From: Scolanthus callimorphus
Taxonomy: Eukaryota > Cnidaria > Anthozoa > Actiniaria > Edwardsiidae
Assembly (NCBI GenBank): GCA_033964015.1
Contig: CM066925.1
Span: forward strand, 8,974,204 to 9,038,203
DNA: 64,000 nucleotides
Direction: 5' to 3'
The translations under genes were made by a program, and so were the position numbers. The notes below the pieces were generated by a model. It saw only the letters and a program-made list of their open reading frames with translations, made no database searches and was not told where the DNA came from. Shown here piece by piece: positions 1-64,000 of this stretch; position 1 is the first letter of the stretch; the number at the start of each line of letters is the position of its first letter.

Positions 1-30
1 ACCTCAAGGCCGAATGTGCTATGATGAACA

Positions 31-400
31 GTCGTATATCTTCACTAGGTACTATTGTGCTCCATATGATATAAGTTATGGGAAGGAGACCTGGCGAAGC
101 GCAAAAAGGCAATTACTAGCAAAGAGGGAGGGAGGGTGGGTGGGTGGGCAAAAGCTGGCTCCACCAGGCCTCTAGATGAGCACAATAAGGCCCTCTAACC
201 TGCTACACACAGACATACTATTCCCATGTGCAGACCTACACCAGGGTCGCCATCCTGGCGCTACGATCTCAAAACCAACTGAATTGATTATGTAATTTAT
301 ATCTTATATGTCGCACACTATTCCCAAGTGAAAATAGTCGTATATCTTCACTAGGTACTATTGTGCTCCATATGATATAAGTTATGGGAAGGAGACCTGG
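31..400. repeat. Direct repeats at left edge
   Basis: A block of about 64 bp at 31-93 recurs at 337-400. The 72 bp just before the second copy (265-337) recurs at 3100-3173. These are dispersed repeat fragments with no coding content. Confidence 0.7.
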
Positions 401-479
401 CTCCGCCCCATTGACACTTACAGTGTTCAGATACCTTCCCATCCTAATGCAACCCCTAACCCAAAATATCCTAAATCCT

Positions 480-910
480 CTCCAAGCTTATTCCCTATAC
501 CCATAACTCAAAACCTCTCTTGACCACACCCATAACCCCAAGCCTCTCTTGACCACACCCATTACTCAAACACCTCTCGCGACCACACCCATACCTCAGA
601 ACCTCTCGCGACCTCGCCCATAACTCAAAGGCCTCTCGTAACCACATTCATAATTCAAAACTGCCCTTGACCACACCCATAACTGATAACTAAAACCGGT
701 TTTGGGCATACCCATAACTAAACATTTCTCTAGGACATACCCCCAATTAAAAATCTCTCTTGGACACGCCCATAACTCGAGGCTCCTCTTGGACACATTC
801 ATAACTCAACACCTCTCTAGAACATACCCATAACTCAACAAAACCTTTCTGAACGCACCCATAAGTCAAAGCTTCTCTGAGCACACCCAAAACTCAAACC
901 ACTCTTAATT
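480..910. repeat. Degenerate ~28-bp tandem repeat
   Basis: The motif ccacacccataactcaaa recurs about every 28 bp with many substitutions. The minus-strand ORF inside it is a by-product of the periodicity. Confidence 0.75.
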
Positions 911-1151
911 TGGCATACCCATACATGTTTGTCCGGTGACGACGTCACACCACATGACCAAGTGCTGTTGCACCCCCTTGTTCCTTAGGGAACTTCACCC
1001 AAGCGCGGTTGTCTTAGGTTCATCCCTTCCCAAGATATAAACCTCTCATTTCGCTCCGCTATAAAACTGATCATGGGTTGCCTGTGCAACGACGGACACG
1101 CGGAAAACCATGACAGAATGGGTCGACGCATATATACACTATAACAGGTCC

Positions 1152-1288
1152 AACGAAGGGTTGGGCTCCCTGTGTAAGGAATGAACACTCAACTCCTAAC
1201 TTGGATAACTTGGCGAACAAAGGGAGATATGGCATACATGAATAATATAGCAAAGAAAAGCCAAACACAGGGAACCCAACCCTTCGAT
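1152..1288. repeat. Short inverted repeat
   Basis: Arms at about 1152-1172 and 1267-1288 are reverse complements (cgaagggttgggctccctgtg and its inverse), flanking roughly 95 bp. This is the shape of a small MITE-like element. Confidence 0.45.
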
Positions 1289-1379
1289 GACCAGGATTCA
1301 GACTATGTCTGCAGAGATCCTGTTTTCAGACCCCCCCAGTCATCGAAGGGGATTAAAGGTTCCATTTTTTTTTTTTTTT

Positions 1380-2160
1380 TAATACGGTACATGACCCCTA
1401 CGCACATACGGTACATGACCCCTACGCACCGCGTGGGACACCATCCTCTCGCGCCAGATGTATATAGTACATGCCTCCACGCACCGCGTGCGACACTATC
1501 CCTCCTACATATGGCACATATCCCACCGCACCAATGCGGTACATTCCTCCTAGCACCACGTGCGGTATCCTCCTCGTCCACGTGCGGTATAGCTCCACCC
1601 TGTCCTTCCCCCTCCCTCTTCGCACCCCGTGCGGTATTCTCCTCGCACTACATGCGGTAAACCTCCTCGCACCACGTGCGGTACGTTCTTCCTCTTGTGC
1701 CCCCTCCTTGCGGTCTAAAGATTGTGCCCCTAACACAAACGTGCCAGAAAAATTGCTTCGCACCGGGTGCGGTAAATCGCCTCACACCACGTGCGGTAAA
1801 TCTCCTCGCACTACGTGCGGTACGTTCATCCTCTTGTACCCCCCTCCGTGCGGTCTGAAAATTTTGTCCCTGACACAAACGTGCCATAAAAATTGCCTCG
1901 CACCACATGCGGTAAATCTCCTCGCACCACGTGCGGTACGTTCTTCCTCTTGTGCCCCCTCCTTGCGGTCTAAAAATTTTTGTCCCTGACACAAACATGC
2001 CATATAAATTGCCTCGCACCAGGTGCGGTAAATCTCCTCGCACCGCGTGCGGTAAATCTCCTCGCACTACGTGCGGTACGTTCATCCTCTTGTACCCCCC
2101 TCCTTGCGGTCCGTGACACAAACATGCCATATAAATTGCCTCGCACCACGTAACGCACAT
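1380..2160. repeat. Tandem array of cacgtgcggta units
   Basis: About 780 bp built from a ~23-bp unit (cctcgcaccacgtgcggtaaa), organised into a higher-order unit of about 130 bp that also holds cctccttgcggtctaaa. Many units contain CACGTG. The long ORFs on both strands are low-complexity readings of the array and are not genes. Confidence 0.85.
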
Positions 2161-3099
2161 AATAAGACACATAATTACGACATAATTACGGCATAAGGAC
2201 ATAATTGCGACGAGGTATTACCAAAATAACATACAACAGCCAGCGTACACAAAGTGAGCCTAACGCTAACTGCAGGCGACTGACAATAAAAAATCACGAT
2301 ACAACCCAGTGAGTCGGGCCTGCCAGCAAAACGCGGACAAACACACAGAAGCCACAAAACCAACAAACTACAAAGCAAACAGAAGACATAAATGCACACA
2401 ACGTTATGTACAAAAAGGCTCTCGAATCTGCAACCCACAGACATCTATATTTCCATGTATAGGCGAAGAGCAAACGATATACTGATGTTGCAATCCAAAC
2501 ATGTAAACAAACTGACTAGCACTCCGGATAAAAGTTCATGACGCGGATAAGGAAATGTGACACGAAAATGCAGGACCTACCACACTAAATACACCTCGTT
2601 ACTTCTACTTTTCCCGGAGCAGTAGCCGAGTTCTGTTCCGGCGAGTTTCTTTATGAACGACGAAAGATGCCAGAAACAAGTAGAGCTCGTGAGAGTGGAA
2701 ATGTCCCGAAACACCGACGGGAGACGCGTGTGGTCGTAATCTTGCGTAATAACTGGCCAAACTCTGACGAACTCAGGACAGTTTAAGAACGAGTGAACAG
2801 AGTGAAATGCGACAGGCAAAGCATATGGGCTCCACTGGAAACCTATAAAACAAAATAGAACAAACTCCGGTTTTAAGCTGATAGCCGAATAACATAAAGT
2901 GAAGCACATTTAACACAACGCACCGAGCCAAGCGACCACAAGCCAGGCCAAAATAGCACCAAATAATACTTAACTCGAGCCCACGGGAAAGGAGAAGAGA
3001 TGTAAACGAAGAAGGAGGAGACATTTATTCTTGAAGGTGGATTTGAAGGAAGTCTTGGCCGTGTTGAGGAGCGGAACCAGAAAGCGGCATCTGGCGCGA
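2161..3099. other. No gene recognised
   Basis: Overlapping ORFs of up to 110 codons occur on the minus strand, but none has a recognisable motif or exon-like splice sites. Nothing is called here. Confidence 0.5.
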
Positions 3100-3250
3100 G
3101 ATCTCAAAACCAACTGAATTGATTATGTAAATTTATATCTTATATGTCGCACACTATTCCCAAGTGAAAATAGGACCATGAGGCCGAAGTCTGAATGGTC
3201 TATTGATATCATAGCACACGAGGACGAGAGAGGTCTAATTGTTTTAGTAT

Positions 3251-3539
3251 AGAGCGGATTTCACATGACTGTCGTGAAAACAATTGCAATTGAGCAATCA
3301 CTAGCCAATCAGAATCGAGAAAAATCACCACTTGCTCCTAAATGGCTTTTCTCTCAGCCAATCACAAGCCGAACCAAGCCGAACCAATTTCACGCCAGTC
3401 ATGTGAAAACCGCTCTAAGTAATTATGCAATTGTATTTACTAAAGAATTTGATTGGCTGAGAAAAAACGAGTAGCCAATGAGAACGCAAAGCAATCGCAA
3501 TTACATAACAAGTGTTGACAGTCATGTGAAATCCGCTCT
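3251..3539. mobile_element. MITE-like element with ~20-bp TIRs
   Basis: It begins agagcggatttcacatgact and ends with the inverse, agtcatgtgaaatccgctct. A third copy of the terminal motif lies inside near 3393-3418, and the interior repeats agccaatcagaa. A relative is at 16358-16610. It is non-autonomous and carries no transposase. Confidence 0.7.
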
Positions 3540-3717
3540 AAACCAACTAGTTGGTCGGTTTTGGAAATGGATTCCATTATTTTATGCAAAAAAGGTGGTG
3601 CAAAGAAAGGTGGTGGTTTTGCCAAGTACGGTCTATCACTAATAGACCATTAGTAGCTCAGCCAATCAGAATGCAGGATTTGTAATAGACCATTAGTTGG
3701 TTTATACTAACAAGAAT

Positions 3718-3895
3718 TAGTCAAATCACACTAGTGGTCTATTATCAATGCGGCGTTCTGATTGGTTGAGCTACTAGTAGGCTTTAACTAATAGCCTACA
3801 AGGTAGCGAAAATTGGAAATCCAGAAAATGGCAAATGACCAGAACAAAAACTATTTTTTGGCAATACAAATTGACCTACTAGTGTGATTTGACTA
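3718..3895. mobile_element. MITE, 178 bp, TIR tagtcaaatcacactagt
   Basis: The two ends are inverse copies of tagtcaaatcacactagt. A related copy lies at 40896-41081. Both contain an inverted attctgattggttgagc motif. Confidence 0.65.
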
Positions 3896-4010
3896 AAACA
3901 ATTATTCCTTAGTCAATAGCCCATTCGGCCTTCGACCTGTTAAATAGTCCTTGTAAAACGTCGCTTTTCTCCAATTCCATATATATAGAGGATATGGTAG
4001 TACCACATAC

Positions 4011-4141
4011 CTTACACTCGCCATTGTTGATACACATCCCCGGGTCGCCGGCACCATCACATCTTGAGCCGTCAATCACAGGACCAAATAACATGTAGTA
4101 GTTACCACTGATGCACTTTAAAATGCACCGCTCACTTGGTC
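4011..4141 (-). CDS. ADAMTS exon: end of Cys-rich domain
   Basis: 131 bp; acceptor gtctttaag, donor gtatgt. It encodes [24 protein letters not shown] and [10 protein letters not shown], fitting the CxLxC and DGxxCxxxxxxMCIxGxC pattern. The good donor shows that at least one more exon follows, but none was recognised in 1-4005. Confidence 0.85.
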
Positions 4142-7100
4142 CTTAAAGACATACATAGAGGATATTATATGGGCCACGTGGAGATACAAACTGTTTTGTT
4201 TTAGAGTGTTGAAAATGTATCTGACGAGTGTCAGAGCGCAGCGACCACAGGGGGTACTCAGAGATAAAAATGATGTTGAGGTCCGACGTATTTTTTGGGT
4301 ATGAAATTTGTAGCAAAAGTATTATTTTGGGTTAAAAATTGTTACCAGGTATTTTTTGCGGTTGAAAAGTCCACAGGTACTTTTTTGGGGGTTGATCATC
4401 AAAATTCCAGGCAACATAAGCAGCCTTGGTATTAAACAGCCTTTTTAGGCTATTTTTTGGGGTATGAAATTGTGGGAGCAGGTATTTTTTCGGGTATAAA
4501 ATTTATAGCTCAGGTATTTTTTTGGGGTATGAAATTTGGAGCTCCGTCCCCCCCCCCCCCCCGTTATTTTATATCCAAGTACCCCCCAAGTACGCCTCTT
4601 TACGGGAGAAGCCAGACGCAATTTATTCATGCCAAAAAAGTCACTGGATTATAATCGCACCTGACTGATATTAGCATGCATAGTTTCTACCTCTCGTCGA
4701 GTCATCAAATTTGCATAAAACATTGATCTTAGATACGGAGGCAAGAATGTTTTTTCCTTATTTGATCAAGCACAACTTTCAGTCCACGTTCTCTCCTCTC
4801 AGGGGTCCAACTTTAAAAGGATGTCTTGAAGAACCTTTCCTTTTGTTTTGGTTCGCATTCTCTCGAGAAAATACTCCATTTAGCTGCACTATAATTCAGG
4901 AAAACAATAATCTACAAGTACAAACAAGGTACCACTGGGTTGACTGTATACGGGGTCGTATGACCACGATAGACTATAAGCCGTCTGAGCTTGGCACTGG
5001 GTTTGACGGGTGTTTGGGGTTCCGCTAGGGCATGCCTGAAAAAGTTCAAACAAAAAACGTCTCGGTTAAGGTGGCCCGCAGGTATACTCAGGTGTGTTAA
5101 GGCCTGACTTGAAAGGAGGTGGGGCTTATACGCGGATTCTTAAGGCAAAAAGCTGTTTTTGCAAATAACACATTAGCAAAATAGCTACCGAAATGGAACT
5201 TGGTATGAGTAACACGTCCCTGGACCTTAACTGTTCCATGCATTTAGTTGCTATGGAGACACAATTTTATAGTATCTGTAAGTACCGTTTAAAATTTACT
5301 TTCAATCAAAACGGGGAAAACTTACTGCCAATTTTCCTACTTTTTGACCCTAAATTCGTAATCTTCATGGACTTCTGCATTTCATAGCGTTTTTTAATCG
5401 TGTCCAGGGTCACGTGATCGTGAGAACTGTTGCCCTAGCAACCAAGTTTCTCTCCTATCTCCGCTAATTTTCAAGGTGGTCAGCCTTAAAAGACGCTCTA
5501 TTGAAGGAATAAATGCAGTAAAGGAAAATTCCATCGTATTTTCAGAATAGGATGAGGTTTTCTGTTCCCCATTTTAAGTTTTGTCCCCAAAATGGATAAA
5601 TATGGTACACGCCACTTTAATTTGGTTGTCATGGAAACATCAACTGTCAAAATTTTGCTGGTACTAGAATTAACACTGATGCAAAGTTTCATTGCTGTAG
5701 CTATTTTCGTATTCGAGATATTGGCAAAATTCTTTTCTGCCCGCGTATAAGCCCCAAGTCACTCCTTAACACACCTGAGTATAACGAAACTCATTTTGCA
5801 AGGCCAGTTAAGGGCTCTCAAAGTATCTGTTCAACCCAACATTTTGGACACCTCCTGATTTTTAAACGGACACAACATGCTTGGAAACAAAACTTTCATT
5901 TTTAGCAAATAACTTGCAAATCACTTCGTATACGGAGTCCCTAACTATTCTGCGTCCATGAAGCAAAAGATACTCTAAATGAGATCCTACATTTCGAAAA
6001 AAAGTCACATTGCTCAACATCAAACAGAGAAATATACGTCCTATTAATATTTAGCTAATGTAAATAGCTAAAATTGTAGTGCTAAAAATGCGTGCGCATA
6101 TATGCTACGCTAACCTCCTGGAAAAAATAAACGGAAGCTTTATTTACCGCGTTGTCGCAGTATTTGTAATCTTTATCAGATCCCACGCACAGTGCTCCGT
6201 GATTTTGAGGCCTAAAATGAGATAAAAGATAAACAGTAGCCAGCATGCAGGCGCTAGTTGGTTAGAAAGAGATTTTTCTTTTTGCGCGCGAACAGTGGCC
6301 TTGGAAAACCCCTTACGATATCAACCGCTTGAGGCGAGCTTGCAAGCGTAGCGCCTTTAACCATCTCTGTTGTGTTGATTAAACTGCAAACCAACTGATG
6401 GCAATACCCACTGCAAAACAGGGACAGTACCTTGAATCAAGAAAACAATTGACTGAAAAGAATGTGAAAGATGTTTCACTTCGGCAACACGTTTGACGTG
6501 TGCTTGAACACACCTAAAGAGCCTAAATGCTTGATATGCTCAGCAACCATACACACACGCAAACACACCAATCAACAACCTACACCTGTTTGTTCTCTTG
6601 TTTGTGTACCGTGTACAGCCTCAAAGAATTTAAAGGGGCACTCGCACGCTTAATTTTTGGACAACCTGTCAAAAAATAAGTATAATTCTAATCACCAAAA
6701 ATACATTTAAGTTTACCGGAATAACCAAAATAACAGTCTGGTAAGTTAAATGACCTTTTAGTTGTTAAATCAATACAAATCTATAGTGTTTTTATCTATA
6801 AATCAAGAGGATGGAATTGGATTGCGATTTGCATTATTTTCTTGTCAGGCAAGCGTGCGAGTGCCCCTTTAACGTTATATCTCGAGACAGTTATTATTAG
6901 GGTACTAGAATGGTCCTAGAATGGTCCATTGCGATTTTGAGCAAACCATTGTCTCTATAAACGTCACTCGTTCACAGGCACGCTGCTGAGCCAATACGAA
7001 AATAATGCGAAGCTTGGAGACTTTTGAATTTGAAGCTTGGAGACGCAGTCTGGTACCCAGGGTTATACAAGTAGCGAGCACTTTAATAGCGGAGCTCCTT

Positions 7101-10100
7101 AGCGGCCGAAGGCCGCAGAGCGGAGCACCATAGATTTCGCAGGAAGAATACAATAGAACTCCGGTATACGATCGACTTCATTTTTCATGGTTCAGCGGTA
7201 TTCCCATTTGGGTATCGGGGGCGCGTCCGTGTCAGCGCGCCCCTACCGCAGGCAACCCAAACCGTATTTCATTTCCGCGGGAAAATACTGCGCGTCCGTT
7301 TAGAGAAAAATACGTAACCGGGAGCTCCGCTTTGAGCCAGTAGCTAAATCTATATAATAAGGAATATTTCGATCACTTTTCGCGAGCATTACCAACCAGC
7401 ATTGCTTATCATCGACGAGCAATCGAGCATCGAATAATATACTCCGCGAGCAAGCGAGCACCGCAAATTTCATCGCCGCGCGAGATGTGAGCATAATCGT
7501 TTTTTGATAGACCATTGGGGGCCCTATTGTTGGTACATACGCAGGATTTGTGCAAGCCCGCGACCTTATTTGTACCCCTCCACCGCAGGTGTGTGAGCAG
7601 CTTCCCCAGGCGCCCCATTCTCCCCAACCACCGTCTATAGGAGCCGGTCCTGAGGATCCTGTGTCAACGCACTGGCCATAGCGACACCACTGAGAAGAGA
7701 AAAAGATACAGCATGAGGTACAAGGCTAGAGCCAGCCAGCCCGAGAGAGACAGACAGAGTGCCATAGCGACACCACTGAGAAGAGGAAAAGATACAGCAT
7801 GAGGCACAAGGCTAGAGCCAGCCAGCCCGAGAGAGACAGACAGAGTGCCATAGCGACACCACTGAGAAGAGAAAAAGATACAGCATGAGGCACAAGGCTA
7901 GAGCCAGCCAGCCCGAGAGAGACAGACAGAGTGCCATAGCGACACCACTGAGAAGAGAAAAAGATACAGCATGAGGCACAAGGCTAGAGCCAGCCAGCCC
8001 GAGAGAGACAGACAGAGTGCCATAGCGACACCACTGAGAAGAGGAAAAGATACAGCATGAGGCACAAGGCTAGAGCCAGCCAGCCCGAGAGAGACAGACA
8101 GAGTGCCATAGCGACACCACTGAGAAGAGAAAAAGATACAGCATGAGGCACAAGGCTAGAGCCAGCCAGCCCGAGAGAGACAGACAGAGTGCCATAGCGA
8201 CACCACTGAGAAGAGAAAAGATACAGCATGAGGCACAAGGCCAGAGCCAGCCAGCCCGAGAGAGACAGACAGAGTGCCATAGCGACACCACTGAGAAGAG
8301 AAAAAGATACAGCATGAGGCACAAGGCTAGAGCCAGCCAGCCCGAGACAGACAGACAGAGTGCCATAGCGACACCACTGAGAAGAGAAAAAGATACAGCA
8401 TGAGGCACAAGGCCAGAGCCAGCCAGCCCGAGAGAGACAGACAGAGTGCCAGACAGAGCTCGATACATAGCGACACCACTGAGAAGAGAAAAGATACAGC
8501 ATGAGGCACAGGCCAGAGCCAGCCAGCCCGAGACAGACAGAGTACGCCAGCCAGTCAGACCATACTAGTCCAATACTCTGACAAATTTATGCATGGTATT
8601 GTTCTTCTCCATTGTATTGCCTCGTTCTATAATACACTCCATTGCACTCCATTGTTTTAGACAAAGCCTTGCATAAATTTGTCAGTGTATTGGACAACCC
8701 TCAGTCAGACAGGCAGAGCTCGATACATAAACAACAGACAGATAGACAGAGCAAGATAGACAGATAGGCAGAGCCAGCCTCCCAGCCAGCCAAACAAACA
8801 AACACGCACATAGACAATATATAGACATACAGACAGAAGCAGAGAACCAGCCAGGCACATAGACAAACACACAGACACAGCAAATCCGACTGACAGACAG
8901 TGCCAGACAGATAAAAGGAGACAGCCAGAAAGATCAACGCGATAGAAATGCAGGTAAACAGAGAGATAGACAGATTCTTCCCCTTTACCTTTCCATCGCC
9001 GCATGTCGTACCCTCGGCTGCCGGTTCGTATGATGTAGAACAGGAGGAGGAGCTTGAAGTCTTGCAATATAGCCTAGTGCAGATTACCTACAAACAAGCG
9101 CATTTTTGTGAGTCTGGGCTAACGAAGGATAGAGTGGTGGTCGTAAGGTCTACAAGACGTTTGTCGCTGGTCGCCATACGAATTGGTGAAAATATTTCAA
9201 CTTTCGACCGACAGAAGGCCTGGGGGGATGGGGTGGGGGTACTCCCTCATGTCGAATATACGGGATGCTCCGCCCGACGGGGGCAGGGTTTTGAAATTTC
9301 ACTATATAAAAGGGTAGCAATTTTGTGAATTTTAACTATATAAAAGGGTTGAAGTTAATTAGATTCTGTTGAAGTAGAGAAAAGCGTTATTAATAATAGT
9401 GCTACGTTTTTTTTAGCTTTCAACGCTTATTTAAAATGGTTTTTTTTGCTGAAATTTCATTACTTCACAAGTGAAGACCATGCTACAGCGAAATAATACT
9501 AATGTTGCAACCATTTGAGGTTATTCATCAGCATAGGAAATGTGACCATTATTTACGTGATTATCTGAATAATCACAAATATCTGAATAATCACGAATAA
9601 TATCTGAAATCAGTTTAAAGGAGCTGTTGCAGGATTTTCACAAGAGTTTTTCAGGATAATTTTCCGTCTTGTGAGACCATTTTCGATAACGGTTCAAGCT
9701 TGAATACAATTTTTATAAATGATTACATTCCTGATTTTGTGAATTAATGATGAAATTCGATCCAGGAATTTCAAGTACTGTCCAGGAGTACAATAAAAGT
9801 GCAGGACTTTCCAGGTTTCCAAGAGCAATAAGAACCCTGAAAATGTGCGGAGCTCCTTAGCGGCCGAAGGCCGCAGAGCGGAGCACCATAGGTATCGCAG
9901 GAAGAATACAATAGAACTCGGCGGTATACGATCGACTTCATTTTTCATGGTTCAGCGGTATTCCCATTTGGGTATCGAGGGCGCGTCCGTGTCTGCGCGC
10001 CCATACCACAGGCAACCCAACATCCGTATTTCATTTCGGCTGGAAAATACTGCGCCTCCGTTAACAGAAAAATATGTAACCGGGAGCTCCGCTTTTAGCC

Positions 10101-13100
10101 AGTGGCCAAATCTATATATTACTGACTTACTCCATTAGCATAACTGCTTCCTGAGCAGTAGCTTGCCGATGACGTATGGATCATTCTACACTGGTCGTCT
10201 TTGCTGTACGTTTCACCGGGTAGCTCATTAGTAGATGGGAAAGACTCCTCTTGTGTGGGTGCATCATTCAAACAGCTAGAGCCACCACTGTTAAAGAAAA
10301 TAGAATGACAACTTCCCAGGGGGTACTCGGATATAAAAATGAGGGGGGGAGGGAGGTGAATGTGTTGGTGCATCATTCAAACAGCTAGAGCCGGCCACCA
10401 CTGTTAAAGAAAATAGAATGACAACTTCCCAGGGGGTACTCGGATATAAAAATGAGGGGGGGAGGGAGGTGAATGTGTTGGTGCATCATTCAAACAGCTG
10501 GAGCCACCACTGTTAAAGAAAATAGAATGACAACTTCCCAGGGGGTACTCGGATATAAAAATGAGGGGGGGAGGGAGGTGAATGTGTTGGTGCATCATTC
10601 AAACAGCTAGAGCCACCACTGTTAAAGAAAATAGAATGACAACTTCCCAGGGGGTACTCGGATATAAAAATGAGGGGGGAGGGAGGTGAATGTGTTGGTG
10701 CATCATTCAAACAGCTGGAGCCACCACTGTTAAAGAAAATAGAATGACAACTTCCCAGGGGGTACTCGGATATAAAAATGAGGGGGGGAGGGAGGTGAAT
10801 GTGTTGGTGCATCATTCAAACAGCTGGAGCCACCACTGTTAAAGAAAAATAGAATGACAACTTCCCAGGGGGTACTCGGATATAAAAATGAGGGGGGGAG
10901 GGAGGTGAATGTGTTGGTGCATCATTCAAACAGCTGGAGCCACCACTGTTAAAGAAAATAGAATGACAACTTCCCAGGGGGTACTCGAAATAAAAATGAG
11001 GGGGGAGGGAGGTGAATGTGTTGGTGCATCATTCAAACAGCTGGAGCCACCACTGTTAAAGAAAATAGAATGACAACTTCCCAGGGGGTACTCGGATATA
11101 AAAATGAGGGGGGGAGGGAGGTGAATGTGTTGGTGCATCATTCAAACAGCTGGAGCCACCACTGTTAAAGAAAATAGAATGACAACTTCCCAGGGGGTAC
11201 TCGGATATAAAAATGACGGGGGGGGGGGGGGGTCGGACGTATTTTTTGGGGTATGAAATTTGTAGTAAAAGTATTTTTTGGGTTGAAAATTCTACCAGGC
11301 ATTTTTTTAAGGGTCGGGGAAGGGGGGGGGGGGGGGGTGAATGAATCAGCGGGTATTTTTGGGGGGATTGAAAATTCTGACAGGCTAGTTGATTATCAAG
11401 ATACTGGCTTAAGCTGAAGCTATTTCTGGGAAAATAATGGGATGGGCATCATGTGTAAGCTGGTATTAGCCTTTTAGGCTAAAAAAGTTGGGTATTTTTT
11501 GGGTATTACGCTCTAACTCTATTGTGATTCTTTTTTTGTATTGTATGGGCTATTGACTATACACTTTGTTTCACGGGATTATGGAAAATACTCTAAGTGA
11601 CTATTTACAACATATTAGATATCAACATAAGTAGTTATTAAAAATACATTCAATAGATAATTTAGAAATAATGCCATGAAACATAATACTTTATTTTACC
11701 AAAAAGTATTATTTTTTAACACCAAAAATCCAGTTACTCAAATGAAGAATATAATTATAATATATATAACTTTAAAACATTGTACGCACGTGTTGAGGTA
11801 GGTTTGGATGTCTTTGCACGAGCAAGGCGACCATTCAAAAGCTGTAGCTGCACCACTAGCACCAGTACCAGACATAATGTTTACTCCATCGGGACAGACA
11901 TACGTGCCACTTGCATCATGTTCGGAACCAAGACTGTAAAATAAGAAAAATGAGTCAATCAAGGGGCCCGTTTCTCGAAACCCCAGACAATTATCGGCCC
12001 CTAGTTTATCGTTGTAATTTTCCCCTGCTTTCCTGTGCGAGAACCGGGCTATTTTGTAAGAAGTTAAGATTTCATAAGCCAATCAGAAAGCGAGTGATTC
12101 TCTTTCTCTAAAAATTGTGAAAATTATGAGCAGATTAATTATGAGCAGAAAATTATGAGCAGAAAATTATGAGCAGACACTTCAAAACACTTAATTACTT
12201 ATTGTCTGTCGTATTCCAGGTATGAAATTTCCTGAAAATGGTTTGAATCTCTGAATAGCAAACTTTTTACGGGATGGCCTGTTTGACGTAGTTGCAGAGT
12301 AGATAGTCTAGATTTCCGTTTAGTGGATACTTATATCGTTTCTTAATTCCCACATCCATTCGCCTTTGTCACGCTCCGCCATTTTGTTTCCAGAACGACC
12401 CGGCAAAGCTAATAAGGAGTGCTTTTGGTAGCTTTGTCAACTTTTGTACCCCAAATCCCAGCATCAGGCTTCGCTTTCCAACATGAGCAAAACCCGCGCC
12501 CTGCTTGGCCTCGTTTCCATGCTGAATAAATCGACTGTAAAATCCAAGATGGCGCTTGTGTGACAAAGGCGAATGAACAATCACTCGAACAGTCTCGGGA
12601 TAGCAGCAAAATAAATCTCAGCAATAGCCGACAAAGTTATGAATGCGGCTTCGCTTCATTGTTTGCATATTGCTAGCTCTGCCTTGTCTTTTCGAGGAGC
12701 TGACATGGCTGATAATAGCACACCCACAACCTAGTCCCTTGGGCTTCCTGTGCTCGGAGATGAACCGTGATGATGCGAAAGCATTGGGCCGCAAGGCACA
12801 CGTCTTACCAAGCACAGGAAGCCCAACCAGAACGCCAGGGACAAGGATGGCTCATCTCAAAGCTCCACCATGGCATATAACTAATCTTACTGGGCCGTCA
12901 CGTCACTAGTCCGTCAAGTCACACAGGTCTTACCAACCACAGGAAGCCCACCCAGAACGCCAAGGACTAGGATTGCTCATCTCAAAGCTCCACCATGGCA
13001 TATAACTAATCTTACTGGGCCGTCACGTCACTAGACCACGTCACACAGGTCTTACCAACCACAGGAAGCCCAACCAGAATGCCAGGGACAAGGATGGCTC

Positions 13101-16100
13101 ACCCCAAAGCTCCACCATGGCATATAACTAGTCTTACTGGGCCGTCACGTCACTAGACCGTCACGTCACACAGGTCTTACCAACCACAGGAAGCCCAACC
13201 AGAACGCCAGGGACAAGGATGGCTCATCTCAAAGCTCCACCATGGCATATAACTAATCTTACTGGGCCGTCACGTCACTAGACCGTCACGTCACACAGGA
13301 CCAACCACAGGAAGCCCAACCAGAACGCCAGAGACTAGGATGGCTCATCTCAAAGCTCCACCATGGCATATAACTAATCTTACTGGGCCGTCACGTCACT
13401 AGACCACGTCACACAGGTCTTACCAACCACATGAAGCCCAACCAGAACGCCAGTGACAAGGATGGCTCACCCAAAGCTTTACCATGCATGCAGTATTAAC
13501 TAAACTTACTTGTGTCCCGTTTCGTGCGCAATTGTGAAGGCAGACTGTAGACCCTTGTCTCGATTGATGGTACAGCTCCTTTGGTCAACACACATTCCCC
13601 TCACTCCCGCCAGACCTAAACAAACAATAGACACCAACTGGGGCATTCATCTACTACACTCAAGCCATATGCCATGTGCACATTTAGTAGTATAATTTAT
13701 GTTTAGATGGGTTATATTATATCCGCGACCTTTGAGAGTGAGAATATAGGTTAAGGAGAGGGGCGCATCTTTGTGGTGATGCGCATATTAGTTGAACTCC
13801 TTGCTCAAGAAAGCGTTTGAACCCGTATTCGTTTTAAAGTTACGTATTTTGCTGTGAGCTCTTGCTAGCACTTCAGGCATTCAGGATATCAGACGACAAT
13901 ATTTCATGTAATCTGTTTTCACCCTATACGGCGAGATTTAAAAAAATGACGAATTCGGCTTCTTATACCCTCCAGACATGCAGCAGAGAATTCAAATAAA
14001 TAAAAATAAAAATGTGTAAGGTTTGAAGTACTTCTATAAGTACAGTAAGCAAGTTAAGCTTTAAAACGTTATCGCGGTCATAGTCTTTTGTACCGAAGCA
14101 AACAAAATGATGCGTTAAATAACATTACTATTCGCATGCGAATAGACAATTCCAGCTATAACGCACGCGCGCGCTGCATGTCGGTCGATGTTGGACATTT
14201 GTCGGACAAACTGCTACAATTGCGCGCGCTGCATTCTGGTAGTTGTGGGGTGCGGCTTGGGCATTTCTGAATAAGGAAGAGCGCGTGCTTATAAGCAATT
14301 ATTGGATGAGGTTTTTGTGATCTCCAGAATAAACAATGTCGAGACAGGTGGAATCAGGCGAGGCCGTGAGGCCGAGCCTGATTCCACTTGGCGAGATATT
14401 GTTTATTCTGGAGATCACAAAAACGAATTCAATAATTGTTTTATTATACATTGATTCAGTAGAAATACTTTTATTTCTGTCAAGCAATTTATTTTGCACA
14501 AGCGCCTTGTTAAAATAGGGATAGCGCTCTAGTCCCATGATGCATTGCGCGCGTATCAAGAACCAGCTAGCTGATTCTTGAAGAATCAGCATGCTGATTC
14601 TTGGAGACCCACAAAGTGCGTGATTCCCAAAGTAAAGCGCGCGCTCTTAGCCAATCAGAATCGATATAGTGAGTACAATGTATAATAATAGCTGGAATCG
14701 TCCATTAGCTAGCCGCAAAATTCATGAATTTACGAGCGCATAGCTTCACGGCTATTTATCAAATCACTCCCAAATTGGTCAGCATGTTTTAAAATGATTT
14801 CGTTTCACATGCACTTTAAAACTAGTCATAGTCTATGCTGCGATGTGATCCTGAACCATTTTTAATTCAAATGAGGAAAACATAGTAGCTCATGTTTAGA
14901 CCCACTTCTAGAATTTGTCTTACTTACCTAGAACATTACCTCCTGACCAAGATCGCCTAGAACAAAAGAATAAACATATTTTAATGGCCCAGCATCAACT
15001 GGTAGCCTTGTCAAATTGATCAATTGTTTTCCGGCTGTTCTGATTGGCTAATATTCCGCAAAGGCTGCTGGATGTTGAGAGGGACATTGCTCAATATTCT
15101 GTTTTCTGCTTATCTAATATATATGTCTGAGTGATTGAATCCTACTGACGGAATAATGGAAATTTCAGCAGAAACCCATGGGAAAACTGAATTTCCTAAG
15201 GCACACGCATGGGAAGTGTTCGGAATTCACATGGATAGCCATGGGAAATCTGAACACTTCCCATTATTCAACCATGGGAAATTCAGATTCGAGTGAACAA
15301 CTCTGGGTGATTTCACGGAGGTAGATGATAGATCTTGTGAACTTATAGGGGGCTAGCAGGGCAATTTTTCACTGTAAAATGAAAACCAAACAGAGAAAAC
15401 ATGCGCGAACTTGACTCAAAGGTTTGATTGACGGAAGCCAGATACCATTTTCAACATGGCTCTCAAATTCCAGCCACGATCGCGCAAGAACCAGCACTAG
15501 CGTCTCGCATTTTTGCCGCGAACACCCTTAAAGATACCATTTTCTGGGAAAATTGGCCTTTTTTTGTCTTATGCCCTAAAAGATACTTGGCACTCTAATT
15601 TTAAAGGCCCATCACCAACCGGGAGCCTTTGCGTCCCGTTTTCTTTTGTTTTCAAATTGATCCATTGTTTTTCGGGCGCCCTGATTGGCCAAGAGTCCGC
15701 AAAGGCTCTCGGTTGGCGATGGGCCTTTAACTCCTAAAAGATAGGAAGTCACTATATCCCAATGGGTGAAACCAGAACGGGCCCAAATACTTAGATTTTT
15801 TCAGAAAACTTCAAAGAAAAAAAGCTTATAAAAATTATTGCTGATTCGATCCTGGACCAACATCATTATAAACCCGAGACTCTAACCACTAGGCTACGAG
15901 GGAGTTTGCTGGTCAGGTCACTAATTTTATGGCATTTTATGTAATTTATCATATATAGAACGAGGAATATACAGTAAAAATCATATCTAAAACAAACCAA
16001 ACCCCATCCTTACTCTAATCCCTAACAAATTACTGTTTTAGGACAGTTCTCTACACTTCTTGAATAAAACGAAGTATGATAAAAGATTTATATAGATTTC

Positions 16101-17159
16101 TGGTTTCAACCATTGGGATATAGTGATTTCCTAAAAGATACGACGAGCACCCCCGCCCGACGACATATTGGAGTCCCCCGCCGGGGTGACAACTTCGTAC
16201 TCCTACCTCGCTATCAGAGTAGCGTGATCGTAGTGTACCGGTTGTGAGTCATCTTGGTTATTGTTTGTGTGACTCCACTGACAGAAACTGTCAAGTGTTT
16301 GGTATGGATCATCATTGACTACAAGTCCGCTCTGCAACCAATCAATACATATGAAATAGAGCAGATTTCAGATGACCGTCGTGAAAGTAAACGCAATTGT
16401 GCAATCACTAGCCAATCAGAAACAAGAGTAATTACAACTTGCTGTTGAATGGTTTCCAGCCCAGCCAATCAGGAGCCAAACCAATTGGCTAGTTATTCCT
16501 TGCTTGTAATTAGTTCACAATTTGATTGGTTGATAGAAATAAGCAGCCAATGAGAAAGCAAACCAATTGCAACCGCAATAAAAGCACAACAGTCATCTGA
16601 AATCCGCTGTATCACCATATTAAGAAGAGGTGCCGTTTTGATAATTGCCTACGCGAACGCGACGCGGGTTTCCTGTGTAGCTAGTGCCAGGCTCTCTGGG
16701 TCAGCCAAACGATGGTAATACATGAATAAAACCATTTACAGTTATCTAACTCATGGAAATAACACAAGTTTGAACAAACGTTTGACGCAAAAGGGAGAAT
16801 GATTGTGTCGAGTTCTGGAAACTAACTCCGTGCATGAATCGCTCGAAATCTCTCACAATTTAGGTCTCAGGTTATAAATACGCCTCTTTCAAGAGAGGTT
16901 ACACCATCACAACAGTCTGTCTTAGCCCGTGATGCGCCATGGGAGACTTTAGGTACACACTGCTGATGCCAAATGATTCTACAGTAAGACTAACATCGCT
17001 CGCTCATGATATCGAAGTCGTATAGTAATTCTAAAACTGTGACGCTATAACTTGAGCAAACGAATACCCACTCACCTGCGCAGCTTCATGTATTAGGAGT
17101 TTGTTAATGACATAGTCAATCTTGGCACCGATTGAATTATCGGCAAGGAGGCCATGTAC
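4011..17159 (-). CDS. ADAMTS-type secreted metalloprotease gene (partial, ten exons)
   Basis: Ten exons with AG acceptors, GT donors and compatible phases read as one protein: 17159-17076, 14956-14928, 13615-13510, 11933-11790, 10287-10131, 9087-8989, 7689-7541, 6211-6148, 5035-4933 and 4141-4011. The domain order is catalytic (HETGHNLGSEHD across an intron), disintegrin-like ([12 protein letters not shown]), one TSP1 repeat ([15 protein letters not shown]) and Cys-rich ([13 protein letters not shown] to GMCINNGEC). That order is diagnostic of ADAMTS proteases, zinc enzymes of the extracellular matrix. Signal peptide, prodomain and the start of the catalytic domain were not found, nor was the exon expected between 17076 and 14956, nor a spacer or later TSP1 repeats below 4011. 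All ten exons are free of stops, so the gene looks functional. The subtype (ADAMTS number) cannot be assigned. Confidence 0.85.
4240..4565. repeat. Dispersed repeat with attttttgggtatgaa motifs and poly-C
   Basis: It starts gggggtactcagagataaaaatga, contains several copies of tattttttggggtatgaaatt, and ends in a C-run at about 4546-4562. Relatives are at 11205-11505, and its left end forms part of the 10.3-11.2 kb minisatellite unit. Confidence 0.6.
4933..5035 (-). CDS. ADAMTS exon: start of Cys-rich domain
   Basis: 103 bp; acceptor ctttttcag, donor gtacct. It encodes [14 protein letters not shown] (family pattern CPxxxxxFRxxQC; the usual Phe is Thr here) and ends in phase 1. Confidence 0.85.
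5085..5782. mobile_element. Foldback element within ADAMTS intron
   Basis: The left arm (5087-5135) and right arm (5741-5780) are inverse copies containing actcaggtgtgttaag and ggggcttatacgcgg. Further inner segments also pair. It lies about 50 bp upstream of the acceptor of the 5035 exon. No ORF of interest. Confidence 0.65.
6148..6211 (-). CDS. ADAMTS exon: end of TSP1 repeat
   Basis: 64 bp; acceptor cattttag, donor gtaaat. It encodes [18 protein letters not shown], the second half of the TSP1 repeat. Joined to the previous exon it gives [13 protein letters not shown]. Confidence 0.88.
6630..6872. mobile_element. MITE, 243 bp
   Basis: The TIRs ttaaaggggcactcgcacgc and its inverse lie at the two ends; the interior is AT-rich. 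It is in the ADAMTS intron between the two TSP1 exons. Confidence 0.75.
7091..7360. repeat. Dispersed repeat, copy 1
   Basis: About 270 bp starting ggagctccttagcggccgaa; a close copy is at 9849-10121. The two differ by scattered substitutions and small indels. Confidence 0.8.
7541..7689 (-). CDS. ADAMTS exon: WC motif and TSP1 repeat
   Basis: 149 bp. It begins [11 protein letters not shown] and runs into the TSP1 repeat [19 protein letters not shown] with the tryptophan ladder, ending RACTNP in phase 2 at donor gtatgt. Its acceptor (ttctcttctcag) is the last of a tandem series of identical acceptors in the minisatellite at 7675-8545. Confidence 0.9.
7675..8545 (-). repeat. Minisatellite (86 bp x ~10) containing a splice acceptor
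   Basis: Units start at 7675, 7761, 7847, 7933, 8019, 8105, 8191, 8276, 8362 and 8448; the last has a 16-bp insertion. On the minus strand each unit holds a pyrimidine tract, AG, and the first 15 bp of the 7689-7541 exon (TGGTGTCGCTATGGC). The lowest-coordinate unit is the real exon boundary. ORFs inside the array are periodic artefacts. Confidence 0.95.
8568..8697. mobile_element. Small hairpin element
   Basis: The arms gtccaatactctgacaaatt and its near-inverse enclose about 60 bp. It sits next to the minisatellite. Confidence 0.6.
8700..8935. repeat. Degenerate cagaca-rich tract
   Basis: Purine-rich simple sequence with many cagacag and agacaga motifs, resembling decayed minisatellite units from the neighbouring array. 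Confidence 0.6.
8989..9087 (-). CDS. ADAMTS exon: disintegrin-like domain, middle
   Basis: 99 bp, phase 0 on both sides; acceptor gtttgtag, donor gtaaag. It encodes VICTRLYC and [13 protein letters not shown], matching the DVCxxLWC and DGTxCGxxKWC pattern. The next exon supplies the WC. Confidence 0.88.
9849..10121. repeat. Dispersed repeat, copy 2
   Basis: Copy of 7091-7360. Its end lies a few bp from the donor gtaagt (10130-10125) of the ADAMTS disintegrin exon, so it inserted almost at the exon border without destroying it. Confidence 0.8.
10131..10287 (-). CDS. ADAMTS exon: start of disintegrin-like domain
   Basis: 157 bp. It encodes [11 protein letters not shown], then [16 protein letters not shown] and ASYC, a clear match to the LPGxxYxxxxQC signature. 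Acceptor ttctttaacag, donor gtaagt. The acceptor and first 36 bp are repeated eight more times upstream in the intron. A dispersed repeat (9849-10121) ends about 5-10 bp beyond the donor. Confidence 0.9.
10250..11215 (-). repeat. Minisatellite (~109 bp x 9) containing a splice acceptor and exon start
   Basis: The acceptor motif (plus-strand ccaccactgttaaag) occurs at 10282, 10395, 10504, 10613, 10721, 10830, 10940, 11047 and 11156. On the minus strand each unit reads tctattttctttaacag followed by about 36 bp of the exon ([11 protein letters not shown]), then diverges into a TE-derived segment (gggggtactcggatataaa). The 10282 copy is the functional exon edge. One unit has a 4-bp insertion (ccggccacc). 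Confidence 0.95.
11216..11505. repeat. Dispersed repeat with G-runs
   Basis: Continuation of the element whose left end was amplified into the 109-bp array. It has G-runs at about 11218-11232 and 11321-11338 and tattttttggggtatgaaat motifs like 4240-4565. Confidence 0.6.
11790..11933 (-). CDS. ADAMTS exon: third zinc ligand and Met-turn
   Basis: 144 bp. The acceptor ttttacag joins T to the preceding AA to give Asn, so the zinc motif reads HETGHNLGSEHD. The Met-turn is VNIMSG, followed by [15 protein letters not shown], the usual end of the catalytic domain. The donor gtgcgt at 11789-11784 leaves AC, which pairs with the T of the next exon ([11 protein letters not shown]). Confidence 0.9.
12800..13509 (-). 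repeat. Minisatellite (~124 bp x 5-6) containing a splice donor
   Basis: On the minus strand the unit begins gtaagattagttatatgcca and ends gacgtgacggccca, so each copy offers CA|GTAAGA. Donor-like motifs sit at about 12884, 13009, 13132, 13256 and 13378. The first, diverged copy starts exactly at the real donor (gtaagt, 13509-13504) of the HETGH exon. Confidence 0.9.
13510..13615 (-). CDS. ADAMTS exon with the zinc-site HExxH
   Basis: 106 bp. It encodes [16 protein letters not shown] through [10 protein letters not shown] and ends in phase 2 (AA) at donor gtaagt. The two zinc-binding histidines and the catalytic glutamate (HETGH) are here; the third histidine is in the next exon. A minisatellite begins immediately at this donor. 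Confidence 0.9.
14143..14702. mobile_element. MITE with gacgattccagctat TIRs and inner palindrome
   Basis: The left end agacaattccagctataa and right end with ttatagctggaatcgtcc-type inverse define about 560 bp. A perfect-looking hairpin lies inside (14312-14350 against 14385-14424). A shorter relative is split by the LTR retrotransposon at 36138/40608-40780. Confidence 0.65.
14928..14956 (-). CDS. ADAMTS micro-exon (29 bp)
   Basis: Only 29 bp, with acceptor tttgttctag and perfect donor gtaagt. It encodes RSWSGGNVL and its phase joins exactly to the next exon, giving [15 protein letters not shown], the stretch that precedes the zinc site in ADAMTS proteases. Confidence 0.75.
15601..15730. mobile_element. 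Hairpin MITE, 130 bp
   Basis: Arms ttaaaggcccatcaccaacc and the inverse ggttggcgatgggcctttaa. A more diverged relative is visible at about 14985-15075. Confidence 0.7.
15744..16131. mobile_element. TIR element with 9-bp TSD and tRNA-like core
   Basis: Imperfect TIRs of about 30 bp (ggaagtcactatatcccaat and inverse) are flanked by direct repeats taaaagata at 15735-15743 and 16132-16140. A 9-bp target duplication is typical of Mutator-like elements. No transposase. A tRNA-like segment lies inside at 15841-15903. Confidence 0.7.
15841..15903 (-). repeat. tRNA-like segment (SINE head or decayed tRNA)
   Basis: The minus strand reads tagcctagtggttagag, an A-box-like sequence, and about 30 bp later ggatcgaatc, a B-box-like sequence. 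The two boxes have the spacing of a tRNA. Stems are imperfect, so I call it tRNA-derived rather than a tRNA gene. Confidence 0.55.
16358..16610. mobile_element. MITE related to 3251-3539
   Basis: Starts agagcagatttcagatgacc and ends agtcatctgaaatccgctgt; the interior has agccaatcagaaac. Same family as 3251-3539, diverged. A more distant relative lies near 34960-35175. Confidence 0.65.
17076..17159 (-). CDS. ADAMTS exon: catalytic domain, first part found
   Basis: 84 bp, phase 0 to phase 0, acceptor cttgaaag, donor gtgagt. The translation contains [16 protein letters not shown], which aligns with the xxSIGxxIxxVxxxLxxL segment of ADAMTS catalytic domains. An exon carrying the following FCxWQ region must lie between here and 14956 and should end in phase 2; I could not place it. 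Confidence 0.65.
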
Positions 17160-17293
17160 CTTTCAAGAAACAGAAACTACTTAGCAACCAAGAAGCGATC
17201 GTACGATTGTCTGTGTTCCGTACAATATACCTCTTTACCAACATATGCAAATAGCCCAATTTCGAATTCTCTGTTCCACCAAACATGTCACCA

Positions 17294-17691
17294 ATGAATA
17301 GACATCAGCGGCGCATAAATAAAGTGGGAGCCTCTCAGTTTGAAGTTGAGAAGGTTACAAATACCAACGTCAGTACGAAAAGCTTTGTCTATTGTCTCAA
17401 TAGACTTCCTCGGCTTGCCCGTTTGTTTTGCCCATTTCAGATCACGTGGCATTCCCATGAGTATTCTCTCTTTCTTTTTCTGCTACGCACCGAAGGATAT
17501 ATGAACATGGAATCATTCAAAACAAAGAGAGAATGCTCATGGGAATAACCCGTGATCTGAAATGGGCAAAACATTACGCCCAAGCCGAGCAGGTCTATTC
17601 AAGCTTCACCAGTTTCTCGTTAGTATTCGCAACTTTCTCGACTTCAAACTGAGGCGCCCACTCCATTTATGCGCCGTTTTGATGCCTATTC
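17294..17691. mobile_element. Foldback/MITE, ~400 bp
   Basis: The left arm (tgaatagacatcagcggcgc, then tttgaagt) pairs with the right arm (acttcaaactgag, then gatgcctattca). Long stretches of the arms pair, including gtattccc/gggaataa segments. The ORF inside is a by-product. Confidence 0.65.
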
Positions 17692-18002
17692 AGCGGTAGA
17701 TTTCAAACCACGTAATGTTTTCGGCATTTTCACGTGGGTATGGAACCATTTAAAACGACGAAAACATGAAATGATTTGAAATGGGCAATTTGCAAATATA
17801 GGTAAAGAGCTCTATTATATTCCTTGTGTATTATCATCAAAATCAATAGCTTAGATTACACACGCTATGGATAATGAAAGCAAGTGAAGGACGCCCGGAA
17901 GAGCAAGTGACTCGGGCGTTTTGGGGAAGTTTTCTTTGATAATCGAGGACCGATTTCTGCTTCATTTTTCTTTCAAAAAATATTTTCGGATGCGCGTGTT
18001 AC

Positions 18003-18478
18003 TTAACCCTATTAAGACTGGGCTTTTTTTTACCATCTGTGACTGGGGGGGGGGGGGGGGGGGCTAATTCGGCCCCCCTCTATATCTCGGGAACCACTGG
18101 AGCTATGATCATCAAACGTTCACACAATGACCATCAGCCTAGGACAAATCACCACACCTATTTTTGTCACGTGGAAGCAAAATGTCACAATGACGTCACA
18201 ATGACGTCATTCTTAAGCTTTTATCAAATTTTAAGTTATTTCAATGAACGTCCAAAAACTTGGTAAATAATGCTCTAAAGGCCAATACATTAACATCAAG
18301 ATAATGTAAATGTAATAATTTGTGACATTAACCAAAAAATTTAATTAAACTTGCATCATAATGACGAATTTTGAAAATATTGTCCGCCATCTTGGATCCT
18401 CCATCTTGGATCCGCCATCTTGGATTTAATTTAATTTCGATTGACTCTCCCCCCCCCCCCCAGTCTTAATAGGGTTAA
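18003..18478. mobile_element. MITE with ttaaccctattaagactggg TIRs
   Basis: Both ends carry the 20-bp TIR in inverse orientation, each followed by a G or C run. A second, 3'-truncated copy is at 53629-53850. Confidence 0.75.
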
Positions 18479-18724
18479 GTATTCTATTTTTCCAAAAAAG
18501 CTGCAATAAACAATAAAAAAATTTGCTCAAACAAAATAGCTCGGACGCATGTATGTGAAATAAAATAAGAGCGCATTTCATATGTGTCAGAAATAAAACA
18601 AGTATTATGGAAATTCCGTAACACCAAGGAATACCCAAGAAAATACTGTAATTAGTCAATCAGAAACGAAACCCCTGCACAACAACAAAGTTGTACAGTA
18701 AGGGATGGGCTTGCATTGCATCTA

Positions 18725-19035
18725 TCTGATAAATTGCAAAACCTCAGAATAGAGCGGCTAGAATAATCACTAAATGTAGTTTCGACGCTAGATCTGATCG
18801 CATTCTCGGTGTGCTGGACTGGGACAGGGTACATGTACAAAGGGCCAAGCAACCCTTAACAATCTAGCGCTCACGTATATTCAGGAATTCTATCCGCGAA
18901 TCCTCCTATAATTTTAGAAATAGCAATAATAAGCTAGCTTTACCGAGGCCGCGGACAAACTATATGAACAGATCCTTTGGCTACAGTGGGGCGTTACTCT
19001 GGAACAATCTTCCAAGTGAATTACGTGTCAACTAC
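18725..19035 (+). pseudogene. LINE reverse-transcriptase C-terminal fragment
   Basis: Translates, with in-frame stops, to KLQNLQNRAARIITK and later YSGALLWNNLPSELRV. These are the conserved tail motifs (QNRAAR, LWNxLP) of non-LTR retrotransposon ORF2. Heavily decayed; only the end of the element remains. Confidence 0.75.
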
Positions 19036-19147
19036 CACCAATAATGGTTTAGAAAACTGTGATTTCTAAAGCAGTTTACACACGGCAAACCTGTCAGTCA
19101 GTAGTAGTTCTATATATGTTCATTTTTATATATATAATTACATGTAC

Positions 19148-19322
19148 ACCAGGGGCGTAGCCGGGGGGGGGGGGAGGGACAGGGGCCCGCCCCCCCTTTC
19201 TCGGGAGATGTTCCAAAACATTTGCTGTATTTGCTGGAGGAAATTTGAAAATTCTGGTCCCATGTTTTCACTATCCCCCCCCCCCCAAAAAAAAAAGAAA
19301 GTTCCTGGCTACGTTCCTGTAT
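19148..19322. mobile_element. Small inverted-repeat element
   Basis: The left end ccaggggcgtagccggg and right end ctggctacgttcctgta are imperfect inverses, with G and C runs next to each arm. Confidence 0.5.
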
Positions 19323-20126
19323 ACTGAATGTTTTGTGCATGTATAATAGTCCAGTACATTTACGGATAGACCTAGAACTAATTGCAACAGAAGATATCTC
19401 TTCACGATTCAATAGTAATTGCCATCATAAACAACATACTAAAAGTCCTACTGCATCCGTGCAGTGGAACATCACCAAATTTTACATGTTTGAAAATGCC
19501 TCTTTTCCTTTAGCATGGAAACGAGGCTGACACCGGAAGTCGAGTTATTTCGCTGGAAACCAAGCATTTATTTTTCTTATCTCAATGAAATAGATGTTGT
19601 ATGTCTTATTTAACATTAATCTAACATATGTGATGCTTTTTGAATAGTTTCGTCAAGACCAGTCGCTTGTTTGGGAATATTTAAGGGGCAGGATATGTGC
19701 AACCGGAAGTTAGAAGATTTTGCTCTCGAACACCAGGAAACTATAGATAAATGTGTATTATTTCGCTATAGAATAAATCCCGTACTTGCTGCTAATGCCC
19801 TTAGGTCAAAATCATAAAGAAAATATACACAGGATTTTACATTTGTATTTATTCTGTCGTGTTCAAACCTGATGTTTACGAATCATTTACATTTACAAAT
19901 CTGTCATCTCTTTTTTTCGTTATATTGCTCGTTCTATACGGAAAAATTGACTACGCCCCCGGTACGCTCACGTCTCTTTCTGCATGATCTAGTATAGATC
20001 CGATAGGGCTGTGAATGACAGAAGAAATTCTCGCGTTTTGATCATCAGTGAGAAGAGTAATAATCTGGCATTATAGTCCGATTTCCTAAGTTCGCCGTTT
20101 TTATTTCTTCGTGAGTCTGGGTCCCT

Positions 20127-22495
20127 CTATTCATCATCTCCTGCATCGTCCTCGTCGTCAGTATCGTCAGTGATGGGTGTGTTCGAGCATCCCGTGCCCT
20201 TGCATTGCCCGCAAGCTGCAGAGCAATCAAGTCCGTGCTTCCGGCAGGTGCAGCGGTTCGTCCTACAATCAGATGCGCAATTACATCTAAGGATCTTGAG
20301 AAGAAACGCCGGTGCTGCTGGGCGGTCTGTCATTAGGGGTAGGATCTGCCCATCATCAACTTTCCACCCATAGTCGCTCATGGCTGGCGCAGGCGCTTCC
20401 TCGTCTTTCCACTGGATGATTTGCAGTCTCACACGAAAACTGTGGTACTTGGCTGCGGCGGACGTGGGAGGGATGTCCTGTGGCTGGATTCGTGAGGTCT
20501 TTCTAGCTACTTTCTCACAGTACTTCTGGTAGCGTAATTCGTCCAGTTTGTCGTCTTTCTTTCCTCCGTATAGGCAAACAAGAGCCCTCTCTCCAGCGGT
20601 CTCGATCTCAGCTCTAGTGGAATCTCGGTTATCAAACACCTTTGCCTGTTATCGAAAGAAGGAGCTACTTTCAATCTTTTTCAGAGCTGCCGCCTTACCA
20701 ATGGAGTGGACACGCGAGGTGGTGTCGCAGCCTAACAACGCATGGATAAACAAAATACTCGAACACACATTTGTTCCTATCTGCCGCTGGACTTCTTTGA
20801 CATTCCATACTCTTCGGGTGGTGCTATTACTCTTAGGCTCTGGTCTGAAGAAGATGTCGTGTACTACGGTGGCATCAACATGGTAACATAGCAGGACCAG
20901 GAGGTCGGTGTCATCACCCACAAGAGTTGTTGGCCTAGATTGCGCAGATTGTACTGCAGTTTTGACAATTAGCACGTCGGCGTCTCCTTTCGCTTGAGCT
21001 GTGCTGCATCCTACTTTATGCAGGGCCTCGCTCAATAGCCCTATAAAGCGCTGCTTGTTATCTCGGTTTGCCAGGAACTGCTCACGTTTGTAGGTAGCTG
21101 CCATATTCTCGGTGAATGTAATTGTTGGTGCTGCCTTGTTTTTTGCTCGACGCTTCTGTGTAGTGAGCTTCGTCGATATCTCATCATAGCCATCGAAGAC
21201 AATGCATGCCTGACCGTATTTGCGGGATACGTAGCGACAGTAGACGGTGCAAACATCACGATAAGTGGAGGATGTTGTCTGTGGCCATGGTACGCGATGC
21301 AGGAGTTCAGCTCCTCCATCGAGAACGTAATGCACATCTGACGTCGGTCCTCTCTTGGCTTCTGCACTCAGTCTTGACCAGATGGCATCGGCAAGAGCAG
21401 GTTTATTTGCTGGAAGCATCATATGGGTGCTTTCGAAAAGGGCAGTGGGGTAGCTAGCCAATTCGTACTCAAAGATCGTTGCCAGCTGTTCAGCATCGTC
21501 GCACGCCAGGATCAGCCTTTGGAAGAGAAGCTGGGGGTCGACTTGAATAGGCTCGTTCCCAATCATTACCGAGGATCTTGAACCCATGGTGATGGCTTGA
21601 TCACTGCGTTTAAAGGAGTATTCTACTGCAGACTTGCCTGTCATCTTGTTTAGCACTCTATTCCCGACTTCGACTGCTGAGTCTACATTTACTGTACTGT
21701 CGGCATTGACGCCAGTCATAACGTTGCGCAAACTGGAGTCCGTGGTGGAAAAGGGGTTGTTCTGGGCAAGAGCCTTGAGCACGGTTTTTGTATCATTCTT
21801 GTCACGCAATCGCCTAGCCTTTGACACATCTTTATTTTGCTCTCCTGAGTTAAAGTCCACGCCACTGAGAGCTTGCATCACCCTATTTGTCTCCGCACAA
21901 GCTGGCGCAGACAAGAGCCAAATCAGTCGCTGCTGCTCTGTCATACCACTTCCTCGTGTAAGCCCCCCGCTGGTCTTCAGAGTTCTCAGCAGAACTTGTT
22001 CAATAATGAGGTCGGTAGACAGGCCGGCCCAATAGCAGTCACTGCGTCTCACGCTATGGTAGCCCGACATGAATCTCTGATACACATCAGGATGCTGGTT
22101 TGGCAGGTCATGCATAACTTGGAGGTACAAGCGGATGCTTTTCACGTACAAGTTGTGACCAGCAGCTGCCAAGTAGGGGAACATTTCAGTTAACGTCTGA
22201 AGGTGGAGTTCCCAGTCTGAGGTGCGTTCCGCTTTGACAAAGGCACGTAGAATGTCTACCATCTTGGAGTACTGAAGCCACAAAGAGGCAGTGCGACTCG
22301 TTCCTTTGAGGGCTTGCTCAGTTATGTGAACGCGTCCTTTGATTACTCCAAGTACACGTGAAGCGCACACTTCCTCCGTCGCTTTACTTCCTTCTAGAAG
22401 GCCGGTCAACAGTTGAGCGGCTTCTCTGATGATCTCTGACTCGCTATCCTCAACGGCTTCAGTCTGTGTATCGTCCGCAAGGTCTAGGGTGTCAT
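20127..22495 (-). pseudogene. PIN/CXC gene, last exon with in-frame stop
   Basis: Acceptor ttttttcatag at 22496; reading continues from the previous exon (GAT across the junction). The frame is open to a single TAA (20651-20649) after ESSSFFR, and resumes in the same frame (QAKVFDNRDS) to TAG at 20129-20127. The PIN-like motifs lie in about 20.8-21.25 kb and the CXC cluster at about 20.18-20.30 kb. The tail is acidic (DDTDDEDDAGDDE). A one-base C-to-T change (CAA to TAA) would explain the stop. Confidence 0.75.
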
Positions 22496-22797
22496 CTATG
22501 AAAAAATGCAAGTTCAAGCTTTGACGGGATAATAATTCTGCCAACTCATACCTCACATTTCCGATTGCCAAACTGCGTTTCCGTCAATCAAACCTTTTAA
22601 GATCAAAACAGGCTATGTTTTATTTGTATTTTACATGGTAGATTTGATCTTGCTTACCCCAATACATTTCAATCTACTCTCAAATAAATCCGTTCCCTTA
22701 TTTGATTGACGAAAGCCAGGCCGTGTCCGATGGCGCTTTAGAGTTCGCAGTTATGAAAACCGCCGTAAATTGATTAGGCAAATTGTTACAGGCTTAC

Positions 22798-22866
22798 CAT
22801 TATCATCAACACTAGCAGCAGTAGTACCTTGGATTTCCATATCAACCGCAACATCTGAGACCTCAT
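22798..22866 (-). pseudogene. PIN/CXC gene, small exon 4
   Basis: 69 bp; acceptor gtgattcacag, donor gtaagc. Encodes EVSDVAVDMEIQGTT, acidic linker sequence. Phases match both neighbours. Confidence 0.65.
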
Positions 22867-22952
22867 CTGTGAATCACAAGACAAACGAAAGTTGTAATAT
22901 ACGGCTGAAAAAAATAGAGTAAAAACTACTTACTAGGTAAGTGTTAACATAC

Positions 22953-23021
22953 CGACTTCGGACAAGCTAATGCTTGTAGGATCTTCAGCTGACTGCTCGC
23001 CATGGATACGTTGCGCTTCTG
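22953..23021 (-). pseudogene. PIN/CXC gene, small exon 3
   Basis: 69 bp; acceptor ctgtctacag, donor gtatgt. Encodes EAQRIHGEQSAEDPTSIS. Together with the next exon it forms a linker before the PIN-containing exon. Confidence 0.65.
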
Positions 23022-23094
23022 CTGTAGACAGAGTAAGTTTGTATTAGAGAATGTTTGCGACCGTTGATGTTTGTTGGACTTGATTTAAACGTAC

Positions 23095-23341
23095 CTTCTT
23101 GTATTAGAGGTATATGGTGCCCCAGGGAGACCGAGTACAGAAGCGCATTAATGGCGGCATCAATGATGAAGTGCGCCCGAACAGCTCGCGCAATGGCTTT
23201 ACCGCTCAATATATGCTGAACAGCATTAGGTGCATAGATTAATTCCAGGAGCTCTTTCAGTCCAGACTCGGCCATTAAGTGACCAATCGCCCCCACGAAG
23301 CTCATTTCCGTATGGAATGGTCCTAGGCGGACAACGATATT
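23095..23341 (-). pseudogene. PIN/CXC gene, segment downstream of the LINE
   Basis: Resumes the interrupted reading frame as IVVRLGPFHTEMSFVGAIG and ends PLIQE at donor gtacgt. It is the direct continuation of the segment that ends IIYTEPQDSDLR on the other side of the LINE. Confidence 0.7.
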
Positions 23342-25790
23342 TAGATAGATAGATAGATAGATATTCTTTATTTATCCACGGTAAAAATTCATCAGCTCAA
23401 TTATAATAATATAGAAATAATAAAATATAATACACTACCCTTATCTACGCTAGTTACCCTACCCACCCTACCCTCCCCGAGCTGCTTTCCATGAATGCCG
23501 TGCCCTATTTAATACATGATTTAAATTTCCTAAGAGACTCGGCTTGTCTTGTTTCGCTAGGAAGACTGTTCCATGTGATAGCACCGCTATAGCTGAAGCT
23601 GTTTTTATAATAATGGTTCGCGGTAGTGGAACGTTGACTTTGTTGTCCGAGTCTCTTAGGGAATATATCGATTCTCGGGTCGTAAATTTGCTGGAAAGAT
23701 AGCCAGGTGCCAGTCCATGCAAACATTTATAAACCATTGTTGCTCGCGCAATCTGTTGTTGGGAGCTTAGATTTTTCCATTCCAAATATTCAAAAAGTTC
23801 GCTAGCACTGGCATCATAGCTTGAGTGGGTCAAGACACGAGCTGCTCTATTTTGAAGCTTTTGTAGTTTATCATGGAGTGTAACACCACAGTTTCCCCAG
23901 ACGACATTGCAGTAATCAAAGTGTGGCTGTACAAGCGCACGAAAAATATTATGCATAGTCGTCTGAGGAACAAGGTGCCTCACTCGTTTGATTGCCCCAA
24001 TACCAGATGCAATTTTCTTGGTTAATTTATCTATATGTTCGCACCAATTGAGATTCTCATCGATAACCACTCCTAGTGATTTTGCTTTTGTCACTAGATC
24101 AATTTGCGCGCCATTTATCTCTGGCTGGGGAAGATTTGTAAACGTGCATAGCCTCTGCCTTGACCCAATCAACATAAACTCGGTTTTAGTCGCATTTAGA
24201 GTTAGTTTGTTTGCTATTAGCCAATTGTTGACATTTGCCAAGTCTTTGTTTAGGCATGATTGAATATTGTCGGCACAGGAACCCGCATACGTCAAATGAG
24301 TGTCGTCAGCATACATTCGTGGTTGACAATTATCCAAACAGTTTGGCAAGTCATTAATGTACAGTAAAAATAATAATGGCCCTAAAATTGTACCCTGTGG
24401 AACTCCACAGCTTAATAGGCAGGTTTGAGAGAGTGAGCCATTAATGGAACATTTTTGTGTGCGTTTGTCTAAATACGACTTGAACCAGTTATGGGCAATA
24501 TCTTGTATGCCATAATTGTCTAGTTTTGATAGAAGGACATCGTGATTAACAGTATCGAACGCTTTTTTCAAATCTAGGAAAACAACAGCGTTTACTTTTC
24601 CTTTGTCAATGTTATACGCCCAACTATCTGTGGCCTCAAGAAGAGCCGTGACGGTCGAATGGAGACTGCGAAAACCTGATTGGTATTTACAAATTATGTC
24701 ATTTTCAATCAAATAGGCATATATTTGGTCATAAACTATCCTTTCAAAGACCTTGGCTATAACTGAGACCACTGATATTGGGCGATAATTGTTCATGTCA
24801 TCACGATTTCCTTGCTTGAATAATGGTGTTACCCGGGCACTTTTCCAGTCGTCAGGGAATATACCGAGACTGAGAGACTGGTTGAATATATTACAGAGTG
24901 AAGTGCAAATAAGATCAGCGCACTCACGAATGAGTCTAGCTGATATCTTGTCAAGGCCAGTGGCCTTTGACTTATTTAGTTTGTTTAATAGTGAGAGAAC
25001 ATGATTTGAAGTGACTTGGCAGAACTGAAACCTTTTGTTTGTGCCAGTAAGAAAGTCTAAATGGCTATTTTTACTTTGCGCAGGGATATCACTCGCAAGT
25101 TTTGGGCCAATGGTGGCAAAGTGGTTATTGAATTCGTCTGCCAATTCAATTGGGTTTGTTATTGACTGCCCATTCACTTTAAGTTCTTTCACAGACGTTC
25201 TACCAGATTTCCTGGAAGTTATTTCATTTATTGTCTGCCACGTTTTCTTTGAATCACCCTGGTACTTGTTTAAGGTGTTTTGATAATATAGTTGCTTGGC
25301 TAACTTAATTTCTTTGTTTACTTTGTTTCTTTGTGTTTTGAATTGTGCCCAATCATCTGGGTCTTTTGTTCTAATCGCCCTAATTTTCAAAATATCTCTA
25401 TTATGCATAATATCCTTTAGCTCTGACGTGATCCACGGAGAACTACGCGAACGGCAACGCGAGGTTCTCAGTGGAGCATGTTTATTGACAATGGCAGAAA
25501 AAGTCTCCTTCCACGCGAGCCACATGCGGTCTGGGTCAGACCTAAGGTTATTTAGAGAATCCCAATTTTGGGTTTCAACGTCTCGACGAAAATTGTCGCG
25601 ATTAAAATTTCGAAAATTTCTATAAGTTATGCTAGTATGACCCTTATCAAAGCCATTTATAGATAATTTTCTGTATGCGAAAACTATACTATGGTCACTG
25701 ATGCCAATATGGCGGACACCAGAGCACACAATTTTATCCGGGCAGTTAGTGAAAATTAAATCAATCAAAGTTGCAAGTTCGTAGATCAAA
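23342..25790 (-). mobile_element. 5'-truncated LINE inserted in the PIN/CXC gene
   Basis: Same orientation as the host gene. It encodes the end of an AP-endonuclease domain (IGISDHSIVF) and a full reverse transcriptase (FLDLKKAFDTVNHDVL; catalytic YADDTHLTY), ending near 23468. The C-terminal tail has QNRAARVLTH and WNSLPSETRQ. The 3' UTR ends in an (ATCT)n microsatellite at 23344-23363, like the short-repeat tails of CR1/L2/Jockey-type LINEs. Its ORF is uninterrupted from the truncation point, so the insertion is fairly recent. No clear target duplication was seen; gttcgtagatc is duplicated locally at the 5' junction. Confidence 0.85.
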
Positions 25791-27621
25791 GTTCGTAGAT
25801 CTGAGTCTTGCGGTTCCGTGTAAATGATTGTGTATGCCTTCCACCACAGTGGCTGATCAAACGTGATGACGGGTGTGATGACGTTGTGAGACTTGCAGTG
25901 CGCGGAGATGTAATTCAATGTTGACGACACGCATGTGATGTCGGAAGAATTCATGTCGATCATTGGAAGGAACTGGATTGACGACTGACCTCTATGACTG
26001 CCATCTTGCACCTCTTGCATCATTCCAGACCAGCCTGGACGTAAGGGTGCCAAAAGAAGAGAACATTTCCATAGGACATCTAGATTTGCTGTTGGGTCTT
26101 GCACGTTTTTGATAGCAATCTCATTGTAAACTACTTGTAACTGATCGAGACGATTGTCAGAGGGAGGTCTGATTTCAACTTTTCCCGCGGCACATATATC
26201 GTCTGGTGAGACATGCCTCCTCGGTACCCTGACACTGTGCTTTGTTCCGGGCGTGACAGTGGCAACCATCCCCATTCCGTGGAAGGTATTATGACCATCG
26301 AGAGTTCTGATATTGTGGTCAACATTGTCTGCCACGTATTGAATAGATTGCCCTACAAATGATGGAATATCAGTCCCCTGATTCACGGCGGCATTCCGTT
26401 TGAAACGCAAAACTTCCCTGTAGCTTGAACTGAAGCCGTGACTATTCAAAGTGTCAATTAAAAATCTGGAAGCGTGGTTATGGTGAATCTGTACGGCCAG
26501 GCCAATCTGAAGGGGAGCGATTATCACTCGTGGTCTTGCTCCTTGTATAATAGCATGCCCGATAGATGCGATCTTAAGCTTATCCTTTCTTAGGAGAATC
26601 CCTTCGATCAACCTAATTAAGCACGATGGAACGAAAGCAAGCGAAGTGCCAACATTTTCTTCGATCAGAGGATAATAATCACTTTCTGTAGTAATCAACC
26701 TGATATCGCTTTTTATTAACTTCGCTGCAGTGTCAATTATACGCATTTTCTCTGACTCTGGGTCTGTGTCAAGCACCCGTTTCTGGTGGAACTCATGAAG
26801 AATAGCTGCCGCGGTGGTGCGCAACGTGACAACATTGGGCCTGCCATTTAAATCTGTTATGATAACCTGATCGCCGAAGTGTTGCTCGAGTTTAGCTTTC
26901 ATGTGCTTTGCTGAGTACGCCTCGATTCCTGAATTCTCTCCCCCAAGAAACTCTTGCATCTTAGTAACTAGATCGGACACGGTGTTTTGCTCATCATCGT
27001 ATTCCGTCAGAAATTTAACCACGTTCATAAAAGCTTCCGTTTTACTGTCATCTATGGGGCGGCCTTTTTTTGAGGGGGGTTGCTCTGTAGCATAGCTCCT
27101 TGGTATTTGCTTCTTTGTACGGAAGTTTACACTGCACGACTGATGATACACGGCGTCCGCGGCTGGCAAGTCGTGCACGTGCAGCAACCTCGCCCTCACT
27201 ACCTCCGCCCATGAATCTCCCCTCTCAACACATATTCGCATAACAGTATCTTGAGTTTCCAGAGTAGTAACCCTGAAAGCATCCTGGCGCTTCTTTTTCG
27301 CAGCCTCGAAATCAACTACCGTTCCACAATAAAAACAATCTGTATCAAAACTGAAAATGCTTTCAATATTGCGTACCAACGACTGACGCCTGACAGGGGG
27401 AGGGTTCCCTCTTTGGCTTGCGCAATATTGTGCGGTCGACAGTAAATGCGCCGACATTCCTTGTGAACATATTGCCCCGGGACTGTTTGAACAGAATTAT
27501 TTCTCTCCTTACTACATCTATTGATCCCATCGCTCCCTGTCTGGCGAAGTTGCACTAAGCTTCCCTTTTTTTCGACACCGAAACCAAACTCGCACAAAGC
27601 GCAAACTTGATCAACATCCAT
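25791..27621 (-). pseudogene. PIN/CXC gene, N-terminal half
   Basis: The first frame starts MDVDQVCALCEFGFG at 27621, after a possible acceptor ctttctacag, and runs through VHKECRRIYCRPHNI. The sequence then continues in another frame (RGNPPPVRRQSLV) from about 27.42 kb, implying a one-base indel. It then contains FDTDCFYCG and VYHQSCSVNF, spaced like zinc-binding Cys/His pairs. It ends TFDQPLWWKAYTIIYTEP at the LINE. The continuous 1,329-codon ORF here is a host-LINE chimera. Confidence 0.7.
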
Positions 27622-27719
27622 ATCTGTAGAAAGAAGTGTTATAATTCTGATGAAATAAATTATAAAAGTGGATGGATTTTGCACTTTGTTCGTGCCCTTT
27701 GAAATATTCTGAGACAAAT

Positions 27720-29225
27720 TAAGAGAATTTCATTTTCTAGGTAGAAAAAGTGAATGCCAGGCGCTCGTTGAATAATTGCGGAAGAACATTTTCTTTAATG
27801 AGTTAGGAATTTATTTCAATGAACTGAAAATAATATTTATTGGTATAAAGAGACTGTTAAAACTCTGATCAAATTCTTATGCTTTTCTTGTTTAAACGAG
27901 GATATGCTTACCTCTCTTGCTGAATCATGCAACAGTGGTTGTCAGTAAAATGTATAAGAGAAGTCTCTATAAGGAAGGCAGGAAGGAAGCAGGTAGGTTT
28001 CGTTGTTCGCGCACTTGTTGCTTGAATTAATTAGTGATCTAGAAAATATGCAGCAAACCGTCTGGCGCGCTACGTCATAAATTGTTGATATAATATTTTG
28101 CTGCTATAGGTTTCTCTTGAAAAAATGTTTTATTTCGCTTTACTAAATACAAATGTCGGGGATTCTTCTATTATAAAGAAATAGCGCATAATTCGAAAAA
28201 ATATTTTATACTAGAGTGCGCGTGAGAGCTTTTACAACTTGACGTGTGTAATCTAATTTGATTTAGTAATTAACTGAGTCTGTTTCAAAAGCTTTCAAAA
28301 TGTGCAATCATACACACAATACGAGGTAAAAAGTGTTTTGAGAACCTTATAGCTGGTCACTTCTATCAGATGAAAGCCTGAAAAGGAAAATCCTGAAAAT
28401 TAAAACTTGGCTGCTTGTGATAGATTTGCGCCTTGATGCGGGTTTTCCATGAGTGTAAATTTACGACCCAGGTGAAGTCACAGTAGCATGGTAAAGACTC
28501 AGATTATCAGAAAAGTACTCTTCTAAATAACGGCCAATAAAAAATCACGAATTTGACCTGCTGCCATAAATAAATTCAGAGTTAAAGAAAAATTGTGGTG
28601 ACTTCTTGATAAAGCGATATGACTAATCTGCTAATATTGCATACACGCTTCCTTTTGAACTCGATTTTCCCCCCAAAATACCAGAAATACAATGCTAGGT
28701 TGATTAAAAAGGTTTCAAATCTTCATAATTTATATATTTAGACCTGATAAACATCAATGGGGAAGAATTCTAAAGTTTATTTTCTACTTTTGTTACCATG
28801 CGGGCTTTACCCTGTGACACAAGATGGCGGCCATTCAAGATTTCAAGCATTGCCCTTTAAATCTAAATTTCACCACTTTCCACCACTAGGACTAAGTAGG
28901 ACTTTTGATATGTTATTAAGCATACAATTCTGTGTCGAAAACCGTTGAGAGACCTTCTGTTGCAATTAGTTCTAGGTTCACCCCATTTTTTCAATAGATG
29001 TACTGGACTATAAATAAAGTCTGTATGTCTGTTGTGGGCCGAGAACTGATGACAATATAACAAGCGTTATCAAGAGTCCAGACAGCGCTAAAATCACATT
29101 CGACACCCTACCCATAATCCACTGCTTCGACGCCATTTCGATATCAGAGTCGACAGAATGTGTTTAGGTTATAGCGTTTTACTGTACAAGAACAAGAAAT
29201 ATCATCATAGTAGAATTACTTTGAA
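27720..29225. other. Intergenic, no gene recognised
   Basis: AT-rich sequence. The plus-strand ORF at 28757-28948 begins with a hydrophobic stretch but has no further support. Confidence 0.5.
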
Positions 29226-29228
29226 TTA

Positions 29229-29921
29229 AGCTTACTGAGAACCTTTGCGCCCGTGTTCGAAAAAAAAATCATACACGTCCTTAGTTTAAACAAAACATAT
29301 CAACCTATATATCGTTGGAAAGCTTATAGAATGGACTAGCGGGCTATGGCAAAAAGAAATATTTTTTTATTTTTAAGGTTTTATTAAAAATTCGGGTGTG
29401 AGAGTTTCAAGAGATAACGCTGTCGAACTTCTAGACCTTGACTCCCAAGTAACACATTGTTTTAATCCTTAAAGGTGTTTCTCAAAAACAATGTCTGCGT
29501 TTTTAAAATTTTGCTTTGCTCAAAAGTTATTGAACTTTTAAATTTCGAAGATCAAATTTTGTAGAATTTTCACGCTCTAAAAATTTAAAAAAATCATAAC
29601 TGTTGAACTAAACAAAATTTAAAAAATCGCAGACACGGTTTTTGAGAAACACCTTTAAGGATTAAAACAATGTGTTACTTGGGAGTCATGGTCCAGCAGT
29701 TCGACAGCGTTAGCTCGTGAAAATAGCACACCAAAATATTTAATCAATGCTTTAAAAAAAATTACAGCTATCAATAAGTGATTTCTTTTTGCCATAGCCC
29801 GCTAGTCCATTCTATAAGCTTTCCAACGATATATATATTTGACATATTTTGGTTAAACTAAGGACGTGTATGATTTTTTTTTTCGAACAACGTGCGCGAA
29901 GGTTCTCAGTAACCTTAAGTC
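29229..29921. mobile_element. Large palindrome (~690 bp)
   Basis: The arms (from cttactgagaaccttygcgc) are inverse copies over roughly 200-300 bp each, including catacacgtccttagtttaa and gctatggcaaaaagaaat. No ORF. Likely a foldback or MITE element. Confidence 0.75.
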
Positions 29922-30109
29922 AGACTCATATAAACATAACCAAAGTAATGCATCCTTTAACTAATAAAGAAAACAGAATCTTAACGTTATCCTCCGTAAT
30001 ATTTTTTCTGTAAATTTCATGATGTTAACCTCACATTTTTTCACTTTATTCCACTAAATCTCTTGTTTTATAGACTCTGAGAACAATAGAAACCGCGTGG
30101 CCGAGACAA

Positions 30110-30440
30110 AAGAAACCGCAGCCACGTGTTGAAAACAAAGGAACACATCATTACGTATTCCTCCGCAATAAAGAACAAAAGAATACCTGTGTCAACAATT
30201 TTAATGTATTCCTCCGCAGTAAAGAACAAAAGAACACCTGTGTCAACAATCTTAATATATTCCTAAGCAATAAAGAACAAAAGAACACCTGTGTCAACAA
30301 TCAACCGCAACCTCATTAATTCCGCGTGGGGACGCTCATTAATTCCGCCGCAATAAAGAACAAAAGAACACCTGTGTCAACAATAAACCGCAAGCTCATT
30401 AATTCCGCGTGGGACGCTCATTAATTCAACCGCGACGCTC
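30110..30440. repeat. Tandem repeat with ccgcaataaagaacaaaagaa core
   Basis: Four to five imperfect copies (units of about 60-75 bp) of aataaagaacaaaagaacacctgtgtcaacaat, separated by cattaattccgcgtgggacgc-type spacers. Confidence 0.75.
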
Positions 30441-30529
30441 ATTATGTATTCCTCCCGAAAATTAGTATTCCTCCCGAAAAAAACGGGTAATTCGGTCCCT
30501 CCTATACTACTGTCGTTAATTCTACCTTA

Positions 30530-31320
30530 CCTCTCTTACGGTATTGTTGCTTGGGGGCGTGCTGCTAATAAGTACATAAATAAACTACTTGTTCTTCAAA
30601 AACGGCTTTAAGACTAATGCATGTTGCGCATAGACAGCAACACGCAATTCCACTTTTCCTGGCAACTGATTTTTTGCCTATTCACATGATTTATTTTAAA
30701 AAGACGGCATGTCTTATACACGACATCTCAAACAATACTGCCCCAGTTTTAATACAAAATCTATTTACCAAATCCCATGATGTGCATAACTACAACACGC
30801 GATCTGCTTCTAGTGGAAATTTTCAGATTCAGTCTTCTAGACTTGAATTACAAAAATTGTCATTTTCTCGATCCGGTCCTGTCCTATGGAATTCTTTGCC
30901 AGTAAATTTGCGCAATCAAACTAAGAAAACCTTCAAAAATGATTTACATGTCTTGCTTACAAAACTATTTTGGAGGATATGTATATTGGTGTCCAGGATA
31001 TCGTTTCAAAAATACAGAAAATGAGATAAATTATTTAATAATATTGACAAAATACAATTATTGAAAAAAAATGAAAAACAAAAAACAAAACAAAAGAAAA
31101 AGGAAAAAAATTGTTAAATTTAGATAGATTAGATGAAAGAGACAAAATACAAGAGGAATATGCAATAAAATTATCTGTAAACTTTTTTTTTCCAGCTTCC
31201 CGCCCCGATTAGCTTTATGCTATTTGCGGGTTGACTGACTACTGCATGATATGTTTTATATTGGAAATAATAAAAATATTGTGTTGTATTGTATTGTATT
31301 GTATTGTATTGTGTTATATT
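30530..31320 (+). pseudogene. LINE 3' fragment with (tattg)n tail
   Basis: Reads LPYLSYGIVAWGRAANKY, then after a frame break RLMHVAHRQQHA and NYNTRSASSGNF to VLWNSLPVNLRNQ, the C-terminal motifs of LINE ORF2. The 3' UTR ends in tattg repeats at about 31284-31310. Frame breaks near 30610 show it is dead. Confidence 0.8.
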
Positions 31321-32125
31321 GTATCCCTATCTTATATTTAGCTATTCAACGGTCACAAAATATACTGTTGTGTAAGGGTTTCCTGTAATACCGAATATAG
31401 GATTAACCATCGGGCGTCAAGGATGGGAAAGGCATCTCATCTGAGTCGGTATTCAACCATATTTTAAATAGGATTTCCATGAGAATAAGAAATTTTTAGT
31501 AGCTTTTTTATTTTCTATTGTTCAGATTTTGTTCTTGTGCGTATATTTGTTCGTCCTCCCTAATGAAGGCTTTTGTGGGTAATACGAGGGCTATAATACC
31601 GAATATAGAATTTATACCCTCGGCCGTCTGAAGGATTTAGAACATGGAATTTTTTTAAGCCTTTTATTTACTATTACTCAACTTAGTGGCCTTCTTGAGG
31701 GCCTTTTTTGCGCATTTTATTACGAAAAACTAAAAAAAATATACTACACGCGAATTTACTGAGTTATTATACTTGAGTTATTACGTCGTCTCGGTTACTA
31801 TTCGCCGACGGAAATCTCGTCTTAGTGTCAAACCAGGACGAGATGGAGGTTTGACGGGAAATCGTCTGAATTTATCCGTCTTATTTCTCCGTCGAAACAG
31901 ACGATTTTCTCGTCGAGACGGGAAACTCATCTTAAGATAAACTGGACGTCGATGTTTTTGATCTGTCGGACGATGTTTGACAATTACATTCATTCCAATT
32001 TTACGTTTCTATGAGGCCCTCGTAAACCTGATCAAACACTAACAGTAATGTTAAATAGCAGTTGCATAAGCATACTTGAGTCAATAACTTATAAGTTCGA
32101 TATTAAAGTACCCAGGCGTGGATCT
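31321..32125. repeat. Repeat block R1, copy 1 (left part)
   Basis: Begins tccctatcttatatttagct; about 800 bp match 49670-50845 except for a MITE present only there. A shorter third copy is at 58248-58510. Contains gccgacggaaatctcgtc and other repeated motifs. Confidence 0.8.
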
Positions 32126-32332
32126 AGAAAAAAGTCTGAGCTATTTGCGGTCGGCCTTTTCGCGTGGAATTTCGCAAATACGAGAGCATTTTTTTAAAGT
32201 AAAGATAAAAATAATATTAATTTAAAAATACCAAAAATTTGACGTGTTTCTGTTAGGTGTAAATAGGTACGGATCGGCGCCTGAGTCGCAAATCTTTCAA
32301 TTAAGTGATTCAAGTGAGAAAATGGAATCCGC

Positions 32333-32655
32333 CAGTACTCAATTCTACACATCCGTATTAGTAAAATTGCAAAGTTTCAAAGAAATTACTTGAAAACTGG
32401 CTGAGATATGTGTTTTCAAAACTTCATATTCTGGCTTATTTTTTTACAAGGCATGTTTCGGAAAATACATCGGAACGAGGCTGGATGGGCATCGATGCCC
32501 GTCCCGCCTCGACTTGACGTATTTGCATATACGTTTCTTTGTAAAAAGTAAGACAGAATACGAAGTTTTGAAAATACACATCTTAGCCAGGTTTCAAGTA
32601 ATTCCTTTGAAACTTTGCAGTTTTACTAATACAGATGTGCAGAATTGAATTCTGT
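32333..32655. mobile_element. Inverted-repeat element
   Basis: Arms of about 110 bp pair imperfectly: attctacacatccgtattag with its inverse, and aaacttcatattctggctta with taagacagaatacgaagttt. Confidence 0.65.
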
Positions 32656-32900
32656 TTTTTGATAACTATTATATATTACTAATCAATATTGCGTGATAAA
32701 AGGCCTATAGCTGAAACAAGTTCGCTGAAGCGTACAAAACGCTGTAATATTACTACTTAGTAGTAATATTTAAAAGGTTTGTTAGTTGGCAGAATTTTGA
32801 TTTTCTTAGTTTCTCCCATAACGCACCGCGGGAAACCGAAAGTTGTGACGGTGCAACCTTTTCTGAAACAGGTGCATATTTGATAATACATATATTTACT

Positions 32901-33082
32901 AAATAAACCCCTTCTGGCGGCTGTAATATCGGCGGATAATGTCCAAGGATGAAAAATGGTACGAAAAATGAACAGTTGGCCGAGAAGCGAAGCTTCGAGG
33001 GCAACTGTGAAATTTTGAGGACCATTTTTCATCCGTGGACATTATCCGCCGATATTACAGCAAGCCAAGAAGGGGTTTATTT
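32901..33082. mobile_element. Hairpin MITE, 182 bp
   Basis: aaataaaccccttct and gctgtaatatcggcggataa at the left are inverted at the right end; the centre also pairs (aggatgaaaaatggt). Confidence 0.75.
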
Positions 33083-34017
33083 ATTTTATATCCCAGCGAC
33101 TTCACTAAAAAACTCGAGAGAGAGAAAAACATTGTGAACGTGAGAAAACCACTAAACTGCGGTATGGCGCGAAAGGCAAATTGTAAGCGGTGATTGGCTA
33201 AGATATTTTTATTCGAGCTGTGATTGGTTAACACAAAAACTGTCAATCAAACCCTAACGTGGGGCTAGAAGAAATCAGAGCGACGTCACAAAACAAATTT
33301 ACAACGCACAAGTTTTAGTGCTTTCCCGAGTGCTTTTCTGAATAAATCTAGCCGAGATTTCGGGTTTTCAGGTCTAATTCCTTGACGGACTGTTTAATTA
33401 ATTGTTCTGCTGTGAACTGAAGTATAAATGACAGCCGTGAAATGCAGAGTTGGAAAAATGTAGCGCTGCTGATCGAACTTGGAATTCGGCTTGCTGGACT
33501 ACACTCGAAGTGGTTGAATTTTGGTTGAGCTGATTGCAAGTTGTTTTCTATTTGCCAAGCTACACGACAAAATAGTAAGTTTGAAAACAATTCTTTTATC
33601 GTCATTTCGCTCTTTTTTGTTTAGTTCTTTCATTTTTTTCGCGAATGTCAAACCGAGTTAACTTGGATTGAAACAACAACAAAAAACTAACAACTTTGTA
33701 AACCATTCAAAACATTCACGGCCTGTTTAGTTGACTTTGTTGTGTTTTCCGGTGTCGCCTCAGCCACCAATTTCCGTATTTTATCAACATTCTTAGATAA
33801 AAACCTTGGTTGCTTGTTTTCCATTATTTTTAAACAGAAAATATCCAGTTTTTGCTTAAAACATTTCTCCCTGGACGGATATCACTTCCGACGGACAATA
33901 TCGTCTGATATGTGTCCTGTGAAAAAGTACCACGCGATACGTTTCGACCAATAAGCGCGCGTTAAAATTGATCACTGGGATATAACGGCGAATAGTCATG
34001 AAACGAAGTCGGGTGAG

Positions 34018-34334
34018 TATTCGCCGACAATCACGGAGCCCGAGGCGACTAACTGTTTTAGTATAATTGCCCCACAAGTGATTCATAAGATGTTTTTGTT
34101 GGATTTTTTCACGATCGTAAAAACTCGCGCGAGCACTCCCAATCCTTTCAGTGTAGGTCCCCAATGATCCCCAAAACGTATTTACGCTCGCGAAGCTGAA
34201 ACAAATTCGCTGAAACGTACAAAACGCTCAAAAGCTGTAATATTTATTACCTCAATATTACTGCTGTAATATTGCTGCTGAAATAGATTCGCTGTAGCAG
34301 AAACAAATTCGCTAAAAGTTTGTGTTAAGCCTAC

Positions 34335-34388
<54 letters not shown>

Positions 34389-34770
34389 TTTTTATTTCAC
34401 AAGGAAAGTTTGGCAAAAAAAAATTCGCTGTAGCAAGGGATGTACCCGATTATGAGTCTAAAAGAGATGACATGACGTGGTAAGAATGTGCGAGGGCTCC
34501 TACACGTGGCCAACCAAGCTTGAAAAAAACAAACCCCGGGAGGGGTTACTCCAGTGATTGCTGGGTAGGGTATGCCGCCGAAGTATCCAAAACCTGACCC
34601 TATCAGAGACCAAAAATCCTCGTTTTCTATACCTACCATAGACCTACAGTTAAAAATGTATACCCTACCGCAGACCTAAAGTTAGTCACCAGGGTGGTCC
34701 AGTTGATCAAAGCGGAATTGTGTTAATCATGTAGAGGGTTTAAAATAAACTTTCTTTATCACTAATGCGG
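34018..34770. repeat. Repeat block R1, copy 1 (right part)
   Basis: Matches 50846-51590, starting attcgccgacaatcacggag. It is separated from the left part (31321-32125) by 1.9 kb that is absent from the other copy. Confidence 0.8.
34335..34388. repeat. (CAA)n microsatellite
   Basis: About 18 uninterrupted caa/aac units. The matching place in the second copy (about 51150-51170) lacks it, so it arose or expanded after the duplication. Confidence 0.9.
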
Positions 34771-35438
34771 CACAACTTTGATCGGTGCATGCGCAGAAAG
34801 ATATTTCTCTCAACGTCTCTGTATCAAATCTCGCGCATGCGTCAGTGGCTGTCACCAGAGCCTCCCCTGCGAGGAGACGAGCCGGGGAGCTCTGGGTAAG
34901 AGAATGCCACAGGGCTGGCAATCTTTATAGAAATGGCTGTTAACGTGAAACCTAACGCACAGTAAATATGCTTAGCCAATCAGAAACGAAACAAACTCGA
35001 CAGCTAGACCAATCAGGGGACGAAGTAAGTGCGACTTACGTGACCCAAGAAAACTAGAGTCACTGCGTTGTTTTTTTTATTCCCATTCTGATTGGCTGAA
35101 TTAACAATGAACCAATACCTCGGCCAATAGGGACGCCGTACAAAACTTTGGACAGTCACCTGAAATCCTCTGGGCCCTACGCGCACAACAGAATCGTTGC
35201 CTGGCAACGCGCGTGTAGTGTCCAACCATTGACTGACTAGGTTGTACTCAGTTCAAAACCCAGCCTAGTCATCCATGGCGTCGTTGGCGGGCTTCCTGTG
35301 GTGACTGAGTAGCAGATTGCGCTTCCTGGCAGTTCGTCTCTTATCACAGGAAGCCCGCGAACAGAACCCCAGGGACTAGGCTATCGAAGACCAAAACACA
35401 TAGACACATGGCCCCTAAAATGATACGATTTCTTGTAG

Positions 35439-35474
35439 GGTTAACGGGTGCACAAGGAAAACAAGGGAAAACGG
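35439..35474 (+). CDS. Collagen-type exon A (36 bp)
   Basis: Acceptor ttcttgtag, donor gtaaga. Reads GG TTA..ACG G, giving LTGAQGKQGKT with split glycines at both ends. Confidence 0.8.
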
Positions 35475-38400
35475 GTAAGAAGAAGCGATGGTAATCGGTG
35501 ATTCGCTGTTTTGTTTGTTGCTGCTGTTATTATTATAGTTCTTAGGACGGTGTATTTAACGCAAACAAACTGTCCTTCCGCCGCGTTTTATATGATTATT
35601 CACAGGTCCACGAGGTCTGCGTGGTTTCCGGGGAGTAGCAGGTACGTGTTTTCTTTACAGAAACTTATATAAATACTGCTACAGTCAGCTTACGTGCATT
35701 CCTAATCTCGAGGCCTTTTTCTTGAAAATTTCAACTTTTTAAAAATGTAAATTCACAATTTTATCAAAACCCTCTTAAACGTGGTGCACACTTACGACAT
35801 AACAAGATAAGAAAAGTATCACGCGAACCAAATTTAGTGGTTTCAAAACGTTGAAGTCCACAAAAAATAACAGAAAATTGTTTTGGTAAAGGAATGTAAT
35901 GATGATCCATGGAAAATACCGATTATTTCCAATATTTTCCCATGCTTTTTCGCTTCAACATAACGTCCTTATGTCACTAGTGTGTACCGGGCTTTACAGT
36001 AAAAGTAGCACTAGTATTATTATTCGTTTGAGAAGCTATTATCAAAAATTGGACAGTGCTTTTCACCAGGACTTCCCAATACCTCGAAGTGGGCTAAGCA
36101 AGCTCCGTTTTCAGCCTCGTTTTTGTTCATCCCAATGGACGATGTAGTGTTTTAATAAGTATTCTGTTATTTGATAGCTGTATCTATAAATATCTATATA
36201 TGTATGACGTATGTAACCACGTGATTCTTGTATTATATCAATGTATGTATTCTTAGTTTACTTGAGTTGAATAAAGTTCTTACGTATGATCAGAGCTCTG
36301 CGTATACTATTCTCTATAGTAGAATAACCGAACCCTGAAACTCGACAATTGGCGACGAGGATGGCGACTTCAACTCTTGGAACACTGGAACCTTTCGAAG
36401 CTTCAAAGGGGGATTGGAGTGCGTATACAGAGAGGTTCGACCAGTTTATCCTCGCAAACGATGTGGAGGGCGAAAAGAAGATAGTCGCCACGTTTTTAAC
36501 GATTGTGGGGAGCAAGACCTACAATTTGTTACGCGATCTGTTGGCTCCGGCGAAGCCGTCAGACAAAAAGTACAAGGAACTTATAGAGGTCCTAGGAAAG
36601 CATTATGACCCGAAGCCACTGGTCATAGCTGAGCGATTTCACTTCCACAAGAGAGAACAGCAAGAGAGTGAAAGCGTTGCGGATTATTGTGCCGCGTTAA
36701 AGAAAGCTTCGGAGCGTTGCGAGTTCAAAGCGTTCCTGGACGAGGCTCTGCGCGACAGATTTGTATGTGGCCTCAAGAGCAGAAACATACAGAAGAAACT
36801 GCTGGCCGAAAAGGATTTGACGTGGAACAAGGCTGTTGAAACTGCCCAAGCCATGGAATCAGCGGAAAAGCAAGCGAACAAGTTGGAAACCTTCCAGCGG
36901 GAGTGAACGCCCTATCGTCACGTCCCCGAGGGCAGCAGGGAAGACAAAGCAACTTTAAGAAAAAGGAATCCGGAAAACCTTGTTTCCGTTGTGGAGAGCA
37001 ACATAACCCACAAGAATGCAGGTTCAAGAATGTAGAATGCCACAATTGTAAAAATACGGGACATATTAGTAAAGTGTGTAAGAAGCCGAAGGTGGAGGAT
37101 GCCAAGAAGCGTGACATAAAACAACAACCGCGGAATTCTAACTTCCGATATTTAGACGAAGGAGATGATGATGATGGCCAAAATGAAGGGATGCTTGGAG
37201 ATTTATTTAAGATTGGAGTGAACGGCTCGGAACCTTCAATAATGATTCCTGTGAAAATCAATGGAACTAATATGGATTTTGAGCTAGACACTGGAGCTTC
37301 TCTAAGCGTGATTTCTGAAGAGTTATGGAAGGAGAAAATGGGAGATGTGGAGTTAGAGGATTCTAACGTGCGCCTGAAAACCTACACCGGAGAGGAATTA
37401 GAGATTTTGGGACAAACTGAGGTCAAAGTGAATTATGAAGAACAGGAGTGTGACCTTCCTATTCAAGTTATCAAAGGAAATGGACCAGCGTTACTAGGAC
37501 GTAACTGGTTAAGAGGCATTCGCTTGAATTGGGGATCTATCAGGCGTATAACGGAAGATCTTGATGACGTGCTGACAAAGCACAAGGTAGTATTTAAGGA
37601 CGAATTAGGAACGATGCGCGATGTTAAAGCTAAATTACACGTTAAGGCTGGGACCACCCCTAGGTTTTTCAAGCCCCGCTCAGTTCCGCACGCACTTAAG
37701 GGAGCAATCGAAAAGGAACTTGACCGTTTAGAGAGCATGGGAGCATTAGAAAAAGTAAGGTATTCGGAATGGGCCGCACCCATTGTAGCGATCGTAAAGC
37801 CAGATAATAGCATAAGGCTATGTGGGGATTACAAAGTTACGGTTAACTCAGCTCTTGAAGTTGACCAGCACCCTCTCCCTAATCCTGAAGATTTATTTGT
37901 TACCCTTAGTGGCGGGAAGAAATTTTCAAAGCTAGATCTTTCCAGAGCATATCAGCAGATTTTGTTGGACGAAGAGTCCAGAGAATTTGTTACTATTAAC
38001 ACCCACAGAGGACTGTACCGGCCGAGGAGACTCCCCTACGGCGTCGCCTCCGCCAGTGCCATATTCCAGTCTAAGATAGAGCAAGTATTGCAGGGGATAC
38101 CTATGGTAATATGTAGAGTAGATGATATTTTGGTTTCTGGCAAAACTGACCAGGAACACTTGCGCAATTTGGCTGAGGTTCTGACGCGTCTAGAAAACGC
38201 AGGTTTAAGGCTAAAACTCGCCAAATGTAAGTTCATGCAACCTTCTGTGGAATATTTAGGATATCGCGTGGATGCTACTGGTCTGCATGCGATTGAAAAG
38301 AAAGTCGAGGCCATTAGAAATGCGCCAGCGCCAACTAACCAACAACAACTTCGATCATTTTTAGGTATGGTTAATTATTATTCAAAGTTCGTGAGTAACT

Positions 38401-41312
38401 ATTCGACCATTACACATCCGCTAAATGATCTTTTGCATAACGGAGTTAAATGGAAATGGGGCAACGCCCAGGAAAAAGCTTTTCGAGAATTGAAGGATAA
38501 GCTTTCTAGCGCACCAGTTTTGATGCACTACAATGAGGAATTACCGCTTAAGTTAGACACTGATGCTTCGAACTACGGAGTAGGCGCAGTGATTTCTCAT
38601 GTTTTACCGAACGGCGAAGAGAGACCAATTGCTTTTGCGTCGAGAACTTTGAATCGCAGTGAGCAAAACTATGCCCAGATCGAGAAAGAAGCTCTTAGTA
38701 TTGTTTTTGGGATTAAGAAATTCCATCAGTATTTGTACGGCAGGAAGTTTTTGTTAGTCACCGATCACAAGCCGTTGATAAGTCTTTTGGGTCCGAAAAC
38801 CGGAATTCCAACCCTCGCAGCCGCAAGAATGCAGCGGTGGGCACTCTTACTATCCGCCTATCAGTATGATATCATTTATCGCTCTACCGATAAGCACGCG
38901 AACGCCGACTGTTTATCGAGATTACCACTTGAATTTACTGATCGCAGCACAGAAGTCGACGATGCGAAAATGATAAACAAATTGCAAATCGAGGTAGCAC
39001 TAGGAGTCGATCACATTCGAAGTGCTACGCGAGTCGATCCGGTTCTTTCACGAGTTTTAGAGTATACACTATCGGGATGGCCGGATATGACCTCAACGGA
39101 AGCGATTAGGCCATATTTTAATAAGCGACACGAGATAACCACGGAAGATGGATGTTTATTATGGGGAATTCGTGTGATAGTACCTAAAGTTTTGAGAAAC
39201 CAAGTTTTGGGTGAGTTGCACGAAGGGCATCCAGGCATAGTTCGGATGAAGTCCCTCGCGAGACTTCATGTTTGGTGGCCAGGTTTAGATGACGATATTT
39301 CTCGGGTTGTGCACAGTTGTTCAAAATGTCAATTGTCACGCAACCGACCGGCACAGGCACCATTGCATCCGTGGGATTGGCCTTGCAATCCTTGGCAGAG
39401 AATTCACGTAGATTTTGCCGGACCGTTCATGGGCAAAATGTTTTTCATCGTAGTCGATAGCCACTCTAAATGGGTTGAGGTTGAGATCATGTCTAGTACT
39501 GTAAGTGAAGCTACTATAGATAGACTTCGTGACATGTTTGCTCGTTTCGGGTTACCAAAACAATTAGTGAGTGACAATGGACCGCAATTCATTTCTCACG
39601 AATTTCTTGAATTCATGAAGCGTAACGGCATTAAGCGTATACGAGTAGCACCGTATCATCCGAGATCAAACGGACAAGCGGAACGATTTGTTCAAACTTT
39701 TAAGCAATATTTTAAGGCAGAGGGACCTGGTTCAATCAAGCAGAAATTAGCGCAATTTTTATTTTCTTATCGGAATACACCAAATAGTACAACAGGACAG
39801 ACTCCAGCAGAATTAATGCTTAAGCGACGACCGCGCACCCGGTTAGATTTGTTGCGACCAGATCTCGCGAGTAAAACATTAAGTAAGCAGGCTGATCAAA
39901 AGATCAAGCACGACCGACATTCGAAGGAAAGAGAGTTTTTAATTGGTGAGCCTGTTCTAGTCCAAAACTTTCGGGGAGAACCGAAATGGCTCAAAGCTAC
40001 AATCGTTGAGCGAACAGGACCTGTTTCTTACAAAGCTCTGGTGGGAGAGGAAATCTGGAAACGCCATGCTGATCAAATTCATAAACGACCAAACGATGCA
40101 ATTCCACCAGAACAAACGACTCTAGCCGATAATCCAGCTAGCGATCAAACACCTATTGCCGATGCACGCGCACCACTAGTAGACTCAGAAACAGAGAGCA
40201 CGCAAGCGCGCGCAGAAATAACTAGCGAAAATGTTGAAATAACGGAGAACGCCGCACGCAATGAAACTAGCACTGCTATAGCTGAACAAACTAGCACGAC
40301 CGCGCCTCAACCGCGCTATCCAACTCGTGAGCGCAAACCACCCAGTAGATTAGGATTTGATGAATGATTATTAATATCCACTTTAAAATAAGTGTGGGGG
40401 AATGTAGTGTTTTAATAAGTATTCTGTTATTTGATAGCTGTATCTATAAATATCTATATATGTATGACGTATGTAACCACGTGATTCTTGTATTATATCA
40501 ATGTATGTATTCTTAGTTTACTTGAGTTGAATAAAGTTCTTACGTATGATCAGAGCTCTGCGTATACTATTCTCTATAGTAGAATAACCGAACCCTGAAA
40601 CTCGACAGACGACTCCAGCTATAACACGCGCGCGCACTGGCGCGTGTGTCGTCAGTAAAGGAGGGACATTTGTCGAATAAAGTGTATTAGATGCGCGCGC
40701 TGCATTCTGTTAGTTGTGGGACAATGCTTGGGCATTTCTGAATAAAGAAGGTGCGTGCGCGTATAAAACTTGAATCGTCCATTCTCAGTGTTTGGAAATC
40801 CTGTCTCGTGTTTGATATATTTAACAATTTTTCCTCGAGCCCGAGTTGGCTAGTGACTCAGAGGCCATGAGGGCGAGAGGAATAATCAATTTTATTAGTG
40901 AAATCACACTAGCAGGATAATTTATCGCCAAAACAGTTTTCTGGTCTGGTCGTTTGCCATTTTCTGGCTTCCAAATCCGACACTTTTCGCTACTATAGTA
41001 GGCTATAACTCATAACTTACTGGTGGCTCAACCAATCAGAACGCAATAGCAGTGGCCAGAGATCACTAGTGTGATTTGACTCTAAAACATTATATTCTAG
41101 GTCTGCCGGGCGCAGCTCAGAAGAAGCCCCACATGAGGTGCTCAATCCACAACAAGCACCACACCATGAGGTGCCCCTCGCATCACTCCATGGCCGTTAG
41201 ATGCTGGTGCACACGGGGCTGCGGAAACTGGACCGTTGGGCTCAACTACTGCACTTGTCGCTGTCGCCATTCCATTGCTATCGGGAAGTGCTGTGGAATA
41301 GTTTCAATGTAG
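35439..41312 (+). CDS. Collagen-like protein with resistin-like cysteine domain (partial)
   Basis: Three exons are visible: 35439-35474, 35606-35641 and 41101-41312. The first two are 36 bp each, the classic fibrillar-collagen exon size, in the same split-glycine phase, and read (G-X-Y)n: LTGAQGKQGKTG and PRGLRGFRGVAG. The last continues LPGAAQKK and then gives ten cysteines spaced C-X10-C-X9-C-X-C-X3-C-X9-C-X-C-X-C-X8-C-C, ending at TAG. This is the resistin/RELM (FIZZ) signature with each gap equal to, or within one residue of, the published one. The protein should be secreted, but the signal-peptide exon and earlier collagen exons were not found upstream. Function unknown; the collagen part suggests trimer formation (inference). 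An LTR retrotransposon fills most of the last intron. Confidence 0.8.
35606..35641 (+). CDS. Collagen-type exon B (36 bp)
   Basis: Acceptor ttattcacag, donor gtacgt. Encodes PRGLRGFRGVA between split glycines; same phase as exon A. Confidence 0.8.
36143..36347 (+). repeat. 5' LTR
   Basis: Begins tgtagtgttttaataag and ends gaaactcgaca. Contains aataaagt (polyadenylation-like) and ctatagtagaataaccg near the end. The primer-binding region follows directly: attggcgacgaggatgg, a sequence common after LTRs of mag-like Ty3/gypsy elements. Confidence 0.95.
36361..36906 (+). CDS. gag: Gag of the Ty3/gypsy element
   Basis: 181 codons from ATG at 36361; the frame is also open 12 bases upstream, where no ATG is present. 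It is the capsid-like part of gag (FDQFILANDVEGEKKIVATF; KHYDPKPLVIAERF). The zinc knuckles are not here but at the start of the overlapping pol frame. Ends at TGA 36904-36906. Pol lies in the -1 frame and is open from 36840, so a -1 frameshift in about 36840-36906 is expected; no canonical slippery heptamer is obvious. Confidence 0.85.
   Translation: MATSTLGTLEPFEASKGDWSAYTERFDQFILANDVEGEKKIVATFLTIVGSKTYNLLRDLLAPAKPSDKKYKELIEVLGKHYDPKPLVIAERFHFHKREQQESESVADYCAALKKASERCEFKAFLDEALRDRFVCGLKSRNIQKKLLAEKDLTWNKAVETAQAMESAEKQANKLETFQRE
36903..40367 (+). CDS. pol: Pol polyprotein of the Ty3/gypsy element
   Basis: 1,154 codons with no stop. Order: two CCHC zinc knuckles (CFRCGEQHNPQEC, CHNCKNTGHISKVC), aspartic protease (ELDTGASLSVIS), reverse transcriptase (SKLDLSRAYQQ, catalytic box CRVDDILVSG), RNase H (LKLDTDASNYGVGAV, VTDHKPLI), integrase with HHCC (ELHEGHPG, CSKCQ) and DDE core (HVDFAGPF, SDNGPQF, RSNGQAERF). 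The nucleocapsid knuckles are thus encoded in the pol frame. The RT box has Arg where Tyr is usual (Y-x-D-D). The C-terminus is a polar tail without a visible chromodomain. Made as a Gag-Pol fusion by frameshift (inference). Confidence 0.95.
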   Translation: MNALSSRPRGQQGRQSNFKKKESGKPCFRCGEQHNPQECRFKNVECHNCKNTGHISKVCKKPKVEDAKKRDIKQQPRNSNFRYLDEGDDDDGQNEGMLGDLFKIGVNGSEPSIMIPVKINGTNMDFELDTGASLSVISEELWKEKMGDVELEDSNVRLKTYTGEELEILGQTEVKVNYEEQECDLPIQVIKGNGPALLGRNWLRGIRLNWGSIRRITEDLDDVLTKHKVVFKDELGTMRDVKAKLHVKAGTTPRFFKPRSVPHALKGAIEKELDRLESMGALEKVRYSEWAAPIVAIVKPDNSIRLCGDYKVTVNSALEVDQHPLPNPEDLFVTLSGGKKFSKLDLSRAYQQILLDEESREFVTINTHRGLYRPRRLPYGVASASAIFQSKIEQVLQGIPMVICRVDDILVSGKTDQEHLRNLAEVLTRLENAGLRLKLAKCKFMQPSVEYLGYRVDATGLHAIEKKVEAIRNAPAPTNQQQLRSFLGMVNYYSKFVSNYSTITHPLNDLLHNGVKWKWGNAQEKAFRELKDKLSSAPVLMHYNEELPLKLDTDASNYGVGAVISHVLPNGEERPIAFASRTLNRSEQNYAQIEKEALSIVFGIKKFHQYLYGRKFLLVTDHKPLISLLGPKTGIPTLAAARMQRWALLLSAYQYDIIYRSTDKHANADCLSRLPLEFTDRSTEVDDAKMINKLQIEVALGVDHIRSATRVDPVLSRVLEYTLSGWPDMTSTEAIRPYFNKRHEITTEDGCLLWGIRVIVPKVLRNQVLGELHEGHPGIVRMKSLARLHVWWPGLDDDISRVVHSCSKCQLSRNRPAQAPLHPWDWPCNPWQRIHVDFAGPFMGKMFFIVVDSHSKWVEVEIMSSTVSEATIDRLRDMFARFGLPKQLVSDNGPQFISHEFLEFMKRNGIKRIRVAPYHPRSNGQAERFVQTFKQYFKAEGPGSIKQKLAQFLFSYRNTPNSTTGQTPAELMLKRRPRTRLDLLRPDLASKTLSKQADQKIKHDRHSKEREFLIGEPVLVQNFRGEPKWLKATIVERTGPVSYKALVGEEIWKRHADQIHKRPNDAIPPEQTTLADNPASDQTPIADARAPLVDSETESTQARAEITSENVEITENAARNETSTAIAEQTSTTAPQPRYPTRERKPPSRLGFDE
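40403..40607 (+). repeat. 3' LTR
   Basis: Same 205 bp as the 5' LTR, with no difference seen. It is preceded by a purine tract, aagtgtgggggaa, the likely plus-strand primer. Confidence 0.95.
40896..41081. mobile_element. MITE related to 3718-3895, next to the resistin-like exon
   Basis: Starts tagtgaaatcacactag and ends ctagtgtgatttgact. It ends about 19 bp before the AG acceptor of the 41101 exon, so its end lies in the usual branch-point region. Confidence 0.65.
41101..41312 (+). CDS. Terminal exon: resistin-like Cys domain
   Basis: Acceptor ttatattctag. Starts with the split glycine, then LPGAAQKKPHMRCSIHN; the core is CWCTRGCGNWTVGLNYCTC, followed by CR and eight residues to CC. The Trp-X-Val after the fifth Cys is also present in resistins. 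Stop TAG at 41310-41312. Confidence 0.85.
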
Positions 41313-41370
41313 CCATAGCAGTTATTTCTTGCTGGACGTGACCTCAAACGATGGTCATTGCGATTGGAAA

Positions 41371-41380
41371 AATAAATAAA
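41371..41380 (+). promoter_or_regulatory. Polyadenylation signals of the collagen/resistin-like gene
   Basis: Overlapping AATAAA hexamers (aataaataaa) about 60 bp after the stop codon; position fits a short 3' UTR. Confidence 0.6.
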
Positions 41381-41799
41381 TTCTAAATCCTTGATTGCAG
41401 TGTTGTCTGTCTATTAAAGAGCCCGTGTCAGACACTCCTTTGTTATTTTTTTGTTGTTCGATATTTAAGACAAATTACGTAGAAATAGGTAGAAATATCT
41501 TAATAAAAATCTAGAAACAAAGTTTCAGTTTGATTTACCAAATTCAATCGAGAACTTTGCTCTATATTCTCTAAATCAGCCGATGGGCATGGATGCTTTC
41601 CTCGACTTGGTCTATGTTGTTGTTTGACACAGGCTCTTTAAGGCTAATTTACACGCTAAATTTGCACAATTTTCTGTCGAACTTCTTCCAGTCGAACCTT
41701 TCCATTTTCAAAGAATGCTGCTTCATCAGATTTTATTGCTCCGAGTGAGTGCAGCGAACGTAGAACAAGTCTAGTTTTGTAAAAAGGGATTTCATTTCA

Positions 41800-42173
41800 G
41801 GCCTAATTCATACGTCGATCTTTTGCCGCGTCAATTCTAATTATTTGTAGTAAGTGCATGAGGAGATCGACCGATGAATCAGCCACTGAATTAAGAGCGA
41901 CGCCAAGATGAAAACGACCGCTTGTGTCGCTCGAAACGACTAAAGATCGGCGTTGATTCAAACACCGCTCTTCTTCATGCGTCAATTCTAATTGCTCACC
42001 CAATGTTTATCTGTGCGGTCGCCGCAGATCGACTGCTTGTAGGCTCAATTTTATTTATTGAGATCGGCAGATTACGATCGACGTCTGAATCGGAGACGAT
42101 TTCTATTAAATTCAAGTCGACCTTAATCCCAATTAGAATTGACGCGGCAAAAGATCGACGTATGAATTAGGCC
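41800..42173. mobile_element. MITE, ~370 bp, long TIRs
   Basis: ggcctaattcatacgtcgat followed by cttttgccgcgtcaattcta at the left is inverted at the right end. Additional inner copies of gcgtcaattctaattg occur at about 41980. Confidence 0.8.
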
Positions 42174-44180
42174 TCACTGGTTGTACAACTATTTTCATGT
42201 TTGGATCCCTCTCGGGACATTTTCGGCGCTTTTTTGTGTTTTACGAACAGCATTTTTCCCAGGATTCAGCAGCGGCGTTTGTTATTGAGTAGAGTGACTG
42301 CTTCTTTTCAGCGGACATAATAGCATATCGCATTCGCACATGCGCAAAATATTAATATAGGAGACTGCAGTTCTGCAGAGGTATTTTTCATGTTTGGATC
42401 CCTCTCGGGACCATTCGGAACATTTCTGCGTTTTACAAACAACCTTCGATTGACTATTTTCGCGACTACGAAGAACGCCCGAGCGTGGTTTTCAAATCTC
42501 AAGAGCTAGAGTTTGTATGGCGGTTTTGGAGGAGAAAAATCATTCGTACAAAGCCTTTACAAGATCAAGGAAAAGTCATCCACTGCTATACGCGAGAACT
42601 TTATTTCACAGCATATAGAGTTGCGATTTTGGGAGAAATGAGATACACAAGGGATTTTCCTTGACATCTTGACGAAATAAATTACTAACAATCTTTTTGT
42701 TGGAGTCAAATACCCCTCTGAACAAGCGCTCTAAGTGTGTCATAGTTGGGCCGGCACCGGGTGATCATGCAATATCAAAATCAAGAAACTTCGCCGTTGA
42801 AGTATCGTTTTCCAATATTCTACTTTGTTATTTGGAGCGCGTCATGGTTTAAGCACCCTGCGGGGCGTTCAATTATGCTCAATCCATTCATGACCCATCG
42901 TTGCAGGGGGGCAGGGGGGCTTTTTCAGGATTTGACCCATGCCTTAATATGCCTGAGTAGCAAAACGGTGTAGCAATCCACGTAAGCCTTACAAAGCTTC
43001 AAAGTGAATATAAGAGAACTTATTATTTGCACAAACCCATAAACTGAAAAAAAGCAGATAAAATAAATATTTGTTTTCCAAATTTACCGAAGTTAAAGTT
43101 ACAACAACAGTCACGCGAAGTTTAAATCTCTAAGTTTAAAGGTCTCCTGTGTAAGCCGCTACAAAACATTGAAGTGTTTTTTTTCAGCGATCAATATGCA
43201 ACAAAAAACCTTGTACTTTATGTATTACAGAATTTGGGCTATACACCCCGTTATAATGGCCACCGCTCAAAACATTTTTTTATTAATAACTATTAAAATT
43301 TATAGCTACTGGAGACTTACAAACCATTTGTGGAGTTGAGTTGAAACCATCAAATCTTACACGAGATATATAAGCATCTGAAGTTCTAAATAAAAAAACA
43401 AACAAAGATAGAAAGATTGCAAAAGCTCTTTATTTGACTCCATTTGTAAGGTCCTATAATTTCGTCAACATTTAAGTTTTAAAACTCTGTATTCTGATAT
43501 TATTTCTTGAACATCATTTTTTTATACAGTAAGTGTTAACAGTAAACAAGCAGTAAATGTTTAACAAGAGAATTTAACTGAATTACGAAAGACGTGTATA
43601 CTATAATGGAAAGGGAAAAAATAGCGTTTGCAAGTGAGCCTATGCCGTTCGTCGTTCGACAGATTAACGAATCTCACGGAGATTTGGTATCCGCGTAGAC
43701 CTGTCCGTTCCTGCAGATTGCAGAGACGCAGAGAAACCTTAATATTTTCAAAAGACTTTTGTCGAAAGCTGTACTCCTTTAGTACAGTAAACGTTTGGAA
43801 AACAAACAACAAATAACATCATTGTAGGAGGTCCTTAGCGGATAACAATAATCCCCGTCAATTGTATCAATATTGTAATCCTGAACGAGTTTCTTAACAC
43901 TTGCAATGCAGTTATTATTATTAGTTGAATTATTTTTCTGGTGTAATAAAGCCAAATAGTCTGTAATACCTAAAGTACAAGATTTTGGTTGCATATTGTC
44001 GCTATGACAAAAAAAGAACACAAACACATCAATGTTTTAAAGCGCTTTCAGAAAAGACCTCGAGATTTAAACTTCACGTGGGTGGTATGTAACTTTAACT
44101 TCGAGACATTTGGAATTCAAATATTAATATTTTATCTGTTGCTTTTTTTTATCTGACACAACAAAATGAAAATTTGATTT
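42174..44180. other. Intergenic, no gene recognised
   Basis: Two ~70-bp segments containing catgtttggatccctctcgg (about 42195 and 42388) are direct repeats. The rest is AT-rich with no supported coding region. Confidence 0.5.
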
Positions 44181-44187
44181 AATGAGT

Positions 44188-44697
44188 AAATTAATGCCGT
44201 TTGGTAAACAACAACAATATAGCGTTGCTGAAGGTTCTAGAGGAAAGAGCTGGGTTGTTATTTTAGTCAATACTTTCCGGGATAAGATATGGCTACTTGA
44301 ACAAGGATAATTTATAAAATAAGTTAACCGCTGGAAACTGAAAGACAAAAAAGAGCTTTTCATAAGGGATTTAATGTGTTCTCACGAATGTACTAGTTAA
44401 GCTAAAACTCTCATTCCAACGCACATCAACACCAAAACTTTTTACACACGACATACAGTACAGGGCTGTGCTGTTTTATTTTGATAGTGCCGTTTGGTAA
44501 ACAACATGAACAACATAACGTTGATGAGGTTCAAGAGGAAGGAGATGGGTTGTTATTTTAGTCAATACTTAACAGGATCAGATATGGCTACTTGAACAAG
44601 GATACTTTGAAAACATTTGTAAGTTAACCGCTGGAAACTGAAAGACAAAAAAAGCTCTTGATGAGGGATTTATGTTATTCTCACGAACGTTTTGAAT
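44188..44697. repeat. Two-copy direct duplication (~200 bp each)
   Basis: 44188-44390 and 44489-44697 share tgccgtttggtaaacaacaa, gggttgttattttagtcaat and taaccgctggaaactgaaag, with roughly 85% similarity by eye. Confidence 0.75.
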
Positions 44698-44699
44698 GT

Positions 44700-46097
44700 T
44701 GTTTTTAGATATATCGTGCTTTTCACATTTGTTTTATCGCTATGCTTTACACAATACTCAGTGAAAGAAGGCAGATCAATATCGATCCAAGGCTAATTTG
44801 CTCATGTTTCTGTATCCCAAAGATTATTTTTAAAAGATAAGAGCATCACCGTGGAGGGTTACGTTTATTTTTAATCCCAAATGACGTGTGGCTTTTTGTA
44901 TGGAATGTAACCTTCAGCTGTATCAAAAACAACACACCATGCTGGTTTTAGAAAGCCGAGTAGTAGAGCACTGCAAATCGTCACTTCGCTTTTGAGGACG
45001 AGCCGAAAGGAAGAAAAATGAGTGTCTTTCGAACTTGTTGCCTTGTTTGGTCTTTTTGCCTTTGTGAATTCTGCCCCAACTCCAACAACAACAACAGAAG
45101 GTAAGATCACATCCAATTTATTTAGAACTGCCCGAATTCGCTTTTTTCGTATTTTTTTTTTTGCCACACAAACCTGTAATTGAAAGCTTTTGCTATATGT
45201 TTAGGTACTAGCTTTTTCTTCTAACTTTTTCGCTAAAAAAAATAACTTATTTATCATTTGTGGTTTAAAATCAGAATTTTATCAAAACAATTTTTTACAG
45301 TCGTTATAATAATAATTTGGTCATTTGACTTTCCATTCCACTGCACTAGAACTTGGTTCCAGAAGCATCATAGATATTGGGCAACTGTCTAAATCCCTGC
45401 AATAACCACAATACGGCGTTTCTAGTGCTAAATTCATTTTATGCAACCAACTTCAGTGCGGTAGAATGCTCTTGTACTTCTTGTAAACGAACTTCTTGTA
45501 CTTCTTGCATTCATAATTTGATTTCTCTGGTAATTCTAAAGGGTGATATATGGACTTGTTTTAAATTCTTCTTTTTCTTATTTTTTACCAAAAAGCTTAT
45601 AAAACAAGAAATTAACTAGTGGTACTAACCTTGAACACGTTACAAAAATCACCTAAATCTTTAGTTTCAGGAAGAATCGGACTGACTTGCGCTATTGCCA
45701 GTAATGCAAAATTCGTGACGAACACAAGTAACACGCTAAATACCTCGTTGCTATAAATACTGCGTATGTTCGAGTAAAAAAAGCATTTTATTTGAAATAA
45801 TATAAATTTAGAAAATAAAATAAAAAGTCGCCCGCCCGCTCTCTTATTTCAAAAATTCCGGACAGGAAACATTTGGCCTAACTCAGTGAGTTTTGTCCGA
45901 GTCAGGAGTCAATTTGGAATGTGATTTCAGCTTTAATTTCTGGGTCTCTTTTTCCCTGTAAGTTGTTTTAGCCGGGTCTACTACTATTTTGAAATTGCCG
46001 CTATCAGACCCCAAAATTTAGTAAAAGCTGGTTTTAAGAAGTCTCTTACAAAAATGATTGGAGGTGATTGAACAAATTGCGTGCATTGATCCCTCTT
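44700..46097. other. Intergenic, no gene recognised
   Basis: AT-rich. A possible signal-peptide exon near 45018-45103 was considered and rejected. Confidence 0.4.
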
Positions 46098-47594
46098 GTA
46101 CGGTGGCCCACAGGTACCACCCTAAATAGAGCAAACTCACGGCAAAATAAGCAAACTCACGGCAAGATAGAGCAAACTGACGGCAAGATAGAGCAAACTC
46201 ACGGCAAGATAGAGCAAACTCAGGGCAAGATAGAGCAAACTCACGGCAAGATAGAGCAAACTCACGGCAAAATAGAGCAAACTCACGGCAAAATAGAGCA
46301 AACTCACGGCAAAATAGAGCAAACCCACGGCAAAATAGAGCAAACTGACGGCACAATAGAGCAAACTCACGGCAAAATAGAGCAAACCCACGGCAAGATA
46401 GAGCAAACTCACGGCAAGATAGAGCAAACTCACGGCAAAATAGAGCAAACCCACGGCAAGATAGAGCAAACTCACGGCAAAATAGAGCAAACTGACGGCA
46501 AAATAGAGCAAACTGACGGCAAAATAGAGCAAACTCACGGCAAAATAGAGCAAACTGACGGCAAAATAGAAAATAGAGCAAAGGTTACACGTTGGTCATC
46601 TGGCCTACCTGTGGGACGAGAGGGATTGGGTTCAAGAATGTGATCCCGCAAGGGCAACCTCGTCCCCAGGGTCTTCTCGGTCGTTTTTCAAAATGGCGGT
46701 TAGCTCAGAGAACAACCTCGTCCCCAGGGTCTTCTCGGTCGTTTTTCAAAATGGCGGTTAGCTCAGAGAAGACCCTGGGGGAGGCTGAGTCACATGACCG
46801 TTTCGAAACAAAGGACAAATCTCGTTCTCATGACCTCAAACAATAGTCACGTGACTCAGCCTCCCCCAGGGTCTCCCGAGCTAACCGCCATTTTGAAAAC
46901 GACCGAGAAGACCCTGGGGACGAGGTTGTTCTCTGAGCTAACCGCCATTTTGAAAAACGACCGAGAAGACCCTGGGGACGAGGTTGTTTTCTGAGCTAAC
47001 CGCCATTTTGGAAAACGACCGAGAAGACCCTGGGGACGAGGTTGTGATTAGCCCAGCGCTAACACGCATGCGCATAACATTCAGGAACCTAGTCACCAAT
47101 TCCTCTCGTCCTTTGACACAGGTTTCACGACTGCCGTGAATTTGCTCAACTTTTAACCTCTTGCTCTATTTTGCCGTGAGTTTGTTCTATCTTGCCGTGA
47201 GTTTGTTCTATTTCGCCGTGAGTTTGCTCTATTTTGCCGTGAGTTTGTTCTATCTTGCCGTGAGCTTGCTCTATCTTGCCGTGAGTTTGTTCTATTTCGC
47301 CGTGAGTTTGCTCTATTTTGCCGTGAGATTGCTCTATCCTGCCGTGAGTTTGTTCTATTTCGCCGTGAGTTTGCTCTATTTTGCCGTGAGTTTGCTCTTC
47401 TTGCCGTTGGTTTGCTCTATCTTGCCGTGAGTTTGCTCTATCTTGCCGTGAGTTTGCTCTATCTTGCCGTGAGTTTGCTCTATCTTGCCGTGAGTTTGCT
47501 CTATCTTGCCGTGAGTTTGCTCTATCTTGCCGTGAGCTTGCTTATTTTGCCGTGAGTTTGCTCTATTTAGGGTGGTACCTGTGGGCCACCGTAC
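46098..47594. mobile_element. Foldback element with 21-bp repeats in its arms
   Basis: The ends are inverse copies (gtacggtggcccacaggtac ... gtacctgtgggccaccgtac). Each arm is then about 20 copies of a 21-bp unit, agcaaactcacggcaaaatag, in opposite orientation (46131-46578 and 47155-47572). The ~570-bp middle holds other repeats: two direct and three inverted copies of cccagggtcttctcggtcg followed by aaaatggcggttagctcag. Long ORFs of IEQTHGK or FAVSLLY type are array artefacts. Confidence 0.85.
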
Positions 47595-48476
47595 TCTTCA
47601 CATTCTTCCTAATTTTGAGTCGTTATATTGGCATTTCTGCATTTCAGCCCCAAATTTACCTTTTGTATTTATTACAAGCGCGAGGACTCTTCAACAATGC
47701 GTATAGTCTTCTTCAATTCGTTTAAATACAATTTGTTTTCGTTTTATGTTTCGATAGCTTTTTATTGCGTTTTTAAACATATAATGCATGCCAAAAGGCG
47801 TTTTTAAGAACTACGGAACGGAAAACAAGACGTGTATTTTAGTGTAATGAGGGTTTTCCATTTTTTTTGAAGTGATTAACATTTACCTTTTCAATTTTCT
47901 AATTTACATTAATTTCTATACTTCATGATATTTTGTTCATCATTTTTTAACACTTCCAAATCAAGCTTCAGCTTTGAACTTGATGAAAAATGTCCTTTCC
48001 TTAATAGGAGGCTCTCATAGCAGTTTTTCATGTGAAAACGCACAGAGCGGAAAGCCACTTTAAAGTAAACATGCTATGGATTGTCCTTCGTGTTTTTTTT
48101 TTGTTTACATTTATGCATCTATGACAAAGAGAATTTCGGCAAAACCCGAAAGACGTCAGGCTATTACTTGCATAAAGCATTACTTGGATAAAGTTTGAAG
48201 AAAAAGTGTCATCGCGTTTTCGAAATAAAGCGCGGTCATTTATTTTTTTCGTCAAAAATTAGAATTTTATATTAGCCTAGCAGCTTGATGCTCAACAGTA
48301 CAAAGACCGATACATTTTCTTTAAGCAGCGAAATTTCAGAGCCACTGCTTGTTCCGCTCACGATCCCCATCTAAGAACTTTTGAAACTCAACTTTTGCTC
48401 ACGCCAAACTCAAACAACTATAATCCTGCGTTTTAATATCATTTTGGGTATCATTTTAGTTTGGATATCATTTTGT

Positions 48477-48643
48477 ATATATAATTGGACTCCATGCTGT
48501 CCAATTAAGAAAACAATTGATTGATTCAGAGGAATTCCAAAATTGGACGAGGCCGCAGGCCAAGTCAAAATTGGAGTTCCGAGGAATTATCCATTTTTTC
48601 TTAATTGGACAAGCATGGAGTCCTGTTATTTATTAATTATATA
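48477..48643. mobile_element. Hairpin MITE, 167 bp
   Basis: Ends tatataattggactccatgc and its near-inverse; inner pairs tccaattaagaaaa and ttttcttaattgga. Confidence 0.65.
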
Positions 48644-48659
48644 GGGAATGATAAAATGC

Positions 48660-49640
48660 CGAAAGTGTCCAATTTCAGTGTCCAATTTCAAAATAATTGG
48701 ACAGTTGACAACAATGGCTTCTGTACTGGCTATATAATTAAAAGTAATAATTCTGCCGTCGGCTTCCGCTAGTCATCCTTCTACCAGGGCCCGATATTAA
48801 TAGTATCAAGAAAGTGCTGTCGTTTTTATGGCAATTCCGCACGGGTTGCCTGTGGTGTTCAAAACGTGACTCAGGCCCCTCGGCGGGGGGTAAAAACAAA
48901 ATGGCGACCAAGAGAAGGATGTTTCTCGATTATCTGCAAGTTTTGGTCAATTTTCCTGCTTTTTTCGCTAAGATATGAGGAAAAGTACTTACAGACCTTC
49001 CAAATAAGGTAAGGGGAATTTCCTAATAAGGAAGTTTTGCAACGTCGGCAAAACGACAGCTTTTGGCGAAATTTTCTTGATATGACATTTAGTAGCCCAA
49101 AACCGATATTTAGTCGCCACATAACCGTAGAGACTTCAGCTGATCGTAAAAAGATAGGGTGCCATTTGACGACTAGCTCTAAATTTTTTGTCGCCAAACC
49201 CCCAAATTGGCGACCATATGACCTGCCTTCGATTAGTCCAAGGAGTGGTCAATTCAATATTGCCTTGGCGATTCCCAGCAAGGAAATTGTAATATCAATT
49301 TTCCTGGACCTGAAAAATAATCGTTCTAGGCCAGAAAGCCAAAGGATGCTTAAAATCATTTTGGTTGAATTTTGAAAGCCAAAGGATACTAGCCAAAGCC
49401 GGGATAATAACTTTAGTTGATTTTGCAATCAATGTCGACCCACTGAAGTAGCCGATCCGGCGTTTTATTTTGATTAAATATAAATATAATTCTCTACAGT
49501 TTATTTATTTTGATTGACAGCTACAAATCACCTGCAATAGCCCATCGCAACATTGAATCTATAACAGGCGCCGGCATAGGAATGCATACAGTGGTCCGCT
49601 ATTTTGTCCGCCTAGCAATAGAACCCAGCGAAAAGCATTT
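48660..49640. other. No gene recognised
   Basis: Two overlapping antisense ORFs of about 110 codons at 48871-49375 show no recognised motif. Sequence such as aaaatggcgaccaagag is common in repeats. Confidence 0.4.
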
Positions 49641-49644
49641 CCGT

Positions 49645-51590
49645 AATGTATTGTATTGTATTGTATTGTATCCCTATCTTATATTTAGCTATTCAACGGT
49701 CACAAAAGATACTGTTGTGTAAGGGTTTCCTGTAATATATACCGAATATAGGATTAACCATCGGGCGTCAAGGATGGGAAAGGCATCTCATCTGAGTCGG
49801 TATTCAACCATATTTTAAATAGGATTTCCATGAGAATAAGAAATTTTTAGTAGCTTTTTTATTTTCTATTGTTCAGATTTTGTTCTTGTGCGTATATTGT
49901 TCGTCCTTCCTAATGAAGGCTTTTGTGGGTAATATACGAGGGCTATAATACCGAATATAGAATTTATACCCTCGGCCGTCTGAAGGATTTAGAACATGGA
50001 ATTTTTTTAGCCTTTTATTTACTATTACTCAACTTAGTGGCCTTCTTGGGGGCCTTTTTTTGCGCATTTTATTACGAAAAACCAAAAAAAATATCCTAAA
50101 CGCGAATTTACTGTCGAAAATCTTGAGTTATTATACTTGAGTTATTTTACTAAAACTTCGTCTCGGTTACTATTCGCCGACGGAAATCTCGTCTTACTGT
50201 CAAACCAGGACGAGATGGAGGTTTGACGGGAAATCGTCTGAATTTATCCGTCTTATTTCTCCGTCGAAACGATGTTTGACAATTACATTCATTCCAATTG
50301 TACGTTCCCGGGGGGGGGACTCCCAATATTTTAGACGGGGGTGCTCGTCGGGAAAATTGATTTTGACCCTAAGGGATAGCAAAATGGGTGTGGCAAACAG
50401 CAAATTTACCCCTAAAAGAAAGCAAATTTGGCGTGGCGACCGCCGAATTTACCCCTAAAAGATAGGCAAATTTGGCAGGTCAAAACAAATAAAAGCGAAA
50501 TTTTAGGTCTTTTAGGGTTTTCAACCAAGTTTCCTTTGTAAATATCGGTTCTGGTGTCAGTACCAATATATTTCTGGGCAAGGACTGGTCTGAGACTCCC
50601 CTTAGGGATAGGGCTGATTTTAAACACCCCTAAGAGATAGCACGTCTGTCAATTTTATACCCTAAGGGATAGGACGAGCACCCCCGTCTGAAAATATTGG
50701 GAGTCCCCCCCCGGGTGTACGTTTCTATGAGGCCCTCGTAAACCTGATCAAACACTAACAGTAATGTTAAGTAACATTTGCATAAGCATACTTGAGTCAA
50801 TAACTTATAAGTTCGATATTAAAGTACCCAGGCGCGGATCTAGACATTCGCCGACAATCACGGAGCCCGAGGCTCTGTTTTAGTATAATTGCCCCACAAG
50901 TGATTCATAAGATGTTTTTGTTGGATTTTTTCACGATCGTAAAAACTCGCGCGAGCACTCCCAATCCTTTCAATGTAAGGTCCCCAATGATCCCCAAAAC
51001 GTATTTACGCCCGCGAAGCTGAAACAAATTCGCTGAAACGTACAAAACGCTCAAAAGCTGTAACATTTATTACCTCAATATTACTGCTGTAATATTGCTG
51101 CTGAAATAGATTCGCTGTAGCAGAAACAAATTCGCTAAAAGTTTGTGGAAAGCCTACACAAGGAAAGTTTGGCAGAAAAAAAATCGCTGTAGCAAGGGAT
51201 GTACCCGATTACGAGTCTAAACGAGAACTGCAAACGAAGGAAACTCGAAGATAACTTTTTACGGGGACGAGACTACATGACGTGGCAAGAATGTTCGAGG
51301 GCTCCTACACGTGGCCAACCAAGCTTGAAAAAACAATCCGCGGGGGGGTTACTCCTGATTGCTGGGTAGGGTATGCCGCCGAAGTATCCAAAACCTGACC
51401 CTATCAGAGACCAAAAATCCTCCTTTTCGTCTATACCCTACCATAGACCTACAGTTAAAAATGTATACCCTACCGCAGACCTAAAGTTAGTCACCAGGGT
51501 GGTCCAGTTGATCAAAGCGGAATTGTGTTAATCATGTAGAGGGTTTAAAATAAACTTTCTTTATCACTAATGCGGCACAACTTTGATTGA
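49645..51590. repeat. Repeat block R1, copy 2
   Basis: Starts with a (tattg)n LINE-type tail, then matches 31321-32125 and 34018-34770 as one continuous block lacking the 1.9 kb between them in copy 1. It carries an extra 411-bp MITE. Confidence 0.8.
50306..50716. mobile_element. MITE with tcccggggggg ends and 6-bp TSD
   Basis: Inverse ends (tcccgggggggggactccca / tgggagtcccccccccgggt) flanked by gtacgt at 50300-50305 and 50717-50722. Copy 1 of R1 has an uninterrupted ttacgttt at the same place (about 32000), an empty-site comparison that supports the boundaries. Confidence 0.85.
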
Positions 51591-51985
51591 AATTTGTTTC
51601 TAGGATATAGCCATATTGAAATACATACCCTATCATATTGAAATACATACCCTATCAGAGACCAAAGAAGCGAAAAACGATACCCTACCGGAGACCTAAC
51701 GAGCCCAAAACCATACCCTTATGCGGCACATACCCGTATACCATATATGAGGGAGTACCCCCCCTCATTCTTAAGTGGTTAAGAGACTTAAGTGGTTCAA
51801 GGAGGAGAATGAATGGAGACGACAAGGAACGTATACTTAATTGTAGAATTGCTAGGTCTTGTGAAGAGCAGAGCGTAGAATTGAGTCGAACAGAGTTCAA
51901 ACGTCTTATCAGGCGGATGTTCTCATACCAACTGATGATTTGTTAATGTGTTGATCTCTTACATATCTACCACCGCTGGGGTCCA

Positions 51986-53126
51986 ATGAGAATAATGATG
52001 CGTTTGACGGGAATTCCAAGATCTTCGCGACTACTGTTGACATTTTCAGGATTAGTGTTCATTTTTGTTTGGTGGGTTATCCAGCTACACACTGACAAAG
52101 CTGATTCAGTTACCATGTACAACACAAAAATTAACTCAGCAGTAGATATGGACACGTTAAGGCACGGAAAACTCAACAAAGAACTTCTAAGAACTTCACA
52201 TAAACTCTTCGGGATCGTAAATATTCATCGCTGGAAAAATATCTGCCCCTCGTCTCCAGCATTGCTTCGTCACTATCCCCAGTTTCCGCTCCGCCCCGAG
52301 AAGCGAAAGCTCGTTTACACCGAGACACGTTTGCGCATTGCACTGCACGGAATGGATTTCTCATCACAAAGAGTCATGGGGTATTTTTGTCCTTTTTGCA
52401 CGGGGGAATACGAGTATCGCCTCCATTCAAGACGGCCTTCCGAGCTTTGGCTAAGCACAAGTGAGGATCCAGCAACGGCGAGACGATTTCTCAAAAATGG
52501 GCAGTCAAATGTGGCAGAGCATGTGCATGGACAAAAGTATTACTTTGAGATTTTACACACAAAGGAAAAGGATTTTAGCGATAAGGTAGAGATTAGCTTC
52601 AAATTGAAAGTCGAAAAGGGAAGACGACAAGCAATGTGTTTCTCCCTACTGACGCCGTTTCTGTCTTACGAAGATGACCGTAAAATCTCCTCCTTGACAG
52701 CACTTGACGACCCAACGTCAAACATGGAGTATTGAATAAACTTGAAGCATCGCCAGTGGCAGAATTCCCCACGTATAAATTCAAGGTTAAAACGACGAGA
52801 ATGTTACATGCCGTCCCAACAGGTTCTACGAACATTAACGATTTCTTGTCACTACCATTTATCGATAACGCTTTCTTGTTGGCTTCTTTTGGCGAGTGCA
52901 TCTATGAGCCTGTTTATCTAGGAAAACGGGATTATAATCAATATAAAGGTGCATTATTTGGCATATGGTCTGATATCTATGCGTACGTGTGGCCGCCCGA
53001 TGGCTCCTCTGACTATATCATCTGTCATCATGACCAAATGCTATGCCAAGGCAACCAAATTATTCCTGTTAGGGAAGTCAGGCACGTTATCGGTCTGTTC
53101 ATGGATGCTCTACATACACATGCAAG
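51986..53126 (+). CDS. B4GALNT-like exon 1: anchor, PA14 region, frame break
   Basis: ATG at 51986; a second in-frame ATG is at 51995 (MRIMM). The first frame ends PTSNMEY-stop at 52733-52735. The protein clearly continues one frame over as NKLEASPVAEFPTYKFK and TRMLHAVPTGSTNINDF, with no splice sites between, so one base is missing (or two extra) near 52725-52735. Ends in phase 2 at donor gtaata. Confidence 0.85.
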
Positions 53127-56100
53127 GTAATAATGCCATAGACTGGGCTCGCTTTTCGCAATTTGTCGGATTGCTTGTTTCTTGGGCTGCAAATTGTTTG
53201 ATTAAGCTGAAGGAAAAGGAAAATCTTATAGCAGGCGGTTGCTGGGATTCAAGATTCAATATTCAATGTTGCCTCTGTAAGGGACGTGTCATTATTTACC
53301 GGGGGAGGGCTCCCATTTTTTCAAACAAGGCTAAAAAAAATTAGGACCTCCCCTTGAACATAATAAAAGAAAGTGACCCTCCCTCAGTCGTAGGTAAAAA
53401 AATTGTGACCCTCCCCATGTAATTTATATTTTCTGAAAAACCTGTCAGATCATGACTCTTGTCCGAGTGATGCAACGTCTTTTTCTTTTTGTAATAGAAA
53501 TACTTTTTTCTTACTTCTGTCAAAGCTAAGGAATCGCGGTCATTATTGTGAGAGGATTTTGGGTAAACATTTAAAATGCAGTGATCCTCAACTCTATAAG
53601 TACAATGATTGACGTGATCCCTCCCTTAACCCAATTAAGACTGGGCTTTTTTTGATAATCTGTGACTGGGGGGGGTGGGGAACCACTGAAGCTATGATCA
53701 TCAAACTTTCACACAATGACCATGAGCCTAAGACAAATCACCACACCTATTTTTGTCACGTGGGAGCAAAATGTGACGTCACAATGACGTCATTCTTAAG
53801 TTTTTATCAAATTTTAAGTTATTTCAATAAACGTCCGAAAACTTGGTAAATATTACAATGATTAACGTGATCCCTCCCTTAATAGACACGCGAAAAACAT
53901 TAGGACCCTCCCCCCCCGCTAATAAATAATGACACGTCCCTCATGCATGATTGCTGTCGAACGGCTTTAACCGACAACATTTGGTTAAACAGGCTGTGTC
54001 CGCTACTCCTTTGGTATTGTTTTCGCTCGAATTTCGTGTAGAAATCTCTTAATAAATATCTAAAAACAGCATTTCATACTTTTTTCTTTTCTACAGAACG
54101 TACTCTCTCCTGGATGTCGTAAAAATTGAGCGCAAAGTGAACAAACTAAATAAAAGAAATGCTGAAGTTGAAGGATATCGATATTTTATTGATCTGGTCA
54201 TCTTCGAGAAGGAAACAGAGAAAAGAGTCAGAGTCTCTGAGTACTTTTACTTGCAAAGAAATCAAACTAAACTGTGCAGGCCTTCATCGTTTTCATGGAA
54301 CCCTAGTACTCCTATATATGTTATACTGACAGCGAAAAACCAAGGAACATGGGTAGAGCATTTCATCCGGGATATGCACAACATAATCAAGAAGTCACGT
54401 GCACACAATGTGCACTTTATTATCGCAGATTACAACAACAATGGTCTTGATATTGCGGCCGAGTTCCGAAGGTAAGATGCACAAAGCTTTATTACCTTGT
54501 AGATGCTTGAATTGGCTTGCAGTTTGGAGAACTGAATACAAATGTTCAAACGTTTTAATCATCAAAACTAAGGAGACCATGAATAGGAGTTTGAATACCT
54601 ATTTTTTAAAGACTGTCTATTTTTCGGTCTTAATACACGTGGTAAGGAGTTCTTTCCCCTGTCCTTGATTTCTCTTTGAAACCGCTAAAAATACCTGAGT
54701 AAAATAAAAAAGTACGACGCGTGCCCCTATCCTATCATATCGACATGAGTAGATCCCCCCCCCCCCCCCACCCCCAGATGATTGCTACTATTTCCTGTTT
54801 CGTTTGATCACGTCTTTTTGTTCATATTCAAAAGGAGAGGCCTACATAACTACACTATTATGAAGCTACAGGGAATGTTCCACAAAACTTACGCAATAAA
54901 CCAGGCAGTATCACAGATCCACGATAATAACTCTATTGTGTTTCTGTTTGACCTACATTTACGTTCACCCGTGCACTTGTTCGAGATGGTCAGAAAGGTA
55001 ATACATCGGATAAATACGCGAATTAGAGAGTCTGTGTCAGCCGCCATTTTGACAGCATAGCAACATAACCAAGTCGGAGAAAGCATCCATTTCCATCGCC
55101 TGATTTAGAGAATATACAGCAATTTTCTCGATTGAATTTGGTAAATCAAATCTGAAACTCTGTTTTTAGATGTTAATTTTGAGATTTTTACACGTAATTC
55201 GTCTTCTAATATCAAACGAAAACAATAACAGGGGAGTGGCTTAAATGGGCTCTTTAATAGGACCGGATAGAAGAACTCCGAGGTATATGGTTCTACCTAA
55301 CCTGGTTCTCATCCACTACGGTAGAGTTCGTTGCCACGTCCTACCTCCGCGTCTGATCAACGTCACGGATTCAAATCTTCTGTCACAGACAGGTCGATTT
55401 GCCGTGGAAACGGTCGCTCCAAGAGTGTTAGAGAGGCTTTGGGCGGGAACTGCTTCAAGGATCTCCTAGGAACTCGCGCATAATCAGTGATGCCAAATCT
55501 TCTTTCATTAATGAAATTGAGACTGGCTGTAACTGGGAAAATGTAGGCTGCTGCTAGGATCTCCTAGGAACTGACAGATTATCGAAAGGAACTCCCAATT
55601 TGTAAAGACGAACTTGATTGCTATATTTCCCAATAGCTAGAAGAATCTAGGATAACTCGGGAAATCCTAGGATTTGCCAAATCTTGGGAGTTCAACTCGC
55701 ACGGACCTCTTCAACTGTTGAAATCGCTGAAAATGTACATTTCCTTTGCCCTGACATCAGGGAAGATATACGACTGACCTACCATCCATATTCCAACAGT
55801 TTGCTGAGGGATTTCTTTTCTCAAAACACCAAAAACAGAGTACCATTCCCTCTAGCAAGTAGAATCGGCGAAGCTCTTGTAACTGGCAAGAACTCTGATT
55901 GGCCGAGAGTTGTTGAAAGTCCCCTTGTGATTGGTTCAAATTCCCACGTGATTCTCATCAATAACTTTTCAATCCGTGACGTTAATCAGGTAGGAAGTGC
56001 AATGTACTCTACCGAAGCGGATGAGAACCAGGCTAGTCTCTCCACAGGGTACCCGACTAACTTTGCATAGGCCATGATAACCGTGATTTTGAACCCAGGC

Positions 56101-58234
56101 GGAGGTAGGATTTGGAGGAGGTTTTGACACAAAAGTGGAAACAATTTCTAGTTAGAGTATTTAAAAAACGATGCAATTTCCTTGTTTGAAGCATTTTTTG
56201 AAAAATCTTGAAAAAATAAAGAGTTAGGGATAACACCGAAAGGAAATTCCCAAGGAAACCTGAAACAATAATTTTTCAAAGTTGTCCACTTATATTAATT
56301 GTATGGATTTGGACAAATTTCAGCATTCATTTTCGATGTTTGGTGTTTGCAGAAATGGATTTTGTTTAGATCAGAAATCAAAAACAGTAGGACAGAAGTC
56401 TACACTATGATTTCGATCAAAGTTGTGCCGCATCAAGTAATAAAGACAGTTTATTTTAAAACTTTTACATTAAGCAATAAAAGTACTTTCCGCGTGCTCT
56501 CTGCTTTCTTACAAACACGAGGGGGATGTTGGGAGAACTGATCAAAACTTGAAAGACACGAGCCGCAGGCGAGTGTCTTTCAAGTTTTATCAGTTCGACC
56601 AACATTCCCCGAGTGTTTGTAAGAAACCTGAGAGCACGCAGAAAGTATTTTTATTGCTTTTAGAAAATAACATACACACGCGCGACAGCGTTGCGTGACA
56701 ATCGTGTTTCTCAGGTCTCTTACAAACACGCTTTTTAACCAATCAGAATGCGCACATTCACAATACAACATAGGTGTTATTTTCTAATGATTAACAAAAT
56801 TTCGCTTTGATGGCGACCAACCGGACCACCCTTAGTGACTCACTTTAGGTCTGCGGAGGGCAGGGTATACAATTCTAACCGTTCTGACACCTCCCTGGTA
56901 GGGTATAAAAAACGAGGGCTTATGGTCTCTGATAGAGTCAGGCTTTGGAGACCTTGGCGGCACACCACTACCAAAAGTCAGTGGAGTACTCCTCTCCCCT
57001 ACCCCCGGCCGCAAACGATCAGATCACGTATTTTTAAAAAGAGTGAACATGCACTGTGCAGATTTTAATGTTGCAGCCTATCCAAGCCAATCAAGAAGGA
57101 GCCCTCCCTAGACAACTGCTTATCCTAGAATAAGGGATATAATTATCATCATCGACGGGGGGCTGTTTTTTTCACTCTCTTTTGCAGCACACCATCCAGG
57201 GACGAACCACTTTTACTCCAATATTATTCCGACTCGTCACATGTGCATCTCCAGTTGACGGAAACTCCTGGCACAAAGGATACTGGGAACGGAGAGGATA
57301 CGGAATATTCAGTAAGGCGGTGTTTCCCTAGAGAAGTGATTTCTGACGTAATATGGCTGGTTTCCATAATATATAGTCGTATCGCATTCATTCAGTTGTT
57401 TCCATATGGTGGTCCGAGTTTGGAAAACAATTCCTACGACTAATTATTATGGACGATATGTGGAAACCAGCCTTCAAGGCCTGTAAGATTTTTTCTCAAT
57501 TTAGCGAAAAAAGCAATGAAATTCACAAAAAGAAATGGCCGCCTTTTTATTTTGTTTTGGGCCATGTTCACAGGCATAATCACAGGCAGACAGCGCTTCA
57601 CAGTGTTTCACTGCACAGTGATTAATTTTTGCAAACTATATTCACTTATTAAGCATGTTGACTTTTACGAACACTCTACAAATGGGAAAATTACCTGAAA
57701 TATTGCGCGAAACCAATGCCCAAAGAAGTGTGACTAGTGTTGCGTGTCATAAATTGCAGCGCCGATATCTGGGGAGCAAAACAACAGCAAACCGATCAAC
57801 TTTGGGGTGAAGAGACCTCAGTTGGTCTGAAGAGCACTGTTTCAAAGAGTCTATAGATTCAAAGTTGGGATTTTGATGACGTCATGTGAACACCAAGAAT
57901 TACCCAGTATTAGCAATATAGGATACACATGATAATGAAAAGAAACTGGTTGTTGTATGGGTGATTCTAAACAAATCTAAATGTCAATTAAGTAATCTTT
58001 TGCATTAAAAAAATGCGAAGACGTTATTCAATATTTTCTATTCCAGGCACCTATAAATCTGACTGGACCACGTTCGGAGGGATGAACGAAACGTACAGCA
58101 ATAAATGGGGAGGCGAAGACTGGGAGATGGCTGACAGGGTGCTAAATCAAGGGCTTGATTTTGAACGGGTTCTTGTGCCTGGGCTTTATCATTTCTATCA
58201 TGACAAGGCTTCCATGTGGGACAAGGCCACATAA
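51986..58234 (+). CDS. B4GALNT3/4-like beta-1,4-N-acetylgalactosaminyltransferase
   Basis: Five exons: 51986-53126, 54097-54471, 54838-54997, 57188-57311 and 58047-58234; about 660 residues. It is a type II Golgi protein: short cytosolic tail, signal anchor around residues 17-35 (LLLTFSGLVFIFVWW), then a PA14-like region (GYFCPFCTGEYEYRL, SELWLSTSEDPATA) and a catalytic domain (STPIYVILTAKNQGTWVEHF; VFLFDLHLRSPVHL; NKWGGEDWEMADRV; ending HFYHDKASMW). DLH replaces a DXD, as in human B4GALNT3/4, which add GalNAc to terminal GlcNAc (LacdiNAc). It is shorter than the human enzymes (about 1,000 residues). There is one frame break at about 52732. Either a recent mutation or a sequence error; otherwise the gene looks functional. 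Confidence 0.85.
53629..53850. mobile_element. Truncated copy of the 18003-18478 MITE
   Basis: Starts aacccaattaagactgggct; matches the first half of that element through catgagcctaagacaaatca, then is cut short. It lies in intron 1 of the B4GALNT-like gene. Confidence 0.75.
54097..54471 (+). CDS. B4GALNT-like exon 2: start of catalytic domain
   Basis: 375 bp, acceptor tttctacag, donor gtaaga. Contains VKIERKVNKLNKRNAEV and PIYVILTAKNQGTWVEHF, the first strand of the GT-A fold, ending AAEFRR. Confidence 0.9.
54838..54997 (+). CDS. B4GALNT-like exon 3: DLH motif
   Basis: 160 bp (163 if the upstream AG is used). Encodes GLHNYTIMKLQGMFHK and IVFLFDLHLRSPVHLF. The acceptor is a tandem aaggag, so splicing at 54835 or 54838 adds or drops one arginine. 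Donor gtaata. Confidence 0.88.
54998..57187 (+). other. B4GALNT-like intron 3
   Basis: The exons on each side join in phase 0 (EMVRK / HTIQG), so the ORFs at 55245-55469 and 55684-56070 are intronic. It contains the hairpin at 56455-56668. Confidence 0.7.
56455..56668. mobile_element. Hairpin MITE, ~214 bp
   Basis: Inverse arms with gcgtgctctctgctttctta, cttgaaagacactcgcctgcg-type centre and aaaagtactttc ends. Confidence 0.75.
57188..57311 (+). CDS. B4GALNT-like exon 4
   Basis: 124 bp; acceptor ctcttttgcag, donor gtaagg. Encodes HTIQGRTTFTPILFRL and GYWERRGYGIF, matching the HCVEGKxxFxPxxxRL and GYWExxGxGxF segments of the family. Confidence 0.88.
58047..58234 (+). CDS. B4GALNT-like exon 5: WGGEDWE and C-terminus
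   Basis: 188 bp; acceptor ctattccag. Encodes TYKSDWTTFGGMNETYS, NKWGGEDWEMADRV and PGLYHFYHDKASMWD; stop TAA at 58232-58234. An R1-type repeat begins 14 bp after the stop, so the 3' UTR is repeat-derived. Confidence 0.92.
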
Positions 58235-58247
58235 CTGTCATAGATCC

Positions 58248-58510
58248 CTACCTTATATTTAGCTATTCAACAGTCAGAAAAGATACTGTTGTGTGAAGGT
58301 TACCTGTAATACCGAAATAGGATTACACCATCGGACGTCAAGGATGGATAAGGCATCTCCTCTGAGTAGAGGTATTCAACCATGTTTTCAAAGAACGTGA
58401 AATGTTTAGTAACTTTTTTATTTTCTATTGCTCAAATTTTGATCTTGTGCGTATATCTGTTCGTCCTCTCTAATGAAGTTTTTTGTACCCTCGGGCGTCT
58501 GAAGGATATG
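58248..58510. repeat. Repeat R1, copy 3 (diverged)
   Basis: tccctaccttatatttagct onward matches the start of R1 copies 1 and 2 with more changes and small deletions. It forms the probable 3' UTR of the B4GALNT-like gene. Confidence 0.75.
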
Positions 58511-59220
58511 GGATGACGAGGTTTTCGACCATAATTCCATTAGGACAGTGATTTAGAATTTCTATTAGCTTTTTATTTACTTAATGGCCTAAGTTTAGCG
58601 CCTGTAATTGTGCTCAATACAATGGTATGTTATGGAGATCAAGTCAGATGAAAAAACGAAGTACAATCATCCAGTCCCCGGTTTAGGTGTAAAAAGTGCT
58701 TTATAGTTGTAGATTCACAACTGGCTATTGCCTGGATGCAAATGTCTATAAAAACTTGTTGACTCTGGCAATCTTCGAACTTGTCGACGTTTCCCGATAG
58801 ATTGCCTAAATGATTCCATTCCACATATCTACACTACCTTTAGATACTCGGCTTAAGCCAAAAATTAGCATTCACAGTCAATCCTAAAGAGCATGCACTA
58901 TACACCACTTTCACTTAGTAAAAGAAAAGAGAAATACTTAATGTAGTCAAAAGCTTGCTGCTCAGAAAAATTACATCAGACGCAGTTTCAGAAAGTTTTA
59001 GTATCATTTGGTTAAATATTGACGGAATTATAGGACCTCACAAATAGTTTTGTATGGGATTTTCACTATAAGCCTCTCTGGCCTCGTTTTAGTGTATTTT
59101 GAGAACTTCAGATGTCCAAGATGTGCTGGTTTCAACTCAACTCCACAAATGCTTTGAAAGTCATTAGGGACTACAAACGTTTCATTATTTGCATGTCAAA
59201 ATTTCAAATAGCTTTAAAGT
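58511..59220. other. Intergenic, no gene recognised
   Basis: No supported coding sequence. The stretch from about 59095 (gatgtccaagatgtgctggt) leads into the satellite below. Confidence 0.5.
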
Positions 59221-60052
59221 TTGAATGCTTTATGCAAATGAGCGGCCGCCATTATGAAAGTGGTGTATAAAAGATTGGATGTATGTCCCAAGGACATGCA
59301 AGTAATTACGATTGTATTTCTAATATTTGCAAACCTGCTACTTATAGAGCGCCTAACATTAAGTTTCCTAGTCTTGCAATTTAAAAGTTTGAATGCCTCA
59401 TGCAAATGAGCGGCCGCCATTATGAAAGTGATTTATAAAAGTTTGGATGTATGTCCCAAGGACATGCAAGTAATTACGATTGTATTTCTATTTGCAAACC
59501 TGCTACTTATAGAGCGTCTAACATTAAGTTTCCTAGTCTTGCAATTTAAAAGTTTGAATGCCTCATGCAAATGAGCGGCCGCCATTATGAAAGTGATTTA
59601 TAAAAGTTTGGATGTATGTCCCAAGGACATGCAAGTAATTACGATTGTATTTCTAATATTTGCAAACCTGCTACTTATAGAGCGCCTAACATTAAGTTTC
59701 CTAGTCTTGCAATTTAAAAGTTTGAATGCCTCATGCAAATGAGCGGCCGCCATTATGAAAGTGATTTATAAAAGTTTGGATGTATGTCCCAAAGTTCATG
59801 CAAGTAATTAGGATTGTATTTCTATTTGCAAACCTGCTACTTATAGAGCGCCTAACATTAAGTTTCCTAGTCTTGCAATTTAAAAGTTTGAATGCCTCAT
59901 GCAAATGAGCGGCCGCCATTATGAAAGTGGTGTGTATAAAAGTTTGGATGTATGTCCAAAGTACATGCAAGTAATTACGATTGTATTTCTATTTGCAAAC
60001 CTGCTACTTATAGAGCGCCTAACATTAAGTTTCCTAGTCTTGCAATTTATAA
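59221..60052. repeat. Satellite, 5 copies of ~166 bp
   Basis: Units begin ttgaatg at 59221, 59389, 59554, 59722 and 59888. Each carries atgcaaatgagcggccgcca and, 15-20 bp later, tataaaag. Copies differ by small indels (atatt, gt) and few substitutions. No coding content. Confidence 0.92.
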
Positions 60053-60854
60053 TCTTGTATCTCCAAAATCATCGCTGATTAACGTCGTACTCGAAACCTT
60101 GGTACTCTGATGAGCGGATGGACGTTCCTGGAAAAAGATTTTAAAGAGGATTTTCTGGTCTATGTCACTAGCCTCCTCCAGAGACAACCCTCGAATCGTA
60201 AGAGACAATCAAAATGGCGGCCGAAAAAATAAATGGCAACGCTCCAATCAGAAGAGAAAAACAAAATAGCAGCCGCTATAACGTTTTTTTGGCCGCCATT
60301 TTGTTTGCCTGCGAATTGAGGTTAGTATGTCACTTTTACAGCCAAGGTCGTAATCTCTTGGTTTAATTATTTTCTCGCTGAATTATTGCATTTCTTTGTT
60401 TAAGCCAATCAGGTGCTTTCCATTTTCTCCCGTAGTGCAGTCCTGGGGTTTCCATCGTTGGCGTGTGTCTAGTAACTTCAATATAATTTGATTATCTTTT
60501 GGGACCTGTTAGGAACTGAACATGATTTGGGAGATCGAACAACCCAGGCAAATATTGTGTAGTTGGGTTTGCAAAGTGAATCACACAAATTCTCAAACGC
60601 CAAAGCAAAGATCCATGTTTTTCTAGAAGAGCAGCCGTGAAGGTAGTAAGGAAGACATTTTCTTTTTCAACAATTTTGAGCTAAAAAAGGCACCCAGAGA
60701 GGATGAGTAAGAATGACAGTGAAAGTAGCAACGCAAAATCGAAGCCAAGCGAAACAGAGCAAAGCAGGAATCTAAAAAAGGGTTGCGTGTCGCAGGAGCT
60801 ACACCAATGGGTCCCTCAAAGTTCCCCAGTTTTGGGTCTTTCTCTTGTGTTTTA
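60053..60854. other. Intergenic, no gene recognised
   Basis: Contains a small inverted aaaatggcggcc / ggccgccatttt pair at about 60210-60305, but nothing else supported. Confidence 0.5.
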
Positions 60855-61390
60855 CTAGCCTGTGTACATCCGCTACTAACCTACAACAGGATTAGTAGCG
60901 TCTGTGAAATCCCGTTACTAATCGTGTTCAGTCTCGCAATTCCTTCTCCAGGACTCGGGGACTCGTTCCTGATTGGCTCACGATCACGTTATAGCCGTTG
61001 CAAATCTAAAACTCGTTCTCTGTCTATGATTCTATGGCAACGCACGCCCTTTTGGAGCAAAAAGCGTGCAGAATGTTTCGAGAACAGACATACAGGCGCC
61101 AAAGTGCAAAAGAAAACGTGCGTTGTCATGGAATCGTAGACAAAAAGCGATTTTCAAAAGCTATGATATTTTTAATATTGAATTGAAAAATTATATTTGG
61201 ATTGAATAATGAAATCAGCAATGGAATAGTGAATTGAATATTCAACTCTAGCGGGGAACGCTTCATGTCTTTTGACTGTAACTTATTATGCAAATTTATT
61301 TTTCATTGCGTGACTGAGCACGATTAGTAACGGGATTTCACAGACGCTACTAATCCTCTTGTAGGTTAGTAGCGGAAGTGCACAGGCTAG
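60855..61390. mobile_element. TIR element, ~536 bp
   Basis: The left end ctagcctgtgtacatccgct and right end agcggaagtgcacaggctag are inverses; pairing continues for about 80 bp (ggattagtagcgtctgtgaa). No transposase ORF. Confidence 0.8.
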
Positions 61391-61857
61391 TGTTTTTACA
61401 AACAAAATGAAAGTAATCAGCGCGCATTATCCTCATGTATGTTATAGAAAAAAACGTGTATTTTTACGAGCACCGAACGAAAAAGCCAGTAGCATATCTT
61501 GTTTAAAATAAATACACACAACAGAGATATCTTACCCTGTTTATGCTTGAGACGTCAGCTTGGCGCTGAGTTTTACAAGTTGGGTTGGTTGTATTCTGGA
61601 TAGTGGAGCAGCGATCATCTGAAAGCGAAATGTTATACGAAACTTAGGGAATTGAGGCAAGATTAAAAGACACTGATAGCAGTCATGTCAATCCTTTGCA
61701 CTTCAATTGTCTGTATCTCTCTCATGAGGCAATGCACAGAAAGACAAACCACTTTGCGTGGTTTGTGAACATGCAATGGCTTGTTCTTTCTGTCAACATA
61801 TGTTTCTGGTGTGGACATGAAAAACTGCTATGGGCCTCCCCCTTGGTCAAACACTAA

Positions 61858-62119
61858 AGCTACGGCTAAACTAGGACACGTAGCGCGCAACATTTGTGTC
61901 CTGCATGTTTCCCCGAGTGGCTAAACTAAACAATCGCACGGGTGTTTCTCGGAAACACAAAATGTTTCTTGTCTTGCGAATAAACATTCCTTTGTGTCCA
62001 GGTTACAACAGATGTTGCGCGCGACATTGTTTTTTGCGTTGCTTAACCGGGAAACACGAAGAAAACATGTGTCCGGCTACAATTTTGCGCGCTGCATGTG
62101 TCCTAGTTTAGCCAGGGCT
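61858..62119. mobile_element. MITE abutting the GPCR stop codon
   Basis: TIRs ggctaaactaggacac and inverse at the two ends, with outer tips agctac/ccaggg partly matching; TSD taa at 61855-61857 and 62120-62122. Further inner copies of the end motif occur (gtggctaaactaaac; gcgcgcaac). Confidence 0.75.
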
Positions 62120-63162
62120 TAAGGGAAACTCTTGCCTGTTTTGGTCAATGTTAGTCCCATTTTCTTCAAGACCTGTGGACTTGAAAATGTGTAGAGGATC
62201 GGATTGATGGATGAGTTTACTGGGAGAACGAACACGGCGATCCAAGCGTACGCCTCGCCAGACGTGTCGTGAAAATTTTCCGTCAGCGACAGAGCACCTA
62301 GCAATATAACAGGCATCCAACAACAGAAGTCTGTCATTATCACAAACAGTACTCGCATGGCCAGAGTAGAGTCTCTCTTCATGGATGAGCGAACACTTTG
62401 AGATGACTTTTGCACTTTCAGGAATATTGCAATGTAAGATAGAAGGATGAAGAGGAATGCGAGTCCATTGAAAGTAATGAAGATCGCCACTGAATACTCC
62501 CACCCTGCGGGCTTATCTGGCGAGAGCTGTAGTGGAAGGCAAACAGTGGAACGGCCGTAGAAGCTAAACCCTGATTTGTTGTCAGTAAAGTAACTGGGAA
62601 TAAATAGCGGAAGAAACGACATCACCGCACCAATTATCCAAATAATAGCACAGACTGCTTTTGCGTATTTCATGTTGAAGTGGCGAGCGGAGAATCCTAG
62701 TAGAATACTGTTGACTCTGTCTGCTGTGATGGCGATCAGAATCATGACGGATACTTCCCCCGACAGTGTAGATAATGCACCTGCTAGTTGACACGTTAGT
62801 CCCGATCTCCAATCCACATCATGGCGGAAGTACTCGCCCTTCCACATAACATTATGCGAGCGGCCACCGTGATAAGATAGACTCCCATTAGCAAGTCTGC
62901 CGCTGCAAGATTGCAGAGAAAGAACGCTTGTATTCCGCCTTTTCCTTTCAACTGTAAAGCATTCTCTGACAGTATTGTCCACCACACTATTACTGCTAGG
63001 TTGCCAAGACAAGCCAGAGTACCAAGGATCCAAATACACGCCTGGATTGCCACGTTTTTGAGCATGTCCTCACAGCTGGAGAACTGGTTGCCAGGGGAGA
63101 TACACTCTAAGCCCGGAACAGACTTTGTTGCGTAACAACACAATATGAAGCTGTCTAGAGTC
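62119..63162 (-). CDS. Relaxin-receptor-like LGR GPCR, 7TM exon with a frame break
   Basis: The exon opens at acceptor tgatttctag (63163) with a cysteine-rich hinge (FILCCYATK, FSSCEDMLKN) typical of LGRs, then seven membrane segments. Recognisable: TM1 LGTLACLGNLAVIVWW, TM2 LCNLAAADLLMGVYL, TM3 SVMILIAITADRVNSI (DRV), TM6 DFCCWMPVILLG, TM7 NSSINPILYTF (NPxxY). The sequence is closest to type-C LGRs (RXFP, GRL101), which are G-protein-coupled peptide receptors. After IMLI-type TM2/ECL1 sequence the frame shifts by one base at about 62845-62860 (ATAATG TT ATGTGG); beyond it the frame is open to TAA 62121-62119. The C-terminal tail is short. Either a recent pseudogene or a sequence error. Confidence 0.85.
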
Positions 63163-63699
63163 CTAGAAATCATAAAAGTCGCAACAGTATGAATTTACGA
63201 AACCGTTTGTTGAAGTAAAATACGTTATCTATTTAAATTAGCGTACACCGTAGCGTTGGACACCAACCACTTATTATACGGATTTCACGTTTTCTATGAA
63301 GTTTAACTGTAGATAGACTTTTAAAGGAAGCCTGTCACGCAACTGCGCAGCTGTTCTGCGCATCTCTCAAATAAAAAAAGTATCGTCCCGTAACGATGGC
63401 CAGAAAAGGCTAAAAACCTCGAAAAAGAAATCGTATATAGTATCGCTACTTCTCAATCCATCCGACCATGCTTTTTAGCTTCACATATTCTAAAATAGTT
63501 ATCTGATAGGATGGTCTTATTAGTTTTGCTGATAATCCAGTGATCGCTCCTGGAGCATGCGCGTATCATGATAGGCTTCTTTAAATGAAAGCAAGACGGA
63601 AAAGACACAAAAAGGGCTATGCGATAGTGCATCATCAATCTCCTATACATAACAACAATATAATAACAACATAATTTTTAAAACGCGCCTAACAACTCA

Positions 63700-63810
63700 T
63701 CTTTTTAAACAAGCATTTTTATAGAATATTATTATTATAGATTCTTATTTTTTAATTGTAGCATTGTAAAGCGCCATAGAGCAGTTAATGTATATGGCGC
63801 TATATAAATC

Positions 63811-63851
<41 letters not shown>
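63700..63851. repeat. Repeat with (ATT)n tail
   Basis: Ends agcgccatagagcagttaat, tatatggcgctatataaat and then (tta)n at 63811-63851. A short hairpin followed by a trinucleotide tail is typical of SINE/LINE 3' ends in marine invertebrates; assignment is tentative. Confidence 0.5.
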
Positions 63852-63853
<2 letters not shown>

Positions 63854-63908
63854 AGCGTAGCAAAATAATTTTAACCAATACATTTTCTACAAAACAGCAG
63901 TAACCTAC

Positions 63909-63986
63909 AGCTTTTGCAGACCAGTCAGATCTCCAAATACATCTTGTTCCACGTTCCTCTCTTTTATAGGGTTGTCATGTAGTGTC
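63909..63986 (-). CDS. Leucine-rich-repeat exon of the LGR
   Basis: 78 bp; acceptor ttttcttag, donor gtaggt. Encodes TLHDNPIKERNVEQ and VFGDLTGLQK, one LRR unit. It enters with one base and leaves with two (CT), the usual phase pattern of LGR repeat exons. Direct joining to the 63162 exon is phase-compatible (CT|G). More LRR exons should lie beyond the window. Confidence 0.75.
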
Positions 63987-64000
63987 CTAAGAAAACAGCA

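Follow-up and report, generated by a model that had tools for sequence, protein, structure and literature searches.

An ADAMTS-like protease gene of the cnidarian Scolanthus callimorphus carries tandem arrays of splice-site copies in introns 4 (array C), 5 (array A) and 7 (array B), three of four consecutive introns, with only a 2.1-copy 18-bp repeat in intron 6 (10130-9088). These arrays are probably "mirages", unstable tandem duplications of exon edges which, to judge from the DNA, would be tolerated as exon definition favours the terminal site. The kind is already known from amphioxus and from one human gene, IFI6, and the density found here is unusual; new are the occurrence of both types of splice site in one gene, the single-unit counterpart and the cnidarian host. 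The original prediction had described the array before exon 6 and missed two further ones in the same gene, one of them on a donor, as well as the known precedents.

An ADAMTS-like gene and its second copy

The window, by which we mean the whole stretch of 64,000 nucleotides analysed, spans C15:8974204-9038203, and searches of the organism's own genome covered 597 Mb in 302 contigs. Our exon model places 11 exons with consistent phase on the minus strand, giving 397 codons without a stop, and all ten introns have GT and AG ends.

4011-17159, minus strand: ADAMTS-like gene, 11 exons; the span is that of the modelled part only
17159-17076, minus strand: exon 1
16331-16207, minus strand: exon 2
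14956-14928, minus strand: exon 3
13615-13510, minus strand: exon 4, the HExxH exon with the zinc motif HETGH (exon model and domain search)
11933-11790, minus strand: exon 5, donor side of intron 5
10287-10131, minus strand: exon 6, end of the metalloprotease and start of the disintegrin-like domain, real acceptor at 10288/10287 (exon model and protein alignment)
9087-8989, minus strand: exon 7
7689-7541, minus strand: exon 8, end of the disintegrin-like domain and first half of a TSP1 repeat (exon model and domains)
6211-6148, minus strand: exon 9
5035-4933, minus strand: exon 10
4141-4011, minus strand: exon 11

The modelled protein has reprolysin, ADAMTS_CR_2 and TSP_1 domains and matches a fish protein of the name ADAMTS6 along its full length, with 37% identity and 100% query coverage; the open 11-exon model and this alignment uphold the earlier identification of exon 6 as an ADAMTS disintegrin exon. 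The exon 5/6 join is gap-free in the fish alignment, so that the comparison marks the terminal acceptor as the genuine start of exon 6, and four extra fish residues fall at the exon 7/8 join. Among the 19 matches of a protein search, the top scores belonged to TSP1-repeat proteins of molluscs, with a query coverage of just 15-17%. With a protease fragment of 193 residues lacking exon 7 as the query, Nematostella gave the better of two matches (53%), and no near-identical protein was returned by either of the two protein searches. Scanning the window for Rfam families and for tRNAs gave no hits, and neither did a search of a plasmid collection, in line with the animal origin of the DNA. The protease gene has as its neighbour a GRL101-like G-protein coupled receptor (62119-63069, minus strand), with Actinia tenebrosa (62%) and Exaiptasia (60%) as its best named matches and seven unnamed proteins higher, at 62-65%. 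Together with the Nematostella match, this fits a host that is probably hexacoral-like.

A second copy of the gene, also with 11 exons, lies about 102 kb away, between approximately C15:9082100 and 9092190. The exons of the two copies are 98.9% identical, with differences at 13 of 1191 bases and 4 of 397 residues; each copy has an open frame, and exon borders and intron positions are unchanged between them. A direct duplication of at least 47 kb with an offset of about 102 kb (C15:8944204-8991588 versus C15:9046087-9092386) has a substitution divergence of 1.57%, or 512 of 32,676 aligned bases, counted over 15 alignment rows of at least 900 bp at the right offset that overlap slightly in array C. 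This value is close to the 1.6% found between a C7/C37 pair of presumed haplotigs (35 mismatches in a 2203-base alignment), and the second copy may therefore have arisen by tandem duplication or represent the second haplotype, retained alongside the first. Whichever it is, the same assembly has a 9-unit and a 1-unit version: the second copy has one acceptor at exon 6 and one at exon 8, compared with nine and ten in the window copy. Array C is shared, with 5.6 copies in the window and 4.6 in the second copy according to Tandem Repeats Finder. Parsimony would make the single unit the ancestral state, and an array could also have contracted without leaving a scar.

With a near-identical second copy present, the window copy might be decaying, its arrays marking lost constraint while the second copy is functional. 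We consider this very unlikely given the 11 open exons, the agreeing phases, the ten introns with GT and AG ends and the small number of differences between the two copies.

Nine acceptors before exon 6

10252-11228, minus strand: array A, nine units of about 109 bp in intron 5 (Tandem Repeats Finder and acceptor search)
11189-11300 and 4248-4586 of the window: dispersed element with putative inverted ends, ...TATATCCGAGTACCCCC, found at 38 or more further places in the genome

Tandem Repeats Finder reported array A with a period of 109, 8.9 copies and 97% matches, which bears out the minisatellite of the original prediction. Each unit runs from a dispersed-repeat end, CATTTTTATATCCGAGTACCCCC (with small variants), through TGGGAAGTTGTCATTCTATTTTCTTTAACAG into exon sequence, presenting in this order the element end, a possible branch point, a pyrimidine tract, AG and the first ~36 bp of exon 6. 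Nine acceptors of the form TTTAACAG/TGGTGGC (minus strand; here and below a slash marks a border) have their first exonic bases at 11161, 11052, 10945, 10835, 10726, 10618, 10509, 10400 and 10287. The nine units had been described as ~109 bp long; each does have a complete acceptor and ~36 bp of exon, but the spacing is not uniform, at 109, 107, 110, 109, 108, 109, 109 and 113. As had been proposed, only the last acceptor, at 10287, continues into the real exon, and the other eight are decoys.

The last 41 intronic bases are identical across the nine units, except for one extra T in unit 4, and every unit has a plausible branch point, GTCAT with its A at -19, when judged against the branch-point consensus. 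Since decoy and real sites are indistinguishable in sequence, the choice in array A must rest on position. Mean pairwise unit identity is 94.7%, and variants private to single units occur in an ordered arrangement. The real exon 6 has GCACCCACAC; the decoy units probably retain the older base, because all eight agree with the second gene copy on GCACCAACAC.

Tandem arrays and C tracts are error-prone, and the two haplotypes may stand one after the other in this region, whose divergence resembles that of the presumed haplotig pair. The unit number, or the arrays themselves, could then stem from misassembly. The ordered private variants argue against this, as do the presence of arrays at three junctions and of one in another gene across two contigs (see below), and the joined stretch with both gene copies, of which 796 bases are not covered, contains no assembly N run. 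An artefact is in our view highly improbable.

The remainder of the unit had been taken for the end of a dispersed repeat about 30 bp before the exon, and our search agrees with this: the genome has at least 38 other places that match it from query position 1-3 to 108-116, and their ends agree. No more than 0.5 kb from such places we counted at least seven short inverted matches, which suggests that the element bears terminal inverted repeats; these counts are lower bounds, with the best candidates scored. The idea that insertion of a transposable element about 30 bp from the exon seeded the array survives in part. An element end is present there, but this was not sufficient, as the end of the element adjoins the exon in the second gene copy too, where there is a single unit, and simple seeding by the adjoining element is thereby weakened. 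The dispersed element also contains a 32-bp array (window 4451-4544) that is not tied to a splice site.

Arrays at exon 8 and at the donor of exon 4

7675-8541, minus strand: array B, 86-bp units with ten acceptors in intron 7 (Tandem Repeats Finder and acceptor search)
8570-8693, no strand assigned: small element in intron 7, bordering array B on its upstream side, whose inverted terminal repeats of 24 bp agree at 23 of 24 bases
12797-13509, minus strand: array C, units of ~125 bp in intron 4, starting from the real donor GTAAG at 13509 (Tandem Repeats Finder and donor alignment)

Array B holds ten acceptors CTCTTCTCAG/TGGTGT, each followed by ~13-15 bp from the start of exon 8; nine are decoys (8478, 8376, 8290, 8205, 8119, 8033, 7947, 7861 and 7775) and the real acceptor lies at 7689. 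Its units are 98% alike in Tandem Repeats Finder, with a mean pairwise identity of 96.9%. The joints read CGCTATG/TATCGAG in the first decoy unit and CTATGGC/ACTCTG in the remaining units, and the counterparts in the intron of the second gene copy are TTTATG/TATCGAG and CTGGC/ACTCTG; the same bases being present there, the joints share TATG and TGGC, respectively. The inverted-repeat element upstream of array B is missing in the second gene copy, which has a purely intronic 105-bp array of 3.1 copies, holding no splice site, in intron 7 just before exon 8.

In array C the real donor GTAAGTTTAGTTA... is repeated as GTAAGATTAGTTA... or GTAAGACTAGTTA..., giving five donor copies (13383, 13262, 13137, 13015 and 12890), and five of the six units contain a second, different GTAAG (13423, 13180, 13055, 12933 and 12808). 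The real site aligned with one unit at a score of 61, a value reached by none of 2000 single-base shuffles of the unit (maximum 24). Unit likeness is 91% in Tandem Repeats Finder and 92.9% as mean pairwise identity.

The units of arrays A and B, and of a further array on C7 described below, combine a splice site with adjacent exon sequence. Array C shows this in part, since it begins at the donor with at most 1-3 exon bases. The outermost unit alone is joined to the complete exon.

Consequences of decoy use

Spliced transcripts were built in silico for each decoy, and all 27 tested decoys led to a premature stop: eight of eight at exon 6, nine of nine at exon 8 and ten of ten after exon 4, the last comprising the five donor copies and the five other GTAAG. 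A working gene therefore needs the outer sites. The distances of the exon 6 decoys to the real site are, modulo 3, 1, 0, 1, 2, 1, 1, 0 and 2, and the two frame-compatible decoys, 11052 and 10509, also ran into a stop, so that the rule put forward earlier, a frame shift except in multiples of three units, fails. Frame-saving use of decoys was rejected, with no open frame from any of the 27, and the same count speaks against a minisatellite of the IFI6 type with coding inner sites. Exons started at decoys would measure 270-1031 nt (exon 6) and 235-938 nt (exon 8), versus 157 and 149 nt for the real exons.

In recursive splicing, a ratchet site has AG directly followed by a donor GT. The acceptors here read CAG/TGGTGG and CAG/TGGTGT, with no AG-GT, and we rejected this candidate as well.

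If the decoys were used, their copy number would set the share of stop-bearing, decaying transcripts and thus act as a variable brake on protease expression. Each decoy is a full acceptor leading to a stop, the number of acceptors differs between the gene copies (9 versus 1 and 10 versus 1), and in human IFI6 two downstream repeat units are reported to serve as donors and to yield isoforms (PMC4526556), a case that also counts against the tolerance of the arrays proposed here. We nevertheless think such a brake unlikely. In amphioxus, mirages reportedly leave splicing undisturbed (PMC3087553, PMC3902484), and three stop-making arrays within an otherwise open gene suggest tolerance. Nor do intact decoys need selection, as the units match at 97-98% in Tandem Repeats Finder and at 95-97% in mean pairwise comparison.

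A model for the origin and persistence of the arrays

We favour an origin of these minisatellites in tandem duplications with one end inside an exon or at its edge, which would make each unit a self-contained copy of a splice site; in arrays A and B the units would have taken a few exon codons as well. The initial duplication would have crossed the junction at very short matches. For array B such matches, TATG and TGGC, can be seen at the two kinds of unit joint. For array A we infer that exon sequence was first joined, through two matching bases, with a C tract lying upstream (ATTCA/TTCACCCC), and that a loss between this tract and a second one (ACCTCCC) then shortened the unit to the joint read today, ACACA/TTCACCTCCC. 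Slippage or unequal exchange may then have expanded and contracted the arrays, as the copy-number differences between the gene copies suggest.

The decoys lack an intact exon of normal length with its downstream donor, and it would be mainly exon definition that keeps splicing correct. Where a decoy was occasionally chosen, the transcript would meet a premature stop and presumably be degraded. The arrays are accordingly most likely tolerated by-products and not regulators. A co-transcriptional rule by which the first acceptor wins would favour decoy 1 and thus speak against this model; we judge exon definition likelier than such a first-come choice because RT-PCR reportedly found regular splicing of amphioxus mirages (PMC3087553). 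The model also gains from a similarly built donor array in a different gene, on C7, and loses from arrays near exons that hold no splice site, both described in the next section.

Distribution of arrays at exon edges

Across ~195 kb of C15 there are 12 arrays with a period of at least 30 and at least 2.8 copies. Those with a period of at least 80 and no fewer than 4.5 copies number five, of which four coincide with splice junctions in one or the other ADAMTS copy. Under a null model in which the founding unit was placed randomly within the gene, overlapping at most 40 exon bases, the probabilities of covering a splice dinucleotide were 0.090, 0.086 and 0.093, with a product of ~7e-4 that is post hoc and concerns one gene.

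We cut out 30 loci, 15 of them outside the two ADAMTS copies (L028, L030-L032, L036-L044, L046 and L047); they were chosen by similarity to the ADAMTS gene, mostly to TSP1 exons, and are not a random sample. A splice-site array was found in two of these 15, both counterparts of one locus. In this TSP1-repeat gene on C7 (L031, region of C7:16502587), the donor TTGCCCAA/GTGAGT and ~18 similar exon bases are repeated in a 47-bp array at a TSP1 exon (2327-3227), and the C37 counterpart has the same array (L032, 2317-3281). The motif GCCCAAG[CT]GAG occurs at least 18 times in L031, the real donor included, and at least 18 times in L032, with the array reaching near the ends of the pieces.

Exon edges in this cnidarian lineage might be hot spots of minisatellite birth, for instance linked to transcription or splicing, with unstable splice-site arrays in many genes and with copy number, as it varies from one gene copy or haplotype to another, acting as a heritable, perhaps somatic, dial on correct splicing. 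We regard this wider reading as doubtful.

Some arrays near exons are not tied to a splice site. A 273-bp array of 3.0 copies on C6 (L049) begins less than ~100 bp behind a related exon, and in L047 an array of simple sequence lies 0.5 kb away from an exon. Repeats of 19 bp in L037 (1340-1485) end with CTTAG before a TSP1 exon and are possibly degenerate acceptor repeats; the real acceptor is not clearly included, and we left them out of the count.

Relation to known systems

Amphioxus mirages are described for the globin genes BflGb6 and BflGb9, Adh3 and PGBD5 as tandem-duplicated intron-exon boundaries, at 3' or 5' ends, with units of 10-160 bp, many of which carry AG/GT signals; BflGb6 units are 81-100% alike and number six or three depending on the haplotype (PMC3087553, PMC3902484). 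The resemblance to our arrays lies in the minisatellite-like duplication of the boundary and the splice signals within units. Copy number, which in BflGb6 varies between haplotypes, varies here between two gene copies that may be paralogues or haplotypes, while the C7 array shows at least 18 donors in each of its two counterpart contigs. Here, in contrast, the host is a cnidarian and not a cephalochordate, three arrays sit on three of four consecutive introns with 9-10 acceptor copies, and a single-unit gene copy is found in the same assembly; the regular splicing reported for amphioxus from RT-PCR is a prediction for the present arrays. In IFI6, too, a minisatellite repeats a splice site at an exon edge, comparable to array C and the C7 array, but its repeat donors are described as giving isoforms, whereas every tested ADAMTS decoy leads to a premature stop.

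Genes in human segmental duplications have variable tandem repeats at exon-intron boundaries, linked to new introns or alternative splicing (PMC2812944), and they resemble the present case in having exon-edge tandem repeats that differ between recent gene copies, although intron positions here are unchanged. Such introns in human paralogues, and a model proposed for mirages (PMC3087553), would allow the ADAMTS units to be steps of intron gain, on their way to new mini-exons or introns. We give this almost no credence: the units of arrays A and B have no strong donor behind the exon piece when inspected by eye, unscored, and intron gain by tandem duplication was rejected on finding the same exon borders in the single-unit copy.

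Our literature search went by title and abstract opening, mostly without cnidarian focus and with most subscription papers outside it, and within that scope returned no cnidarian mirage. Mirages, known from lancelets in the literature covered, are now extended to a cnidarian. Nine near-identical acceptors in one intron, set beside a near-identical gene copy with just one, offer a natural experiment on whether the spliceosome, faced with equal sites, takes the first transcribed or the one next to the proper exon, and the still readable joints make the birth of minisatellites at exon edges open to study.

Other repeats in the window and its surroundings

Further arrays in the window lie at 499-905, 1620-2111, 30155-30427, 46655-47045 and 59216-60049, the last with five copies of 168 bp. 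Two 21-bp arrays in opposite orientation (46124-46570 and 47161-47566), with 58-bp repeats between them, resemble the two ends of a single large inverted structure. Long open frames at 36328-40367 (plus strand) and 23468-27496 (minus strand) appear by eye retroelement-like (gag/pol-like or reverse-transcriptase-like). At C15:9113956-9130117, units of ~4.9 kb that are ~98-99% alike stand head to tail.
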